Assembly: GCA_964017185.1 (NCBI GenBank)
Contig: OZ024880.1
Span: 35,058,329-35,122,328, forward strand
DNA from: Rugalucina vietnamica
Lineage: Eukaryota > Mollusca > Bivalvia > Lucinida > Lucinidae
DNA: 64,000 nt
Direction of reading: 5' to 3'
In this document: positions 1 through 64,000 of the stretch, in pieces
How positions within the stretch are numbered: position 1 is the first letter of the stretch
Layout of the letters: every line of letters starts with the position of its first letter
The notes under the pieces: model-generated
The model's database searches: none
What the model was told of the DNA's origin: nothing
What the model saw: the letters and a program-made list of their open reading frames with translations, nothing else
Translations under genes and position numbers: made by a program

Positions 1-111
1 ATCCCGGTTATTTCGTTTTCCCAAACACTTCAATGTTATTGTGACAGAAGTAATGAGTGCCACTATAGGTTCATTACCGGTATTCTGTAATTTGCGAAAT
101 AACCGGGATTC
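1..111. repeat. Small inverted-repeat element (hairpin/MITE), possibly cut by window edge
   Basis: The window opens with ATCCCGGTTATTTCG, and its reverse complement recurs at about 97-111, so the segment can fold into a hairpin. This is the form of a miniature inverted-repeat element. No target-site duplication can be checked because the left flank is outside the window. Confidence 0.5.
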
Positions 112-321
112 CTTATGTTACTTTCATTCGATAAATGTTCTATTTCTGCACTGCCTACACCTATCTATCAGTCAATAGAGTAAAACTTGAAAATCTAACC
201 TCAACTTCGGCCTCAATCGCAATGTGTGTCACCGATCATTTATCTGTTTGTATGTATACAATACCATGTGATTCTCAGCTGTGTACTAGGTATAAAGAAT
301 TGGTTTTAATTACATGGACAT

Positions 322-537
322 ATGAGATGCCACATGGGAAAACCAACAATCTGCCTAGGCGAAAACAAAGGCGCAGATCAGCTTCGCAGTTACTGCGAAG
401 CTGATCAGCACCTTTGTTTTCGCTACAGGGAAAGTATAGTTCCTATTCTACTTAAATCCGAAATTTCAAGATTCTAGCTCTTTTCTGTGACTGTACAGGC
501 CGGTTTATGTGTTTGGTTTTACCACGAGGCGGCTCAT
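322..537 (+). repeat. TGAGCC-family MITE, copy 1
   Basis: Member of the most frequent interspersed repeat in this window. Full copies are about 235 bp, bounded by TGAGCCGCCTCATG and its inverse, with GAAAACCAACAAT just inside the ends. Near the left end is a perfect palindrome centred on GATCAGCTTCGC / GCGAAGCTGATC, flanked by AAAACAAAGGCGC and GCGCCTTTGTTTT. In this copy the stem is TTCGCAGTTACTGCGAA. The right end CGAGGCGGCTCATA is well preserved. Confidence 0.75.
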
Positions 538-596
538 ATAACAAATCAATAGGTAATAAATACACAATGAAAATAAAAGCGCTGCAGGCATGCATG

Positions 597-1535
597 ATAC
601 CCCGCCACGCAAATTTAATTTAGCAAAAATGTTTGTCAATAAATTCTCAAGATATAACAGAGCAGAACAAAATTTTGTCATAAATGAAGGACCATAACTC
701 TGTATACATTGATAAAATTTACCCATCTTTAATCCCAAACCACTACTTCCTGATTGAACTTTTATACAAAGTTTGAAGAATATTGGTTGATAAATGCACA
801 AAACAGAGGCAGGAAACGAAATTTTAATGTAAATCATGGGCCATAACTCTGTACTTATTTAACGAAATTTATTCATTTTCAATCCCAAACCACTCCTTCC
901 TGATATGAACTCATATACAAAGTTTGAAGAAAATCGGTCAATAAATGCTCAAGATAGAGCCCGGAAACAAAATTTTAACGTAAATCAAGGGCCATAACTC
1001 TGTACTTATTTGACGAAATTTACCCATCTTCAACCCCAGACCACTCCTTCTTGATATGAACTCCTATACAAAGTTTGAAGAAAATCGGTCAATAAATGCT
1101 CAAGATAGAGCCCGGAAACAAAATTTTAACGTAAATCAAGGGCCATAACTCTGTACTTATTTGACGAAATTTACCCATCTTCAATCCCAGACCACTCCTT
1201 CATGGTATGAACTCCTATACAAAGTTTGAAGAAAATCGGTCAATAAATACTCAAGATAGAGCCCGGAAACGAAATTTTAACGTAAATCAAGGGCCATAAC
1301 TTTGTACTTATATGACGAAATTTACCCATCTTCAATCCCAAACCACTCCTTCCTAATATGAACTCCTATACAAAGTTTGAAGAAAATCGGTCTATAAATG
1401 CTCAAGATAGAGCCCGGAAACGAAACGCTGACGGACGGACAGACAGACAGACAGACAGACGGACGGACAGTCGAACGCAAATTTTTTTTGGAGGGTATAA
1501 CATAATACCCCGCACTTTTTTAAGTGGCGGGGTAT
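597..1535. mobile_element. Pearl/Helentron-like non-autonomous element with 151-bp core repeats
   Basis: The element begins ATACCCCGCCAC and ends with the inverse GTGGCGGGGTAT. Inside are about five tandem copies of a ~151-bp unit; the landmark GGGCCATAACTCTG recurs at about 688, 838, 989, 1140 and 1291, the leftmost unit being the most diverged. The array ends in a GACA/GACG microsatellite (about 1430-1470), followed by a hairpin built from ATACCCCGC. Core repeats, a tetranucleotide microsatellite and terminal palindromes match the plan of bivalve pearl elements and Helentron-derived elements. The class call rests on this architecture; there is no coding sequence. Confidence 0.6.
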
Positions 1536-1636
1536 AAAAATGAGCAGCATTTAAAATTGAACTGTATAAATAAATTGTAGACTAGGATCACAGGTTTACC
1601 GCTATGACAGGTCTGTTCTCATCAGACGAATAAATT

Positions 1637-1852
1637 TGAGCCTTTGCCTGAGAGGACCAACAATCTTGGTTTCCAACCAGGTCGGACACAAACCGGCCTT
1701 TGCAGCCACAGAAGAAGCTTGAAAAGAAGTGGAAATGCACTATATGAGTAGCAAAAATAAAGGCACTGATCAGCTGTGCAGTTACTGCACAGCTGAGCTG
1801 CGACTTTGTTTTCCCATATGCAGATTGTTGGTTTTCTTATGTGGCGGCTCAT
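1637..1852 (-). repeat. TGAGCC-family MITE, copy 2
   Basis: Minus-oriented copy. The stem palindrome uses CAGCTGTGCAGTTACTGCAC rather than the TTCGC form, and the end GTGGCGGCTCAT is intact. Confidence 0.7.
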
Positions 1853-2218
1853 TTATTTCTTCTTATTGATAACAGTAAATCTATGGCTTGAGTCTATGAC
1901 AAAAGTTTCTCATTTATATGAATATATTACTCTTTCAAAATTTCGGTCTTGGCATTTCTCAGCCAAGTAATGCCAGCTCTGTTCTAAAAATAACTTAGGG
2001 TTATAGTTGGATTCTATGTGTAGGATTTCAATACATAATCACATAATTGCATGAATTGCATGTGTTGTCATGTAGTTGTTCAAGGCACCTTAGGAACTTG
2101 TAGAATACAATTAAACTAAATAGTTATAATAAAAATAATGACAATGGCACTTAAAAATATAGACACAACTCGAAAATGATACCCTGTTGCCGATGCCAAT
2201 TTAATTATGTTTGGAATA
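1853..2218. other. No recognisable feature
   Basis: AT-rich sequence between repeats. I see no coding pattern, RNA gene or repeat structure. Confidence 0.5.
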
Positions 2219-2408
2219 GGTCAACCTTATTATAATGCTATCTTTCTAGGGTCCATAGAAACAGACTGTGTTTTAAGTGAAACCTCGTTATAACGAGGTT
2301 ACTAACAATAAACATTATAGCAAAATAATCAGTTTGGGAGCCATGACATGGCTATGTTATATTGAAAATCGCATTATAGTGAGGCACGTTATAATGAGGT
2401 TGACCTGT
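2219..2408. repeat. MITE with AGGTCAACCT inverted ends
   Basis: AGGTCAACCTTATTATAATG at the left end is matched by the inverse of CGTTATAATGAGGTTGACCT at the right. The interior contains the palindrome CCTCGTTATAACGAGG. About 190 bp and non-coding. No clear target duplication is visible. Confidence 0.55.
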
Positions 2409-2536
2409 TGTTATGTTCTAAATGGGTCAGCACTGGCAACTAACATTATTGTTAAAACCTGCGCCAGAATGCTAACATACATACATGTACATGTAAATGT
2501 CCAACATCAATCCTTTTATACAAGACTGTAAATTCT

Positions 2537-2690
2537 ACGATTGTTTGTATTGAAATTAACATCCCAGTCAACAATTTTTTAGTCATGTCGGAACAGAGCC
2601 ACCGGCGCTTCCTGAGTATATGAGACAAATGTGATTGGCTCAAGGACACACCATAGCGCTCCATGATGGGATCGAACCCAGAACCTTCCA
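2537..2690 (-). repeat. SINE fragment (body plus box B of tRNA-like head)
   Basis: Read on the minus strand this matches the fuller SINE at 20,808-21,030: box-B-like GGGTTCGATCCC, then TGTGTCCTTGAGCCAATCAC, ACTCAGGAAGCG, GGTGGCTCTG and the 3' domain CCGACATGACT...TGTTGACTGGGA. The 5' part of the tRNA-like head is missing. Confidence 0.55.
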
Positions 2691-2986
2691 AAACATAGAT
2701 TATGGATACTCGTTAGCCAAGGCGGTTCTAACGTGCAACCACAATCAATGTTTTGAGCAGAAAATAAGAAAATGTAAAAAAAAAGAAAATAATGGAAAAG
2801 CATTATTTTTTACAGATGAAAAAATACTGTATATTACCTAGGCATGTTTTTGTAATGATAATAATGTGAATTGTTGTGTGGATCTGACAAGCTGTGGTTT
2901 TGATTGTGGTTTCTTCTATGAAATCAAAACAGCCTGTTGAGTAAACAAACTGATTTCCACGACAATTCAGACCAAAAGAGCCTGTT

Positions 2987-3153
2987 CAGGGCTTTATCCA
3001 GGCATCTACAGGGGCAGAAAAGAGGCCCCTTTCCGAACTGAAATTATTGTAAAATAATGAAATATTCCAAATTTTCTTTCCCAAATTACTGAGTATTTTC
3101 CCAATTTTAGGAAAAAAATGCCCCATTCCAAAAAATACCTGGATAAAACACTG
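2987..3153. repeat. Small hAT-like MITE (CAGGGCTTTATCCAGG ends)
   Basis: Left end CAGGGCTTTATCCAGG is mirrored by CCTGGATAAAACACTG at the right. The interior is rich in runs of C/G against A/T. The CAG...CTG termini resemble hAT-derived MITEs, but no exact 8-bp target duplication is visible. Confidence 0.5.
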
Positions 3154-3232
3154 CTATTTGAACTGTCTCTTGGAACAATGGTTTGATTCCTAATCTGGCA
3201 GTAGTTGCACTTAATTATTAATAAGAAAGCTA

Positions 3233-3373
3233 TATGAGCCGCATCGTGAGAAAACCGGATTTTTGCCTATGCAAAAACAAAGGCGCAGATCAGCTTCGCA
3301 GTAACTGTACAATCGGTATGTGTCAGACCTGGTCGGAAACCCAAAAGACCCGTTTTCTGAAGTCACGGCTCAT
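3233..3373 (+). repeat. TGAGCC-family MITE, copy 3 (internally deleted)
   Basis: Both ends are present (TATGAGCCGCATCGTGAG and CACGGCTCATA). The central palindrome and most of the right half are missing, giving about 140 bp. Confidence 0.65.
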
Positions 3374-3536
3374 ATTATGTCACAGCACATTCCTAGTGCT
3401 CAACTGCCACAAAAACTTTGCCCTAATCTGCTAATCATGTCTACAACAAAATTCTATGTGGATTTTTCAACAATTAACACATATAAGGGCAATCAATATG
3501 AGATAGACATGCACATTTTGATCTATATAACATGCT

Positions 3537-3724
3537 GGGGCCAGTTGTTCAAAATTAATGATGTCGTTAATTAACGATTTGTTAAAATTTCAAATGGCAA
3601 TAATACAAATACACTGTTATTGTTTAAAAATAACAGTGTATTTGCTTTTGAAATCAATATATAGTTAACACACTGGGGGCTTAACGACAGTTTTAAGGTA
3701 ACAAAGTTTTGAACAACTGGACCC
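3537..3724. repeat. MITE with GGGCCAGTTGTTCAAAA-type ends
   Basis: GGGGCCAGTTGTTCAAAA on the left is inverted at the right as TTTTGAACAACTGGACCC. Inside is a palindrome, AATACACTGTTATT...AATAACAGTGTATT. Non-coding. Confidence 0.6.
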
Positions 3725-3814
3725 TGATCTTTCTGATGCTACCTAAACTTTGTGTCCTTAATTACTCCAACAAAGGACCATTCTGGTTAAATCATTATAA
3801 TCTCACAACATTCA

Positions 3815-4028
3815 TATGAGCCGCGTCAAACTGGATTTTTGAGTATGCAAAAACAAAAACTGCTGCACAGCTGATCAGTGCTACACAGATAGGAAAATCC
3901 CTTTTTATACCCTTTCTTTTTATATCCAAAATTTCAAGCTTCTAGCCTTTTTCTGAGACTGTACAGGCCTGTTTGTGTCAGAACTGGTCGGAAACTCAGA
4001 AAAAAAGTTTTCTTGTGTCACGGCTCAT
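3815..4028 (+). repeat. TGAGCC-family MITE, copy 4, abutting the TLCD5-like stop codon
   Basis: Copy with eroded internal palindrome but recognisable ends (TATGAGCCGCGTC; CACGGCTCATA). It ends 18 bp from the stop codon of the minus-strand TLCD5-like gene, so the 3' untranslated region of that gene must run into or through this repeat. Confidence 0.65.
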
Positions 4029-4045
4029 ACGATTCCTGTCAAAAT

Positions 4046-4587
4046 TTATATTTCTCCATTGCACTTTTCACTGGTTCCATTCACATTTTTTCTATGAATC
4101 ACCCCATTTACTGGTGCTATGCTCGATTGTTTATCATCTAATTTTGTTTCTAGAACATTTCCATTGAGTTCTTTGGTTTTAATATCACTGTTCATCTTTT
4201 GGAATTTCCTCAGATGCCTTTTCTTATACTTCTTATAACTATATTGGACTATACTGAGCCAGAAAACCCAGCCTATGCCGTATATGGCCGTGCCACCGAA
4301 CCGCCCCCACCAATCTGTCGTATTTAACTGGAAATAGCTATATAACAACATTGAGCCGAGGAAAATCCGGAAAAATCCAAACAGGAGCATAAATGCCAAG
4401 TCAACAAAGTCACCTAAGATTGTATGGTAGTTTCCCGTCTCGCGTAGAAACCAGCGTAGCTGCAGTAAAGGGTTGGTGAATTCGGCGCCAAATATGGTGG
4501 CTACCATCTCGGTTCCCCACCAGTTCAGGACGATACAAGTGGTTAAACCCGCTATACTCAGCATATGGTGGAGTAACATCACAGTAC
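4046..4587 (-). CDS. TLCD5-like: TLCD5-like terminal coding exon
   Basis: 542 coding bases ending in TAA. It carries the di-histidine block LLHHMLSIAG, the EFTNPLLQLRWFLRE signature and the last transmembrane segments, then a hydrophilic tail. The open frame continues upstream into the intron (SLYFDLVYNFSS), but the acceptor CTCTTCAG and phase exclude that extension. Confidence 0.85.
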
Positions 4588-7225
4588 CTGAAGAGAAATT
4601 ATATACTAAATCAAAATATAAACTTTTTTTTTTTTGAAACATTGATCGTTTCAACTAAAAATTGAGCCTTCACATGACACAAACCGGGCGGTACAGATAC
4701 AGAAGCAGGCTTGAATCTTGAAACTTTGGAGATAGGTAGAAGAGGAATTGTACTATCTTTGTTTTCACATAATGTTGTTTTTTTTATGTGAGTCTCAAAT
4801 ATATTTTTTTCATGATGAAAGACTGATATTATTGGTATTTTTAATTTTAACTAAAAACTAATATTGTTTCATTATGTTATATAGTTGGGAATTCCATGTA
4901 CATGGATTTCTGTATTGTTAATAATCAAAATGCCATTATGTCGAGTTTAATTACACTCCAAACTTTGTGATGCATTTACACTGCAATTTGATACTGAACA
5001 TACATGCTACTCCCCAGCTACACCATGCTTGCTATAAGAAACAATTTTAAAATTCTTCTTAAAAATTAAACACAAATTATAATTCCATCAGGATAAAATG
5101 TATACCCCTTACACCCCAGTTGTATATATTAAAACCTATGTACAAGCGGAAACATTTATTTTTCTTCTTTTTTCCGAAACACAGATCTCCGGTACTGGCG
5201 AGGCAGTTATGACGTACCCACAATCTATGTTTTAGGGAAAAAAAGAAAACTTTCAAATTTCTTAGCAATAAGAAATATCTTAATATTGTATTAGCAAGTT
5301 TTTGTAATCAAAACAAATCCCAATTCCTACCTTCTGTGTTATAATAGATGCACCAGGAGAAATCCAGTAGAAAATATGCCAGACATAGTGTTATGATGAA
5401 GCTTTGGAATGGTGTACTAGCCTCACCTGTGAAGAACAAAGCCACAATGTCATACAAAAATGTTTCAGTAAAAGATTGGTATTTAGATATTAAAGCAAAT
5501 GAAAGCTCTACATCATATCCAATTTAAAATACAAAATGGCCTATAGATCACAGGTACGCCGCATTCAAACATAAAATTTCCAAATAATATTGCAAGAAGA
5601 GACAATCAAACTGAAATTTTGTTTGTGTGATGCTTTTCACTCACCATCAGGGAAACATCTTCGTATGAAAGCTACCCCAGATTTGCACCTTACATATGAG
5701 CGCGGATCTGGTAAAAGGTGTCTTCGGGCATTCAAGTACATTTTATGCTACTAGAATATAAAAACCATCAAAATTTGAAATATTTGGCAAGCTCTTATAT
5801 TTACGACAAACTGTTTTAATATTGTAACACAATTCAAGACACATATATTTCTTATGAAACGAGGTCAATTGTATCGTGTTTGTTGCCATGGCAACCATTG
5901 CACCATAAGGACAACCCTCATTTTATAAACCGGGTTCGCCATCTGTAGTGCATGTTTTATCAAAACGGTGTGTGATTTTTGCCTATTGCATAGTCTATCC
6001 GGTGGTACAGATGTTTTACTTCAAGAAACACAAAGCATTTCGAGAATTTTTGTTCTTGCGTCTTTTAATCACAGTGATATAAAGACGTTAACGTCATTAA
6101 TGTCGAAACGTCATTATGACATTACATGACGTCATGATTAGATTGCGGCAACTACACAATTTTCAACGCCCATATCTTTGTTATTTGTGAAGATAATATT
6201 TTCAAATATTCAGGAAATATTCAGAAAAGCTTGGTCTTTCATGTGCAATAAATATCTGTATTTTGAATTTTCGGCCATAAGACACCTTTTATTGGATCTT
6301 GGTCCATGTAGTAAAATTGGGGGAAATCAGGGGTAGGTGTCGAATTATCAATTTTTAATATTACTCCATAAAATCATATATTGTAGGTATGTGTTATCAT
6401 TGGAATAATAAGATGATCATAACAGATACTCAAAATGCATGATTTATGGACAACAAGTGTAATTACCGCAAAATACAATCAAAATCAGCTGTAGTACAGC
6501 ACACTTCGTGCAAACAGAGATGTTCCCGTAATGACAGTCAAAAGCAGAGGTCAGCTATCTTATACAAACAAATTCTGGCTAAGGGACTCCCAGAGACATT
6601 TACTCAGTACTTAGTGCACATTATTACACAGCTATCTCATACTGACAACTACTCCATGAATCAGCTGAAGAGGAGAATGATAATTAAGCCACTGCATAAG
6701 AAAACCAACAAAATGCTTGAGCGAAAAAAAGGCTCAGATCAGCTTCGCCCGCTTAGCTGATCAGTGCCTTTGTTTTCGCTACACGGATAGAACAATCTCT
6801 CTTCTTCCTAAATCCAAAATTTCAAGCTTCTAGCTTGTTTCCGTGACTGTACAGGGCGGTTTGTGTCTAGCATGGTCGAAAACCCAAATTGTTGCCTTAG
6901 TTTTCTCACGCTCAATTCAAGAACGTATTTTCACGACCAAATCTTCATGAGATTAGTCATTGTAAGGATTGTATAAGTAAGGACATGTATATAACAAAGG
7001 CAGTCCCAGTTAACAGCATGACCACTTACCTCCATGGTCAAATGGCCAAGGTCCCTCTACAAAGACACACCAGGCTGACAGAGACACAATGGTGACAGCG
7101 TGAACAAGTGTAACAGAACGGATGTGCCACTCATAGCTTCTCTTTGGGTTTAGGATACACAGGGTGAAGTAGAGTGTTGACCAGAGAAAACAGCAGATCA
7201 GCAGAGTACTGATGGATCCCTCCAT
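4046..7225 (-). CDS. TLCD5-like: TLC-domain membrane protein, TLCD5/TMEM136-like (gene span, three coding exons)
   Basis: Split gene encoding about 277 residues (vertebrate TLCD5 is about 245). Coding exons are 7225-7030, 5426-5331 and 4587-4046. Donors are GTAAGT and GTAGGA, acceptors CTTCACAG and CTCTTCAG, and both introns are phase 1, so G codons are split each time. Recognisable blocks in order: RSYEWHIRSVTLVHA and GPWPFDHGG (exon 1); FQSFIITLCLAYFLLDFSWC (exon 2); LLHHMLSIAG, FGAEFTNPLLQLRWFLRETG and YHTILGDFVDLAF (exon 3). These match the TLC fold and, from memory of the family, TLCD5 more closely than ceramide synthases. Several hydrophobic segments imply a multi-pass membrane protein. 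The C-terminal ~70 residues are hydrophilic and Lys/Asn-rich and look lineage-specific. Family work implicates TLCD proteins in membrane lipid composition; a function here is inference. The ATG at 7225 was chosen because the longer open frame begins only at a TTG. Confidence 0.85.
4662..4800 (-). repeat. TGAGCC-family MITE, fragment (copy 5)
   Basis: Lies in TLCD5-like intron 2. ACACAAACCGGGCGGTAC, AAGCAGGCTTGAATCTTGAA and GAGGAATTGTACTATCT match the right half of the family. The palindrome is lost, and the rest of the stretch to 5,080 holds nothing recognisable. Confidence 0.5.
5080..5280 (-). repeat. Family-C repeat (CCCACAATCTATGTTTT) copy
   Basis: One of several copies of a second interspersed family carrying TACCCCAGTT, then GTACCCACAATCTATGTTTT around a GCGAGGC(A/G)GTT core. 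Related copies lie at 2,690-2,770, 10,915-11,030, 15,000-15,085 (mirrored at 24,170-24,260), 42,990-43,190, 47,640-47,880, 49,390-49,620 and 50,010-50,290. The core can fold because ATAGATTGTGGGTAC occurs on one side and its inverse on the other. Confidence 0.6.
5331..5426 (-). CDS. TLCD5-like: TLCD5-like coding exon 2
   Basis: A 96-base exon too short to stand out as an ORF. It translates as EASTPFQSFIITLC followed by LAYFLLDFSWCIYYNTE, with split G codons at both ends. Acceptor CTTCACAG and donor GTAGGAATT flank it. The sequence fills exactly the part of the TLC domain missing between exons 1 and 3. Confidence 0.82.
5670..6335. repeat. Inverted-repeat element in TLCD5-like intron 1
   Basis: TAAAAGGTGTCTTCGGGC at about 5,713 is inverted at about 6,272-6,292 (GGCCATAAGACACCTTTTA). 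Weaker matches extend outward to CTACCCCAGATTT and its inverse, giving degenerate ends of about 60 bp. The interior contains clustered ACGTCAT motifs (6,084-6,136) including one CRE-like TGACGTCA. Non-coding. Confidence 0.5.
6685..6913 (+). repeat. TGAGCC-family MITE, copy 6
   Basis: Nearly full length, in intron 1 of the TLCD5-like gene, about 115 bp beyond its first donor site. The internal stem is damaged (TTCGCCCGCTTAGC). The right terminus is eroded but recognisable as CTCACGCTCAATT. Confidence 0.65.
7030..7225 (-). CDS. TLCD5-like: TLCD5-like coding exon 1
   Basis: Encodes residues 1-65 plus one base, starting MEGSISTLL and ending at FDHG before the donor GTAAGTGG. Upstream on the minus strand lies TTTACTTTACAG, a plausible 3' splice site, so this may be the second exon of the transcript with its 5' end at about 7258. 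The first ten codons are repeated in the flanking 85-bp array. Confidence 0.8.
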
Positions 7226-8411
7226 AACTGGTGACAATCTCAAAACTAACCTATCTGTAAAGTAAAATACACAGGGAACAGATCAGCAGTGTACTGATAG
7301 ATCCCTCCATAACTGGGGACAGTCTCTAAACTAACCTATCAGTAAAGTAAAATACACAGGGACCAGATCAGCAGTGTACTGATAGATCCCTCCATAACTG
7401 GGGACAGTCTCTAAACTAACCTATCTGTAAAGCAAAATACACAGGGAACAGATCAGCACACAGGCGCTCGACGACTGGACTCATTTTTTTTCTTTTTTTT
7501 TTTTTTTTTTTTTTTGCATTTTCACCCGTTTGGAGACCCTTACGATATGTTCATGCAATTATTTTACCTTTAAAACCTTTTCTATCAATCCTCAATCAAC
7601 CCTCATCTATGGGCTACTATACAGACAAGGTCGGAAACGCGGTGTCCTAGTTTAATTGGGGTCATGGGATTTCCCGCATCTCAAACTCATACTTCACCCT
7701 TTACCGTTATTTCAATGCTGGCTGTCAACACATGAGTGTCTTTGTAAAAGGTCTCGCCCATTGCCTTCATTCAAAATAAGCACAACCGCCCGTAAAAACT
7801 AACAATTAAAGCATTCTACAGAATTGGAGGACATCCCGAATGAAATCGGCAATCTAGCCGTGACCTTACTATAAATACACTGGTCACACGACGCGTTATG
7901 CCAGCGCGTGATATGTGTTACGTTGGTTTTCATAGGTTGTTTGATTTAATATCCAGTCAAAACACTTTGTGATCTAGTGTCATGGCAACAATGCAATACA
8001 ATTATCCAGTAGGATTGATTCTTTCATACGATATTTACAGTGACCTTCCACTGATTTCTAGAAACGACAGGTCACCATACAAAAACATTCGGGATCCCAT
8101 CCAAGTAGACAGGTGGTGGTATAAAATATAAGTTTACGGGCGACTATGCTTATTTTTGACGAAGGCAATAGGTGAGACCTTTAACGAAGTCGCTCATAAG
8201 TAGACACTCAGCATTGAAATAACGGTAAAGGGTGAAGTACTAGTTTGAGATGCGGGGAATCCCATGACCCCAATTAAACTAGGACACCGCGTTTCCGACC
8301 TTGTCTATATAGTAGCCCATAGACGAGGGTTGATTGAGGATTGATAGAAAAGGTTTTAAAGGTAAAATAATTGCATGAACATATCGTAAGGGTCTCCAAA
8401 CGGGTGAAAAT

Positions 8412-8444
<33 letters not shown>

Positions 8445-8745
8445 AGTCCAGTCGTTGAGCGCCTGTGATCAGCAGTGTACTGATAGACCCCTCCATAACT
8501 GGGGACAGTCTCATAACTAACCTATCTATAAAGTAAAATACACAGGGAACAGATCAGCAGTGTACTGATATATCCCTCCATAACTGGGGACAACCTCAAA
8601 ACTAACCAATCTGTAAAGTAAAATACACAGGGAACAGATCAGCAGTGTACTGATAGATCCCTCCATAACTGGGGACAGTCTCTAAACTAACCTATCTGTA
8701 AAGAAAAAAACAAAGGGTGAAGTAGAGTGTTGACCAGGGGAAACA
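7187..8745. repeat. 85-bp tandem array derived from the TLCD5-like first coding exon
   Basis: The landmark CTCCATAACTGG recurs at 7220, 7305, 7390, 8491, 8576 and 8661, an exact 85-bp spacing on each side of an inserted transposon. On the minus strand each unit reads TTTACTTTACAG, AGATAGGTTAG, then an ATG GAG GGA start, i.e. splice acceptor, short leader and the first ~10 codons of the TLCD5-like gene. The outermost unit runs into GTGAAGTAGAGTGTTGACCA, which is further exon-1 sequence (cf. 7162-7180). The array is therefore a partial exon amplification. Confidence 0.85.
7459..8467. mobile_element. 1009-bp non-autonomous DNA transposon with ~340-bp inverted repeats
   Basis: Ends CACAGGCGCTC and GAGCGCCTGTG are the tips of long inverted repeats running about 7459-7800 and 8131-8467. 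They include a poly-T/poly-A tract, TTTTCACCCGTTTGGAGACC and AAACGCGGTGTCCTAG on each side. The element sits inside one 85-bp repeat unit and is flanked by ATCAGCA on both sides (7452-7458, 8468-8474). Because neighbouring units show the unoccupied site, the insertion is well defined, although one base of end ambiguity allows a 7- to 9-bp duplication. It has no transposase. Mutator-like or foldback membership is possible but not shown. Confidence 0.85.
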
Positions 8746-8747
8746 AC

Positions 8748-9081
8748 AGGGGTTATTAACTCGAAGGCATAGAATGTTCCCCTACTTACGACATACTTAT
8801 GATGGTCTTAAGATGACCACCTTAAAATTTGCACCCTTGCTATTCCAGTTATTCTAAGCTATCGTAACTTTTTGAAATGAAAGGTGCCTCTTCGTATGAT
8901 AAGAAGACGCTAAGGTGGGCTTGAGCTGACCATAAAGTTACTATGCCGTCAAGTTGTCACCGTAACTTAAGGTCATTTTCAGTTTATCAGCATAATCCCT
9001 AAGAGATACTTAAGTTGGTCCTAAGTTGATCATAAGCTTAAGATGGCTTTGAGTCCTACACTCTACCACCAGGGAACTGGT
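8748..9081. other. Repetitive low-complexity segment, no gene
   Basis: Recurrent CTTAAG/CATAAG/GTTGATCATAAG words suggest an old inverted-repeat element, but I could not define ends. No coding sequence. Confidence 0.35.
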
Positions 9082-9301
9082 TATAAAACTTTTTTTTACG
9101 CTCAGCTCAGCTGAGTATGAAATTTCAACTGCTCATTAATGTTGAAATAGTCAAGAGTAGTGGAAAATACAGGTTCAGAACTCAAAAACTAGTCATTTAT
9201 CCTGCACATAAATGTTAAAACGCCAACAATTGTTGGCGTTTTAACATTTATGAGCAGGATAAATTTTAGTCTCAGTTGAGCTGAGCATGAAAAAAGTTTT
9301 A
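9082..9301. repeat. Palindromic element with perfect inner hairpin
   Basis: Outer arms AAAACTTTTTTTTACGCTCA and TGAGCATGAAAAAAGTTTT enclose an almost perfect ~66-bp palindrome at about 9197-9264, centred on CCAACAATTGTTGG with TTTATCCTG and its inverse at the borders. A compact foldback/MITE structure without coding capacity. Confidence 0.7.
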
Positions 9302-10028
9302 CCTTGGGGCCTGACTTCCTTATCCTAAAATTTGAATAAAAATTTGACTTACATACAGAGAAAAAGGCCAAATAAAAGATGTAAAATACATGTAGGTAAA
9401 TATATAAACATGCTCACATTGATTATTTACTCCTAAAGTACTATCTAAGCTCTTGATTCTTTGTATTTATCTGTGCAAACTTGCGAACAGACAGTTGATA
9501 GTGAAACAAATGAGTTATAATGAAACTGTAGATATTATAAAATTATGTAACAGAAGTAAAAGGTCCCTTCACATATGACTTTAATATGAGCCACATCACA
9601 TAAAAAATGTTTGTTTGTTTTACTGAGCTCAGTGCTGGTTTTGTTGCACAATTTTGCAAACACTAGTCTTGAGAGATTTGACATTGTAGAAATTAATCTG
9701 TGGTTTCCTGCAGAAAGTACCACTGTAACATGATAGTTACATTAGTCTGTAACATGTTTCATGCAGATAAACAAAATCAAAAGCTTTTAATAACTAAGCA
9801 AATCTTACGAGCCGAATCAATTCTCCCCCGCTCAAGTCCAAAATTTTACTTGTTTCCGTTGTGTTGCAAACTTGTTTACTGTACAGAAAACTTGTTGCCT
9901 CAATGTAAAGACAGACTAGTGTGATAAAGGAGGTTTTTCGATAATGCAGTTCACTGATGTGATGACATTAATAGTTACCTAATCAATTATTTATTGAAGA
10001 TAGAATGTTGAAGGTTATCAGACAACAT
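9302..10028. other. No recognisable feature
   Basis: AT-rich, with short open frames lacking any protein resemblance. No repeat or RNA structure seen. Confidence 0.5.
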
Positions 10029-10281
10029 CTGAGCGGAAACGCGAGAAAACCAGTATCTGAGCGGCAACGCGAGAAAACCAGTCTTTGGGATTTCCGACCA
10101 GGTCATGTACAATCACAGAAAAAGTCTAGAAGCTTGAGATTTGAAATTTAAGTAAAAGACGAATTGTGCTATCTGAGTTGTGAAAACAAAGGCGCTGATC
10201 AGCTTTGCGATTACCGTGAAGCTTGTCTGCGCCTTTGATTTCGCCTAGGCCAATATCTGGTTTTCTCATGACACGGCTCAT
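10029..10281 (-). repeat. TGAGCC-family MITE, copy 7, with duplicated terminus
   Basis: The left end is present twice in tandem: TGAGCGG(A/C)AACGCGAGAAAACC at about 10,029 and again at about 10,057. The remainder is a normal minus-oriented copy with a GCTGATCAGCTTTGCG stem and ACACGGCTCA at the right. Confidence 0.65.
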
Positions 10282-10716
10282 CTAATCAGCAGCCAAATAC
10301 ATAATAGTACATGTAGATTGTCACAGTTATCAGATAACTGCTTCCTGTAACCCAATTTATTTTTGCAGCTATAAAAGGAGATCCATGCATTAAATGGGAA
10401 TTCTCCCTAATTGATAAATAAAATTATGTCACTTTCAAAGACTCAAATGCCTAGCTTTTTGTTGTTAGTGTATTGTATTCTGGCATATTTTGAATGTCAG
10501 TGATATTATCTACGTCAGTTTTAAATAACACTTTTAGGGAATTTGCATTTCTAAGCATAATGCAATACACATAGATTGAAAGCAAATTTACTTTTGAACA
10601 TGTACTGTATCTCTGAGTATACATCTACAGGACTAAATCTAGGGGGGAACATACCTAGAAATAAACTATAAGATTGTAAATTTAAAATCTTATGCAGAAA
10701 CCTTTGATTGTTGGTT
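10282..10716. other. No recognisable feature
   Basis: Unique-looking AT-rich sequence. Nothing supportable on either strand. Confidence 0.45.
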
Positions 10717-10888
10717 CAGAGGCTGATCCATGATTTCTAGAAGGGGGGCTCAAATCCATCAAGAGGGGGTTCGTTTTCAACATTTTACCTGATTTTTCAC
10801 AAATTTCACCATGAAATTGAAATAATTTGGTTCCAGAGGGGGGTTCAAGTGAACCACCTGGACCCCCTCTATTCTAAATCCACCACTG
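10717..10888. repeat. Degenerate hAT-like MITE
   Basis: CAGAGGCTGATCCATGATTT at the left is loosely mirrored by the inverse of AAATCCACCACTG at the right. G-runs near the left end face C-runs near the right. TGGTT flanks both sides, a possible partial target duplication. Related in style to the element at 19,263-19,434. Confidence 0.45.
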
Positions 10889-11309
10889 TGGTTCTTGTTG
10901 AGAACTCACAGAAGCAGTTCTAATGTGTACCCACGATCTATGTTTTGGAACAAAAATACGAAAATAAACACCATTTATCTATAAAAAAAGGGGCCCCCTT
11001 AAAGGGGCATAAAGGGGTTTACATTATAAGGACATATTATTCTGATGGTTCATTTAAAACTTTGCCTAAACCTCATCTGACCAAACATAAACTCAAACAT
11101 TTTGAATATAGTCTGTTACTTTCTTTACAACAAGACGATGAAGCAAAAACATATACTATGAAGCATAGCTTGAAAAATTCAAACAATTCTTATGGGATTT
11201 GAACCCAGGATATCCCCGGACAGAAACCCAAGGGCAGGAGTTGACTATCCTGACCAGTATAGTACATGTGCTGTATGTCAAAGATTGAACTCAAATAGAT
11301 GTGTTATAT

Positions 11310-11823
11310 CAGTACCTTAATTAGGCTGCGTATTTGCGTAATTACCCAATTAAAATATGAAAAAACGCAATTAATAACGATCTGGTAGCCTAAGAAAACG
11401 CAAAAGAAATCGCCGATACGCAATACCGGAAAAATCAATTGCGTACCGGTTTTTATCGGTGTGCGCCGCACAACGGCTTATGCCGTCTACATTAAACAAA
11501 AATGTCATTGGACATGCGCAAATCGATAGATTGGAAGCCATTTCTTTTCTGTTTTTTCGTTGGTTGACTGCTATTTTAGTTAATTCTCTCAACCAATCAA
11601 TGTTTCCCTTTTATTTTATGCTATGCAAAAGCGAAAGTAGAAGAAAATAAGGAAAGTACACCTCGAACATCATTTTTACCAAATTGTTTTCCATTTTACC
11701 CAATTGATTGAAAATAGAGTGCGTAACAGAATTGAACTTACCCAATTAAAATTCCAGATACGCAATTGAATGAAAAAGGGGTGCGTAAATACCCTATAGG
11801 CTAAAAAATTAATTAAGGTACTG
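11310..11823. mobile_element. 514-bp non-autonomous DNA transposon (CAGTACCTTAATTA ends)
   Basis: Terminal inverted repeat CAGTACCTTAATTA at 11,310 and its inverse ending at 11,823. The direct repeat GTTATAT flanks it on both sides (11,303-11,309 and 11,824-11,830). Subterminal TGCGTA and ACCCAATT motifs occur at both ends. CAG...CTG ends are hAT-like, although hAT duplications are usually 8 bp rather than 7. No transposase. Confidence 0.75.
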
Positions 11824-11830
11824 GTTATAT

Positions 11831-12310
11831 AGAAGCTGTATGTCTAGGACCAGAGGACCATTGGTCCTGAGAATGCTCAAATGAAGCATGATCTTGGAGA
11901 ATTAAGTCATCATGATATGACCTAACATGCGGATAAGCGGCGTTATTGGCACGGCAGTCGTGTGGATAGCCTCAGCATCTATGATGGTGGGTGTGTTAAA
12001 ATGACGTCACTGAGCATGTGACATGATAACGTCATAAATTTACATATTGAAAAACATGACAATTAAAGGTTCGAGCTTCCATATGGTATGTACAAATGCA
12101 TTCTCCAATGCATGTCTGATCCAAAAATTTATCAATTTATCTATTTTTGATCAATCAAAACTAAGATTAAACTAAGATGAAAACAAGCTCATGCAAACTA
12201 CATGTACTTGTATGACTACCGAATGAAATATCATGCATTATATGGAATAAAGGCATGCTGCCTTATCTGCAAACACACATGGTAAACCTTACGCTAGAAA
12301 CTTTTGTGGA
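11831..12310. other. No gene; unannotated intergenic sequence
   Basis: No coding or structural signal beyond GACCATTGGTCCT at about 11,858, a word shared with the repeat ending near 47,540. Confidence 0.4.
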
Positions 12311-12325
12311 TAAACTTAACATAAT

Positions 12326-12360
12326 CGGTAGGTAGGTGGGTAGGTAGGTAAGTAGGCAGA
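12326..12360. repeat. GGTA-type microsatellite
   Basis: Runs of GGTA/GGTAG variants. Downstream to about 13,050 the words GACCGAAATGAC and GGACCAAAATGACC recur several times (12,371-12,420; 12,947-13,040), so this zone looks like decayed repeat sequence without genes. Confidence 0.6.
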
Positions 12361-13559
12361 AACAACCCAGGACCGAAATGACTCAGATTGAAACGATATG
12401 GAACCAAAATGATCCAGGCCTGCAGTGGTGGAGCAAGAAGGGCGTCAAAGGGGGAGCACCCTGCCCTCATTTTAAAAATGGGAAATGCACCCCGCCCTTT
12501 TTGGACTCCAGAGGGTGGCACCCTGTCCTTTTCAGAACATTCAAATATTGAAAAATACATAATATTTGATATTTCTGTTTAAGATTTGTGTTATTTTTTA
12601 GCATAAAGCATTTCAATTAGAGGAAATGGCTAAAAGTAGCCTAAAAGTGCCCTATATATCATGCAAAAAGGACGCTTTTTCTTTTGGAACGTCTTATCCC
12701 CCAACCGCTGGGAGCACCCACATTACGTGGTACAAATGTCTCTGAAGTATCTGCATATTATTAAGGAATACCCTCCACCATCGGAATATGTACATACATA
12801 AATGCAGCATTGACATTTCTTGATGTTAGTGGCATTATATTAATGCACTTCCTGTGCCCTCATAGCATAATTTCACTCATAAAGTGCCCATGTACTGACA
12901 ATATGCTCCCTGCCCTCTCTACCACTGCAGGGCAAAACGACATGGGACCGAAATGGCTCGGAACTGAGAAGAACACAGTCCGAAATAACCCAGGTACAAA
13001 ACATCGGGACCAAAATGACCTGGTATCGAAACAACTAAGGGACCCAACACGACTCCTACCACCTGCACCCCTACTCTACCCTACCACCACCAATACCCTA
13101 CCCGACTCTATCCTTCCCATACCACCAACTCCAACATTGCCCCGATTACTCTACCCCCACCCTGCCCTTTTTTGTTCTCTATCCTACTCATACACTGCCC
13201 ACTACCAGTAAAGGAACACACCCGGTCATTTGTGAAAGCTGTACTTGTACAAATTTTATGCCTTTTGAATTCAATCCTTCTAAATAAAAGATAGGCATTA
13301 AGCTTTTTCACTGAGTCCAATTCTGCACATACACAAGTACAGCGCTTCTATCTCGCGTAAGTTTCTTCTCGTAAAACAATCAAATGTGGTCAAACGAACC
13401 TTAGAAACATTTTGTTGACACAGAAGTGTTTTGTTACGATCGGCTTTTACTTCCGCAAGCTGTTTCCGGTCGAGCCTACCGCACCACTATTGTATTGTAT
13501 AGATTCTGCCATCATTGGCACACCTCATTTAACCCACGAGTACGGGTAACCCTTTACCT

Positions 13560-13965
13560 AACCATCATCACTCCACAGTGACAGGATTAATGCCCACCAC
13601 CAGTACAATGATAACCCTAACATAATCCTGCCAATGCGGATTCCCCTCCCTTGTGCCTTAACCTTAACCACGTTACTGTCGTACCATACTACCCAAAGCC
13701 CCTTTTCCCCAAATGCAACAGTGATGCGGGCTGCCTGAGGTGGAGGAAAGCCAGGACATATCTCGGCATACCTGGGATATGCCTGTGCAACCACCGCGCC
13801 CGCCTGGCGACAGCCAGACCACATACATTTCAATGGGTTAATTCATGTCTATTCTGGAAAACATTTGGCCACAGTGGGGCGCGAACCCGTACGAAAGTGG
13901 TATGTAGCAAAGCAAGAAACCTCCTCGCTCCCTACTGAGCTATAGCGGACGCCCATATAATGAAT
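13560..13965 (-). repeat. tRNA-derived SINE
   Basis: On the minus strand GGGCGTCCGCTATAGCTCAG (near 13,955) carries a box-A-like TAGCTCAGTAGGGAGCG and, about 50 bases on, a box-B-like GGGTTCGCGCCCC. The tRNA-like head is followed by an unrelated body. The acceptor arms do not pair cleanly, so this is a SINE head rather than a tRNA gene. The 3' limit is approximate. Confidence 0.55.
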
Positions 13966-14528
13966 ATGAGCGGGCTGCTTCGGCCCTAACCTGTTCCCAC
14001 AGGTTGTGTGGGCGGCTTAATTTTGAATTTAGAACGTTATGAAAAATGTTTTGAGATGGGTGATAAAAACTATACTGAACAAAGACTTACTGCAGTATGA
14101 AACACGTGGCTGTTACTGGACCTCGAAGTCAACCAATTCTTCGCTTTTTGATGACTGTTCTCTCTCTGTTTCTTATAGTTTGTCAATGTAGCATGCTGCC
14201 TTGAATTTGCCGGGATGATTTTTTTCCAGTTTTTGTAGGCCAGTAAGTTCTTTATCATGTACGAATGTCGGTAATTTGTGTAACCCGAACCCGAGTTCCG
14301 AGATAGCATACCCGAGTTGAAAATTTAAATCTTATAACACAACCATAAAAAAGAAAATAAAGAATATTTAACTATTTGCTTTAACTAAATACACCATTCT
14401 CCATTACTTTTATACCAAATATTCCAAATATGTAATCTTATTTGCTTTTACAAGCATTATTTCGGTTTTGAACTTGGTAAAATGTGTAGGCGGAATTTAC
14501 CAAGGGAAGTAAATCGCGCATAACTAAA

Positions 14529-14880
14529 AAAGTACAAGTAGGCAAAGATCAGGAAAAGGCGCAATCAGAAAAAGACTCCCACTCCAAAAACAAAGGTGGG
14601 AAAAAACCAAACAAACAATCAGGTACTTATACCATGAAAACATTTCGTAAGCCGAATGAGCAGCTATTTTCCCAATAGGTGGCCACTCAGTTACCTTAAC
14701 TAAAAATATGCAAACATACATAAGGCGCCAACAACACAAAAATATTTTAAACACCAAGACATAAAAAAAGAACCAACACAGAAGTATCGACTTGGAACGA
14801 TCAGTAACACAAAGTTACTGGCGGGTTTAAATCGATTTTACACGGCCGTAACCTCACCCTCAGCTTCTGCAGTAAAAACA
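14529..14880 (-). repeat. Family-B repeat copy (left palindrome arm)
   Basis: Copy of a ~300-350-bp family marked by AGGTACAAGTAGGCAAAGATC, GGAAAAGGCGCAATCAGAAA, CCAATAGGTGGCCACTCAG and AACGATCAGTAACACAAA. Other copies: 24,380-24,729 (mirror), 17,640-17,840, 18,530-18,572, 45,005-45,310, 58,150-58,445, 58,690-58,830 and 61,423-61,858 (split). The class is unknown; it could be a SINE or a MITE. Confidence 0.7.
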
Positions 14881-15144
14881 GTAATAAAACACGGTACCGA
14901 CGGCGGGAACCCGGTGACCAAATTAATATTGCGCGCAAAGCTGAGTATGAAAATTACAACAACTGTAGTTTACAGTATCCCCCCCCCCTGTTTTTATGCT
15001 TCCTCAAAGCAGTGATTGTGGATACACGTAAAAACCGACTCAGTGAGGCGGTTCTAACGAATACCCACAATTTATGTTTTAGACCGAAAAAGGGAAAGAA
15101 AACAGAGATGTACTCGAATTAGAGTGAAACAAAACACATATAAT

Positions 15145-15372
15145 TGAGCCACCGCATAAGAAAACCAACAATCGGCATATACGAAAACAAAGGCGCAGAC
15201 CAGCTACTCAGTAGCTTCGAAGCTGATCAGCGCCTTAGTTTTCGCTACATGGATAGTACGATTCCCGGCTTTACATTTTAAAATAAAATCATCAATTTAA
15301 ATAATCCAGCCTTAAGCCATCCCCAGTGCTTGTACAGCTCGGTTTGTGTCGGACCTGTTCGGAAACCATGGG
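15145..15372 (+). repeat. TGAGCC-family MITE, copy 8 (in palindrome arm)
   Basis: Left end TGAGCCACCGCATAAGAAAA with the usual GGCGCAGACCAGC / GCTGATCAGCGCC stem. The right terminus has been lost. The same damaged copy is present in the other arm (about 23,884-24,111). Confidence 0.7.
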
Positions 15373-17967
15373 CATATTTTCAGAAAAAAAAAACGACACA
15401 AGCGAATGCCGTTTTCGCTATGTTCAGTCAGGGTCTCCAAAGACCCTGGTTTAGTACACAGCGTGCTCAACTCCTTTATTCTAATTGAATGATTAGTGGT
15501 GTTTATCGTTCCAACAAACAATTTTTCAGTCATGCCGAGACAGAATCACCGCCTCTTGTGTATTCAGTTTGGGGTACATTTGTGAGTAGCGCTACTCGCT
15601 GTAATAAGCGGATATTATTTGTTTCTGATAAACAGCCATATAGGATGATTATATTTCACTGGAAAGCTGTTATTTTATTCTTTTACAAAATATATCTTTC
15701 AAGTATTTAAGGCAACTATGACTGTCATTTTATTAATGAAATGTTTGCACAGTACAACAAAATAGACATTGTAACTTGTAGTAAAGAAAAGAATATAGCT
15801 CTTTCGCGCTTATTATAAGAAATTTGCGAAATTGAGGTGCAAAACTGCACGGAAGTCAGACAAAAAATGACATAATTTTGACACTGGTTGCATCAACGGG
15901 TAGTAAGATTGCGGCGAAAAATGACTCCGGTAAGTTTTGTAACTATTAATTTGTTTTCAAGGGTTGATTTTTAAAAGCAATAATCAAGTAAATTGTTAGT
16001 TGTTATCATATTTACTTAATATTTGAATGTCAAAATGCTTCTGCTGACGTAAATATTGCGTTAATTATTTCATTGCAACATTCTTAATTTCATTGCTTTA
16101 TAGCGTTTCAAAAATGTCCCCGTCCAATTTAAAAAAAAAAAAACACTTCTGAACTATATTTTCTGCATGCAAATTTTCATCATGATTGGACGTAAAATAA
16201 AACAATGCTTGTGTTTGAATCAGCTTTTCATAAATGTCGCATTTTGACAAAATTACGTTATCGTGTATGTAACGTCACTTATTTTATACTTAGCAGTGAA
16301 ATTAATGGATTTCAAAAAATGGATAAAAGTGATATTTTCACTGCAGAATTGATATTGATATTTTCACTAGTAACTGATATCAGCCGATATTTTCACTGTA
16401 GAGTTTGGATTACTTCTGACGTTTCCATTCACTTGACGTCATTAAATGTGCCTCACTTCAGAAATTCAAATGCCTATAACTCCGTTATTTACGAACGAAA
16501 ACATAAAGTGTGGGAATTCATTTTCTTAGTTAGAACGTTAGGAACAATGTGGTACCAAAATTATTTGTGTTTTCAAAAATTTTTGGTTTTTGCATTTTCA
16601 CCGCCTGCTTTGTGAATAGGAAAAAACCCGTGTATTGTATAAAATAAAAAGAAAAGAAAATTTACTTTTTAACCGTAAATACCAAATATATTTCATCTCG
16701 TGACTTGAAAACATCTAAATTTTCAACTCACTCTATGAAATATATTTGGTATTCACCTCAAAAAAGTAAATATCCTCTATTTACAGGTGACGTTATGTGA
16801 CGTTCCGCAGTTGTACCCAAACTTTTCACGTCGCGTCTGTAAGTCGCTGCGCGCTCCAGGCGCGTTTGGGCTAAAAAAAATAAATAAATAAAAAAAAAAG
16901 CATGCTTAAATTTTTAGTAGAAGCTTGGCGTGTTCAGGGCGTGTGTCTTACACGTTTCGAATAAGTTCCACGCGCGTTACAGGCGAGTTGAATACGCCGT
17001 GATCTTTTAGGCATGCCAGTGTACGCTGCATGTGCTCTCCGATTCATCTTGACCGTGCCCCAAGCGTGTGTGAGACACGTGTTGAACGTTTTCCGCGCGC
17101 CTGTAGTGCGCTAAGCATGTTTGGGAGTAACACAAACGTACTAAAAATTTGAGCTATTTTATACGTCCGGTACAAGCCCCAGTCACGCACTGCTGTTTGA
17201 CTTCTAAAGCGAGTTAAAAGAACAAATTAATTTTCATACGTCTTAAATCTTCAGCGTGTTGAGATTTTCCATACGCCCGGCGCGCGTTTGGGTATACGCT
17301 AATGTGCGACTGCTGTTGTACACACAATCTATGTTTTCAAGAGAATATGAGCTCATAAGCTACTTGATGTTTTGGATCAAAATAATTACAGTTTCACTAT
17401 AGATCACTATATGAAAAGGATTTAAAGGGGGTAAATATTACATGGACATGTTTGCGTGATGCTCTGCTGAAATGTCGGATGACTGTGTGTCGAAATTATT
17501 CTGATTTAGACTAAATTGAAAATGGACAGGGACAGAAAAATCTAAAATATAAAATATTCCAGTAGTTTAACTATTTACATATTGTTGGAGAAGTCGGCAT
17601 GTGTTTGTTTCGTAATTCTTATAGGACTAATCAAGTAGCTTATAAGGGTAGAGCTATCGCTTTACTTTTAGTAAAGTTCGGATGATTGAGTGACCGCCTA
17701 TTGGGAAATAGCTGCTCACTCGGACTACGATATGTTTTCTTTATAAGTACCTAATTGTTTTTAGTTTTTCCCAACTCGATTTTTGGAGTGAGATTTTTTC
17801 TGATTGCCCATTTTCCTGATCATTGCCTTCCCCATGTTCTCGTTCTTTTTTTATCCGCATACACAGATATTGAAGATTTCTTATGACAACAAATGATGCA
17901 ACCGCTTACATATAGGAGATAAACCGTATGAAAATAATTTGTCGTATAGCCATCAATTATCAAAATG

Positions 17968-18140
17968 AAAACCAACAATTTGAGGTTCTGACCAATGATG
18001 GACTGTTACAGTTACAGAAGCAGGCTAGACACTCTTAATTTCGCATTTTAGCACAAGAGGGGTTGTACTATCTGTGTAGCGAAAACAAAGACGTTGATCA
18101 GCTGAGCAGTGATCTGCGCCTTTGTTTTCGCCCATGCATA
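17968..18140 (-). repeat. TGAGCC-family MITE, partial copy 9
   Basis: AAAACCAACAATTTGAGG at the left and GCGCCTTTGTTTTCGCCC at the right are recognisable. The extreme termini are missing and the stem is degraded (GATCAGCTGAGCAGTGATC). Confidence 0.55.
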
Positions 18141-18619
18141 CAACGGCGTATGTACTACGTTCCATTCTTATCTGCGGCGTATCTGTTTGTACCAATTGTC
18201 TTTTAATACCTATAAGAACAAAAGGATGCTTCACTTTGTTCATGCAATTCGCACATTACAGTTATCAATTATCAGCGGTCGAAGATGCCACCGGATAGAT
18301 CTAGATAATCTAGATTAACACCGAAGAAAAAAAATGTGATGGTGGTGGTGGGGGGGGGGGGCATTTTCAAGCTCCCAAAACCTGGTCGTAACACGACAAG
18401 AACAAAGACAGAGAAGACAGAGGCTACACCAAGCGTAGCCCTGAAAGAACCCTGCATGGCACCCCGGACTTGAGAAACATCTGATCACTGACTGATCACG
18501 GAAAATCGAAAACATGCATAAAGAAAGGTACAAGTAGGCAACGATCAGAAAAAGGCGCAATCAGAAACAGCATCAAGATTCTCTTGGAACGCCACAAAAT
18601 ATTTCTAATACTCCTAAAA

Positions 18620-18930
18620 CGTCATACATACTCCACAGCAGCGAAACGTACGTAGCGCATACGTAGCACATACGCCACTGATACGCGAGATACGCCACAC
18701 GTACGTCGCTGATGCGCCGTAGATACAAAAAGAGAGTTCAGGATACGCCACACATACGTCACAAATAAATAGCAGATACGACAGGTTCGCTGTACATACG
18801 TCATGATTACGTGGCATGTTAACCGCGACGTACGTGTGACGTATCAGGAGTATGAGCTACTTATCTACGGCGTACCTGCCACGTTGCTTCCGTGTGAACC
18901 ACGTACGGGGCCTGTCCCAGAAATACGTGG
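18620..18930. repeat. CGTA-rich repeat block
   Basis: Dense alternation of TACG, CGTA and ACGTA words (e.g. ACGTAGCGCATACGTAGC). A similar block at 20,400-20,740 contains three near-tandem copies of ACGTATGTGTGACGTATG. These are self-complementary at short scale and unlike the AT-rich surroundings. Probably decayed non-autonomous elements; termini not defined. Confidence 0.5.
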
Positions 18931-19262
18931 TCATTTGTAATAAAACAAGAATGTGTATGCAGAATTGTGTGAAATTTATATGATCTCACCATCAGCGTTG
19001 ATATTATACATTTTTTTTACAACATAGTGAAATTATTTTACTGGAAAATAGTGACGTAATGTATGTATTACGGCGCAAAATTAGATACTCCGTTACATTT
19101 TTTTCCAGTTAAGTATTTTTTAACAAAATTGGTTTATAAAATCAACCTTCTAATGTGTCATTAATGATTGAGTGATGATTTTGTGTGCATTTTTCTTTAA
19201 ATACTTTAAATGCTTGTTTCTTGTTGTCGTTTAAAACAAGCGACATCTTATTGTTTTATTTC

Positions 19263-19434
19263 CATGCGCGGATCCAGAGGGGCCGGACCCCCCTGGAATC
19301 TGAAATTTTTACCTGAAAAAATGTAATTTCGGGATTTTTGGGGGTTGGACCCCCCCCCCCCCCCCCCTCGTTTGTGACCAAAAATTAACATTTTCGTTGG
19401 ACCCCCTCTCATGAAAATTTCTGGATCCGCGCAT
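19263..19434. repeat. MITE with CATGCGCGGATCCAGA ends and poly-C core
   Basis: CATGCGCGGATCCAGA at the left and its near-perfect inverse (CTGGATCCGCGCATG) at the right. Inside are GGACCCCC-type repeats and a run of about 20 C around 19,350, a tract likely to vary in length or be misassembled. Confidence 0.7.
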
Positions 19435-20807
19435 GATTTCAGTCGAAAAAAATTGTTTGTCCCTCATATAAAATGAAATTGATCATGCTATTTTTGTTTT
19501 TTTTTATCATTTCTATCTCAAATAATTGACTATCATTGTCTACGCGCCAGCGCGTAGACTACTCTAAGGTTTGCGATTGACCTACTTATAAGGCAACTCA
19601 TACACCTCTCTATAACTGCAACTGCACGTTTGAGTCTAGTGGCTTGACCATCGTGTTAGTAGGATTCCGGGTCGTTTCGCGAAGGACCGTGTAAACACCC
19701 CCAAACACCCATGCAAACCTCCATTTGGTTGGTAACATTTGTACCAAAGATGCAGTAGGTACCAAAAATGGGGCAAATTGTTAAATTCGTGGAACTGGTG
19801 CATGATTGCATTCTATCTAAGCAACAACGGAATGAAATGAACCGACGGTATCGTGACGCTATATGGTCAGGTATGAAAGCTTTGACCGCGCCCCACCTGC
19901 CGTGTACAGCCAATTACATTCTATCCAAGCCACAACGGAATGAAATGAACCGACAGTATCGTGATGGTCGATTGTCAGGCTGTCACCGCACAGTGTTTTA
20001 TTTCTGTTCAGGCAAATGCACCACGATGAAATGGGAGTACGGTCAGATTCTTTGACATTCTAGTTTATATATGCGTAGCGTAGACCAAGCTTTTTGTTAA
20101 AGCTTATACTTGTTTTAACTAAGAATACTTAATCAATGCTTAGATGCCAATATTCATCACCATTACAGCTCTAATAAAGAGACTGCATACAAACCATTCA
20201 ACCACCCCTCCACAAAAACGTAGCAAAATGATTTTCAACGTGCTCCGGTTACGCTGATACGTACACCATCATGTAAATGTCCATAACTTTTACAGTTTGT
20301 AAGGAATTGAACTAATAATTTTACTGATTTCTCTGTAGAAATGTAGTTTAAAAGCATAAAACTATCTTTAAATTTTAACCAACCGTTCGCGAGTTATTAA
20401 ACATGTTTATGATTTCCCGGGACCCACCTCGTATGTGTGACGTATGTATGCTTCCGTGTGAACCACGTATGTGTGACGTATGTATGCTTCCGTGTAAACC
20501 ACGTATGTGTGACGTATGTATGGCGTATCGAACCTGCCGCGTACGTGCTATGAATTTTTAAGTGCACACGCAAATAAAACGTAGTACCTCGGCGTATGAG
20601 GAGTATGATCGAGCTACGCATCGAGGAGTATGAGCTACGTATGCTTACGTATGTACGACGTACGCGTGACCTACCTTTCGTATCACGATACGCCGTAGAT
20701 ACGGGAGTGGATACGCGATAGTGTGACAGCAGTTTAAGTGGTAACGTAACTGGTGACTTTGTAAATACGTATTCTTATGGGGTGTTTTGGCGTTTCAATG
20801 GACCACT

Positions 20808-21030
20808 TTGCGTTTGTTTTTTGTTTGTTTTCATTTCTAACGTCCAAGTCAACATTTTTCAGTCATATCGAGACGGAGCCACCGCTTCCTGAGTATTTAC
20901 CAGTACTATGGGTAGTAAATGTGCTATGTTTAAGGACATGAAAATGGTGTCGCCAGTGGGCGTCGAACCCAGTACCTGAGGTCTCTCGATTCGGAGTCCG
21001 ATGCTCTACCACTTTGCCATCGTGGCGTAT
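20808..21030 (-). repeat. tRNA-derived SINE, near full length
   Basis: On the minus strand: tRNA-like head with box A TGGCAAAGTGGTAGAGC and box B GGGTTCGACGCCC, then TCATGTCCTTAAACATAGCAC, CTCAGGAAGCGGTGGCTCCG and the 3' domain CGATATGACTGAAAAATGTT with GACTTGGACGTTAG, ending in a CAAA-type tail. The head's acceptor arms do not pair, so it is not a functional tRNA. The 3' domain is shared with 2,537-2,690, about 15,505-15,560, 52,925-53,145 and 61,895-62,140. Confidence 0.65.
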
Positions 21031-22159
21031 TTTGGTCAAACTAAATATATATATACTTTGTACCGCAAACTTAGATTTTTACTCAGTCTGAGGAAATATA
21101 GCTTCTGCAATCTATATAGATTTATTGGTTTTCAAGTACAGGAAGATGTGCAGAATTTGAACTTTTAACTGGGTCAATTGTCTGTGTATAGTAAAAGACC
21201 AACAAGTTATTAAAACACTATTTTCATTAGATATAATTATTGCATGTTCGGGTTTTAAAAATAAATAATACAGAAATAGCTTAAAAATGCAATTTATTGG
21301 CGGAATAGAAAATGACATTTTCACCCAGCCAAATTCACGTTTAAATATTTGGAATTAGAATAAAAGGCAATTAAAGCCCACCTAAATGCATGTATAATCA
21401 ATGATACATGAGAAAACAAGTTAAAAATACAGGTCAACGAAGTAGCCCACAATTTACGAAAATATTCAAATCAAATGAAACATCATGAAAGAATCATGAA
21501 AACTTGTAAATATAGCAAAATAGTAAGAAAATTGGGAGGGGGGGAGGGGGGGCTGGGGAAATTTTTCAGATGCCATTTTCGGACAAAAACGTCAAATCGT
21601 TTCACTGGCCAGAAAAGTTATGAGCAGAGCGCGATTCTTAGCGCCAAAACTGGAATTAAATAGTCATATGATTACTTAGGCCTACATGTGACCAAAAGCA
21701 ACTAATAGAAAATATTGTAACAAAATGAAAATCTGACGTTAAGATCATATGACTTGACAGACAAATGAAAACATATGAAAGAAAACTTCCAGCCCCACCT
21801 CCCTTGAATTCTAAAGAATCATAGCCACGCCTTATGATCTTACATGAAAGCCTCACAAGAATAATAACATAACTTGCAAAGTAAATAAAACAATGCAAAA
21901 ATCATTATCACTAGCCTTACAAAACCACGTCAGTATATAGAGAAATCAACAGATTTGGACGAATATGAAGCCCTACATGCACTTTCGTGGATCAGCTGGC
22001 TAGCCTTCACTCCGCTTTTTTTCAGTACCTCGTTCCACTTTCGCTAGACGGCTTAGCTTAGGTGGCCTTTTAACTATGGTCGAACATATTATGGTTTTGT
22101 AAGTGACCTTTAGTTGCTAGTGTTAAAAATGTACACGTATATGTATATGTACCAAAACA

Positions 22160-22345
22160 CTGCAAACTACAGTTGTTGTAATTTTCATACTTATATTTGC
22201 GCGCAATATTTATTTGGTCCCCGGGTTCCCGCCGTCGGTACCGTGTTTTATTACTGTTTAGTTATGCGCGATTTACTTCCCTTGGTAAATACCGCCTACA
22301 CATTTTACCAAGTTTGAAACCGAAATAGTGCTTGCAGAAGCAAAT
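22160..22345 (+). repeat. Diverged direct duplicate of right-arm sequence lacking the family-B insert
   Basis: Matches 24,282-24,379 joined directly to 24,730-24,820 (AACTACAGTTGTTGTAATTT..., GGTACCGTGTTTTATTACTG then AGTTATGCGCGATTTACTTC). The 350 bp at 24,380-24,729 are absent, so this copy serves as an empty site for the family-B repeat. Confidence 0.75.
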
Positions 22346-24993
22346 ATGCTTTTTTTTTTATTTATTTATTTTTTTTAGCCCAAACGCGCCTGGAGCGCGC
22401 AGCGACTTACAGACGCGACGTGAAAAGTTTGGGTACAACTGCGGAACGTCACATAACGTCACCTGTAAATAGAGGATATTTACTTTTTTGAGGTGAATAC
22501 CAAATATACCAAATATATTTCATAGAGTGAGTTGAAAATTTAGATGTTTTCAAGTCACGAGATGAAATATATTTGGTATTTACGGTTAAAAAGTAAATTT
22601 TCTTTTCTTTTTATTTTATACAATACACGGGTTTTTTCCTATTCACAAAGCAGGCGGTGAAAATGCAAAAACCAAAAATTTTTGAAAACACAAATAATTT
22701 TGGTACCACATTGTTCCTAACGTTCTAACTAAGAAAATGAATTCCCACACTTTATGTTTTCGTTCGTAAATAACGGAGTTATAGGCATTTGAATTTCTGA
22801 AGTGAGGCACATTTAATGACGTCAAGTGAATGGAAACGTCAGAAGTAATCCAAACTCTACAGTGAAAATATCGGCTGATATCAGTTACTAGTGAAAATAT
22901 CAATATCAATTCTGCAGTGAAAATATCACTTTTATCCATTTTTTGAAATCCATTAATTTCACTGCTAAGTATAAAATAAGTGACGTTACATACACGATAA
23001 CGTAATTTTGTCAAAATGCGACATTTATGAAAAGCTGATTCAAACACAAGCATTGTTTTATTTTACGTCCAATCATGATGAAAATTTGCATGCAGAAAAT
23101 ATAGTTCAGAAGTGTTTTTTTTTTTAAATTGGACGGGGACATTTTTGAAACGCTATAAAGCAATGAAATTAAGAATGTTGCAATGAAATAATTAACGCAA
23201 TATTTACGTCAGCAGAAGCATTTTGACATTCAAATATTAAGTAAATATGATAACAACTAACAATTTACTTGATTATTGCTTTTAAAAATCAACCCTTGAA
23301 AACAAATTAATAGTTACAAAACTTACCGGAGTCATTTTTCGCCGCAATCTTACTACCCGTTGATGCAACCAGTGTCAAAATTATGTCATTTTTTGTCTGA
23401 CTTCCGTGCAGTTTTGCACCTCAATTTCGCAAATTTCTTATAATAAGCGCGAAAGAGCTATATTCTTTTCTTTACTACAAGTTACAATGTCTATTTTGTT
23501 GTACTGTGCAAACATTTCATTAATAAAATGACAGTCATAGTTGCCTTAAATACTTGAAAGATATATTTTGTAAAAGAATAAAATAACAGCTTTCCAGTGA
23601 AATATAATCATCCTATATGGCTGTTTATCAGAAACAAATACTATCCGCTTATTACAGCGAGTAGCGCTACTCACAAATGTACCCCAAACTGAATACACAA
23701 GAGGCGGTGATTCTGTCTCGGCATGACTGAAAAATTGTTTGTTGGAACGATAAACACCACTAATCATTCAATTAGAATAAAGGAGTTGAGCACGCTGTGT
23801 ACTAAACCAGGGTCTTTGGAGACCCTGACTGAACATAGCGAAAACGGCATTCGCTTGTGTCGTTTTTTTTTCTGAAAATATGCCCATGGTTTCCGAACAG
23901 GTCCGACACAAACCGAGCTGTACAAGCACTGGGGATGGCTTAAGGCTGGATTATTTAAATTGATGATTTTATTTTAAAATGTAAAGCCGGGAATCGTACT
24001 ATCCATGTAGCGAAAACTAAGGCGCTGATCAGCTTCGAAGCTACTGAGTAGCTGGTCTGCGCCTTTGTTTTCGTATATGCCGATTGTTGGTTTTCTTATG
24101 CGGTGGCTCAATTATATGTGTTTTGTTTCACTCTAATTCGAGTACATCTCTGTTTTCTTTCCCTTTTTCGGTCTAAAACATAAATTGTGGGTATTCGTTA
24201 GAACCGCCTCACTGAGTCGGTTTTTACGTGTATCCACAATCACTGCTTTGAGGAAGCATAAAAACAGGGGGGGGGGATACTGTAAACTACAGTTGTTGTA
24301 ATTTTCATACTCAGCTTTGCGCGCAATATTAATTTGGTCACCGGGTTCCCGCCGTCGGTACCGTGTTTTATTACTGTTTTTACTGCAGAAGCTGAGGGTG
24401 AGGTTACGGCCGTGTAAAATCGATTTAAACCCGCCAGTAACTTTGTGTTACTGATCGTTCCAAGTCGATACTTCTGTGTTGGTTCTTTTTTTATGTCTTG
24501 GTGTTTAAAATATTTTTGTGTTGTTGGCGCCTTATGTATGTTTGCATATTTTTAGTTAAGGTAACTGAGTGGCCACCTATTGGGAAAATAGCTGCTCATT
24601 CGGCTTACGAAATGTTTTCATGGTATAAGTACCTGATTGTTTGTTTGGTTTTTTCCCACCTTTGTTTTTGGAGTGGGAGTCTTTTTCTGATTGCGCCTTT
24701 TCCTGATCTTTGCCTACTTGTACTTTTTTAGTTATGCGCGATTTACTTCCCTTGGTAAATTCCGCCTACACATTTTACCAAGTTCAAAACCGAAATAATG
24801 CTTGTAAAAGCAAATAAGATTACATATTTGGAATATTTGGTATAAAAGTAATGGAGAATGGTGTATTTAGTTAAAGCAAATAGTTAAATATTCTTTATTT
24901 TCTTTTTTATGGTTGTGTTATAAGATTTAAATTTTCAACTCGGGTATGCTATCTCGGAACTCGGGTTCGGGTTACACAAATTACCGACATTCG
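22346..24993 (-). repeat. Right arm of giant palindrome
   Basis: Inverted, nearly identical copy of 14,262-16,903 (2,648 bp). It carries the same nested repeats at corresponding places, showing the arms were copied as a block. The 9-bp duplication at about 22,497-22,514 (two tandem ATACCAAAT) distinguishes it from the left arm. Confidence 0.9.
24380..24729 (+). repeat. Family-B repeat, boundaries fixed by empty-site comparison
   Basis: Insert begins TTACTGCAGAAGC and ends GTACTTTTTT. The equivalent position at about 22,259 reads straight through. This gives the clearest limits (about 350 bp) for the family-B repeat in the window. Confidence 0.65.
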
Positions 24994-25449
24994 CTATTGG
25001 GAACTCGTGTTCTACAATATTAGTTTGATTGATGACCCTTTTCTGACCTGGACCTATTTGATAATTTTATTGTCAATATTTGTTCCCTATGCATTTTTAC
25101 GGGGGGGGGGGGTCAGTCTAAATAAGACAGGGATGGGTCATCGTTTACATTACCAATTGTGCTGTGGCTGATTTTAACAGTCAAAGTAAAATTAATTCTA
25201 TATTCGACGGCTTGGAGCACAAACTTATCGATTATAGGCTCCTTTGAGCAGAATTTGAATGTCTAGAACAAAACTAGAGGGGAAGAGAAGCCTTATAACT
25301 TGCATCATGACGCTGTTTTATTAAACAAGATTTTCGTTTGTGAAGTGAGTTAAGGTTGCATATACAGCGGAGTTACTGATCACCCTTGTTGTGGGCATGA
25401 GTTTTCTCCAGGGGATTGTCTGAACATTGGTGCGATCGGTTCGCGAAAA
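24994..25449. other. No recognisable feature (between palindrome and retrotransposon)
   Basis: Includes a run of 11 G near 25,101. No coding or structured sequence seen. Confidence 0.5.
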
Positions 25450-25494
25450 CTTACTTTTTTCTTACGACTCTTACGATTCTTACGACGTTAACAT

Positions 25495-28488
25495 CTAATT
25501 AGGCTCTGCAACCTCTGTTGATGTGTTTGGATGTCTTTGCCAGTGTCTTGTCCTTTCGCCGGGAATATAGCACCAGGGGTTGAACTTATGGGGATGCCCA
25601 TGCCAACACTTATTAAGTCTACTCTTAAAACTATTGAGAGTGGGTGCCATAACAGTATGTTCTGGGAGCTCATTCCACTGCTCTACAACTCTGTTGCTAA
25701 AGTAATTTCCTCTGATATTCAGTCTAAACCTTTTCTTGTAGATTTTGAAAGAGTGACCTCGTGTTCCTGTATACTGCGACATTGTGAACAGTTTCTCTTT
25801 GTTTACCATATCAATGTCATTCATGATTTTATAAACCTGTACCATATCAGCCCTTTCCCTTCTGTATTCTAATGATGGCAAGCCTAAAATTTTCAATCTT
25901 TCTGGGTATGTTTTACCTCTCAAGCATGATAACATTCGAGTTGCTCTTCGTTGAACATTTTCAATTGCAATCATATCCTTTTTGTGTTGTGGTGACCACA
26001 CAGTGGAGGCATACTCCAGGTGTGGTCTCACCAATGATTTGAAAAGATTTAGAAACATATCTTTATCCATAAATGTGAATGTTTTAAAAATTAGTCCCAG
26101 GTTTCTATTGGCAATTGAGATCTTACTACCAATGTGTTCTCCAAATGATAAAGCACTGTCAATGATTACACCTAAGTCTTTCTCTGATTCAACCGTTTCT
26201 AACCTGACTTCTCCATCTGGTGACTGCATTGTGTAAATTTGTCCCATAGAATTTTTCCCTACATGAAGGTGATGGCATTTCAGAAGGTTAAAAAACATTT
26301 CCCAGATATCGGCCCATGTTACAGCCTTGTTTAAGCATGATTGCAGAATTTCAACGTGTTCTATTCTTGATACTCTCCAATAAATCTTTGAATCATCAGC
26401 AAAAAGTCGTATGCAGCACTGTATGACATCTGGAAGGTCATTTATGTAAATGACAAAGAGAATGGGTCCCAAGACACTGCCTTGAGGCACTCCGGATGTG
26501 ACTGGCTTAGTACTGGATGATTGTCCATCCACGACGACTTGCTGGGTTCTGTTTGCCAAAAATTCTTTGATCCATTTGTATACTTTTCCACGAATTCCAT
26601 ATCCCCATAACTTTTTCATTAATCTTCTATGTTGTAATTTATCGAAGGCCTTGGAAAAATCTAAGTAAATAATGTCAACGTCATCACCTTGATCTAGTGC
26701 CTCTGTTAGGTTGTCAAGAAATTCTAATAATTGGGTTACACAAGATTTACCAGATACGAAACCATGTTGAAAGGGACTAAAAAAATCATTTCTTGTCATA
26801 TGTTCAACTATGTGGTCTCTTATAATTCTCTCCATAAGTTTGCATGGAACCGATGTTAAACTGATGGGGCGGTAGTTTTGTGGTTTTGTTCTAGGTCCCT
26901 TTTTGTAAATTGCAGTCACGTTTGCTTGCTTCCAAATACTGGGTAAAACAGATTCTTGTAATGACTTTTTAAAGATCATAGTTAATGGTGTTATTATTGA
27001 TTTTTTACACTCTTTCACTAGTTTTGGATGAATATTGTCTGGACCTTGTGATTTTGAAGGTTTTAGACGATCTATTGTTTTTTCAACTAATGTTTCTGTT
27101 ATTTCAATATGACTTAAAACTTCATCAAAATCTCTATCAATAAATTCAGGGAGAGCTCCTGGATCTTCTGTTTCAAAAACACTTGCAAAATAACTGTTCA
27201 GCACCTCTGCTTTAACTAGACTATCGTTGGTCAGGGTACCATTTTCTGTTTCTAACTGCCCTAGTTTCCCCTTGGTTTTCTGTTTAGATCTTACATAACT
27301 CCAAAACAATTTCGAATCAGTTTTTATCTTGGTGGTCAGGTCTTTTTCATACTCATATTTAGATCTTCGCATTTCAGCTTTTACAATGTTTCTAGATTCT
27401 TTATAAATTTCATAATTTTGATTTGTTTTACAGTGGAGATACTTTTCCCATTTGGTATGCTTTTTTCGGATAGCTTCATGGCATCTTTGGGTTATATATG
27501 GAGACTTCTTAGCCGACCCAGAGGAAACCTTACTCACTGGTATGTGGGATTCTATTAAATTGGATAATTTCTCTGTAAGTTTTTCCCATGAGGCAGATAA
27601 GTCACATCCATTGAATTCTTGGAGCCAATTCAAACGGGCAAGTTCTCCAGACAAGCTGGTATAATTTCCTTTGAAAAAAATTAATTTTGTAACCAATGTT
27701 TGTGTAATTTCAGTATAACAGTTAAATATAAACTCAAGTTGAAGATGGTCACTTTTACCAAGCCCTGACATGTGGTTTATGGATTCAATCATGTTTTCCT
27801 CGTTAGTGAATACTAAGTCTAGTAATGATGGTTCAAACCCAGATCTGTACCTGGTATAGTTCTTGACATGTTGATATAAAAAACAATCCCTGACACACTC
27901 CAGGAACTGGGATGCAATATGTACTTCAGTAGATCTTGAATTGTTTATGTTCCAGTCAATTTCTTTCAGGTTAAAATCACCCATTATCAACAAGTGGCTG
28001 GGGTTTAAGTCCTTGACATTTAAAAACATTTCTAAGAGTTTCTGATTGTTATCTGAATTGCTACTGGGACTCCTATATACACACCCTATCATAAGGTTAT
28101 CAGAACCAGTCAATTTTATATTGCACCATATACATTCTTGGAAATCATTGTTAAGTTTTGTAAGTGTTGCAGGAATTTCAGATTTGACATATAATGCACA
28201 TCCACGTCCAGTTGTTAGATCTGAAGTAAACATAGAATAACCTTCGATTTCATAGTGCGAACTATCTATATCGAAATTCGTGTTTTTCGGCAAAATTTCA
28301 GTTATTGCTATTATGTCTGGAGATTTGTCTTCAATGTAACATTTAAGTTCAGTTTGTTTTGTAACAGTGAAACAATCAGCATTTGTATATAAAATTTTCA
28401 ACTGATTAAAACTCTTGTTAAAAACCTTAAAATTTCCACCATTTATTTTGTTATGGGTGGCACTATTTACATCATTAAAACTTGCTTG
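25495..28488 (-). CDS. Retrotransposon ORF2: AP endonuclease and reverse transcriptase
   Basis: Open from the codon after the ORF1 stop (28,488) to TAG at 25,495, 997 residues. Numbering from the TTG at 28,401, the APE-type endonuclease shows N7 (YTNAD), E35 (AITE), YRSP at 109, GDFN at 141 and SDH at 217. The reverse transcriptase follows with QGPDNIHPKLV, NYRPISLTSVPCKLMERII, YLDFSKAFD, SGVPQGSVLGPILF and FADD at about 666. The C-terminal region has SLVRPHLEYASTVWSP and FRLNIRGNYFSNRVVEQWN, typical of Jockey/CR1-group ORF2. No stop or shift interrupts it, so the copy may be recently active. There is no ATG before residue 57, which lies beyond the catalytic N and E; the mode of initiation is discussed in the findings. 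Confidence 0.88.
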   Translation of the reverse strand, partial: QASFNDVNSATHNKINGGNFKVFNKSFNQLKILYTNADCFTVTKQTELKCYIEDKSPDIIAITEILPKNTNFDIDSSHYEIEGYSMFTSDLTTGRGCALYVKSEIPATLTKLNNDFQECIWCNIKLTGSDNLMIGCVYRSPSSNSDNNQKLLEMFLNVKDLNPSHLLIMGDFNLKEIDWNINNSRSTEVHIASQFLECVRDCFLYQHVKNYTRYRSGFEPSLLDLVFTNEENMIESINHMSGLGKSDHLQLEFIFNCYTEITQTLVTKLIFFKGNYTSLSGELARLNWLQEFNGCDLSASWEKLTEKLSNLIESHIPVSKVSSGSAKKSPYITQRCHEAIRKKHTKWEKYLHCKTNQNYEIYKESRNIVKAEMRRSKYEYEKDLTTKIKTDSKLFWSYVRSKQKTKGKLGQLETENGTLTNDSLVKAEVLNSYFASVFETEDPGALPEFIDRDFDEVLSHIEITETLVEKTIDRLKPSKSQGPDNIHPKLVKECKKSIITPLTMIFKKSLQESVLPSIWKQANVTAIYKKGPRTKPQNYRPISLTSVPCKLMERIIRDHIVEHMTRNDFFSPFQHGFVSGKSCVTQLLEFLDNLTEALDQGDDVDIIYLDFSKAFDKLQHRRLMKKLWGYGIRGKVYKWIKEFLANRTQQVVVDGQSSSTKPVTSGVPQGSVLGPILFVIYINDLPDVIQCCIRLFADDSKIYWRVSRIEHVEILQSCLNKAVTWADIWEMFFNLLKCHHLHVGKNSMGQIYTMQSPDGEVRLETVESEKDLGVIIDSALSFGEHIGSKISIANRNLGLIFKTFTFMDKDMFLNLFKSLVRPHLEYASTVWSPQHKKDMIAIENVQRRATRMLSCLRGKTYPERLKILGLPSLEYRRERADMVQVYKIMNDIDMVNKEKLFTMSQYTGTRGHSFKIYKKRFRLNIRGNYFSNRVVEQWNELPEHTVMAPTLNSFKSRLNKCWHGHPHKFNPWCYIPGERTRHWQRHPNTSTEVAEPN

Positions 28489-29589
28489 TTATAAAGTCTC
28501 ATCCCCCACAGATGGTATTAGGCCAATACTGTCATTGGCCAGTCCATGTTGGGAATCTAACCCCCCTATAACTGTTTCATCCATAGCTATTGTTGTGTTA
28601 TTGTATGCATCCAGTGACCTACTTGTATTTGAATATGTGGATACATTAAGATGCGGCATGTCCCTGATTGGGCTAATTTCGTGAGAGGTATTCATTGCTA
28701 ATGGTGACTGGTCACGACTAATTTCGCCCCCTTGACTTGATTGCCTTAATGGCGATGTTTCTCTGTTTTGTTGATCAGTCTGGTTACGTTGGTTTCCTTG
28801 TCTGCGTTTTTTCCTCTCCTGCCTCTGTATCGGGGTTAAATCCTTACTTAAAATGACTCTTTTTAGATACTCTGGCGCCTTTTCGGCAATATACTTGGCA
28901 TTTTCAAGGAGTTTTTTCTTATGCACCTTAGATTCTAGGACAATTTTCAAGGGTCTGGTTTTATTTGGAGCCTTTTTCCCCAGACGGAACCAAGTAATCA
29001 TACTTGGGGTTTCAAGACCTAAGCATGCACATAGTTGTGCAAAATCTTCAGCATCAGCTGCCTTATTGTCCTGGCCTGTGGGGAGATTATGTTCTCGCAA
29101 GTTAAACAGTGTAATGTTAGTCTCTCTTCTACGCCTATCTTCCAACTCACTATTTCTTGCATCGACCAGCTTGTTTATATCCTCTTTAACACTGTTACAT
29201 ATTTCAACCTTCATGTCTGAGACAGTTTTATTGGTTAATATATTACTAGTTTCCAGTTTCTTCATTCTACTTTCCAGCTTTGTCATTCTTACATCATTTT
29301 TGCTCAAAGATTCTTTCAGATATTTTGTAATGTTGTCTAGGGAAGGAAAGGTAGCCCTACAGCTTTTGCAGGACCACAGGAAGTCCTCCATTTCTCCCTT
29401 GGTGAGATGGACAAATAATTCATGGCTTATGCCGGCACATTTTAGACAATAGTCCAGTTTACACCCCTGGCACATTATCTTCTCTGATATTAAGGAATCA
29501 CACTTTTGGCAACTGGTTTCAGGGTCACTAGAGTCCTGTCTGGCTCTTTTTTTCATTGCACTATCATTTGAATCAAGATAAGATGCCAT
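28489..29589 (-). CDS. Retrotransposon ORF1 protein (zinc finger, coiled coil, RRM-like)
   Basis: 366 residues starting at a true ATG (MASYLDS). Residues 27-77 hold eight cysteines in PHD/RING-like spacing (C27/C30, C40/C43, C48/C51, C74/C77), with Cys where a PHD finger usually has His. Residues ~85-150 are heptad-like and charged (coiled coil). Residues ~150-240 resemble the RRM-like module of LINE ORF1 proteins (RRRETNITLFNLRE; FRLGKKAPNKTRPLKIVLES). A basic segment, RQERKKRRQG, follows near 255, then a Gln/Ser/Asn-rich tail. By family analogy it binds the element's RNA and forms the nucleoprotein particle. It ends ...GDETL at TAA, directly followed in the same frame by ORF2. Confidence 0.85.
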   Translation of the reverse strand: MASYLDSNDSAMKKRARQDSSDPETSCQKCDSLISEKIMCQGCKLDYCLKCAGISHELFVHLTKGEMEDFLWSCKSCRATFPSLDNITKYLKESLSKNDVRMTKLESRMKKLETSNILTNKTVSDMKVEICNSVKEDINKLVDARNSELEDRRRRETNITLFNLREHNLPTGQDNKAADAEDFAQLCACLGLETPSMITWFRLGKKAPNKTRPLKIVLESKVHKKKLLENAKYIAEKAPEYLKRVILSKDLTPIQRQERKKRRQGNQRNQTDQQNRETSPLRQSSQGGEISRDQSPLAMNTSHEISPIRDMPHLNVSTYSNTSRSLDAYNNTTIAMDETVIGGLDSQHGLANDSIGLIPSVGDETL

Positions 29590-30310
29590 GATTGGTGAAT
29601 TCTATAATGAATTTTATTGTTCAGTATATCTGACAGATTCTATGATTGATCAATATATACATTAGAGTCAATATCTCTATTTAGGCTGTACCATTTTGAC
29701 AATATTTAGTTATTTTATACTCATTCACAATCAAAGTCAAAGGCAAACTGGGATGAGGCAAATTCCACTTCACACAGATCCCAGCTAAAGTCAGAATTTA
29801 ACTACTAAATATTCTAGTACTAAGTTTATTCTCACAATTTTCATCCATTATCATTTGGTTTATTCATTCAATATAAACTGGGTCTTTTCAGTATTTCACT
29901 CTGAACTATATAATTGATTTTATATTATTTAATTTCGCACAATCATTTTTTATTTTATTTTTATTTTTATTTGCTGAGTCTATATCTCAATGTAAACATT
30001 TAATTCAATAAATATGGCCCTTTAAATATCAAATAATGGAAAATGGCAAATTTTCTTCACACAAATTCCATTGACTTGCATAAATTTGATAATGTTTTGG
30101 TATTGTTTGTAGCCAACATTGTGATTTCCACCAAACTGTAATAACAAATCCAATCAAACTTATGTGGAATCAAGCTCGAAACTGTGAATCTGCCCGCTAA
30201 TGAACTGATACTGCTTGACATGTGTCACGGGCTCCAGTTCGAGCATGGCAAATTAAACTTCACACAAGCTCACATCAACTTGCAGCCCGAGACCAGCCAG
30301 CCCTGATCAC
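29590..30310. other. Inter-ORF region with repeated CAAATT...TTCACACA motif
   Basis: Non-coding, 720 bp. The composite GGCAAATT with TTCACACA a few bases later occurs near 29,758, 30,046 and 30,249. It could be 5' untranslated sequence of the retrotransposon or unrelated sequence. Confidence 0.4.
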
Positions 30311-31048
30311 TCAGTAGCACTGCTTCTTCACAACTTCAGAGAGCTTTCTCAACCAATATTGAGACAGCTTTTTTCCACTGTGGATGCCATCCACATATAA
30401 ACTGAAAGTGGGCCTATATTTATTTTTTTTCTTGCTCTTATTTTTCCTAGTCTTTAATAGGGCTGAATTGAAATTAGGGGAACATCGGCCATTTTCACGA
30501 TTAATTTGCCTGATTTTTTTGTTAATGTCTTGAATCATTCGATTGACTATCGTGTCATCCTCCGCAAAAATTTCAGGATGTTCATGACCATGATTTCTGT
30601 TCCATTCTTGAATGCAAATAGATGGTATTTCTAAAAAGGTTACTGGGACTCCCTTAATGCTAGCATAATGTAGAAAACTGCGAAATTTGTTAATCAGTTT
30701 TTCTGGGATTTTGGCTTCTTTAGGAAGCAGGTGAAGAATGCCATCTGCATCTTTTGCACAGAAGTCACACGTGCCTAAAAATACAAAAAGCTCAATATTA
30801 CCATACCGCCTTTTATAATTGTTTACCTGACTTTTTAGCCAGTCAATGCCTTCTAACGCAGTACGGCCTCCTTTATTTTTCCAAACAATACCTCTTTCAA
30901 TTTTGTTACTTTCTCTCCTTTTAGCCTCATTTGCTAAATATTTCCCTTTGCTGTCTGCAAAAATAATTGGCACTGAACGCCTTCTTGGAAGGTCCTTATC
31001 TAAATCAGAAGTGCCCAACAAATACTCGTCAATTTTCGATTCATTCAT
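30311..31048 (-). CDS. SGNH-hydrolase-like ORF upstream of retrotransposon ORF1
   Basis: Single-exon ORF of 245 residues. The first ATG is at 31,048 (MNESKIDEYLL); the open frame begins six bases earlier at a TTG. Motifs fit the SGNH/GDSL esterase order: IIFADSKGKYLANE near residue 30 (block I with Ser, Ala in place of the first Gly), LFVFLGTCDFC near 90 (block III-like), and YVDGIHSGKKL near 220 (block V Asp-x-x-His). A Lys-rich linker precedes the last block. SGNH/esterase domains are known in ORF1 proteins of some CR1-type retrotransposons. Here the domain is a separate ORF in the same orientation, 720 bp upstream of ORF1. It could be an extra ORF of this element, part of an older element, or a host gene. 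Confidence 0.6.
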   Translation of the reverse strand: MNESKIDEYLLGTSDLDKDLPRRRSVPIIFADSKGKYLANEAKRRESNKIERGIVWKNKGGRTALEGIDWLKSQVNNYKRRYGNIELFVFLGTCDFCAKDADGILHLLPKEAKIPEKLINKFRSFLHYASIKGVPVTFLEIPSICIQEWNRNHGHEHPEIFAEDDTIVNRMIQDINKKIRQINRENGRCSPNFNSALLKTRKNKSKKKNKYRPTFSLYVDGIHSGKKLSQYWLRKLSEVVKKQCY

Positions 31049-32220
31049 GGGCAACGTAGCGGATATGCAAAAAATCTTTCAAAGAAATTTACCAGTTTTG
31101 ATCCGCAAACATCAAAGTAATTTCAACGAATAACCGAACAAATTTACAAGAAATCAATAAACTAGAATCTAAATATCTTGATTCTTAAAAATTTGTCACT
31201 CGATGACAACTTGCTTTCCGTATTTTTCAATTTTTTTGGGCACCCACTCATTAAATTTTACACGGCAGCCATGTTTATTTTCCATGAAAGGGCATCCCCT
31301 AAAAATGACAATTTCACCACAAAATGGAAGTTTTTCCACAATTCCTTCGTAGAAACAAATATCTAGCACAAAATGCGTCTAATTATCAACAAAAAACCCT
31401 GTCACCACAACTGGAACTTAATCTAAAAATTTATTTCTTCTTCGAAATCGGAGCAATTAAAATCAGCGTCCATCAACTAGACTGGTTCCCGACTACTTAC
31501 AGTATTGCCTCGCTGTACATTCTAGATTTTCTAATGGCGACATCAGTTATGCATTATCCTCAAAAATCGAAACAACTTCAGACAATACCGCCAGATGTGC
31601 ACAATGTCTCTGTTCTGGAGAACATTTCCTACATGTAACTGTTTCTGCAGCTTCAGTTATATGGGATAAGGCTCTTTGTAGAAATTCTGGCCTTGGTCTT
31701 CACGTCTTTGCAAAGGAAAGTACACCCAAGTCTGAATATATTATGTGGCACTCGGTTGGTTCTTTAAATACACCACGGTGGCAAGGTACATCGCTTCCTT
31801 TATCCTGTTTATTGAAAAATGTAATTTATTTACCTTGTGTACATGCGCACCTCTTCCTTCACCACAAATACAATGGAGATGGAGAAAAATCTAAAGAAAA
31901 ATTAGCGAGTGATGAGAAAGTCTAAACTATTTTTATTTGACTGAACACGGAAATAACTAAGGAGCTCAGCTGCACTATTGAAAATATACGTATATCTTAT
32001 TAAGACAATAAGGGCAATCCCAATTTTGGGAATTTTAATTCCAGCATCATGGTGAACATAACTTCTGTTTACATTGAAATCCCCATTTAAATACCCGCTG
32101 TCATATGCGACGTTTGTCCTCATTGCGTTTTCTGTAAACACGTGTAGAACTATGTGAAACACGTGGTATTTCTAAATTTATAAACCAGAAAAGTATGAGT
32201 CTTGTCTTATTCATTTTACA
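31049..32220. other. No recognisable gene
   Basis: AT-rich; short open frames lack any resemblance to known proteins. It may include the 5' flank of the retrotransposon. Confidence 0.45.
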
Positions 32221-32450
32221 TGAGCCGCTGCATCAGAAAACCAACAATCTGCATATGCAAAACCAAAGGTGCAGTTCAGCTGTGCAGTAACTGCACAGCT
32301 CATCAGCGCCTTTGTTTTCGCTACTCGGATGTACAATTCCTTACCTACTTACATCCGAAGTTGTTAGCTTCTAGTGTTCTTCTTTGTTTGTACAGGCCGG
32401 TTTGTGTCTGACCTGGTCGGAAACCCAAACTGTTGTTTTTCCCATGCGAA
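32221..32450 (+). repeat. TGAGCC-family MITE, copy 10
   Basis: Nearly complete copy with the TGTGCAGTAACTGCACA form of the stem palindrome. The right end is eroded (CCCATGCGAAAGCTC). Confidence 0.7.
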
Positions 32451-33007
32451 AGCTCTAATGTTTTTCCTACGACGAGGCGTCGTGAAATTGGAGGTTGAAT
32501 TTTTATTTCGGTGCGGTAAAAATCACTTTAGATTTCGGTCTGCACCGAATAGTACCTCGTCAGGCGATTGGATTATATATTATCTTTTTTGAAATTTGAT
32601 GCTTCTGATAATATATTTTATTGACAAAAACAATTTTATCAATTACTCTTTTATATAATAAAATATGTTTCAAACGAGTAGCGAAATTCAAACTGAAAAT
32701 AAGCACGTGACGTCATTTAAACATTAATTCCGTAGAACGTTTCCAAAGCAACTGAGCAACGTCAATAAATGGCCGACGTGTTTAACACTGTTCCGTAAAC
32801 AAAACATGTTTTGATCACGTACGGCATATCAGCAGAGGAAACGAGGGCCGAAGGCTGATAAAGGTGTATAGGTATACACAAGTAAAGATGATCAAGAACG
32901 ATAAAAGTTTAAGAAAGTTTAAAACGCGCCAAATTTCAAACTTTAAAATGGCAAAAATCAATAAATTGAACCACAGGATATTGACGATTTGTAAACCAAA
33001 AAAAAAA

Positions 33008-33245
33008 AAAAAAAACTTTAAACATGTCTTCAAGCAAAATAAAAGGTCCAAAATGCCATAAAGCCACCATTTTTTCTGAGTCGCTGAGCGCAGCGATTTA
33101 GAAATGGCGGAACAAATTGGGTTTTACTTTAATCATGTCTTCAAGCAAAATAAAAGCTACTAAAATGCCATAAAGCCACCCATTTTTTTTCTGAGTCGCT
33201 GAGCGCAGCGATTTAGAAATGGGGGACAAATTGGCTTTCTAGGGG
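33008..33245 (+). repeat. Tandem duplication, ~118-bp unit
   Basis: CATGTCTTCAAGCAAAATAAAA, ATGCCATAAAGCCACC and GAGTCGCTGAGCGCAGCGA occur in the same order twice, starting near 33,022 and 33,136. The first copy is preceded by a poly-A run. Non-coding. Confidence 0.75.
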
Positions 33246-34856
33246 ATTTGTGGCTAATTATTTTGCTTCTATCCTTCAGTAATGCAATTTGACGCACATC
33301 TAATGTGACGCACCCTTCCGTTTCTGTCGTTGTTGTTGTTGTATATCTATTAGACTATGCCATTTAATATATTGCTGGCCTTAAAATTTTTGGTATTCTT
33401 TGTGCTACTATTTGAACTCAGTGTGCTTTTACTCATGATGTATGCACATGTTTCTGTCCTTTTTAGGACAATTATAGCTTTTTGTCAAATGCCTGTTTGT
33501 ATAAGAAATCACAAAAAATTGTGTGTGTTTAGGGAAAGCTCTGTCAGGTTTTGTTTGGGTACCCTGTTTTTCTGTCTGAATCTAAATGGTGTACTGGTGA
33601 CACGCAAAATTGACAATGCTTCACCAGCGGGTGTGCCATGAGGGAAATTAGTCCCTGGCTCTCACAAGAGATTCGAAATTGGACACACAGTCATCAGACA
33701 TTTAAATTTCAGCAGAGGAGATCAGAGAATCAGGGATGTCATTCCAGTCCCCTTTTTCTTATGAATGATGTTCTTTTAACTCATTTCATTCATAGAAAAA
33801 TATTCAAATTTGCTAAAGCATCATTTACTGCATAGATCTGAATCCTTGACACATCACCAAAACACTTATGCATATCAAAATTATTTCGTGCTTTATATAT
33901 TTCATGTAATGTAACTTGAAGGAGAATAAATAGAAAAGTTGCTTCTTGACTTTTCAGGCTGCAAATGATCAATTCAATCGATGAAACCTTTTGTTAGTAA
34001 CCTAACATCATACCCAAAGAACAATTTGTCTGTATTTATGGTCCATGCCTACAGTCATAACAGAAATATATGTGCTTCAATTACCATACCCCTAAAATTT
34101 GATGCGCCAAACTAGCGGCCATTTTCTAAAACAAGTACATACATGTAATTATAAGCACATGTCTAAGAAGCAGAGTTATTTTTCCACGTTTCGGGTGCTA
34201 TACAGGTACATGTAGGTTAATAAAATTATCCTTTACAGGTACAGTGTCCATTGTAGAGTGGGAATATCAAATCTTATTTAATGCGTCATTTCATATGTCT
34301 GAAAACCAAAATTGCAGAATTTAGAGTAGACTGATTTCACGATATTGATTTTTTTTTTCGCAGAACAACTTTCAATAGTGTAGAATATTGCGGAGGAAGC
34401 GACTAAATGTATTGTATAACTATAACCCCAAAATATTCTGAATGCCTTAAAAAGTACAATTTTCAATAGCATGTCTGCAAGTGTGTCAAAACCCACTACT
34501 CTAGGATACACACCAAACGTCAGTGTTCTGTGATTGAACAATTGGCTAACTCAATACGAACATTTCATTGTCACTACAGAAGGTGGACAAAAATATTCGT
34601 CATGTTTGGAAAACTCTATAAACTTCTATGTATTTTCATGTTGATGACAAAAAATATCCCGTTTCTCCTTGTTAAGAAATTTGCGGTTTGTCTGTTTGTT
34701 TCAAGGCCATACTCTCTGGTATGATGTACCACAGGCTCTTGGTATCATTTTAATTAAAGATAAATTGTTAGATTTACATTTGAAAAACTCGATGCCGAAA
34801 CTTAATCGAATAACCTTTCATTTCACTCCCAAATAACACACAAAGCATTAAGATAT
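33246..34856. other. No recognisable gene
   Basis: AT-rich sequence. Short open frames (for example 33,357-33,641) have composition expected by chance and no recognised motif. Confidence 0.45.
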
Positions 34857-35115
34857 CACTGCATGAAAAAACGCGTTTAAGCAAGTTTACGTTTTCGCAA
34901 AATCCCATACAACTCGGAGTTTTAAATTTAAGGTGACACAAAACTTGACGTTGTTTTAACATTTTGTTGCGCTTTCTATTCCGCATTTACCTGCGTTTAA
35001 GCATGCATTAAATTAGAAATAATTTGACGTCTAAGATTTAATTAAGATTTAAGAAAAAGAAAATGTGAAATTGTTGGGATACTTAAACTTAAAGTATATT
35101 CCTGATATATAAGGG

Positions 35116-35453
35116 CAGGGTTAGAAATAAGCAGTTGCCCACTTGCCCGTCACGGGTCAAATTTGGTGGGGGCAACCTGATCTAACTGAAAGGTTGCCCC
35201 CAGGACAACCTGAAATTTTCCAAGAAGTGGTCAATCTCATCATTCTTAGATGAGCTAAAATACAAATTCAAAGCAATGACAATTGGACTGTACCTTTGAA
35301 TTCATGCATATTAAAACATGATAAATAATCTTCATTTAGTAACATTTATATGACGTTTCTATGGGGGCAAGTTCAAACCATGGGGGGCTAGTTCAGCTTG
35401 ATTGCAGGTTGCCCCCCGGACAAGTTGCTTCCCGGGTCTTATTTCTAACACTG
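35116..35453. mobile_element. 338-bp hAT-like MITE nested in the CACTA-like element
   Basis: Ends CAGGGTTAGAAATAAG and the inverse of CTTATTTCTAACACTG, flanked by TAAGGG on both sides (35,110-35,115; 35,454-35,459). Internal GGTTGCCCCC and GGGGCAAC words add subterminal complementarity. Six identical flanking bases is short for hAT, so the superfamily is uncertain. Confidence 0.7.
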
Positions 35454-35824
35454 TAAGGGTATAATGCAAAATTATATGTCCAACAATTAGTTTGTTAAAT
35501 AAAATTCAAATTTAAAATATAAACAAAATGTGAAGTTGTTGTACCTCTTAAACTCCAAGTAAACGGCTTGAAAATTTCATGTGTGAAGTAAAACATTAAA
35601 TGTTATAAAACTTGGAGTTTTTGATCACCATAAATTTCATCAAACTTCGACCCTAACAAGAGAAAGCTTATTTTCCTAAATTTCAGTCCTTCTACCAACT
35701 GTTGATATGGCGGAAAGTGCTAGTACGTTGTTTGGGTATAATGTGTAATGTGTTGTATCTCACCCTCCCGATCACCTACATGTCTTGTTTCTTTCAGTCG
35801 AAGATCCGCTAGTATTATTCCTTG

Positions 35825-35983
35825 CTTAGGCCGGTGCGATAACGGACTTTGAACCTGGGTCTGGGAAGACTGGGGGTGCAGGGTGGGACCGGGTAGCGCG
35901 TAAAACGGAAATCCGCAGAAGCAGTGGGTTCGAATCCCACTATGAATGCTGAATGCCATTCTTTTTTTTTTTTTTTTTTTTTT
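35825..35983 (+). repeat. tRNA-like segment with box B followed by poly-T
   Basis: AGTGGGTTCGAATCCCACT forms a good T-arm with a consensus box B, about 10 bp after ATCCGCAGAAGC. A clear box A and a matching acceptor arm are missing. A run of about 22 T starts at 35,962. Probably a SINE remnant or tRNA pseudogene. Confidence 0.35.
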
Positions 35984-36591
35984 ACTTTTCATTTTATCTT
36001 TTTTCTTCTTATGTTTAAACACTTGATTTCTTCTATCTATGTTGCATAAAACATTATTCGCCAATTACGATTCTGCATGTATTATTGTCAATTTAAGTCA
36101 AGTTTACGTCAAATTAAATTCCAAGTTTTTTATGAATTTAAGCTGACGCAATTCCACGTTTACAAGGCATATAATTTGAGTTTACCTTCTTTAGATTTTA
36201 CGTTTTGTTTGAGTATACTTTGTGCATAAACGCAGTAAACTGTAACAGTTTACGTTGCATTAAACTTTAAGTAAACGAGAAGTATATTTGAAATATGATT
36301 CCAATGTAAACTCACAAAAATTCAATTAAATTTGAAATTTATTACGTTTTGTACGGATATTATGGCAAATTAAACGCGTTTTTTCATGCAGTGTATGTTG
36401 ACTAGGAACGGCAGGATACCTGAATATACATTGAAGTCTATTGAGGTTTGAAAAGTGACGAATACTTTTGTCCACCTGTTTTTCACCCATTGACGGCATC
36501 TACAAAGTGTTTTCTTCGACATGCACTTGTAGCCTGTATGCAGAGTTCTGTAGATTCACGTTATCTGTTTTCCTGTTTCTAAACGTTGTTT

Positions 36592-38806
36592 CTGAGAAAT
36601 AAATTCAGCTGACATTTCTCTAAATTCACATCACATGTCAATAATGTATACTAGTCCTGACTTTACTAAATTAAACGATTTTATTACACAAAGAATTCCG
36701 AATAATGTGCGTTTCGAAATACCGTTTATAACGGAGACTCAGGTCTCTGAATTCATAAACGGATTAAACATAGCAAAAGCAACTGGTCTTGATGGCATCG
36801 GACCCAGGATACTCAAACTGGCGAATAATATTTTGGCACCATCAATAGCAGCTCTTATCAACAAAAGCATAAAAACAGCAATATTTCCCGAACAACTTAA
36901 AGTGGCTAAGGTTTATCCCATACATAAAGGTGGTTCTAAATCTGACCCTGTAAACTATAGGCCAATATCTATTTTACCTACAATATCTAAAATATTTGAA
37001 AAACACATCAACAAACATCTTATGGCGTTTCTAAATAAATATAAGTTAATACATCCTAATCAATCCGGTTTCAGACAAAAGCACAGTTGTCAAACGGCTC
37101 TTGTTAAATTGATCGACCAATGGTTAACGTGTATAGATAACGGAGATTTAGTTGGTACGGTGTTTCTTGATTTTCGGAAAGCTTTTGATCTTGTCGACCA
37201 TTCTTTGCTCATAAAAAAACTTTCTCTATATAAATGCAAACATACCACGCTAAATTTATTGTCTTCTTATTTAAACACACGTCAACAGGTTATCGAATGC
37301 AACCAAGGTATACCAAAACCAGCACTGGTCAAATCAGGCGTACCCCAAGGTTCGATCTTAGGGCCAACCCTATTTCTAATTTTTATAAATGACTTACCAC
37401 TACATATGGACCATTGTTTTATTGACTTTTTTGCAGATGATGCTACTTATCATATCAGTGGAAAAAACGAAACCGAGATAGCACCAAAGCTACAACATGA
37501 TGGAGATAAATCAAAAACTTGGGCAAAACAACATAAAATGAGAATCCACTATGATAAAACTACATGTATGGTGCTTGGAACTAGACCTAAAACCCGTGAA
37601 GCCTCTGCACTTAACATTCAAATAGATAGCAATACATTAAAACAAGTTAACAAACAAAAGCTGCTGGGTGTATTTATTGACGAAAATCTAACATGGACGG
37701 CACATATAGATTACCTATGCTCGACTATATCCTCTAAAATCTCACTTTTAAGACAACTATCCAAGTACATTCCGACTGAAATCCAAAAACTTTTTTATCA
37801 GGGATATATTCTTCCATTAATTGATTATGGTTCAAACACCTGGGGAACAACTTCAAAATATAATATTGAACGAATATCGAAATTGCAAAAACGCGCAGCT
37901 CGCATTATTCTAAAAACAGACTACAACACACCGTCCCCAGAAATGTTCGCTGAACTAGGTTGGCCAACAGTTCCAAACAGACATAATTATAATAAAGCAG
38001 TTTTAACTTATAAAGCATTAAATAACCTTACTCCCGAGTATATTTCTGACTTGATTAAACCCTTATCTGAAATCCATACCCGTAATCTACGTTCAGTTAC
38101 AGACGGCTCTTTGAAGGTACCTAGATCCAAGACCACCCTGTATGATAGTTCATTTTCGGCTTCAGCGCCAAAACTATGGAATGCTTTACCGGGCGAGATA
38201 AAAACGTCAACTACCCTTGACAGTTTTAAAAAGGCAGCAAAGCATCATTTTATGTTATGTTCTTAACATCATTTGAGTGCAACAATGATATGTGATTTTG
38301 GCCACTTTAGCTAATATAATTTTGTCTCAACTGCTGCAGGCATATTATGTACCTGCAGAGCTGGGAGGTGGTTCGTGGAGCAGCTCTTCGTAATGCTCCG
38401 GCTCCATCATGCAAGTATCTTTCTTAATCCATTTTGAAGTCTGATCTATCAAAAGATTTGTCAGTATATTTTTACCGTGAGCAATGCTACAAATGTAGAA
38501 AAAATATTTTATCCAAATGTTAAATTTTACCGATTCGTAAAATACTAGTCACCAAGCTAAATGTTTTATACGCTCATTCGTGTTTTAAATTTAATAGTTG
38601 TTTTATCCGTCAAGTGTTCTATTCCTTTTATTTATTTATTATTTTAATGTTATTTTAAGAGAATATGTATTGTTTGTGCTCATTTGATTGTTTGTATATA
38701 TGTACATAATTGTTATACAGAGGGCCGCAAGGTAGAATAGCTGATGAAGCTAAGCGCGTCACCCTCTTAAAACATTGTATAAATAAATAAATAAAATAAA
38801 TAAATA
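36592..38806 (+). mobile_element. 5'-truncated non-LTR retrotransposon, intact reverse transcriptase
   Basis: Plus-strand insertion lacking the endonuclease and ORF1. The reading frame opens after a TGA at about 36,592. After the coding part come about 510 bp of 3' untranslated sequence and a terminal (TAAA)n tract at 38,781-38,806, the usual tail of a target-primed insertion. It differs clearly in sequence from the element at 25,450-29,640. Confidence 0.85.
36635..38266 (+). CDS. Reverse transcriptase of truncated non-LTR retrotransposon
   Basis: 543 residues from an in-frame ATG. It contains the fingers/palm landmarks KATGLDGIGPRILK, NYRPISILPTISKIFEK, QSGFRQKHSCQTAL, VFLDFRKAFDLVDH, SGVPQGSILGPTLFLIFINDL and the catalytic FADD, then LLGVFIDENLTW and a C-terminal block APKLWNALPGEIKTST. 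It matches the Jockey/CR1-like reverse transcriptases common in invertebrates. The endonuclease is absent because of 5' truncation, so this copy cannot mobilise by itself. The long frame without stops suggests a fairly recent insertion. The ATG is incidental to the truncation. Confidence 0.85.
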   Translation: MSIMYTSPDFTKLNDFITQRIPNNVRFEIPFITETQVSEFINGLNIAKATGLDGIGPRILKLANNILAPSIAALINKSIKTAIFPEQLKVAKVYPIHKGGSKSDPVNYRPISILPTISKIFEKHINKHLMAFLNKYKLIHPNQSGFRQKHSCQTALVKLIDQWLTCIDNGDLVGTVFLDFRKAFDLVDHSLLIKKLSLYKCKHTTLNLLSSYLNTRQQVIECNQGIPKPALVKSGVPQGSILGPTLFLIFINDLPLHMDHCFIDFFADDATYHISGKNETEIAPKLQHDGDKSKTWAKQHKMRIHYDKTTCMVLGTRPKTREASALNIQIDSNTLKQVNKQKLLGVFIDENLTWTAHIDYLCSTISSKISLLRQLSKYIPTEIQKLFYQGYILPLIDYGSNTWGTTSKYNIERISKLQKRAARIILKTDYNTPSPEMFAELGWPTVPNRHNYNKAVLTYKALNNLTPEYISDLIKPLSEIHTRNLRSVTDGSLKVPRSKTTLYDSSFSASAPKLWNALPGEIKTSTTLDSFKKAAKHHFMLCS

Positions 38807-39449
38807 CTGATTGCTAAAATAACCCCCAATTTCCCCAAATACTCACTCTAGCTGACGAAGTTATCAGGATGACGGTAATTTAGACTGTTGTTTGGTTATA
38901 GAGCGTCAAATGACCTGTGTTCAGACCTGCAGCTGTTGTTTACAAACTAGAGATGTGTGCACAGTAGCATTTGATACTAATGTGTCACGTAGTGGAATCA
39001 GGTTTCGCAAATAACATTTTTTTTCACTGTTGCGGTTAAAGTGAAGAAAGAGATGTCCGTTAAAATAATGACATATTTGCGTGCAATTTCACAATTATTT
39101 TTGAAAAGATCCTGTTTAAAGTAAGTTTAAAGTAACCGCCGTCAACAGGCTAGCCAGTTCAAGCTTTTAGATTTTTGTAGACATCTAGATTACCAAATTA
39201 TTGTGTTACTTTTGAAAACTTGAAACACACTGGAGCAGACCTTTAGTGAGGTCCTTACACGGGGGTGGGGGATGGGATTAGGTCCTTGCTACCTGAAAAG
39301 AAAATAGTCTTCCTACCCAGCTCCTAAAATATTTAGCTTTCCGCTACCTAACCCATCGCCTCCAAGAATGCTTGCTCCCCAGCCCCCTTGAAATAGAAAA
39401 TCTGTAGTGCTCTTCAGCTCATTGAAAATAAATAGCACTACTCGGTCAG
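38807..39449. other. No recognisable gene (upstream of RIIa gene)
   Basis: Intergenic. No TATA box or other promoter element could be assigned with confidence. Confidence 0.4.
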
Positions 39450-39610
39450 GTGCCCATGTCTTGTCCTTTTGCCTGGAATACAACATCAGTGGTTGAACTT
39501 GTGGCGAAACCCATACCGACACTTACGTCTCAGAGTCGGTGCCATAACAGTTCTAAGTTATGTTCTGCGAGCTCATTCCATTGATCTATGTACAGCTCTC
39601 TTGCTCGGAC
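39450..39610 (-). pseudogene. Relic of the 3' end of the intact retrotransposon family
   Basis: GTCTTGTCCTTTTGCCTGGAA, GTGGTTGAACTTGTGG, CCCATACCGACACTTA, GGTGCCATAACAG and GAGCTCATTCCATTG align in order with 25,545-25,690, the C-terminal coding end of ORF2. Small gaps and substitutions break the frame. It lies about 90 bp before the RIIa start codon. Confidence 0.75.
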
Positions 39611-39701
39611 ATCTAAGATGTGAGTCCATTTTAAATACTTTTGCCCATATTCATACAGTGTTTCTCGATACAGGGTAGCTGTGTTCTAGCTTGGAGGAAA
39701 G

Positions 39702-39876
39702 ATGGCCACTTCAAGCACCCGTGCTACCAGGGAACGCCATTTCTGGCGCCGTAAGCTGCCGCTGGGGTTCAGCCTATACTTGGAGCGGCTAGGAAGATGT
39801 GTAGTGCGGGACCAGCCGAAGGACATTCTTGTGTATGCCGCTCAGTATATGGAGGATCTATCGCTGGAGCATGAGG
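39702..39876 (+). CDS. RIIa gene coding exon 1 (RIIa domain)
   Basis: Starts ATG GCC ACT TCA and encodes 58 residues plus one base before donor GTATGT. Nearly the whole exon is the RIIa domain: a basic lead (RHFWRRK), LPLGFSLYLERLG, and the second helix PKDILVYAAQYMEDL. No in-frame ATG lies between here and the retrotransposon relic that supports a longer start. Confidence 0.8.
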
Positions 39877-39924
39877 GTATGTCTAATGAGCTGTAACTAT
39901 AGCAAAAATGAGTTTTAAAAGCAA

Positions 39925-39974
<50 letters not shown>

Positions 39975-42900
39975 TGATGATGATGATAAATCATCGTTAT
40001 TAACAGAAATGTATCGCATTTGTAGAATGCACTCCAAAGTTCAAAAATAGGATTAAAACAGTTTGTGCATTATCTTCACCATTGACAAAGCTGTTTTAAT
40101 TTATAATGGTAGGCCTACTGGTATGGGTTACCACAAATCGCAGTTGTATTTTCCTATCTAAGATTTGCAACACTGGCAGACAATGACACTATTAATATTT
40201 TACATATTTTTTTTTAATTTTGTTTCGGTATTTGCAGCCGAAATAAGAGCTCTTCCGAAAGTATCATATCTGTCCCAGTTAATGAGCAGAAAGTTTCCTG
40301 AAGCTTCTGAGATACCGCCCAGGAATGATGCAGCAGCGGGCCACGCCGAGGCGATACTGGCATCCGCCCAAGGTAGGTCATCATGGTCTTAAAGACCTAT
40401 ATTCTGCAGTAGCAAAGACGACAAGCTGTCAGATCAAAGTAATTTCCTTGTTTGTTTGTTTGTTTTTTCCCATAAACTCGTATGTGTGTGTTTTTGTTGT
40501 TGTTTCTGTTTTAATTTTGTAGATACAATGTACGTAGTTACATTTACATGTATAAATCTTAACGTCCATATTTTTATACGTGCTCGTTTCCATGTTTTAT
40601 TTCACTTGTAACTTTCTAAAGATTTTTCAGTGAAAAATGCAATTTGTACAAGTTCTGCATGTCAATGTCAAATTTGACAATAGCTGCGACACACATTGCA
40701 CAAAATGCATGATAGTGCAACTCGATACCTCTGCCTAAAGTTAAACTGAAAAATTAGTTCATCGTCATTATGATAACTGACAATGTACGAAGTTAGGGCC
40801 CTTAAAAATAGAATGTTCGCTGGTTTTCAAGTAAGTATAAGTAAGTAAATAGTTACGGATATGGATAGTTCCGCAGCTTTGCACTGTCGAAAAAGCTACG
40901 GGAACTCTACAATGTATTGACGACCCTGCAGTATTTTAAAAGCGTTTGCGAGGTTCTGAGAAGCGCGGTGGCCTAGAGGTACAGTGTATGATCCCGAATT
41001 GAGAGGTCCTGGCTTAGTTACCTACTTCTGCCGGACTGTGTCATTGAGCAAGGCACATTAGCATTAGTACAACCCAGGATAAATTGGAAGAATTGACCAT
41101 ATTCAGATGTGATTGAAAAATTGTTTACTTGAACGTTACGTCAATCCCTCCCCCAATAAACAAAGCTCTAAGCAAAAAATCGTGTTTCGAAGATCTTACG
41201 TCTATTTTTACGATAAAAAAAAAAACAAACATTTTTTCTCGATGAACATATAAGTTACATGATTCATTTTAACAGTTAACTCCAAGAAATGGCAACTGAT
41301 TCTCACTTAAATTAATAAATGACACTTTTAAAGTTTTGACCATATTGTACATTTAATGCCTTGCAAAATGTCTGCAAACAGTTTGTGCGTCTTGTCAATG
41401 TTTGTCTGATTTTTATGCTCGTAAGGAATATGCATGTTAAAATCATTGTTTTATGTTTGACAATGTTTGTGCGCATTTAATGGTAATAAAACTACAAAAC
41501 ACAAACGTATTATATAATTTACGATGTAAAGGCAAACAAGTGTATACCGACCGACTTTAATATAAAAGTTTAGTTAAATATAAGCTGTTTCTGTGCATGA
41601 ATAAAGCAGGGTTACGTGCTGGTAAGTTTCACCTTTTCTAAGGACAGTCTGGAGGTTTAATGTAATGATGTTATTCATAAATTGGCCACACAGAACAAAA
41701 TAAACCTTTTAAACCCAGTTACACCGGATATCTTTACTCACCCCATAGCTGCAGTTAACGAAATTGACTGCCTTATTCTTCGATCGTGTAAGTTCCATGA
41801 AAAGGGTTGGAATAGGAAATGAATTGCTAGCATGTTTCTGATTGTGATACCGAGAACAGTCCAACACGGACTAATCATATTTGATCTTGACATGTACTAT
41901 TGGTATCCTTTAATATTTATATTGTAAGTTTTAATGCCCTTGACCTATAATAGATTGTTATGGCATTTGTCCCTATTTTTCACCAAGACATGGATTCCAG
42001 GGATTGAGCGAGCGCCATCAAACAGGCACCGAAATTTAAATGGAATGTAGACTAGTGGTTCTCTGATATTGAGATGGGTCTTTTCTTAGGAAAACTATCC
42101 ACATTGGCGACTGTCTATCTCAAGAGCTTCACCTTTGGCAACTCAGTCCTTACAATTTTCTCTCCAACATTACTTGAATGAGTATTTCCTTGACGTAAAC
42201 ATGACACATGCAGTTCATGTGTGAATTGTCTGACATTTTCAACTAAATTATGTCGTTTGTAGACATTTTCATGTGAGTTTTGCATTTTATGACTTTTAAT
42301 ATGATTTAAAATGGGTCTTTAGGTCATTTAAGACGATTCAAGTTGCAATTCTACAAGAAACAGTGGATTCTATGCATGTCAGTAATGCAAATGTAATCGT
42401 ATACGACAAGTTAGGCAACACCCGCATACGTAATCAACGTCCTCGGTCATAGCTATCGACAAATCATCATCATCATCCATCATCATCCATCATCATCATC
42501 ATCATCATCATTCAGCGTCTTCTATGATCTTTACATTAAGTTCAATTTTAAAATAGATTTGGCATCAATGAACTTATTTATCATTTTAAATTGATTAGAA
42601 AATTAAATGTAATTGTGTTTCTTGCGGGTGTGCCCTTGTTGGATGTCGTTCTAAACAGAGATGACAGAATCAATTTTGTTCCAATTTATTCGGAACTTTT
42701 ATTTAAATTATCAACGTATACATATCTGAATTTAAACAGTGAAAGCGGCTCGGAAATCGGTGTAAAGGGGTTTCATAATACACAGCACCAATGGGGAGTA
42801 CTATGATGTCCCTTCCTGGCTAAATTGTTCACAAGTTGTGATTTTGAACAAATTTCAGTTCCAACTAACAAACTCGTGGCGATTGAGCTTTCTGAGCGAT

Positions 42901-45900
42901 CCACAAAAGGAGCACAAGTTTGATCTTTCACACAGTTCTTCACATCTAGTGAAGTGGTGCGAATTCGGCATCAGGAAAACATGTCCGTGAAATGTATACC
43001 GCCTCATACCCCACTTTTATATAATAAAAATGGGGTTTACAGGGGTGCACATATTTTTCTTATTTTTTGGCCGAGGCGGTTCCAACGTGTACACACAATC
43101 AATGTTTTGAGCAAACGTATTGAAATACATGTATCATATTTTTTCCAATAAAATTTTCAATATCTAATGCTGAAAAACTTCTCTGCATATTGCATGGGCA
43201 AGTTTTCGTAATTGAGTAGTAGACTGTTGCACTGTCCACAAGCATATATTTAACAAGTGATCTACACCATCAATCATAACCGCGCTCTACGTGCAGAATA
43301 TCTTTCATGCCACTATTCTGAAACAGGCTGTAGTATAAAGTCGGGCAGTTAGTTATTCTTAGTTTGTGGCTAATCTTGCATTTTCATACACGGACGTGTG
43401 TCATTGATAAGAAATACATTTCAAAGTCGATGTTCGAGTTGGATAGGACTTAATAAAATAAAGATAAAATAACTGATCTAAGGTAAGCAGTTTGAATATT
43501 TCTATCCTATTCGTAATGAAAAACTTATTTGAGCATATATTAACAGATTAAGATAAAATATTTTTTAATTTAAAATGAATAATGCAATATCATTTAAAGA
43601 TGTATTTTCATGCTATGTCACAAGTGAAACGATTAAGATAGAGAGAGCGATGTCCACTGAGCTTTCCAGGAGCTGCATGGGCATTCAATGACACTAACTC
43701 ACGAATATTGTAGCTGCTTTAAAGAAACAAAACTAACGCAAAACTAATGCGCATACAAGAAATTCTTTCAAAAAAGTTCACTCAGAAAATAGTACTAGTA
43801 ATATACTCATGTGCATTTGACAGAGGCCAGTGTCAATGGTATTAAAAAATAAAGATAAGAATAACAAAAATTAAAACAAAAAAGGTAATGCCATGCAATA
43901 TCTAAATTTAAATCGGACAATGCCGGCTAACTGTTAAAAAAATAAGTGGCCTGGCAGATCGTGCCTTTTGTCAATGACAGTCAGTCTTTGTCATTCGGAG
44001 GACCCCTTAGATTTGGGGGCGTATGTTTTCTGTCACCACATTTAGATTCTAGCTTCGATTTGCCCATAAACACGCGTTAATTTAACCATTCCTCGACCGA
44101 TGTGTAGGGCCAAAGCATTCTTCTAGCCCAAATATGATCGTTATAATTATGAACATGAAGCAAGTTTGACATTAAAAGAAAGAGCTGTTAAATTATGTAA
44201 AATAGCTATAGTGTGTCCTTATTTGAATAATTATTTTCCAAAAGGTCTTTGGGTAAAGTATTCCCTCATTCTATATAAACCACAAATGAGCCGCCTCATG
44301 GGAAAACCAACAATCTGCATATGCGAAAACAAAGACGCAGATCAGCTTCGCGGTAACCGCGAAGCTGATCAGCGCCTTTGTTTTCGCTACATGGATAGTA
44401 CTGTTCCTCTACTTTCTAAATCCGAAATTTCCAGCCTCTACCCATCTTCTGTGCCTATACAGCCTGGTTTGTGTCGGACCTGTTCAAAAACCACATTGTT
44501 GGTTTTCTCATGAGCCGGCTCATCCCATCTTCGGAGTATGCCTAGGTTACATTTGGACTACGATTACCCTACGATGACCACGTTCGATGTCAACTTTTGC
44601 ATGTTCGTGCGGTCTCCGCAGGGCGACCCTATGATGCCCCTACGATTCTACGGCTTCCTATGATCGCCGTAGCCTCGGTCAGCACTTTGACAATTTTTAA
44701 AAATCGTAAGACCGTAGGCCGTAGACACGTCGTAGTTGTATCTTACAAGCACCCTGATCGTGCGGTCACTCTGTACGATTTCCACTTAAATATTGCGAAC
44801 ACCCTATGATTTCCTTACGAAATTTATTAAGAAATCGTACGATGCTCGTATGAATTGTAAACACATACATCGCAGCCCATGGTCACCTACGATGTCCGAA
44901 AAATCGTAGGGAAAATCGCAGACCAAAAAATCGTACGGCGATCGGGGCAAATGTAACCTACACGAACCATCCTGTTCAGCCACATTATTCATTATTTGAA
45001 TTAAAAAGGTACAAGTATGCAATGATCGGGAAATGGCGCAATCAGAAAGAAATCCCCACTCTACAAACCGAGGGGTGGGAAAAAACTAAAATGACACTCA
45101 TGTACTTATACCAAGAAAACATATCGTAAGCCGATTGAGCAGCTATTCCCCAATAGGCGGCCACTCAGTTACCCGAACTTACCTAAAATATGAAAACGTA
45201 CAGTACTTAAAGGTTCAAACAGCACAAAAGTTCGACTCCAAACTAGTGACTCAAAGCAATTAGAATCACAACAGAAGTATCGCCTAAGAACGATCAGTAA
45301 TATAACTTGATGGGAACGATCAGTAATGTTCAATTAAATTCATCAATTTTACTGCTGATTTTGCAATTTTAATATAACGGAAATTTGAATGCCCAACTGG
45401 TCTTGACGAGGACTCTTAATATACAGATTTCTTTTTCAGTGGGGTTCAAGGGGGTAGCTTTTAATCAAGAGGCAATCCCCACTCCATATAGGGGTTTTCG
45501 TGCTATGCTGAAACGCTGAACGCTCGGGAGTAGCTCTTACATATGTCACATGTTCTAATAATTTGGTAAAAATGAAATAAAGATAATAAAATAACATATT
45601 TTTTTATTACCTATCATGAAAACTAGCTGAAAGATGAGTAATGCTGCTTTCTGAAGATAAGACTAGCAAGATTAGCGGTTATGATGATATCATTAAAGTT
45701 TCTGCGCATTTGGAACCGCTTCTTGCTCATTATTCAATGATAAGCCATTTTAAAGCCAGACTGAGGGAAAGCGTTCATGTTAAGTGCGAAGAACTAATTT
45801 AGGTTGTGATCAGTCTATCTGTCTTCATATACTGCCATACGCCCTCACGTACATTCTAGGCAGGTACGCTGTCGACACACTCGCAACGCCTAGATAGTAA

Positions 45901-48900
45901 CTGTGCTTTGTGCGCTCATTAGGGTGGGTTTACTGTAGTCGCTTTATTTCTATTTCATTCTTTTTCACTTCATTTGAATAACATACAAAACAAAAGGGAG
46001 TGTCGCATTTTTTTTCTTTCTTTCTTTTGTAAATTGTGATTCACATCGGATACAATAATCATAAAGTCACATTGCAACTTTTGCTTGCAATTGATATTAA
46101 CCTCATAATGTTTTGTTTTCTTAACATTGCACAGGTATGAAACATCACAAAGATTTTTGGTCCGAACATGCATTCGGCATATGGAATTCGTATTTCTTTG
46201 AAATAATGCAAATGGCGCATCACTTGGGTATTGTAAAATCAAACATGCATGATATCAAACGAACGAGTAATTGTTCTAAGATGTATATATTAAGCTTGCC
46301 ATTCAAAAAACACATCCCACTGGAGATGTTATGTGCAATTTAGGATTTGGGTTTAAAGCTTGGAACCGTTATACCGTGAAGTGACAAAACCGGGATAAAG
46401 AATAATGAGTCAGAATGTCCTATGCGCTTAGGTTTTTAGCTCACCTGAGCCTACACACCTGAGCTGTAGGTTCACAAGGTGAGCTTACAGGATAGGCAGG
46501 TACCCGTAGTCCATCCATCCGTCGTCGTCCACCATTTTTATAGATCTTCTCTGAAACCACTTGGCCAATTAAAGCCAAATTTTGTATGAAGCATCTATAG
46601 GAAAGGGGGGACCAATGTGAACATATATAATCCAAGTCACATGGCCGAGATAGCTGCCATGCCCATTAATGGTAAAACCCTTTAAAATTTTCTGCTCCGG
46701 AACCGATAAACCGATTCAGTCAACAAAACTTGGCATGCAACATTGGGGACTAGAGTACATGTACTACAGTGTGTAGACTACATAATTTATGAACCTTTAA
46801 TGACCTTGGCGGCAAGGTCAACATAGGTCGCCCATGCATTTGGGGACAATTGTTAAAATATCTGATTTGAACGGTAAAACTTGAAGGAAATAGGCAAATG
46901 GACTGAACATTTATGATTCTTATTTTTTTACCCCAGGGGTTGGTCTGTCCCCACCCCGGGGTAATATGATATTGCCATGATATTCAAAGATCTCTGAAAC
47001 TGCTTGGCCAATGAAAGCCAAAGTTTACATGAAGCATCTTAGATCTATAGGAAGGTGGAACCAATGTGTAAATAATTAATCCAGGTCACATGACAAAGAT
47101 GGTCGCCATGCCCTTATACGGTAAAAAACATTCAATAATCTTCTCCGGAACCGGTGAAATGATTTCAATAAAACTTGGCATCTAACGTCGTGGACTAGAG
47201 TGCTACATTGTTTTCATAATTTTTTACCCTGTGATAACATTGAACTACATGTATTTTACGACAAGGTCATCTTAAGTCGCATATGCAGAAAACTGTTAAA
47301 TGTCATCGAAGGGTAAAACTGGAAGGAAATGGGGAAGTTGACAGAATATTTGTGACTGAAAAGATATTGTCCCCATGGGTTCATCTATCACTGCCCTTGG
47401 GCTATAGCAAAAGCCTTCATATTCGTCTACTTTTGACTATATACATGTATCCAATATGTAAATGACCATAATTGTCAAACAAGTTTATTGGTATATACCC
47501 CAGATCTCAGGTGAGCGTTTACAGGACCATTGGTCCTCTGGTTATGTCTGGATATGATTAAATCTGGATGCAGAAGACAGAAAGTCACACTCGAATCAGA
47601 AGCCGACTCACTCATCATCAGGATAACATGCCCGTGCATTGAATACCACCTTAAACCCCATTTTCATGTAGTAAAACTGGGGTATGCAGGGGTATACCTA
47701 TTTTTTTTTTTTTTTTGCTCCAAAACATAGATTGTGGGTACTCGCCTCGCCGAGGCGGTTCTAACGTGTACCCACAATCTATGTTTTGAGCAAAAATAAC
47801 AAAAATATCAAAATTTTTCTGCTGAAAATTTTCAATTTTTAAAGCACATAAAATCTCTGTATATTGCATGGGCAAGTTTTCGTAAGGTCCAAATAGAACA
47901 AAGGAAAAAGAAAAAGAAATGTCGGACTAATTAAACGATGATAATAGTCACTCATATGTTATCATGCAATGATATCATGTGACTTTAGTTTAGGTAGCCC
48001 AGTCTATAGTTTAGGTTGATAAATCGAAATGAACGGGCAAAGTCAACTTTTTAATGTGATTATTTGCGAAAGGCTCCACTTTTATCTCATATTATAGCCT
48101 GATAAAACTATTTTCTTCCAGAAAAGAATTAGGGTGCAATATTGTGCGAGTACTCGATTTAAGGGTGCATATATCGTTTGGTGCAGTTGTTCCCTCATTC
48201 TGAGTATAATGTTGTTTTGAAAAGCTCATTCCACGATACATTCAGATTGACGAAAAAAAAATGCTCCTGTTTTATGTTTTTTTATCCTCAGAAAAATACA
48301 TTATTCGCGTAAATGGCTCCCTTCGCGTTATCTTATTCTGAACTTTGGCTACTGTCGTGCAGGTTTGTGCTATTTGCTTCCATGTTTTCTTCACATTTGT
48401 TGGCTCAAACTTCAAAATCTTTCATGTTCACAATTTCTTGGTAATTATCGTAACCATACACTAAAATTGTTTTCTCATTCATATTTCGTTACTTTTTGAA
48501 ACATTGTTATGATTCGCATATGCGAAAACAAAGGTGCAGATCAGCTGTGTAGTAACTGCACAGCTGATTCGCTAACCAGATAGTATAATCCATCTTCATC
48601 TAGAGCAACTAGCCTTTTTCAAAGACTGCAGAAGCCGATTTGTGTCGGACCCGGACAGAAACCCCGAAAACCGGTTTTCTCGCGTCGCGTCTCATTGCAT
48701 TGCATGACAACCAAGCAGACGCAGACCAGCGTGGATGTCCAATTATGCATTTAAAGCGTAGTCACCTCCAAACTATCTAGGGGATGGAAGAACGATGCTA
48801 TCGATCTTTTGGTGCACACTTCATTTTGATGTGGTTGCAACGTTGTGAATCGCAAATATTTCTTTCATCTGCAAACCCTTTCCATGCATTCGTAGAGTTT

Positions 48901-51900
48901 AATGTTTCTGCACCGTAAACCTGGCTTACTTGTCTTTGATGGTGAATATAATGGCATTTGGCATGGGAATTGGCAAACCGATATTCCTTTGTCTTTGTTC
49001 TTATTCTGTTGTTTTGTTTGTTTCTTTTCTGGTCGCCACGCTTCTTTGTTAGTGGTTACACCAAGAATGGACAAAAACAATCCTAATCTTTCTACTCCGT
49101 CATAGATTTTAGCAGCTTCCTTATTGTGGGTATCCGTGAAATGACTCACTGGGTTTAATATGGCTTTGTTATTATTATTATGATGTATGTTATGTCCCTG
49201 TTTTTTTTTGTTTTTTTTTTACCTTAAAAGAGCCATTTGCTCCCTGTTTGGCTCCGTCCTGACATGACTCCAAATGTTGACTAAGATATGAAGTCTTAAT
49301 TCAAATGAAACGTTTACTAAATGTAATAGTTAAGACTCATACCAGCTATCAATTTAACTAATTGTTTACAATGTGTTTGGTTTACATTTCGAAACTTGTC
49401 CATGCAATATACAGAGATTTTTTCAGCCTTTGAAAATTTGGTTCCAACAAAATGAAATTTTAATATCTTTGCTCAAAACATTATGTGTGAGTACACGTTA
49501 GAACCGCCTTGGCGAGTATCCACAATCCATGTTTTGGAGCAAATATAAGAAAAAAATGTACACTCCTTCATTACCCAGTTTTACTATATAAATTTGGGGT
49601 TCATAGGGTTATACTTATCATAGACATCTTGTCATGATGATGCTTCAGAACGTGTTTACTGTAATCATCAGACAGGTATGTGCTTAGACAATTCCTGCAA
49701 TTTCTGCAACGGATCTAGAGAGTCTTTGTAGAAGTTGAACAGTCGGGTCTCCCAGAACAGAGTTAAATTACATTGTCACAGTTTCAAATGTCAATGTCAT
49801 TTGTTTCATAATGACATTTTAAAACACGAACGTGGTTAAGTAACTGCAATCAGTCTTTGGACCAAAAATCCATGTAAATGACTAATCTAGCGTATTTCTA
49901 TTCTATCTCTATGGTATGTCTAAAACTGATTTTAGAAAGCATTTGAAACTTAGAAATATTAAATGAAGCGATCATTAGGACTCCCATTATAATAATAGCA
50001 GTTGCTACTACGCATTATGAAAACTTGTCCTTGTAATATGCAAAGATTTTTTTCAGCAATAAAAATTAAAAATTCCATCGGAAAATTTTGGATACTTTTG
50101 ATTATTTTGCTCAAGACATAGATTGTGAGTACACGTGAGAACCGCCTCGGCGAGGCGGTTCTAACGAGTACCCACAATGTATGTTTTGGATAAAAAATAA
50201 GAAAAATAGATATACCCTGCATACCCCAGTTTTACTGTATAAAAGTGGGATTTAAAGATATACTAGTATTCATTGCACGGACAAGTTTTCCTGATGGTAC
50301 AAGCTATATCCGCGCCTAGTCAGACGGTTGGAATTTCATAACAAGAGTACTTGCAGAATATGAATAATCATACCTACCTTCCTATCTACTGCACTATTAC
50401 TCAGGAGAAAATGGGATGAAGATTTTGGAGTACAAGAATGCAGACCAGCTTGCGCGCTCAGCGCCCACTTAATAGTATAGTAACTTAAAACAGTTTTCGT
50501 TTCCGATTCTACCATTCTTACCATTCTTTTCTCTATATAACAGAACAACCCGATAACTGTCTTACTTGGTCATCAACGCTAGACATAATTTGTTGTTACG
50601 GGTCTCAAATTGGAATTGGCACTCACTTTCTACACCACATGTGCAGATATACTATTGTTTCACGTGTTTCGACCTTTTGTTTGTTTAAACGTGAGCATTT
50701 TCATCAAACTTATGACAAACTCCTTCAAATATATGGAGTACACATAAAGCATATAGATACAGGAACTTGTATTTGAATATAGGATATAATTAAGTTGACT
50801 TAAGTGTGATATAAGACGCATTATAAAGATGGGGAATTATCTGTCAAGGTTAATGGCGCGGTTCAAGGGGAAGGAGTATAATCTGGAAGGTAGGTTTTGG
50901 ACAGGTTCCATCGAAATTCCTTAATAAAATAACATTGAAAGAATTAAGATACAGCATCCACTTGATAAGCCAGCACGAGAGAAAAACAAACGAAGTTTTA
51001 TGCCCCGCCCCCCTCCCGACCCTGTGTTTGGCATAAGAGGCAACTGGCGACTGTTTTTAGGTCACAAAAAAGCGCAAATGAAGCTTTCAACAGACCAGAA
51101 GCCACAATGAATTTGACCACATTAGAGTCCACATCAAATACTACATGAGCCGTCTCATGAGAAAACAAACAATGTGGTTTCTGAACATGTCTGACACAAA
51201 CCTAGCTGTACAAGCACAGAAGATGGCTACAGTCTAGAAATTTTGGTTTTAGAAAGAAGAGGAATTGTACTATCTGTGGAGCGTAAACAAAGGCGCTGAT
51301 CAGCTTCGCCGTTACTGCGAAGCTGATCTGCGTCTTTGTTTTCGCATACGCGGATTGTTGGTTTTCTCATGCGGCGGCTCACATGCATTTGACGATCGCA
51401 TGACATCCTTTGGGCCTGAGAAAATCATTACCGCAGACATAGTTGTAAATGAATATAATTTGGCCGCACACTTAGATCGACTAACTGCACTATTTTAAAT
51501 TAAAAACTAAATGAATGAAATCTTATCTAACTTGTCTTTCATATATGCATACATTGTTTGTTCTGCGGTTTATTATGATGCAATAGTTAAGACGTTATCA
51601 TTGCAAGCAAACAATAAAAAACAATTTTTCAAGGTAACCTCGTCTGGGAGAATGAATAATGCATTATGTAACCGAATTGTCTCTTGGGTTTGCTCTATAT
51701 CAGTTTTCGAAATTCTGTCAGATAGCAGACGGGACGACATGACCGAATTTTTGTATGTATTAGGTTTTGTCACCATATCTATACATATATACAAAATATG
51801 GTGATGATTATATATACTGACGTCAGGCAATCACGAGAATCACCAGATATACGATGTATAATTATTAACGTAACTTGCACCCTTCTTGTTGATTTACGGG

Positions 51901-53177
51901 TTTTTCTCGACCAACTAAATACTGAATAAGTTATGCATATCTGGCAGATGTCTTCAAAAATGACAGTTAGTAAACGTTTGACATGACTTACAACGTTCCC
52001 CGGAGAAGACGTTCGCGTAATAGCACGTGCACACAGATTTGCGTGACATTGTCTGTGTTTATGCTAGTAAAAATTATGCGAAAATGCGAAATCTCATCTG
52101 CACGGTTAGTGCCTATATGCGGATTATTGGGCAAACTTGAACTTGAAGAGAGCAAAATGACGTCATAGCGTAGCGTCCGTTACAAAGTCCTAACTTTTTG
52201 TGTAATATATATACCGAATTATTACATCTTATGAACATATCAAAAGTGGGGTTGTCTATAAAAATAGGCAGATGATAACCTTTATACATCTTAAAGTGTC
52301 TTTGCTAGAGGAATATTCAGTTCGTTCTCGTAAATCTGCATGCTCAAACAGGATATCCCTTTGATATAGTAGACACCGTTATGAAACTAGCTGTAGATTT
52401 TCTCTGGTGTTGAGGAACATATTAAGATAGTTATGAAACGGATAGCAGCCGGTTTGGACAGGCTTATGAGCCTATTACAGAGTTGCTTATGATTTGTACA
52501 GAACACTGCCTTGTCAAGGTCTTTGCATAAATAATTTGCATTTGTCTCTTGGCTTCATTGGAAACAAAAAAGATAGGTTTTCATGTGACTTGACACGGAA
52601 TTATGAATGAAAAGATAAAAATCTTCTCAAGTTAAAAATATTTTATTATTATCTAATCTACAGGTGTATCAACTGAGATATGTGTTTATTTTGGAACCTG
52701 CAGGTTTTCCAAAGATAACTTGAACATTTCCGAAAAAATGAAGAAAATGAATCTTTAGGGTGTGGAATTTGAAAAGAAAGAAGCATGAATGGTAAAGATA
52801 AATAATATCCAAGCTGTTATTTTTTGTTTGTTGATGTAAGGGTGGGTGTTCGAGTGGGAATATGGGCCCCATCCATATTGGGACCTAAACAAATAGATGG
52901 ACTGCTTGTGCCTCCAGGCAAAGCTTATACGCTACTGACTGGTCACTAACCGCTCAGGTCTGAGCCTACTCAGGAAAAGTGGTTTACGTCCTATTAGCCT
53001 TTTGGGCTTAGTTAGGTGGTTATGTTTGAAGATTTTTTATGTCTTGACATCCTAATTTTGGGTACAAGTCCTATAAAATGGCGGCAACGTCCGACATGAC
53101 CATAGCTGTTGACTGGGAATTTATCGATCAATCCAAACAAAATTTGTTGTTGTGATCGTACTTCATCACCATACTGG

Positions 53178-53216
<39 letters not shown>

Positions 53217-53246
53217 AGCCATCTTCATCATTATCATTATCATCAT

Positions 53247-53278
<32 letters not shown>

Positions 53279-56200
53279 GCAGTAATGTCAACAACAAAGC
53301 AGCAATATATCTCGCAAGACAAAATTCACATTGTTTTCTGCAACTACGTTTATGTGCAAAACGGACCAAACTGCATTTGCTAAAAGTTTTCTTCCTGTAC
53401 CAGGCGTCCGTATGTTTTGTCTTAACTGTCAAGGATATCCTAGTACAGATTCTCTCGCGAAGAGGCTCATTTGTAGTCTAGACGATTTGCATGGTAATTA
53501 AAATAACATGTTAGTGTCAAAAAGGACAGTTGTGTGTAATATACTATATATGAGCCGCCTCGTGGGAAAACCAACAATGTGGTTTCCGAACTGGTCTGGC
53601 ACAAACCGGCCTGTACAAGCTCAGAAAAGAGCTAGAAGCTTGCAATTTCGGATTTAAGTAGAAGAGAAATTGTACTATCCGAGTAGCGAAAACAAAGGCG
53701 CTGATCAGCTTCGCGGTCACCGCGAAGCTGATCTGCGTCTTTGTTTTCGCCTATGCAGATTGTTGGTTTTCCCATGAGGCGGCTCATATTATAGTATAGA
53801 TACATCCATAGCATGGAAAGATTTTTAAATGTTTTGAGCCACGCAGAATAAGCTCAGCCTGAAGATCAAATCACTCTGATAAGTGTCTTAACCATTTATA
53901 TTGAGAGGTACTGTGGTACATGGCAGACTCGTTAGTCATGGCACCATGACTGAGATGATCGAGTTATCACAGGCCACGTTTATAAAACCATACCTTGCAC
54001 TTTCATAAGTCCTCATTTGATACCGAAGTTGGAAATAATAATAACATTGTGTTCTGTGTTGTCAATCTCTACTGTGTATGAAAGAAATAAAATGCAACAT
54101 AAAAACATTGAAATAAATAAAATAAAACGTTGAAAAAAGTGTTAACGGTTTAAATACTCATTTTGGCCTGGCACTCCAAATTTTCCCAGGGGGTCGAAAG
54201 GCATAAACGTTACTGGTTCGACGTACCCCAAAACGCGACATTGGACCTGTAAAAATAAAATGTCTAGTGCATTTCCTTCCCATTTCCTCGAGTCACAAGA
54301 TACTCCTTGTTAAGTAATAACATAATTCTTCCTTCTCGTTGCAGCGCCCCTCACGCCAGAATCTCAGACCAAAGAAGACGAGGCGGTAACTGCTACACTA
54401 GCCGCACCAGTCGAAGACAGACACGCCGTTAGCGCTCCAGACCTTGATAGAATAGCCGAAGCCCAAGCTACTAAGGACCGTTCAGGGGGAATATCAGAGA
54501 GTGCAGTCGGGCAGGCCGCAATGGCAGAAGTGGCGATGGGACAGAAAGCCTCCTACATTCCCGCTGAGGGTGATGACGCCGGTAGGGAGACACCCGCGGT
54601 GACGGAAGCGGTGGCGCATGCGTTAGACAGAGCCACTGTACCCAGTAAAGTTGATATAGAACAACCACAAACAGAAACAGTTGAAACACAACAGGAACCG
54701 CCAGGTAAGCATACCAGTACCAGAGTTATTGAGAGATATAAACTAATTGAGCCGCTGCATCAGAAAACCAACGAAATTCTTAGGCGAAAACAAAGACGCA
54801 AATCAGCTGTGTAGTAACTGCACAAGCTCAACTAATAATTCACATTTATAAGGCTGTCCTCCAATCATGCTCAGCAGTCACAATGATACTTTCATTCCAA
54901 CTAAATTGTTTAGTTTTCAAACATGTTTAGTTTTCAAATAAAACAGACCGGTCGACGTATTTATTATTTAATCCAAATACTATGGAAATTCTGAACATCA
55001 TTAAGATAAACAACTAGTTCAAGCTGTTTAGAAACCCAATTGAAACTAAATTTGTGCGACTGTCTACGGTGTAAAGTGAAACGGGTCACTTTTCATTGCT
55101 AATAAGGCATGTTACGCCCTAAGATGATCTTAGAAATCAATTATATTAGTCTTCTTTCACTGATTGTATTTCTTGATCTTTTTGTAGCTCCCGCGGTTCA
55201 TGCAGAAATGGATGAGGGACCAGCAAAAACAGATGAGACTGCAGCAGCACCTGTACAGCAAGAGGTCACAGAGGCACCAAAGGCGGAACCACAGGTTTCA
55301 CAGGAACCAGAGGAATCACAAAAAACAACAGAAGCAATTCCAGAACCACAAGCTGAAGCAGCACCAGAACCCCAACCAGAACAGATAGCTGAGTCTGCAG
55401 TAACAGAAACGCCAAAAGAACCAGAGAGTGCAGAACAAAAACAAGAGGAAACTGCAGAACCAGCACAGGAGGCAGCACAACCAGAGCCAGAGGCAGTGAC
55501 AGCCTCAGAGGAACCAAAAGCGGAGGCAGTGCCAGAACCAGAATCGAAAGAGCCTGAAAAAGCTCCTGAGCCTCAGACAGTGGAAGCTGCACCACAGTCA
55601 GAAGCTGTTGCGGAACCACAGTCAGAAATAGTAGAGGCTACACCAGCACCGGAACCTGAATCAACTGAGGCTGCACCTGCTCCGGAGCCTCAATCAACTG
55701 AGGCCGCACCAGCACCTGAGCCTGAATCAACTGTGGCTGCACCAGCACCAGAGTCTCAATCAACTGAGGCCGCACCAGCACCAGAGCCTCAATCAGCTGA
55801 GGCCGCACCAGCACCTGAACCCCAATCAACTGAGGCCGCACCAGCACCTGAGCCTGAATCAACTGAGGCCGCACCAGCACCTGAGCCTGAATCAACTGAG
55901 GCTGCTCCAGCACCTGAGCCTGAATCAGCTGAGACTGCACCAGAACCAGAGCCTGAATCAACTGAGGCTGCACCAGCACCGGAGCCTGAATCAACTGAGA
56001 CTGCACCAGCACCTGAGCCTGAATCAGCTGAGACTGCACCAGCACCTGAGCCTGAATCAACTGAGGCTGCACCAGCACCGGAGCCTGAATCAACTGAGAC
56101 TGCACCAGCACCAGAGCCTGAATCAACTGAGGCTGCACCAGCACCGGAGCCTGAATCAACTGAGGCCGCACCAGCACCTGAGCCTGAATCAACTGAGGCT

Positions 56201-57163
56201 GCACCAGAACCTCAATCAACTGAGGCTGCACCAGCACCAGAAACAACTGAGGCTGCACCAGCACCTGAGACTGAATCAACTGAGGCCGCACCAGCACCTG
56301 AGCCTCAATCAACTGAGGTCACACCAGCACCTGAGCCTGAATCAACTGATGCTGTACCAGCACCAGAAACAACTGAGGCTGCACCAGCACCTGAGCCAGA
56401 AACAACTGAGGCCGCACCAGCACCTGAGCCTGAATCAACTGAGGCCGCACCAGCACCGGAGCCTGTATCAACCGAAGCTGCACCAGCACCGGAGCCAGAA
56501 ATAACTGAGGCCGCACCAGCACCTGAGCCTCAATCAACTGATGCCGCACCAGCACCTGAGCCTCAATCAACTGAGGCCGCACCAGCACCTGAGCCTGAAT
56601 CAACTGAGGCCGCACCAGCACCTGAGCCTGAATCAACTGCCGCACCAGCACCGGAGCCTGAGTCAACTGAGGCTGCACCAGCACCGGAGCCTGAATCAAC
56701 CGAGGCTGCGCCAGCACCGGAGCCTGAATCAACTGAGGCTGCACCAGCACCGGAGCCTCAATCAACTGAGGCTGCACCAGCACCAGAGCCTGAATCAACT
56801 GAGGCTACACCAGCACCTGAATCAACAGAGGCTACTCCAGCACCAACTGAAGCTGCGCCCGAGCCAACTGAGGCTGCCCCAGAACCAACCGAGGCTGCAC
56901 CTGCACCGGAACCAGAGTCAACTGAGGCCGCGCCTGTACCTGAATCGACTGAGACTGCACAGGCACCAGTGCCGGAGACAGCAAATGATGAAGCTGAACC
57001 AGCACCAGACGCAAAGCCAGATGCCACTGAGGCACAGCCAACAGCTGAACCTGCTCCAAAAGCCACAGAAGAACCATCAAGCCAAGCAGAACCAAAAACA
57101 GAAGAAGAACCAAAGACAGCCGAACCTGCGCCGGCACCGGAACCGGAAAAGGCGCCAGCGTGA
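39702..57163 (+). CDS. RIIa-domain protein with Pro/Glu/Ala-rich repeat tail (gene span, at least four coding exons)
   Basis: Coding exons 39702-39876, 40238-40372, 54345-54704 and 55188-57163 join in phase (every junction phase 1) to about 881 residues. Residues ~18-58 (LPLGFSLYLERLGRCVV...PKDILVYAAQYMEDL) match the RIIa dimerisation/docking domain found in PKA RII subunits, SPA17, ropporin and CABYR, which docks onto AKAP helices. The middle is hydrophilic. The last exon encodes about 40 repeats of AAPAPEPESTE and variants, then an acidic Lys/Pro/Glu tail. RIIa plus a long Pro-rich acidic tail suggests a CABYR-like sperm fibrous-sheath or ciliary protein; that role is inference. Intron 2 is about 14 kb and may hide short exons. 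A second possible first exon (50,829) and a signal-peptide-like upstream ATG (55,109) could give other N-termini. Confidence 0.72.
39877..40237 (+). other. Intron 1 with AAT/GAT microsatellite
   Basis: Contains about 15 AAT units followed by GATGATGAT (39,927-39,990). Otherwise AT-rich with a polypyrimidine tract before the acceptor. Confidence 0.7.
40238..40372 (+). CDS. RIIa gene coding exon 2
   Basis: 135 bases between acceptor TTTGCAG and donor GTAGGT, both introns phase 1. Encodes AEIRALPKVSYLSQLMSRKF then PEASEIPPRNDAAAG and HAEAILASAQ. No domain recognised. Confidence 0.72.
40966..41100 (+). repeat. tRNA-derived V-SINE-like element
   Basis: Head GCGCGGTGGCCTAGAGGTAC resembles a box-A region. 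The segment GTGTCATTGAGCAAGGCACAT matches the conserved central motif of V-SINE/Deu-type elements. Box B is degenerate and the 3' end undefined. Confidence 0.5.
42462..42513. repeat. ATC microsatellite
   Basis: Interrupted run of ATC with occasional extra C (CATCATCCATCATC). Confidence 0.9.
44287..44523 (+). repeat. TGAGCC-family MITE, copy 11 (best-preserved full copy)
   Basis: Both termini intact: TGAGCCGCCTCATGGGAAAA at the left and TTTTCTCATGAGCCGGCTCA at the right, 237 bp. The stem palindrome GATCAGCTTCGCGGTAACCG and its complement is perfect, flanked by AAAGACGCA / TGCGCCTTTG-type arms. A good reference copy for the family. Confidence 0.85.
44543..44960. mobile_element. CGTA-rich MITE with TAGGTTACATTTG ends
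   Basis: TAGGTTACATTTG at the left and CAAATGTAACCTA at the right form exact 13-bp inverted ends. The interior is packed with CTACGAT, CGTAGGG and ATCGTACG words in both orientations, making long imperfect palindromes. Non-coding. Compositionally related to the blocks at 18,620, 20,400 and 59,128. Confidence 0.7.
45005..45310 (-). repeat. Family-B repeat copy
   Basis: AAAAGGTACAAGTATGCAATG, GGAAATGGCGCAATCAGAAA, AATAGGCGGCCACTCAGTTAC and CAGAAGTATCGCCTAAGAAC occur in family order. Confidence 0.7.
46436..47560. mobile_element. Repeat element with two tandem ~444-bp cores and CTCACCTGAG-type ends
   Basis: Left end GCTCACCTGAGCC and AGGTGAGCTTACAGGATAGG; right end TCAGGTGAGCGTTTACAGGA then CCATTGGTCCT. 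Two core copies start near 46,543 and 46,987 with GATCT...CTCTGAAAC, TTGGCCAAT, GAAGCATCT and TCCGGAACCG in the same order. A related terminus recurs at 58,860-58,960. Architecture (tandem cores between terminal motifs) recalls the element at 597-1535. No coding sequence. Confidence 0.6.
47640..47880. repeat. Family-C repeat, well-preserved copy
   Basis: CATAGATTGTGGGTACTCGC and GTACCCACAATCTATGTTTT flank CCTCGCCGAGGCGGTT, giving a strong hairpin. Outer parts carry TAAACCCCATTTTC and TTGCATGGGCAAGTTTTCG. Best copy for defining the family. Confidence 0.7.
48516..48696 (+). repeat. TGAGCC-family MITE, copy 12 (left end missing)
   Basis: Begins inside the family at GCATATGCGAAAACAAAGG. Stem TGTGTAGTAACTGCACA; right end CTCGCGTCGCGTCTCATTG diverged. 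Confidence 0.6.
50829..50889 (+). CDS. Candidate alternative first exon of the RIIa gene: N-myristoylation signal
   Basis: ATG GGG AAT TAT CTG TCA begins a 20-codon frame reading MGNYLSRLMARFKGKEYNLE that ends at donor GTAGGT in phase 1. That phase joins exactly to the exon at 54,345. MGxxxS is the consensus for N-terminal myristoylation, and the following Arg/Lys residues would favour membrane binding. The resulting protein would lack the RIIa domain and keep the acidic Pro/Glu/Ala tail, an architecture like BASP1 or MARCKS. No promoter was identified, although AT-rich TATATA-like sequence precedes it. It could also be the first exon of another gene or chance. Confidence 0.4.
51146..51382 (-). 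repeat. TGAGCC-family MITE, copy 13
   Basis: Full-length minus copy. Ends TGAGCCGTCTCATGAGAAAA and TTTTCTCATGCGGCGGCTCA; stem CTTCGCCGTTACTGCGAAG with one mismatch. Confidence 0.8.
52925..53145 (+). repeat. SINE-like repeat (pair with 61,895-62,140)
   Basis: CTAACCGCTCAGGTCTGAGCC, AGGAAAAGTGGTT, CCTAATTTTGGGT, ATAAAATGG(C/A)GGCAACGTCC and GACATGACCATAGCTGTTGA match the copy at 61,895 in order. The 3' part is the same domain as in the SINE at 20,808-21,030. Confidence 0.65.
53177..53282. repeat. ATC/ATT then AGC microsatellites
   Basis: About 12 ATC units, an interrupted ATC/ATT part, then about 9 AGC units. Long Asp, Ile, Met or Ala frames here are artefacts of the repeat. Confidence 0.95.
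53551..53787 (-). repeat. TGAGCC-family MITE, copy 14
   Basis: Full-length minus copy with perfect GATCAGCTTCGCGGTCACCG stem and both TGAGCCGCCTC / GAGGCGGCTCA ends. Confidence 0.85.
54345..54704 (+). CDS. RIIa gene coding exon 3
   Basis: 360 bases (120 codons) between acceptor CTCGTTGCAG and donor GTAAGC. Encodes a hydrophilic acidic stretch: PLTPESQTKEDEAVTA, ATKDRSGGISESAVGQAAM, RETPAVTEAVAHALDRATV, and ends QTETVETQQEPP. No domain recognised. GC content and codon use are clearly richer than the flanking intron, supporting it as coding. Confidence 0.78.
54748..54833 (+). repeat. TGAGCC-family MITE, truncated copy 15
   Basis: Left end TGAGCCGCTGCATCAGAAAA plus part of the stem (GTGTAGTAACTGCAC), then lost. 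Lies in intron 3. Confidence 0.65.
55188..57163 (+). CDS. RIIa gene terminal exon: acidic Pro-rich repeat region
   Basis: Starts after acceptor TTTTTGTAG in phase 1 (reading APAVHAEMDEG) and ends at TGA. Residues up to about 150 are Glu/Gln/Ala/Pro-rich without strict periodicity. From about 55,636 to 56,955 come about 40 units of the 11-residue repeat AAPAPEPESTE, with shorter 9- and 7-residue variants. The tail is rich in Glu, Lys, Pro and Ala and ends EPEKAPA. Likely disordered. Ser/Thr in each unit are possible phosphorylation or O-glycosylation sites. The repeat also creates long antisense frames that should be ignored. Confidence 0.85.
55636..56955 (+). repeat. 33-bp coding minisatellite
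   Basis: Unit reads GAG GCT GCA CCA GCA CCG, then GAG CCT GAA TCA ACT, about 40 copies. Third-position changes such as GCT/GCC and CCG/CCT are shared by groups of units, and whole codons are gained or lost, which suggests expansion by unequal exchange while keeping the frame. Confidence 0.9.
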
Positions 57164-57447
57164 CCTAACAACCGATCTAGTTAATTTGTATCAAACAATT
57201 AAGTTGAATATTGAACGCATGATATTCAAAGAAACGTATTCAGATAAACTGGTATGCAGCTAAGCTGTAATTGTATATATTTTTACTTTATTATTTGTTT
57301 CGCAGAGAAACTGGTAACTGATGATGGACTCCGAACAAACTCTTAACGCATAATACTGTGTATTATTGATATGCCGGTAGTGATAGTGACATTCGGTATC
57401 TAATGCCCTGTCAGTATTAATTTAGTACTAATTTAGTCAAATCAAAT

Positions 57448-57453
57448 AATAAA
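57448..57453 (+). promoter_or_regulatory. Candidate polyadenylation signal for the RIIa gene
   Basis: AATAAA about 285 bases after the stop codon, in AT-rich sequence. It is the first full consensus I noticed downstream. Confidence 0.4.
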
Positions 57454-57661
57454 AACGCATGGACATGAACATTATAATATTCCATACAGGTGTATACTCT
57501 AACTTGCTTTATTAAGATCTGTGATATCGTTTAACGCTGTTTGTTTTTTTGTATAAAATTGATGGTCCTAGCAGAATGCAAGACAATTATAGACAGAAAA
57601 TTGAAGGTCCTGAGTGGCACAATAAAATAACATAACAAGTACCCCTTGGAAAGTTTACATA

Positions 57662-57897
57662 TGAGCCGCGCCATGAGAAAACCGGATCTTTACCTTTGCG
57701 AAAACAAAGGCGCAGATCAGCTATGCAGTAATTGCACAGCTGATCAGCGCCTTTGGTTTCGCTACATGGAAAGTACAATTCCTCTTCTACTTATACCAAA
57801 AATTTGAAGAGTCTAGCTTTCTTCTTTGGGTGTATAGGCCGGTTTGTGTCGGACCTGTTCGGAAACCACATTGTTGGTTTTCCCACGAGGCGGCTCA
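57662..57897 (+). repeat. TGAGCC-family MITE, copy 16
   Basis: Full-length copy. Stem GATCAGCTATGCAGTAATTG with its complement shows two changes from perfect pairing. Ends TGAGCCGCGCCATGAG and CACGAGGCGGCTCA. Confidence 0.8.
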
Positions 57898-58149
57898 ATT
57901 ATGTTCAGTGGTAAAATGACCAGACAAGACCAAGGTAATTAAAGTGAGAAAAAAATACAATCTAATGGGACAAAGACAATAAAATAAAACGGTGTACAAG
58001 ATGATGGCTAGCTCTTTCCCAGCAAGGCAGCCTCGCCGCTAGCATCAGCCAACAGTAAGGATGTTGAGCACGACGAATAAGTAGACTAAAGAGATAAATG
58101 TAATAGGATAAATCACAACAGAGCCACAGAGCCGCCACTCAGCTTTAAA

Positions 58150-58445
58150 AAGGTACAAGTAGGTAAAGATCAGGAAAAGGTGCAATCAGAAAAAGATTCC
58201 CACTCCAAAAACCGAGGTAGGAAAAACTATATTAACAATCAGGTACTTATACCATGAAAACATATCGTATGCCGAATGAGCAGCTATTTTCCCAATAGGT
58301 GGCCAATCAGTTACCTAAACTTAACTAAAATATGAAAACGTACATAAGGCGCCAACAGCACAAAAAATTTAAACGCCAAGACATAAAATAAAAAAAAACA
58401 CCACAGAAGTATCGCCTTGGAACGATCAGTAACACAAACTTACTG
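58150..58445 (-). repeat. Family-B repeat copy, with a second partial copy at 58,690-58,830
   Basis: AAAAGGTACAAGTAGGTAAAG through GGAACGATCAGTAACACAAA in family order. The partial copy downstream retains GAGCAGCTATTTCCC and GCGGCTCAGTTAC. Confidence 0.75.
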
Positions 58446-58859
58446 GAATTTAAGGCTGAAATCGATTTTTTTAGGGCCACAATCATTAAAACTACAACCA
58501 AACGAAACTTACATGGAACATTTGAACCCAAATTGCATACCACAAAAAGATAGAAAAGTCCCGGAATGCCGAACCATTAAAGAAATGAATAATTCATTGA
58601 GAGTCGATCAAGAAATGGTGAAAATAAGCAATTTATGGAACTCGAGCAATCAGAACCAAAATCATTTTCTAATAGTCTAATGCCCATGTTGGAAAAAGAC
58701 AATTAGGCACTGGTACAAAGACAACACATCGCAAGATGTATGAGCAGCTATTTCCCATAAGGTTGCGGCTCAGTTACACGAACTTCACTTTATATGAATA
58801 CGCTCATAAGAGGCGCAAAAAAGTACGATACAAAATGCGACAAGAGTTAAAAAATCCCA

Positions 58860-59020
58860 TTTAAGCTCACCTGGGCAACTAGGTTCACTGAGTAAGTGAG
58901 CTTACAGTATATCCATGATTTCGTCCTCCACCATCGTCTGCCAATGGTGGAACATTTTTGAAAACCTCAGAAAGCTGAAAGCAATTCAAGGCCCACATGG
59001 AGCATCGGTAAGAAAACGAA
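58860..59020. repeat. Fragment related to the 46,436-47,560 element
   Basis: AAGCTCACCTGGGC, AGTGAGCTTACAG and CGTCCTCCACCATCG correspond to the left end of the larger element. The cores are mostly lost. Confidence 0.5.
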
Positions 59021-59127
59021 CCTCATCAATTATAGACTCTTAAAATGGTAATGGTTTGTAGCATACAAAGGTCAACATCTTAGAATTGATGCACTTCAGT
59101 TAAATGATTTATCTCGGCCAACGTTAA

Positions 59128-59580
59128 GGGGTGCTCACACCACAGCGTATAGCGCCAACGTATGCCGACGTATGAGCTATTTTGTCCATACGTTGGTGTA
59201 CGTTGCATACGTTCGGTATAAGTTTTGCATAAGTTAGGGACACGCTACAATATGCTGGCATACGTTGTCGTACGTCTTGTACGCCCAGAAATTTTGTGCA
59301 TGCACAAAATTTCCAACGTATGCCGACGTACTGATAATACGTTACTCATAAGTTAGGCGTACGCAACGAATACGTTATGCATAAGTTCATGAACGTTACC
59401 TGTAAGTTACTCATACGTTCGCATACGTTGTCGTACGCCAAAGCTCACCTGGATTTTTGTTTAGCGTATGAGAAGCGTATGCATAACGCATAACCAACGT
59501 ACGAGCAGCTAAAACGTGCGAAGAACCTACTCAGCGTATGCACAACTTACGCGTAGCGCATTGGTCAGCGTTCGGGATTT
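59128..59580. repeat. CGTA-rich repeat block
   Basis: Starts near GGTGCTCACACCACAGCGTA. ACGTATGCCGACGTA, TACGTTGTCGTACG and GTACGTTGCATACG recur in both orientations over 450 bp. Termini unresolved. Shares the CGTA-rich style of the 44,543 and 18,620 blocks. Confidence 0.55.
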
Positions 59581-60658
59581 TATGTATAAAAATGAAAGAA
59601 ATAGGGACTGTGTTCATGATTAAATAGCCACACGGAAGCATCAAAATAATATACTCGGCCAACAACAAATTGCACAATAAATTGTATTCGCTGTTGTATT
59701 ATCGCTTGTCCAGAGAATATTTTTTTGTAAGAACTGGATGCCTTCAAAGCTCATATTCGATGACCCTTTATAAAATTATCTACATATAAAGTGTCAAAGA
59801 TTTGTTGAATATTAAAGTCACCTTTTCAAATATGCTTTATACAAAGTCGAATATCAAAGGTAACTGAAAATTTAAGCAGGTAGACTCCACAATATGCTGG
59901 TTATTTTCTGTACATGTACGTGTATATCGAATTATTACATTTTGTAGAAACGAACAGTTGTTGAGAAATTGTTATGGGAGACTTCCTTAGCTCTGAGAAA
60001 TGTTAAGATTGAAACAGAAACAGACGCGAATCTTAAAAACGATTAGGCTATCCCATAGTATATGGCAGAGGTGCACCATGCCGGGGATTTTTGTAGACAT
60101 ACATTTTCTGAAAGCCAGTACCCCAAGCTACTTAATGCCACTTGTTAGCACTCTGACTGCTGGGGCTTTATCGTGCCAGAGCGTGTTACGTACGTTACCG
60201 ATGTATGAATTTTAAATTCAAGCTGCTAAGGGGATCACCAAAATCTTTGACAAAAAGCATATATTTGACAAGAACTTTACCTTCAAATGTAGCAGAGATG
60301 TTACCTAATCTAACAGGACCAAATTCAAAAATATTTAGATTTCATGACTACTGGTACAACAGAAGTAACGTAAGTAACGCTTGTAATTTGGCATATCCAC
60401 TGTGTTTCGTTTCTTATAGAACATAGCTTAGACCAAATACCACAATACAATTTATATTATAGTTATGTACAATCCTTGCCCTTTAAAATGACATATAGTA
60501 GAGCTCTCAGTGACCTTCCATCACTCCACAGATGCTGATTGTCTTCCCCTACCCCCATTTAAATATTATGCCCATTAATAAACATGTCCCAGCAGAAACA
60601 GAACAAAGACACTTCCTTTCCTGAACAACATCCCAGTTTTCGAAATGAAACTTCCATA
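59581..60658. other. No recognisable gene
   Basis: AT-rich sequence. Small open frames (60,000-60,426) show no known motif. Confidence 0.45.
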
Positions 60659-61062
60659 GGTATTAAAAGCAAACGAAAAATCAACTACAGACCATGTTTC
60701 ATGATAATGGTAACATATTTTACGTTATGTCTTGGTAACATATGTGACCATTTTGTATTTTTACCATAGAATCATATACTTATGATTAATTGCAGATTAT
60801 CATTTTTCTCTCACAGTTATTTCAACTAGGAAATTAAATTTATTGAATATCTGTCCTAAAAGGTATTAAAAACACACAAAAATCAACTACAGATCATGCT
60901 TCATGATAACGGTAACACACTTTACCTAATGGCATGGTAACGTACGTAACAATTTTGTATTTTCTCTATAGAATCAAATACTTATAATTTATAGCAGATA
61001 ATCATTCTTCTCCCATAATTATTTCAATTAGTAAATTAAATTTACTGAATATCTGTCCTAAG
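60659..61062 (+). repeat. Tandem duplication, ~202-bp unit
   Basis: GGTATTAAAA, AAAATCAACTACAGA, CATG(T/C)TTCATGATAA, TGGTAACATA/GGTAACACAC and AATATCTGTCCTAA occur in the same order in two adjacent units starting at 60,659 and 60,861, with moderate divergence. Non-coding. Confidence 0.75.
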
Positions 61063-61235
61063 AATTAAAGAAATGAGAGCCAAAAGGGGAACAATCGCTC
61101 GCCTGATAACAATTAAGTCTGAAAATGATTAAATCAGTAACAGGAATAGAATATTTTTTTTTACTGCGGTTCTATTCTGCTAAAATACAAATTTATTAAA
61201 GCTTATTTGCGTATTCACATTATTGTATAATTGTA

Positions 61236-61374
61236 TTATGATCGTAGACTCACGTCACAGATTTACCGTTATAAAACTGAATGACTCGCCTGTTGCGATT
61301 GGTCAAATACATTCACTTCCTTCTTAATGTTAATGGTAAATCTGTGACGTCAGTCCACTACGATCGGTATAATA
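61236..61374. repeat. Inverted repeat, ~40-bp arms
   Basis: ATGATCGTAGACTCACGTCA and CACAGATTTACCGTTA are inverted at TAATGGTAAATCTGTGACGT and CAGTCCACTACGATCGG. Hairpin or MITE remnant. Confidence 0.65.
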
Positions 61375-61630
61375 TATCATATGCAGATACGTATCAAATG
61401 GACCATAAAGTGAAGGCTCTTAAGAACATCATATTAGCTGAGTGAGCAGCTATTTCACTAAAGGTGGCCATACAACTACCTGAAATTAACTTAACTACTT
61501 CCGTGTGACTTCAGAAATCGACACCAAAACCTAAAACTAATACATGTAGGACCACAAAAGAAATACAACATTGGGACATTTGTGAAGCAATGTGAAAGTG
61601 TGTATTCATGTGGATTTGCTTATAAAATGC

Positions 61631-61647
61631 ATCCATTCTTTCACACA

Positions 61648-61697
<50 letters not shown>

Positions 61698-61708
61698 AAA
61701 AAAAAAAC
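61631..61708. repeat. AC microsatellite and poly-A tract
   Basis: About 10 AC units followed by a nearly pure A run of over 40 bases with a few C and G. It splits a family-B copy whose halves lie at 61,423-61,510 and 61,775-61,858. Confidence 0.9.
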
Positions 61709-61894
61709 GAAAACTACACCATAGATACAGCCTGCTATATGTTTTCTAAGTATTAGTGCCTAATTGTCAATTAAGTTTTTTCCCACCTTGGTTTTTGGAG
61801 TGTGAATTTCTTTCTGAGTGCGCCTTTTCCTGACCATTGCTTACTTGTACCTTTTTAGGATCACAGGTAACACAGCTGAAACTACTGACTGACT

Positions 61895-62140
61895 GACCAT
61901 CTGATTACTGGTTAACCGCTCAGGTCTGAGCCTGTCCAGGAAAAGTGGTTAAGTCAAGCCATTCATACATATAAATCTCAGTGGTTTAGTTGGGTGGTTT
62001 GGTTATATTTGAAGCAATTTTCGGATGTCATGAAGTCCTAATTTTGGGTGATAAGTCCCATAAAATGGAGGCAACGTCCCGACATGACCATAGCTGTTGA
62101 CTGGGGCGCTAAGCATCAATTCAAACAAACAAAGAAACTT
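61895..62140 (+). repeat. SINE-like repeat (second copy of 52,925-53,145)
   Basis: Same block order as the first copy, ending GCATCAATTCAAACAAACAA, a CAAA-type tail. Confidence 0.65.
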
Positions 62141-64000
62141 TGGAGAAAAAGAAAACTGCCATATGAACCTCAGTGGACTGAGCAAGACACATGAAGGGTC
62201 TGACCCAGCCCAGCCTACTTAAACAATATTTCCAAACACGCCAGTAATGGGAATTTTCATTCCTTACTTACATATGAACATGTCTAAAGTTAACAGAAGT
62301 TTAAAGAAGATAATGAAGGTGCTTTAGAATGGCGACACTAACAAATTCACCATCTCATGTGTAACATGTTTTGTCTTGTTCTCAAGGGCAGCTTATGCCG
62401 TAATTCAAAGGGGATGCGATCAAAGATATAACCGCTAGAGTGACCATAGTACTTTCACCCATTAATATTATACATGTACATTGTCATGGAAACCGGAGTT
62501 CTGTTCTGATCTGGTTCTTCCTTATGCATTTATCGCAAACAGTATATGCGCAAAATGATAGAGAGGGCAGCTATTAAGTGTTTTCTGCCCCATAACCGCT
62601 TGCTACTGATTGTTTTAAAGTGATGGTTTGGATTAAATTCTTACTGAGTCGATATAATATATTTCCTTTGTTGCCGTTTTTGTTTTTGGCCGTACACTTG
62701 TAGAAAATTCACGGTAAAGAAAGTTTCAAACAACCAAATTCTCACTCCTGGGCTCGACACTGTACCACTAGGTCACCACGCTCTCCACTGTGTATCTCGG
62801 CTCAGAATTAAGTAGTGACTATATTGTAGTATTATCATCATTAACAACCTAATTATGTTGGGTTTTGCAGATTTCATGCAGGTATCCATCTTTCACTAAC
62901 CATCCAATGCATGTTAGGTGAATAACCAATCAAAAAGAACACAACCTCAAGGAGTCGCGCTTAATGTTGTTCTCAATGGAGAAGAACGCTCACTTAGCAC
63001 TGCCACTCTCTGTCTTACCACATTGGTTCGGTATAATTATAATCATTTATAATTTCACTAACAAACTACATTTTGTCAACATTTTTTTCAGCAGAAACAT
63101 TTAAGAAAGCATATGAGAGTTTCTTTTCTGTGTAATACAAAGCACGTTATGGTCATACATAACATTATCATGTGTAGTTTCCCGCAGAAAATACCAATTT
63201 AGAATGCAACAGTTTTGACATAATAGAATTAAATATCTTGCCAACCCCACAAAAATCTCCATTTTTGTCGATCCCTTGGATTATGACGTTTGGATTAGCT
63301 ATAGCACACTCACTCAAAAGCCTTGATGATATCAATCTTGGCATCTATAGACACTGCAAAGCTCATTTTTATGTAGCTTCAACAAGTTTAGCCCTGTAGT
63401 GCCTTGTTACACACCAGCTGTAAGGCTATGTCAGATAACCATGGCTAAAGTTAATCAGTCTACCTTCACATTTTGCTTGCATAAATATGCCGAAGATTGA
63501 TTGTTCTATTGTAATATCTAGTGAATTTCATGATTGATTGATTGAAAGACTGATTAGAATATATAATGATGACCAAAAACACTGAAACCATTTTAGAGAC
63601 AAATTCTGAAATCTAAGATGTGTTTTATTTTTGTCCAGATTTATAAGCGTTTAGGAATCTCAGGCCTTTTTGTATGAGTGGAAATGACTTAACGACACTT
63701 ACCGTTATCTACGTTACCATATAACAAGACACTAGGCGGCATGCATTAAGGTGGCGTTGTGTTAGTATTAAGCTTGTAACCATTAAAACAATGGCAGTTT
63801 TAAACTGAAAATGTGTCATTGATTTGAGTTTCCCCCCAATGACTATTTAAGAAAGTATATTACAATGTATGTATTTTCAAATACGTATATGTCAAATACA
63901 TGTATGTAGTCAAGCAAGAACCATACAAGTTTGACTCAACGTGATACAGTTGCAAACAATGTCCAAACATTGCTGGTTAAATAATTTGGACAGGCTTACT
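62141..64000. other. No gene recognised; SINE head remnant near 62,750
   Basis: At 62,750-62,800 (minus strand) GCGTGGTGACCTAGTGGTAC resembles a box A. Otherwise I see no coding, RNA or repeat feature up to the window end. Confidence 0.4.

Follow-up and report, generated by a model that had tools for sequence, protein, structure and literature searches.

The window, the 64,000-nt stretch of Rugalucina vietnamica DNA analysed here, contains a whole CR1-like element of about 6.04 kb on its minus strand (25459..31494, ends approximate; all features below lie on the same strand). The 5′ limit at 31494 is common to copies L033 and L034, and the 3′ limit at about 25459 is also common to copies. The most upstream open reading frame, ORF0 (30311..31048), encodes 245 amino acid residues from its first ATG and has no assigned function; compared with the sister family it shows pS of 0.90 and pN of 0.18, which indicates purifying selection, and it has 114 matches in the genome, several of them directly 5′ of related elements. 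ORF1 (28489..29589) encodes 366 residues from the first ATG at 29589 within a frame of 370 open codons (pN 0.21 and pS 0.84 against the sister family), and its sole match is a weak zf-PHD-like one (Pfam, E 0.0032, under the curated cut-off). ORF2 (25495..28488) is an open frame of 997 codons with TAG at its end, and contains an AP-like endonuclease domain (27739..28335; Pfam Exo_endo_phos and Exo_endo_phos_2, the latter with E 2.1e-15) and a reverse transcriptase domain (26248..26904; RVT_1, E 1.4e-32, with LINE-1 ORF2p matches in PDB). The element ends in a short tandem repeat of TCGTAAGAA-like units (25459..25485), and most other copies shown have similar ends. Short 3′ tandem repeats are the typical ends of CR1/L2 elements. 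The label CR1-like comes from the domain make-up, an AP-like endonuclease plus a LINE reverse transcriptase in ORF2; further CR1-like features are the 3′ repeats without poly(A) and a 5′ truncation of varying extent among copies. This is a three-ORF CR1-like non-LTR retrotransposon that was apparently active recently. One scan each of bacterial genomes and viral contigs with six short peptides confirmed no relatives.

At the junction of ORF1 and ORF2 the minus strand reads GAG ACT TTA TAA CAA GCA AGT TTT, and a single TAA (28491-28489) joins the two in one frame, as the earlier note had claimed. Because the 370-codon and the 997-codon frames coincide, readthrough would give a fusion of 1,364 residues (366+1+997), the size that the note proposed. 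Its count of 29 open codons without ATG ahead of the TTG at 28401 also holds (linker, 28402..28488; ATA, TTG and ATT occur in it as potential non-AUG starts), and counting on the translation places the first in-frame ATG of ORF2 at residue 86 of the open frame, which is residue 57 from the TTG, beyond the Asn and the Glu of the endonuclease that the note had named. The TAA is present in 13/13 window-family loci spanning the stop (L009-L021; L022, which begins 3′ of it, was left out), which rules out a mutated single copy, and neither a sense codon, nor an ATG, nor a frame offset was found at the junction in most full-length copies of the family. The two ORFs, described as otherwise intact, are so in three of these loci (L009, which is the window copy, L012 and L013); these differ at 12–30 of 4,107 nt, with synonymous to nonsynonymous codon changes of 8:4, 23:7 and 21:7. 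Since the intact copies are near-identical and synonymous changes outnumber nonsynonymous ones, the element has probably replicated recently with the TAA in place. In the sister family, whose synonymous divergence from the window family is near-saturated, TAG stands at the same position in 6/6 copies. The junction stop is thus conserved in the window family, its sister and other families although the flanking sequence diverges. The linker protein is weakly constrained, with pN of 0.33 and pS of 0.42 against the sister family; the linkers of the L049/L051 pair give dN of 0.35 and dS of 0.73, and in 10 families the linker frame stays open at differing lengths of 32–124 codons.

The junctions of 38 CR1-like families in the same genome were then compared, and the ORF1 stop could be assigned in 33. 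Eleven of them, the window family included, have ORF1 and ORF2 in one frame with a single stop between (the in-frame class), and the other 22 have differing frames or extra stops. UAG-G is the stop context in 10/11 in-frame families, the exception being UAA-C in the window family, versus 1/22 of the others (Fisher p 1.3e-6, optimistic because of kinship). An ACG, AUG or AUU at the end of the downstream motif UGUANAUA, described below, occurs in 0/11 in-frame families versus 14/22 others (p 5e-4), or versus 10/22 when only the ORF2 frame is counted (p 0.013); these p values are optimistic as well, because the in-frame families group together on the endonuclease tree and are therefore not 11 independent events. 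Same frame, UAG-G and absence of ACG/AUG/AUU at the motif end are thus three covarying features. The UAG bias at the ORF1 stop is not general, since TAG ends ORF2 in only two of the nine in-frame families examined. Of the leaky UAA-CAA context proposed in the note, the TAA is kept in all 13 loci, but the context is peculiar to the window family; being absent from the other in-frame families, it was rejected as the main cause. CAR-YYA after the stop is the TMV-type readthrough context. The window departs from it, with GCA behind the CAA, and the base after the stop is G in the 10 other in-frame families.

The strongest feature of the junction lies downstream of the stop and is absent from the earlier note: UGUANAUA, present in the window as UGUAAAUA (28464..28471), begins 17 nt past the TAA. 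It is found 16–33 nt past the ORF1 stop in 32/33 families, and at +47 in the remaining one, L056. Among the first 27 families 26 have it, versus an expectation of 0.05 from shuffles or about 0.16 from the rate elsewhere in the same loci. The motif was noticed before batches two and three, where 22/22 families with an assignable stop have it. The top 8-mer after the stop is TGTAAATA (26/33 families), and the best unrelated 7-mer reaches 9. The fifth base of the motif is A in 26, U in 4, C in 2 and G in 1 (n=33, L056 at +47 included), and with a free fifth base UGUANAUA matches in sequence the PUF/Pumilio response element consensus as given in the available text of PMC5855632. A host PUF/Pumilio protein is most likely the ligand, judging from this match. 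The distance from stop to motif is held whatever the frame relation of ORF1 and ORF2. In L062 the motif lies where ORF2 is open but is read in another frame, which marks it as an RNA word and rules out a conserved peptide x-V-N in its place. Moreover, L074, L076 and L126 have the motif after the ORF1 stop with extra stops between it and ORF2. Because the motif also occurs in families in which readthrough of a single stop is impossible, it does not alone indicate readthrough. It is missing in a few single copies (L019 and L021 of the window family; L121, L123 and L127 elsewhere). Nearer to the stop, UUUUAAU stands 8 nt past it in the window (28474..28480), and UUUU at equal spacing recurs in the in-frame class.

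Folding of the 100 nt past the stop, suggested in the earlier note, gave a mean z of -0.09 and no common local structure or stem that stands out in 27 families, the sister family alone reaching -2.05. Mildly stable downstream RNA occurs in the in-frame families L023 (z -2.05), L052 (-1.6), L054 (-1.35) and L041 (-1.27), and structure may contribute in some in-frame families. A small helix, GCC(A/G)CC...GGUGG(A/C), is seen in the window family and its sister. Several other signals were rejected. The 2A/StopGo motif is NPGP, and no NPGP occurs in the translation of the window ORFs. AATAAA or ATTAAA within 70 nt, as for premature polyadenylation, is found in just 4/27 families. For a programmed frameshift in the families outside the in-frame class, no shared slippery site was seen by eye in the last codons before the stop; CCC-TTT-TAR precedes it in L058 and L080 only.

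Taken together, we propose, at about even odds and from sequence comparison, that ORF2 of the in-frame class is made by readthrough aided by a protein docked on UGUANAUA, probably a PUF protein, and that the other families reinitiate at the motif. Of the routes to ORF2 that the earlier note had offered, readthrough is therefore the one favoured, short of proof: the stop and the motif are observed, and we infer readthrough and PUF binding. The ribosome would occasionally read through the ORF1 stop and produce the ORF1-ORF2 fusion. The protein bound to UGUANAUA, in all likelihood a PUF/Pumilio of the host, would stand right in front of the ribosome as it terminates and would be an obstacle to it, the role played by the pseudoknot in murine leukaemia virus. 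Readthrough is described as rising when proteins, oligonucleotides, a microRNA or dCas13 bind directly past a stop (PMC11015002, available text). In families outside the class the docked site would probably promote termination-reinitiation, often at an ACG/AUG overlapping the last A of the motif. Furthermore, we tentatively consider, with less confidence than in the proposal itself, that host PUF/Pumilio on UGUANAUA could be a general recoding switch, giving readthrough if the frames are shared and reinitiation if not, which would tie the output to PUF-rich cells, for example germ cells.

Termination-reinitiation is the main rival of readthrough. If all families reinitiated, which we regard as less likely than readthrough, a small subunit held near UGUANAUA after ORF1 would start ORF2 nearby, at ACG/AUG where there is one and at a non-AUG codon elsewhere, and the in-frame class would have its ORFs in one frame simply because the distance from stop to motif is fixed. 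The silkworm SART1 element uses reinitiation (PMC5972666, available text), the spacing of motif and stop does not depend on the frame relation, L079 has an AUG in frame right behind the stop, and the 10/22 families with ACG, AUG or AUU in ORF2 phase at the motif point the same way. However, no in-frame family has such a codon there, UAG-G in 10/11 of them is left unexplained, and two of them (L023 and L056) have neither an AUG nor a usual near-cognate start, AAG and AGG uncounted, between the stop and the endonuclease core. The same check, in which L054 and L139 are incompletely covered, found an in-frame AUG in the linkers of L049 (codon 29) and L066 (codon 47).

It is improbable that UGUANAUA serves only the fate of the RNA, protecting the long bicistronic transcript against nonsense-mediated decay or directing it to germline particles, while ORF2 comes from readthrough or reinitiation that occurs unaided at a low level. 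The presence of the motif in L074, L076 and L126 fits this account, and PUF sites are best known as 3′-UTR control sites (PMC9944931 and PMC5855632, available text), but localisation needs no distance of 16–33 nt from a stop. Slightly less probable still is binding of UGUANAUA by the element's own ORF1 protein, which would then set the ORF2 output. ORF1 directly precedes the site in 33 families, and its product would be made beside it; on the other hand, the word is fixed at seven of its eight positions and free at the fifth, which matches the PUF consensus, and the ORF1 ends vary widely among families while the word does not. That splicing or A-to-I editing removes the stop from the RNA is very improbable. 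A single A-to-I change is all that UAG needs to become a tryptophan codon, yet the TAA of the window needs two edits. Edited or spliced RNAs should also leave edited or spliced genomic copies, because copies arise from RNA, and the stop is lost in 0/13 window-family and 0/6 sister loci, a small sample in which rare events may escape.

It has long been asked how LINE-type elements synthesize the enzyme that a downstream ORF encodes. An eight-letter RNA word whose distance from the stop is almost constant allows a direct test with small reporters. The motif hints at a host RNA-binding protein, not an RNA structure, as the recoding stimulator. A clade that seemingly relies on readthrough while its relatives reinitiate, with the same site kept, could serve as a natural experiment in the evolution of recoding.

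In the literature covered, where subscription journals are thinly represented, no description of a LINE whose ORF1-ORF2 junction has a stop in frame or a PUF site was recognised. The nearest relatives by domain make-up may be the CR1 subgroup of Metcalfe and Casane (2014, PMC4120745), whose ORF1 carries PHD and RRM; it shares with the window element an endonuclease-reverse transcriptase ORF2 and, if the weak match in the window is genuine, a PHD-type ORF1, whereas its available text describes no conserved in-frame stop, downstream motif or separate upstream ORF, and the terms "stop codon" and "in-frame" are absent from its main text. Like SART1 and human LINE-1, the window element is a non-LTR element that would have to make ORF2 in an unconventional way once the ORF1 stop is reached. 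According to the available text of PMC5972666, SART1 uses a stop/start overlap plus downstream structure, and LINE-1 has a 63-nt spacer. The gag-pol of murine leukaemia virus resembles the window element in having two ORFs in one frame, one stop and the reverse transcriptase in the second ORF, and shares UAG with most in-frame families; the in-frame class differs in consisting of non-LTR elements with a linear motif and no common local structure that stands out. Frameshifting that depends on nsp1beta is an arterivirus system, in which recoding requires a protein, as proposed here, though it is a frameshift and the protein is viral. The available text of the review PMC5009743 describes the 3′ pseudoknot used by murine leukaemia virus and the stimulation of frameshifting in trans by nsp1beta and poly(C)-binding protein, and states that linear stimulators go with trans-acting factors. 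In VEGFA, readthrough involves hnRNPA2/B1 bound 9 nt past the stop, and dCas13 or let-7a can also induce readthrough (PMC11015002, available text). These cases, with another protein and site, concern host genes or engineered systems, unlike the CR1-like families, but they have in common with our proposal for these families that a molecule bound right past the stop is the stimulator.

In the window, ORF1 (366 aa, 29589-28489, minus strand) is an open frame ending in TAA at 28491-28489, and ORF2 follows on the same strand and in the same frame with 997 open codons, to 25495. ORF2 carries endonuclease and reverse transcriptase domains, and from their domain make-up these elements would be CR1-like. 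The earlier note had described a single TAA between in-frame ORFs and no ATG of ORF2 before the nuclease residues, and both points hold; the earliest in-frame ATG lies beyond the endonuclease Asn and Glu. Nor is the stop a single-copy mutation: a 241-bp junction query against the 1.09-Gb genome gave at least 21 matches at at least 20 loci, and TAA is kept in all 13 window-family loci that cover the stop (the count leaves out copy L022, which starts downstream of it). Both ORFs are intact in three window-family loci, which differ pairwise at 12-30 of 4,107 nt and have more synonymous than nonsynonymous codon changes (8:4, 23:7 and 21:7). In the related sister family of six loci, TAG stands at the equivalent place in 6/6; ORF2 is directly readable onward in the same frame in copies L023 and L024, and the remaining four are more damaged. 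Between the two families, pS and pN are 0.84 and 0.21 in ORF1, and 0.68 and 0.17 in the first 510 codons of ORF2, which indicates that synonymous sites are near saturation and the stop is nonetheless retained. The linker between the ORF1 stop and the endonuclease is under weak protein constraint. The in-frame stop of the window element is real and conserved, is well supported, and together with a motif behind it extends wider than had been noticed.

Used as a protein query in the same genome, the first 267 ORF2 codons yielded a list of 145 matches, with 144 scored out of 2,717 candidates; junctions were examined, in three batches, for 60 of those listed. Clustered with the window and sister families at 80% DNA identity (150 nt compared), they gave 38 families (29 from two batches and nine new from the third), of which 33 have an assignable ORF1 stop. 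Loci L067, L078, L122, L132 and L136 were left out of the stop counts because the ORF1 end is not clear, the stop was placed by eye in L068, L071 and L072, and L139, a relative, stands in for the L045 family because the ORFs of the L045 copy are out of register. In 32 of the 33 families the PUF/Pumilio-type RNA word UGUANAUA starts 16-33 nt past the ORF1 stop, and the exceptional family, L056, has UGUAAAUU at 23 nt and UGUAAAUA at 47 nt. For the first 27 families, 26 occurrences were found at +14 to +32 against 0.05 expected from shuffles, or about 0.16 at the background rate elsewhere in the same loci (8 sense and 3 antisense in 26,126 positions, three times the shuffled rate). Within 60 nt after the stop, TGTAAATA is the commonest 8-mer (26/33 families) and the best unrelated 7-mer occurs in 9 of 33, while no 7-mer is found in more than 4 of 33 in the 60 nt before it. 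The motif had been noted before batches two and three were read, and was then present in all 22 assignable-stop families from these. In the 27 families checked, every occurrence within 60 nt downstream of the stop is on the sense strand; the flanking bases vary and lean towards A and T. It is mutated in the window-family copies L019 and L021 and in copy L121, and was not seen within the junction stretch examined in copies L123 and L127.

The junctions fall into two classes. ORF1 and ORF2 share one frame across a single stop in 11/33 families (the in-frame class), where the motif lies mostly at 17 nt and is preceded by UUUURRY at 8 nt. A genome scan for this spacing gave 76 places against 52 for a reversed control; ten of the 76 are window-family copies, all with TAA, and none of four more inspected is an intact element. 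Of the other 22 families, 14 have an ORF2 phase offset of 1 and five an offset of 2; in the remaining three (L076, L126 and L135) the offset is 0 and another stop comes at once in that frame. In L058 and L080, where ORF2 lies in the +1 frame, the ORF1 end reads CCC-TTT-TAR and may be a site of +1 frameshifting. The stop context is UAG-G in 10/11 in-frame families, the eleventh, the window family, having UAA-C, against UAG-G in 1/22 of the others (p 1.3e-6), and TAG is the ORF1 stop in 10/11 against 6/22 (p 8e-4), p values that are optimistic because the families are related. The other out-of-class stops are mainly TAA or TAG with different next bases, and TGA in one. As a control, the ORF2 stops of 19 further elements are TAA in 11, TGA in eight and TAG in none, and those of the window family and its sister are TAG. 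TAG thus accounts for 2/21 ORF2 stops against 16/33 ORF1 stops (p 0.003), and TGA for 8/21 against 1/33 (p 0.0013), UGA being nearly absent at the ORF1 end. When 22 endonuclease domains (10 from in-frame families and 12 from the rest) are placed on a tree, 2 changes of the class label suffice, where shuffled labels require 7.4, so the in-frame class clusters; it may or may not have a single origin.

Inside the window element, upstream of ORF1, lies ORF0 (30311-31078, minus strand, 255 codons from stop to stop), which is under purifying selection and has no clear relative in Pfam or PDB. It has 114 matches in the genome, several of which, by coordinate, are directly upstream of in-frame-stop families. 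The 3' end of the element adjoins a 2.6-kb inverted repeat (14262-16903 and 22346-24993) with a 5.4-kb spacer, whose arms are 100% complementary in four abutting blocks. On the plus strand, a 556-codon open frame at 36596-38266 resembles by eye another LINE-type reverse transcriptase fragment, and a long open frame at 55106-57163 is made up of a 33-bp repeat whose translation gives EPAPESTEA-like units.

The end of the motif overlaps with an ACG, AUG or AUU codon in 0/11 in-frame families against 14/22 others (ACG 9, AUG 4, AUU 1), 10 of these 14 being in the ORF2 phase. In the linker, the in-frame families L023 and L056 have no AUG or near-cognate codon upstream of the endonuclease core (AAG and AGG were disregarded) and L049 and L066 have an AUG, in a scan that did not reliably cover L054 and L139. 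Overall, local RNA structure does not stand out, the mean z being -0.09 across 27 families with 60 shuffles for each, and four in-frame families are locally more stable (z between -1.3 and -2.05). Taken together, the start codons at the motif end, the linker starts and the structure favour production of ORF2 by stop-codon readthrough in the in-frame class and by reinitiation in many of the other families, with a docking site shared by both. For the window family, readthrough is the most likely way in which ORF2 is made, and termination-reinitiation may be the way instead.

The footprint of a terminating ribosome extends about 12-15 nt beyond the stop codon, and the motif would then lie just outside it. 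The docking site shared by both classes would be a putative PUF site. UGUANAUA is listed in PMC5855632 as a PUF consensus, and PMC11015002 describes proteins and RNAs whose binding just after a stop raises readthrough.
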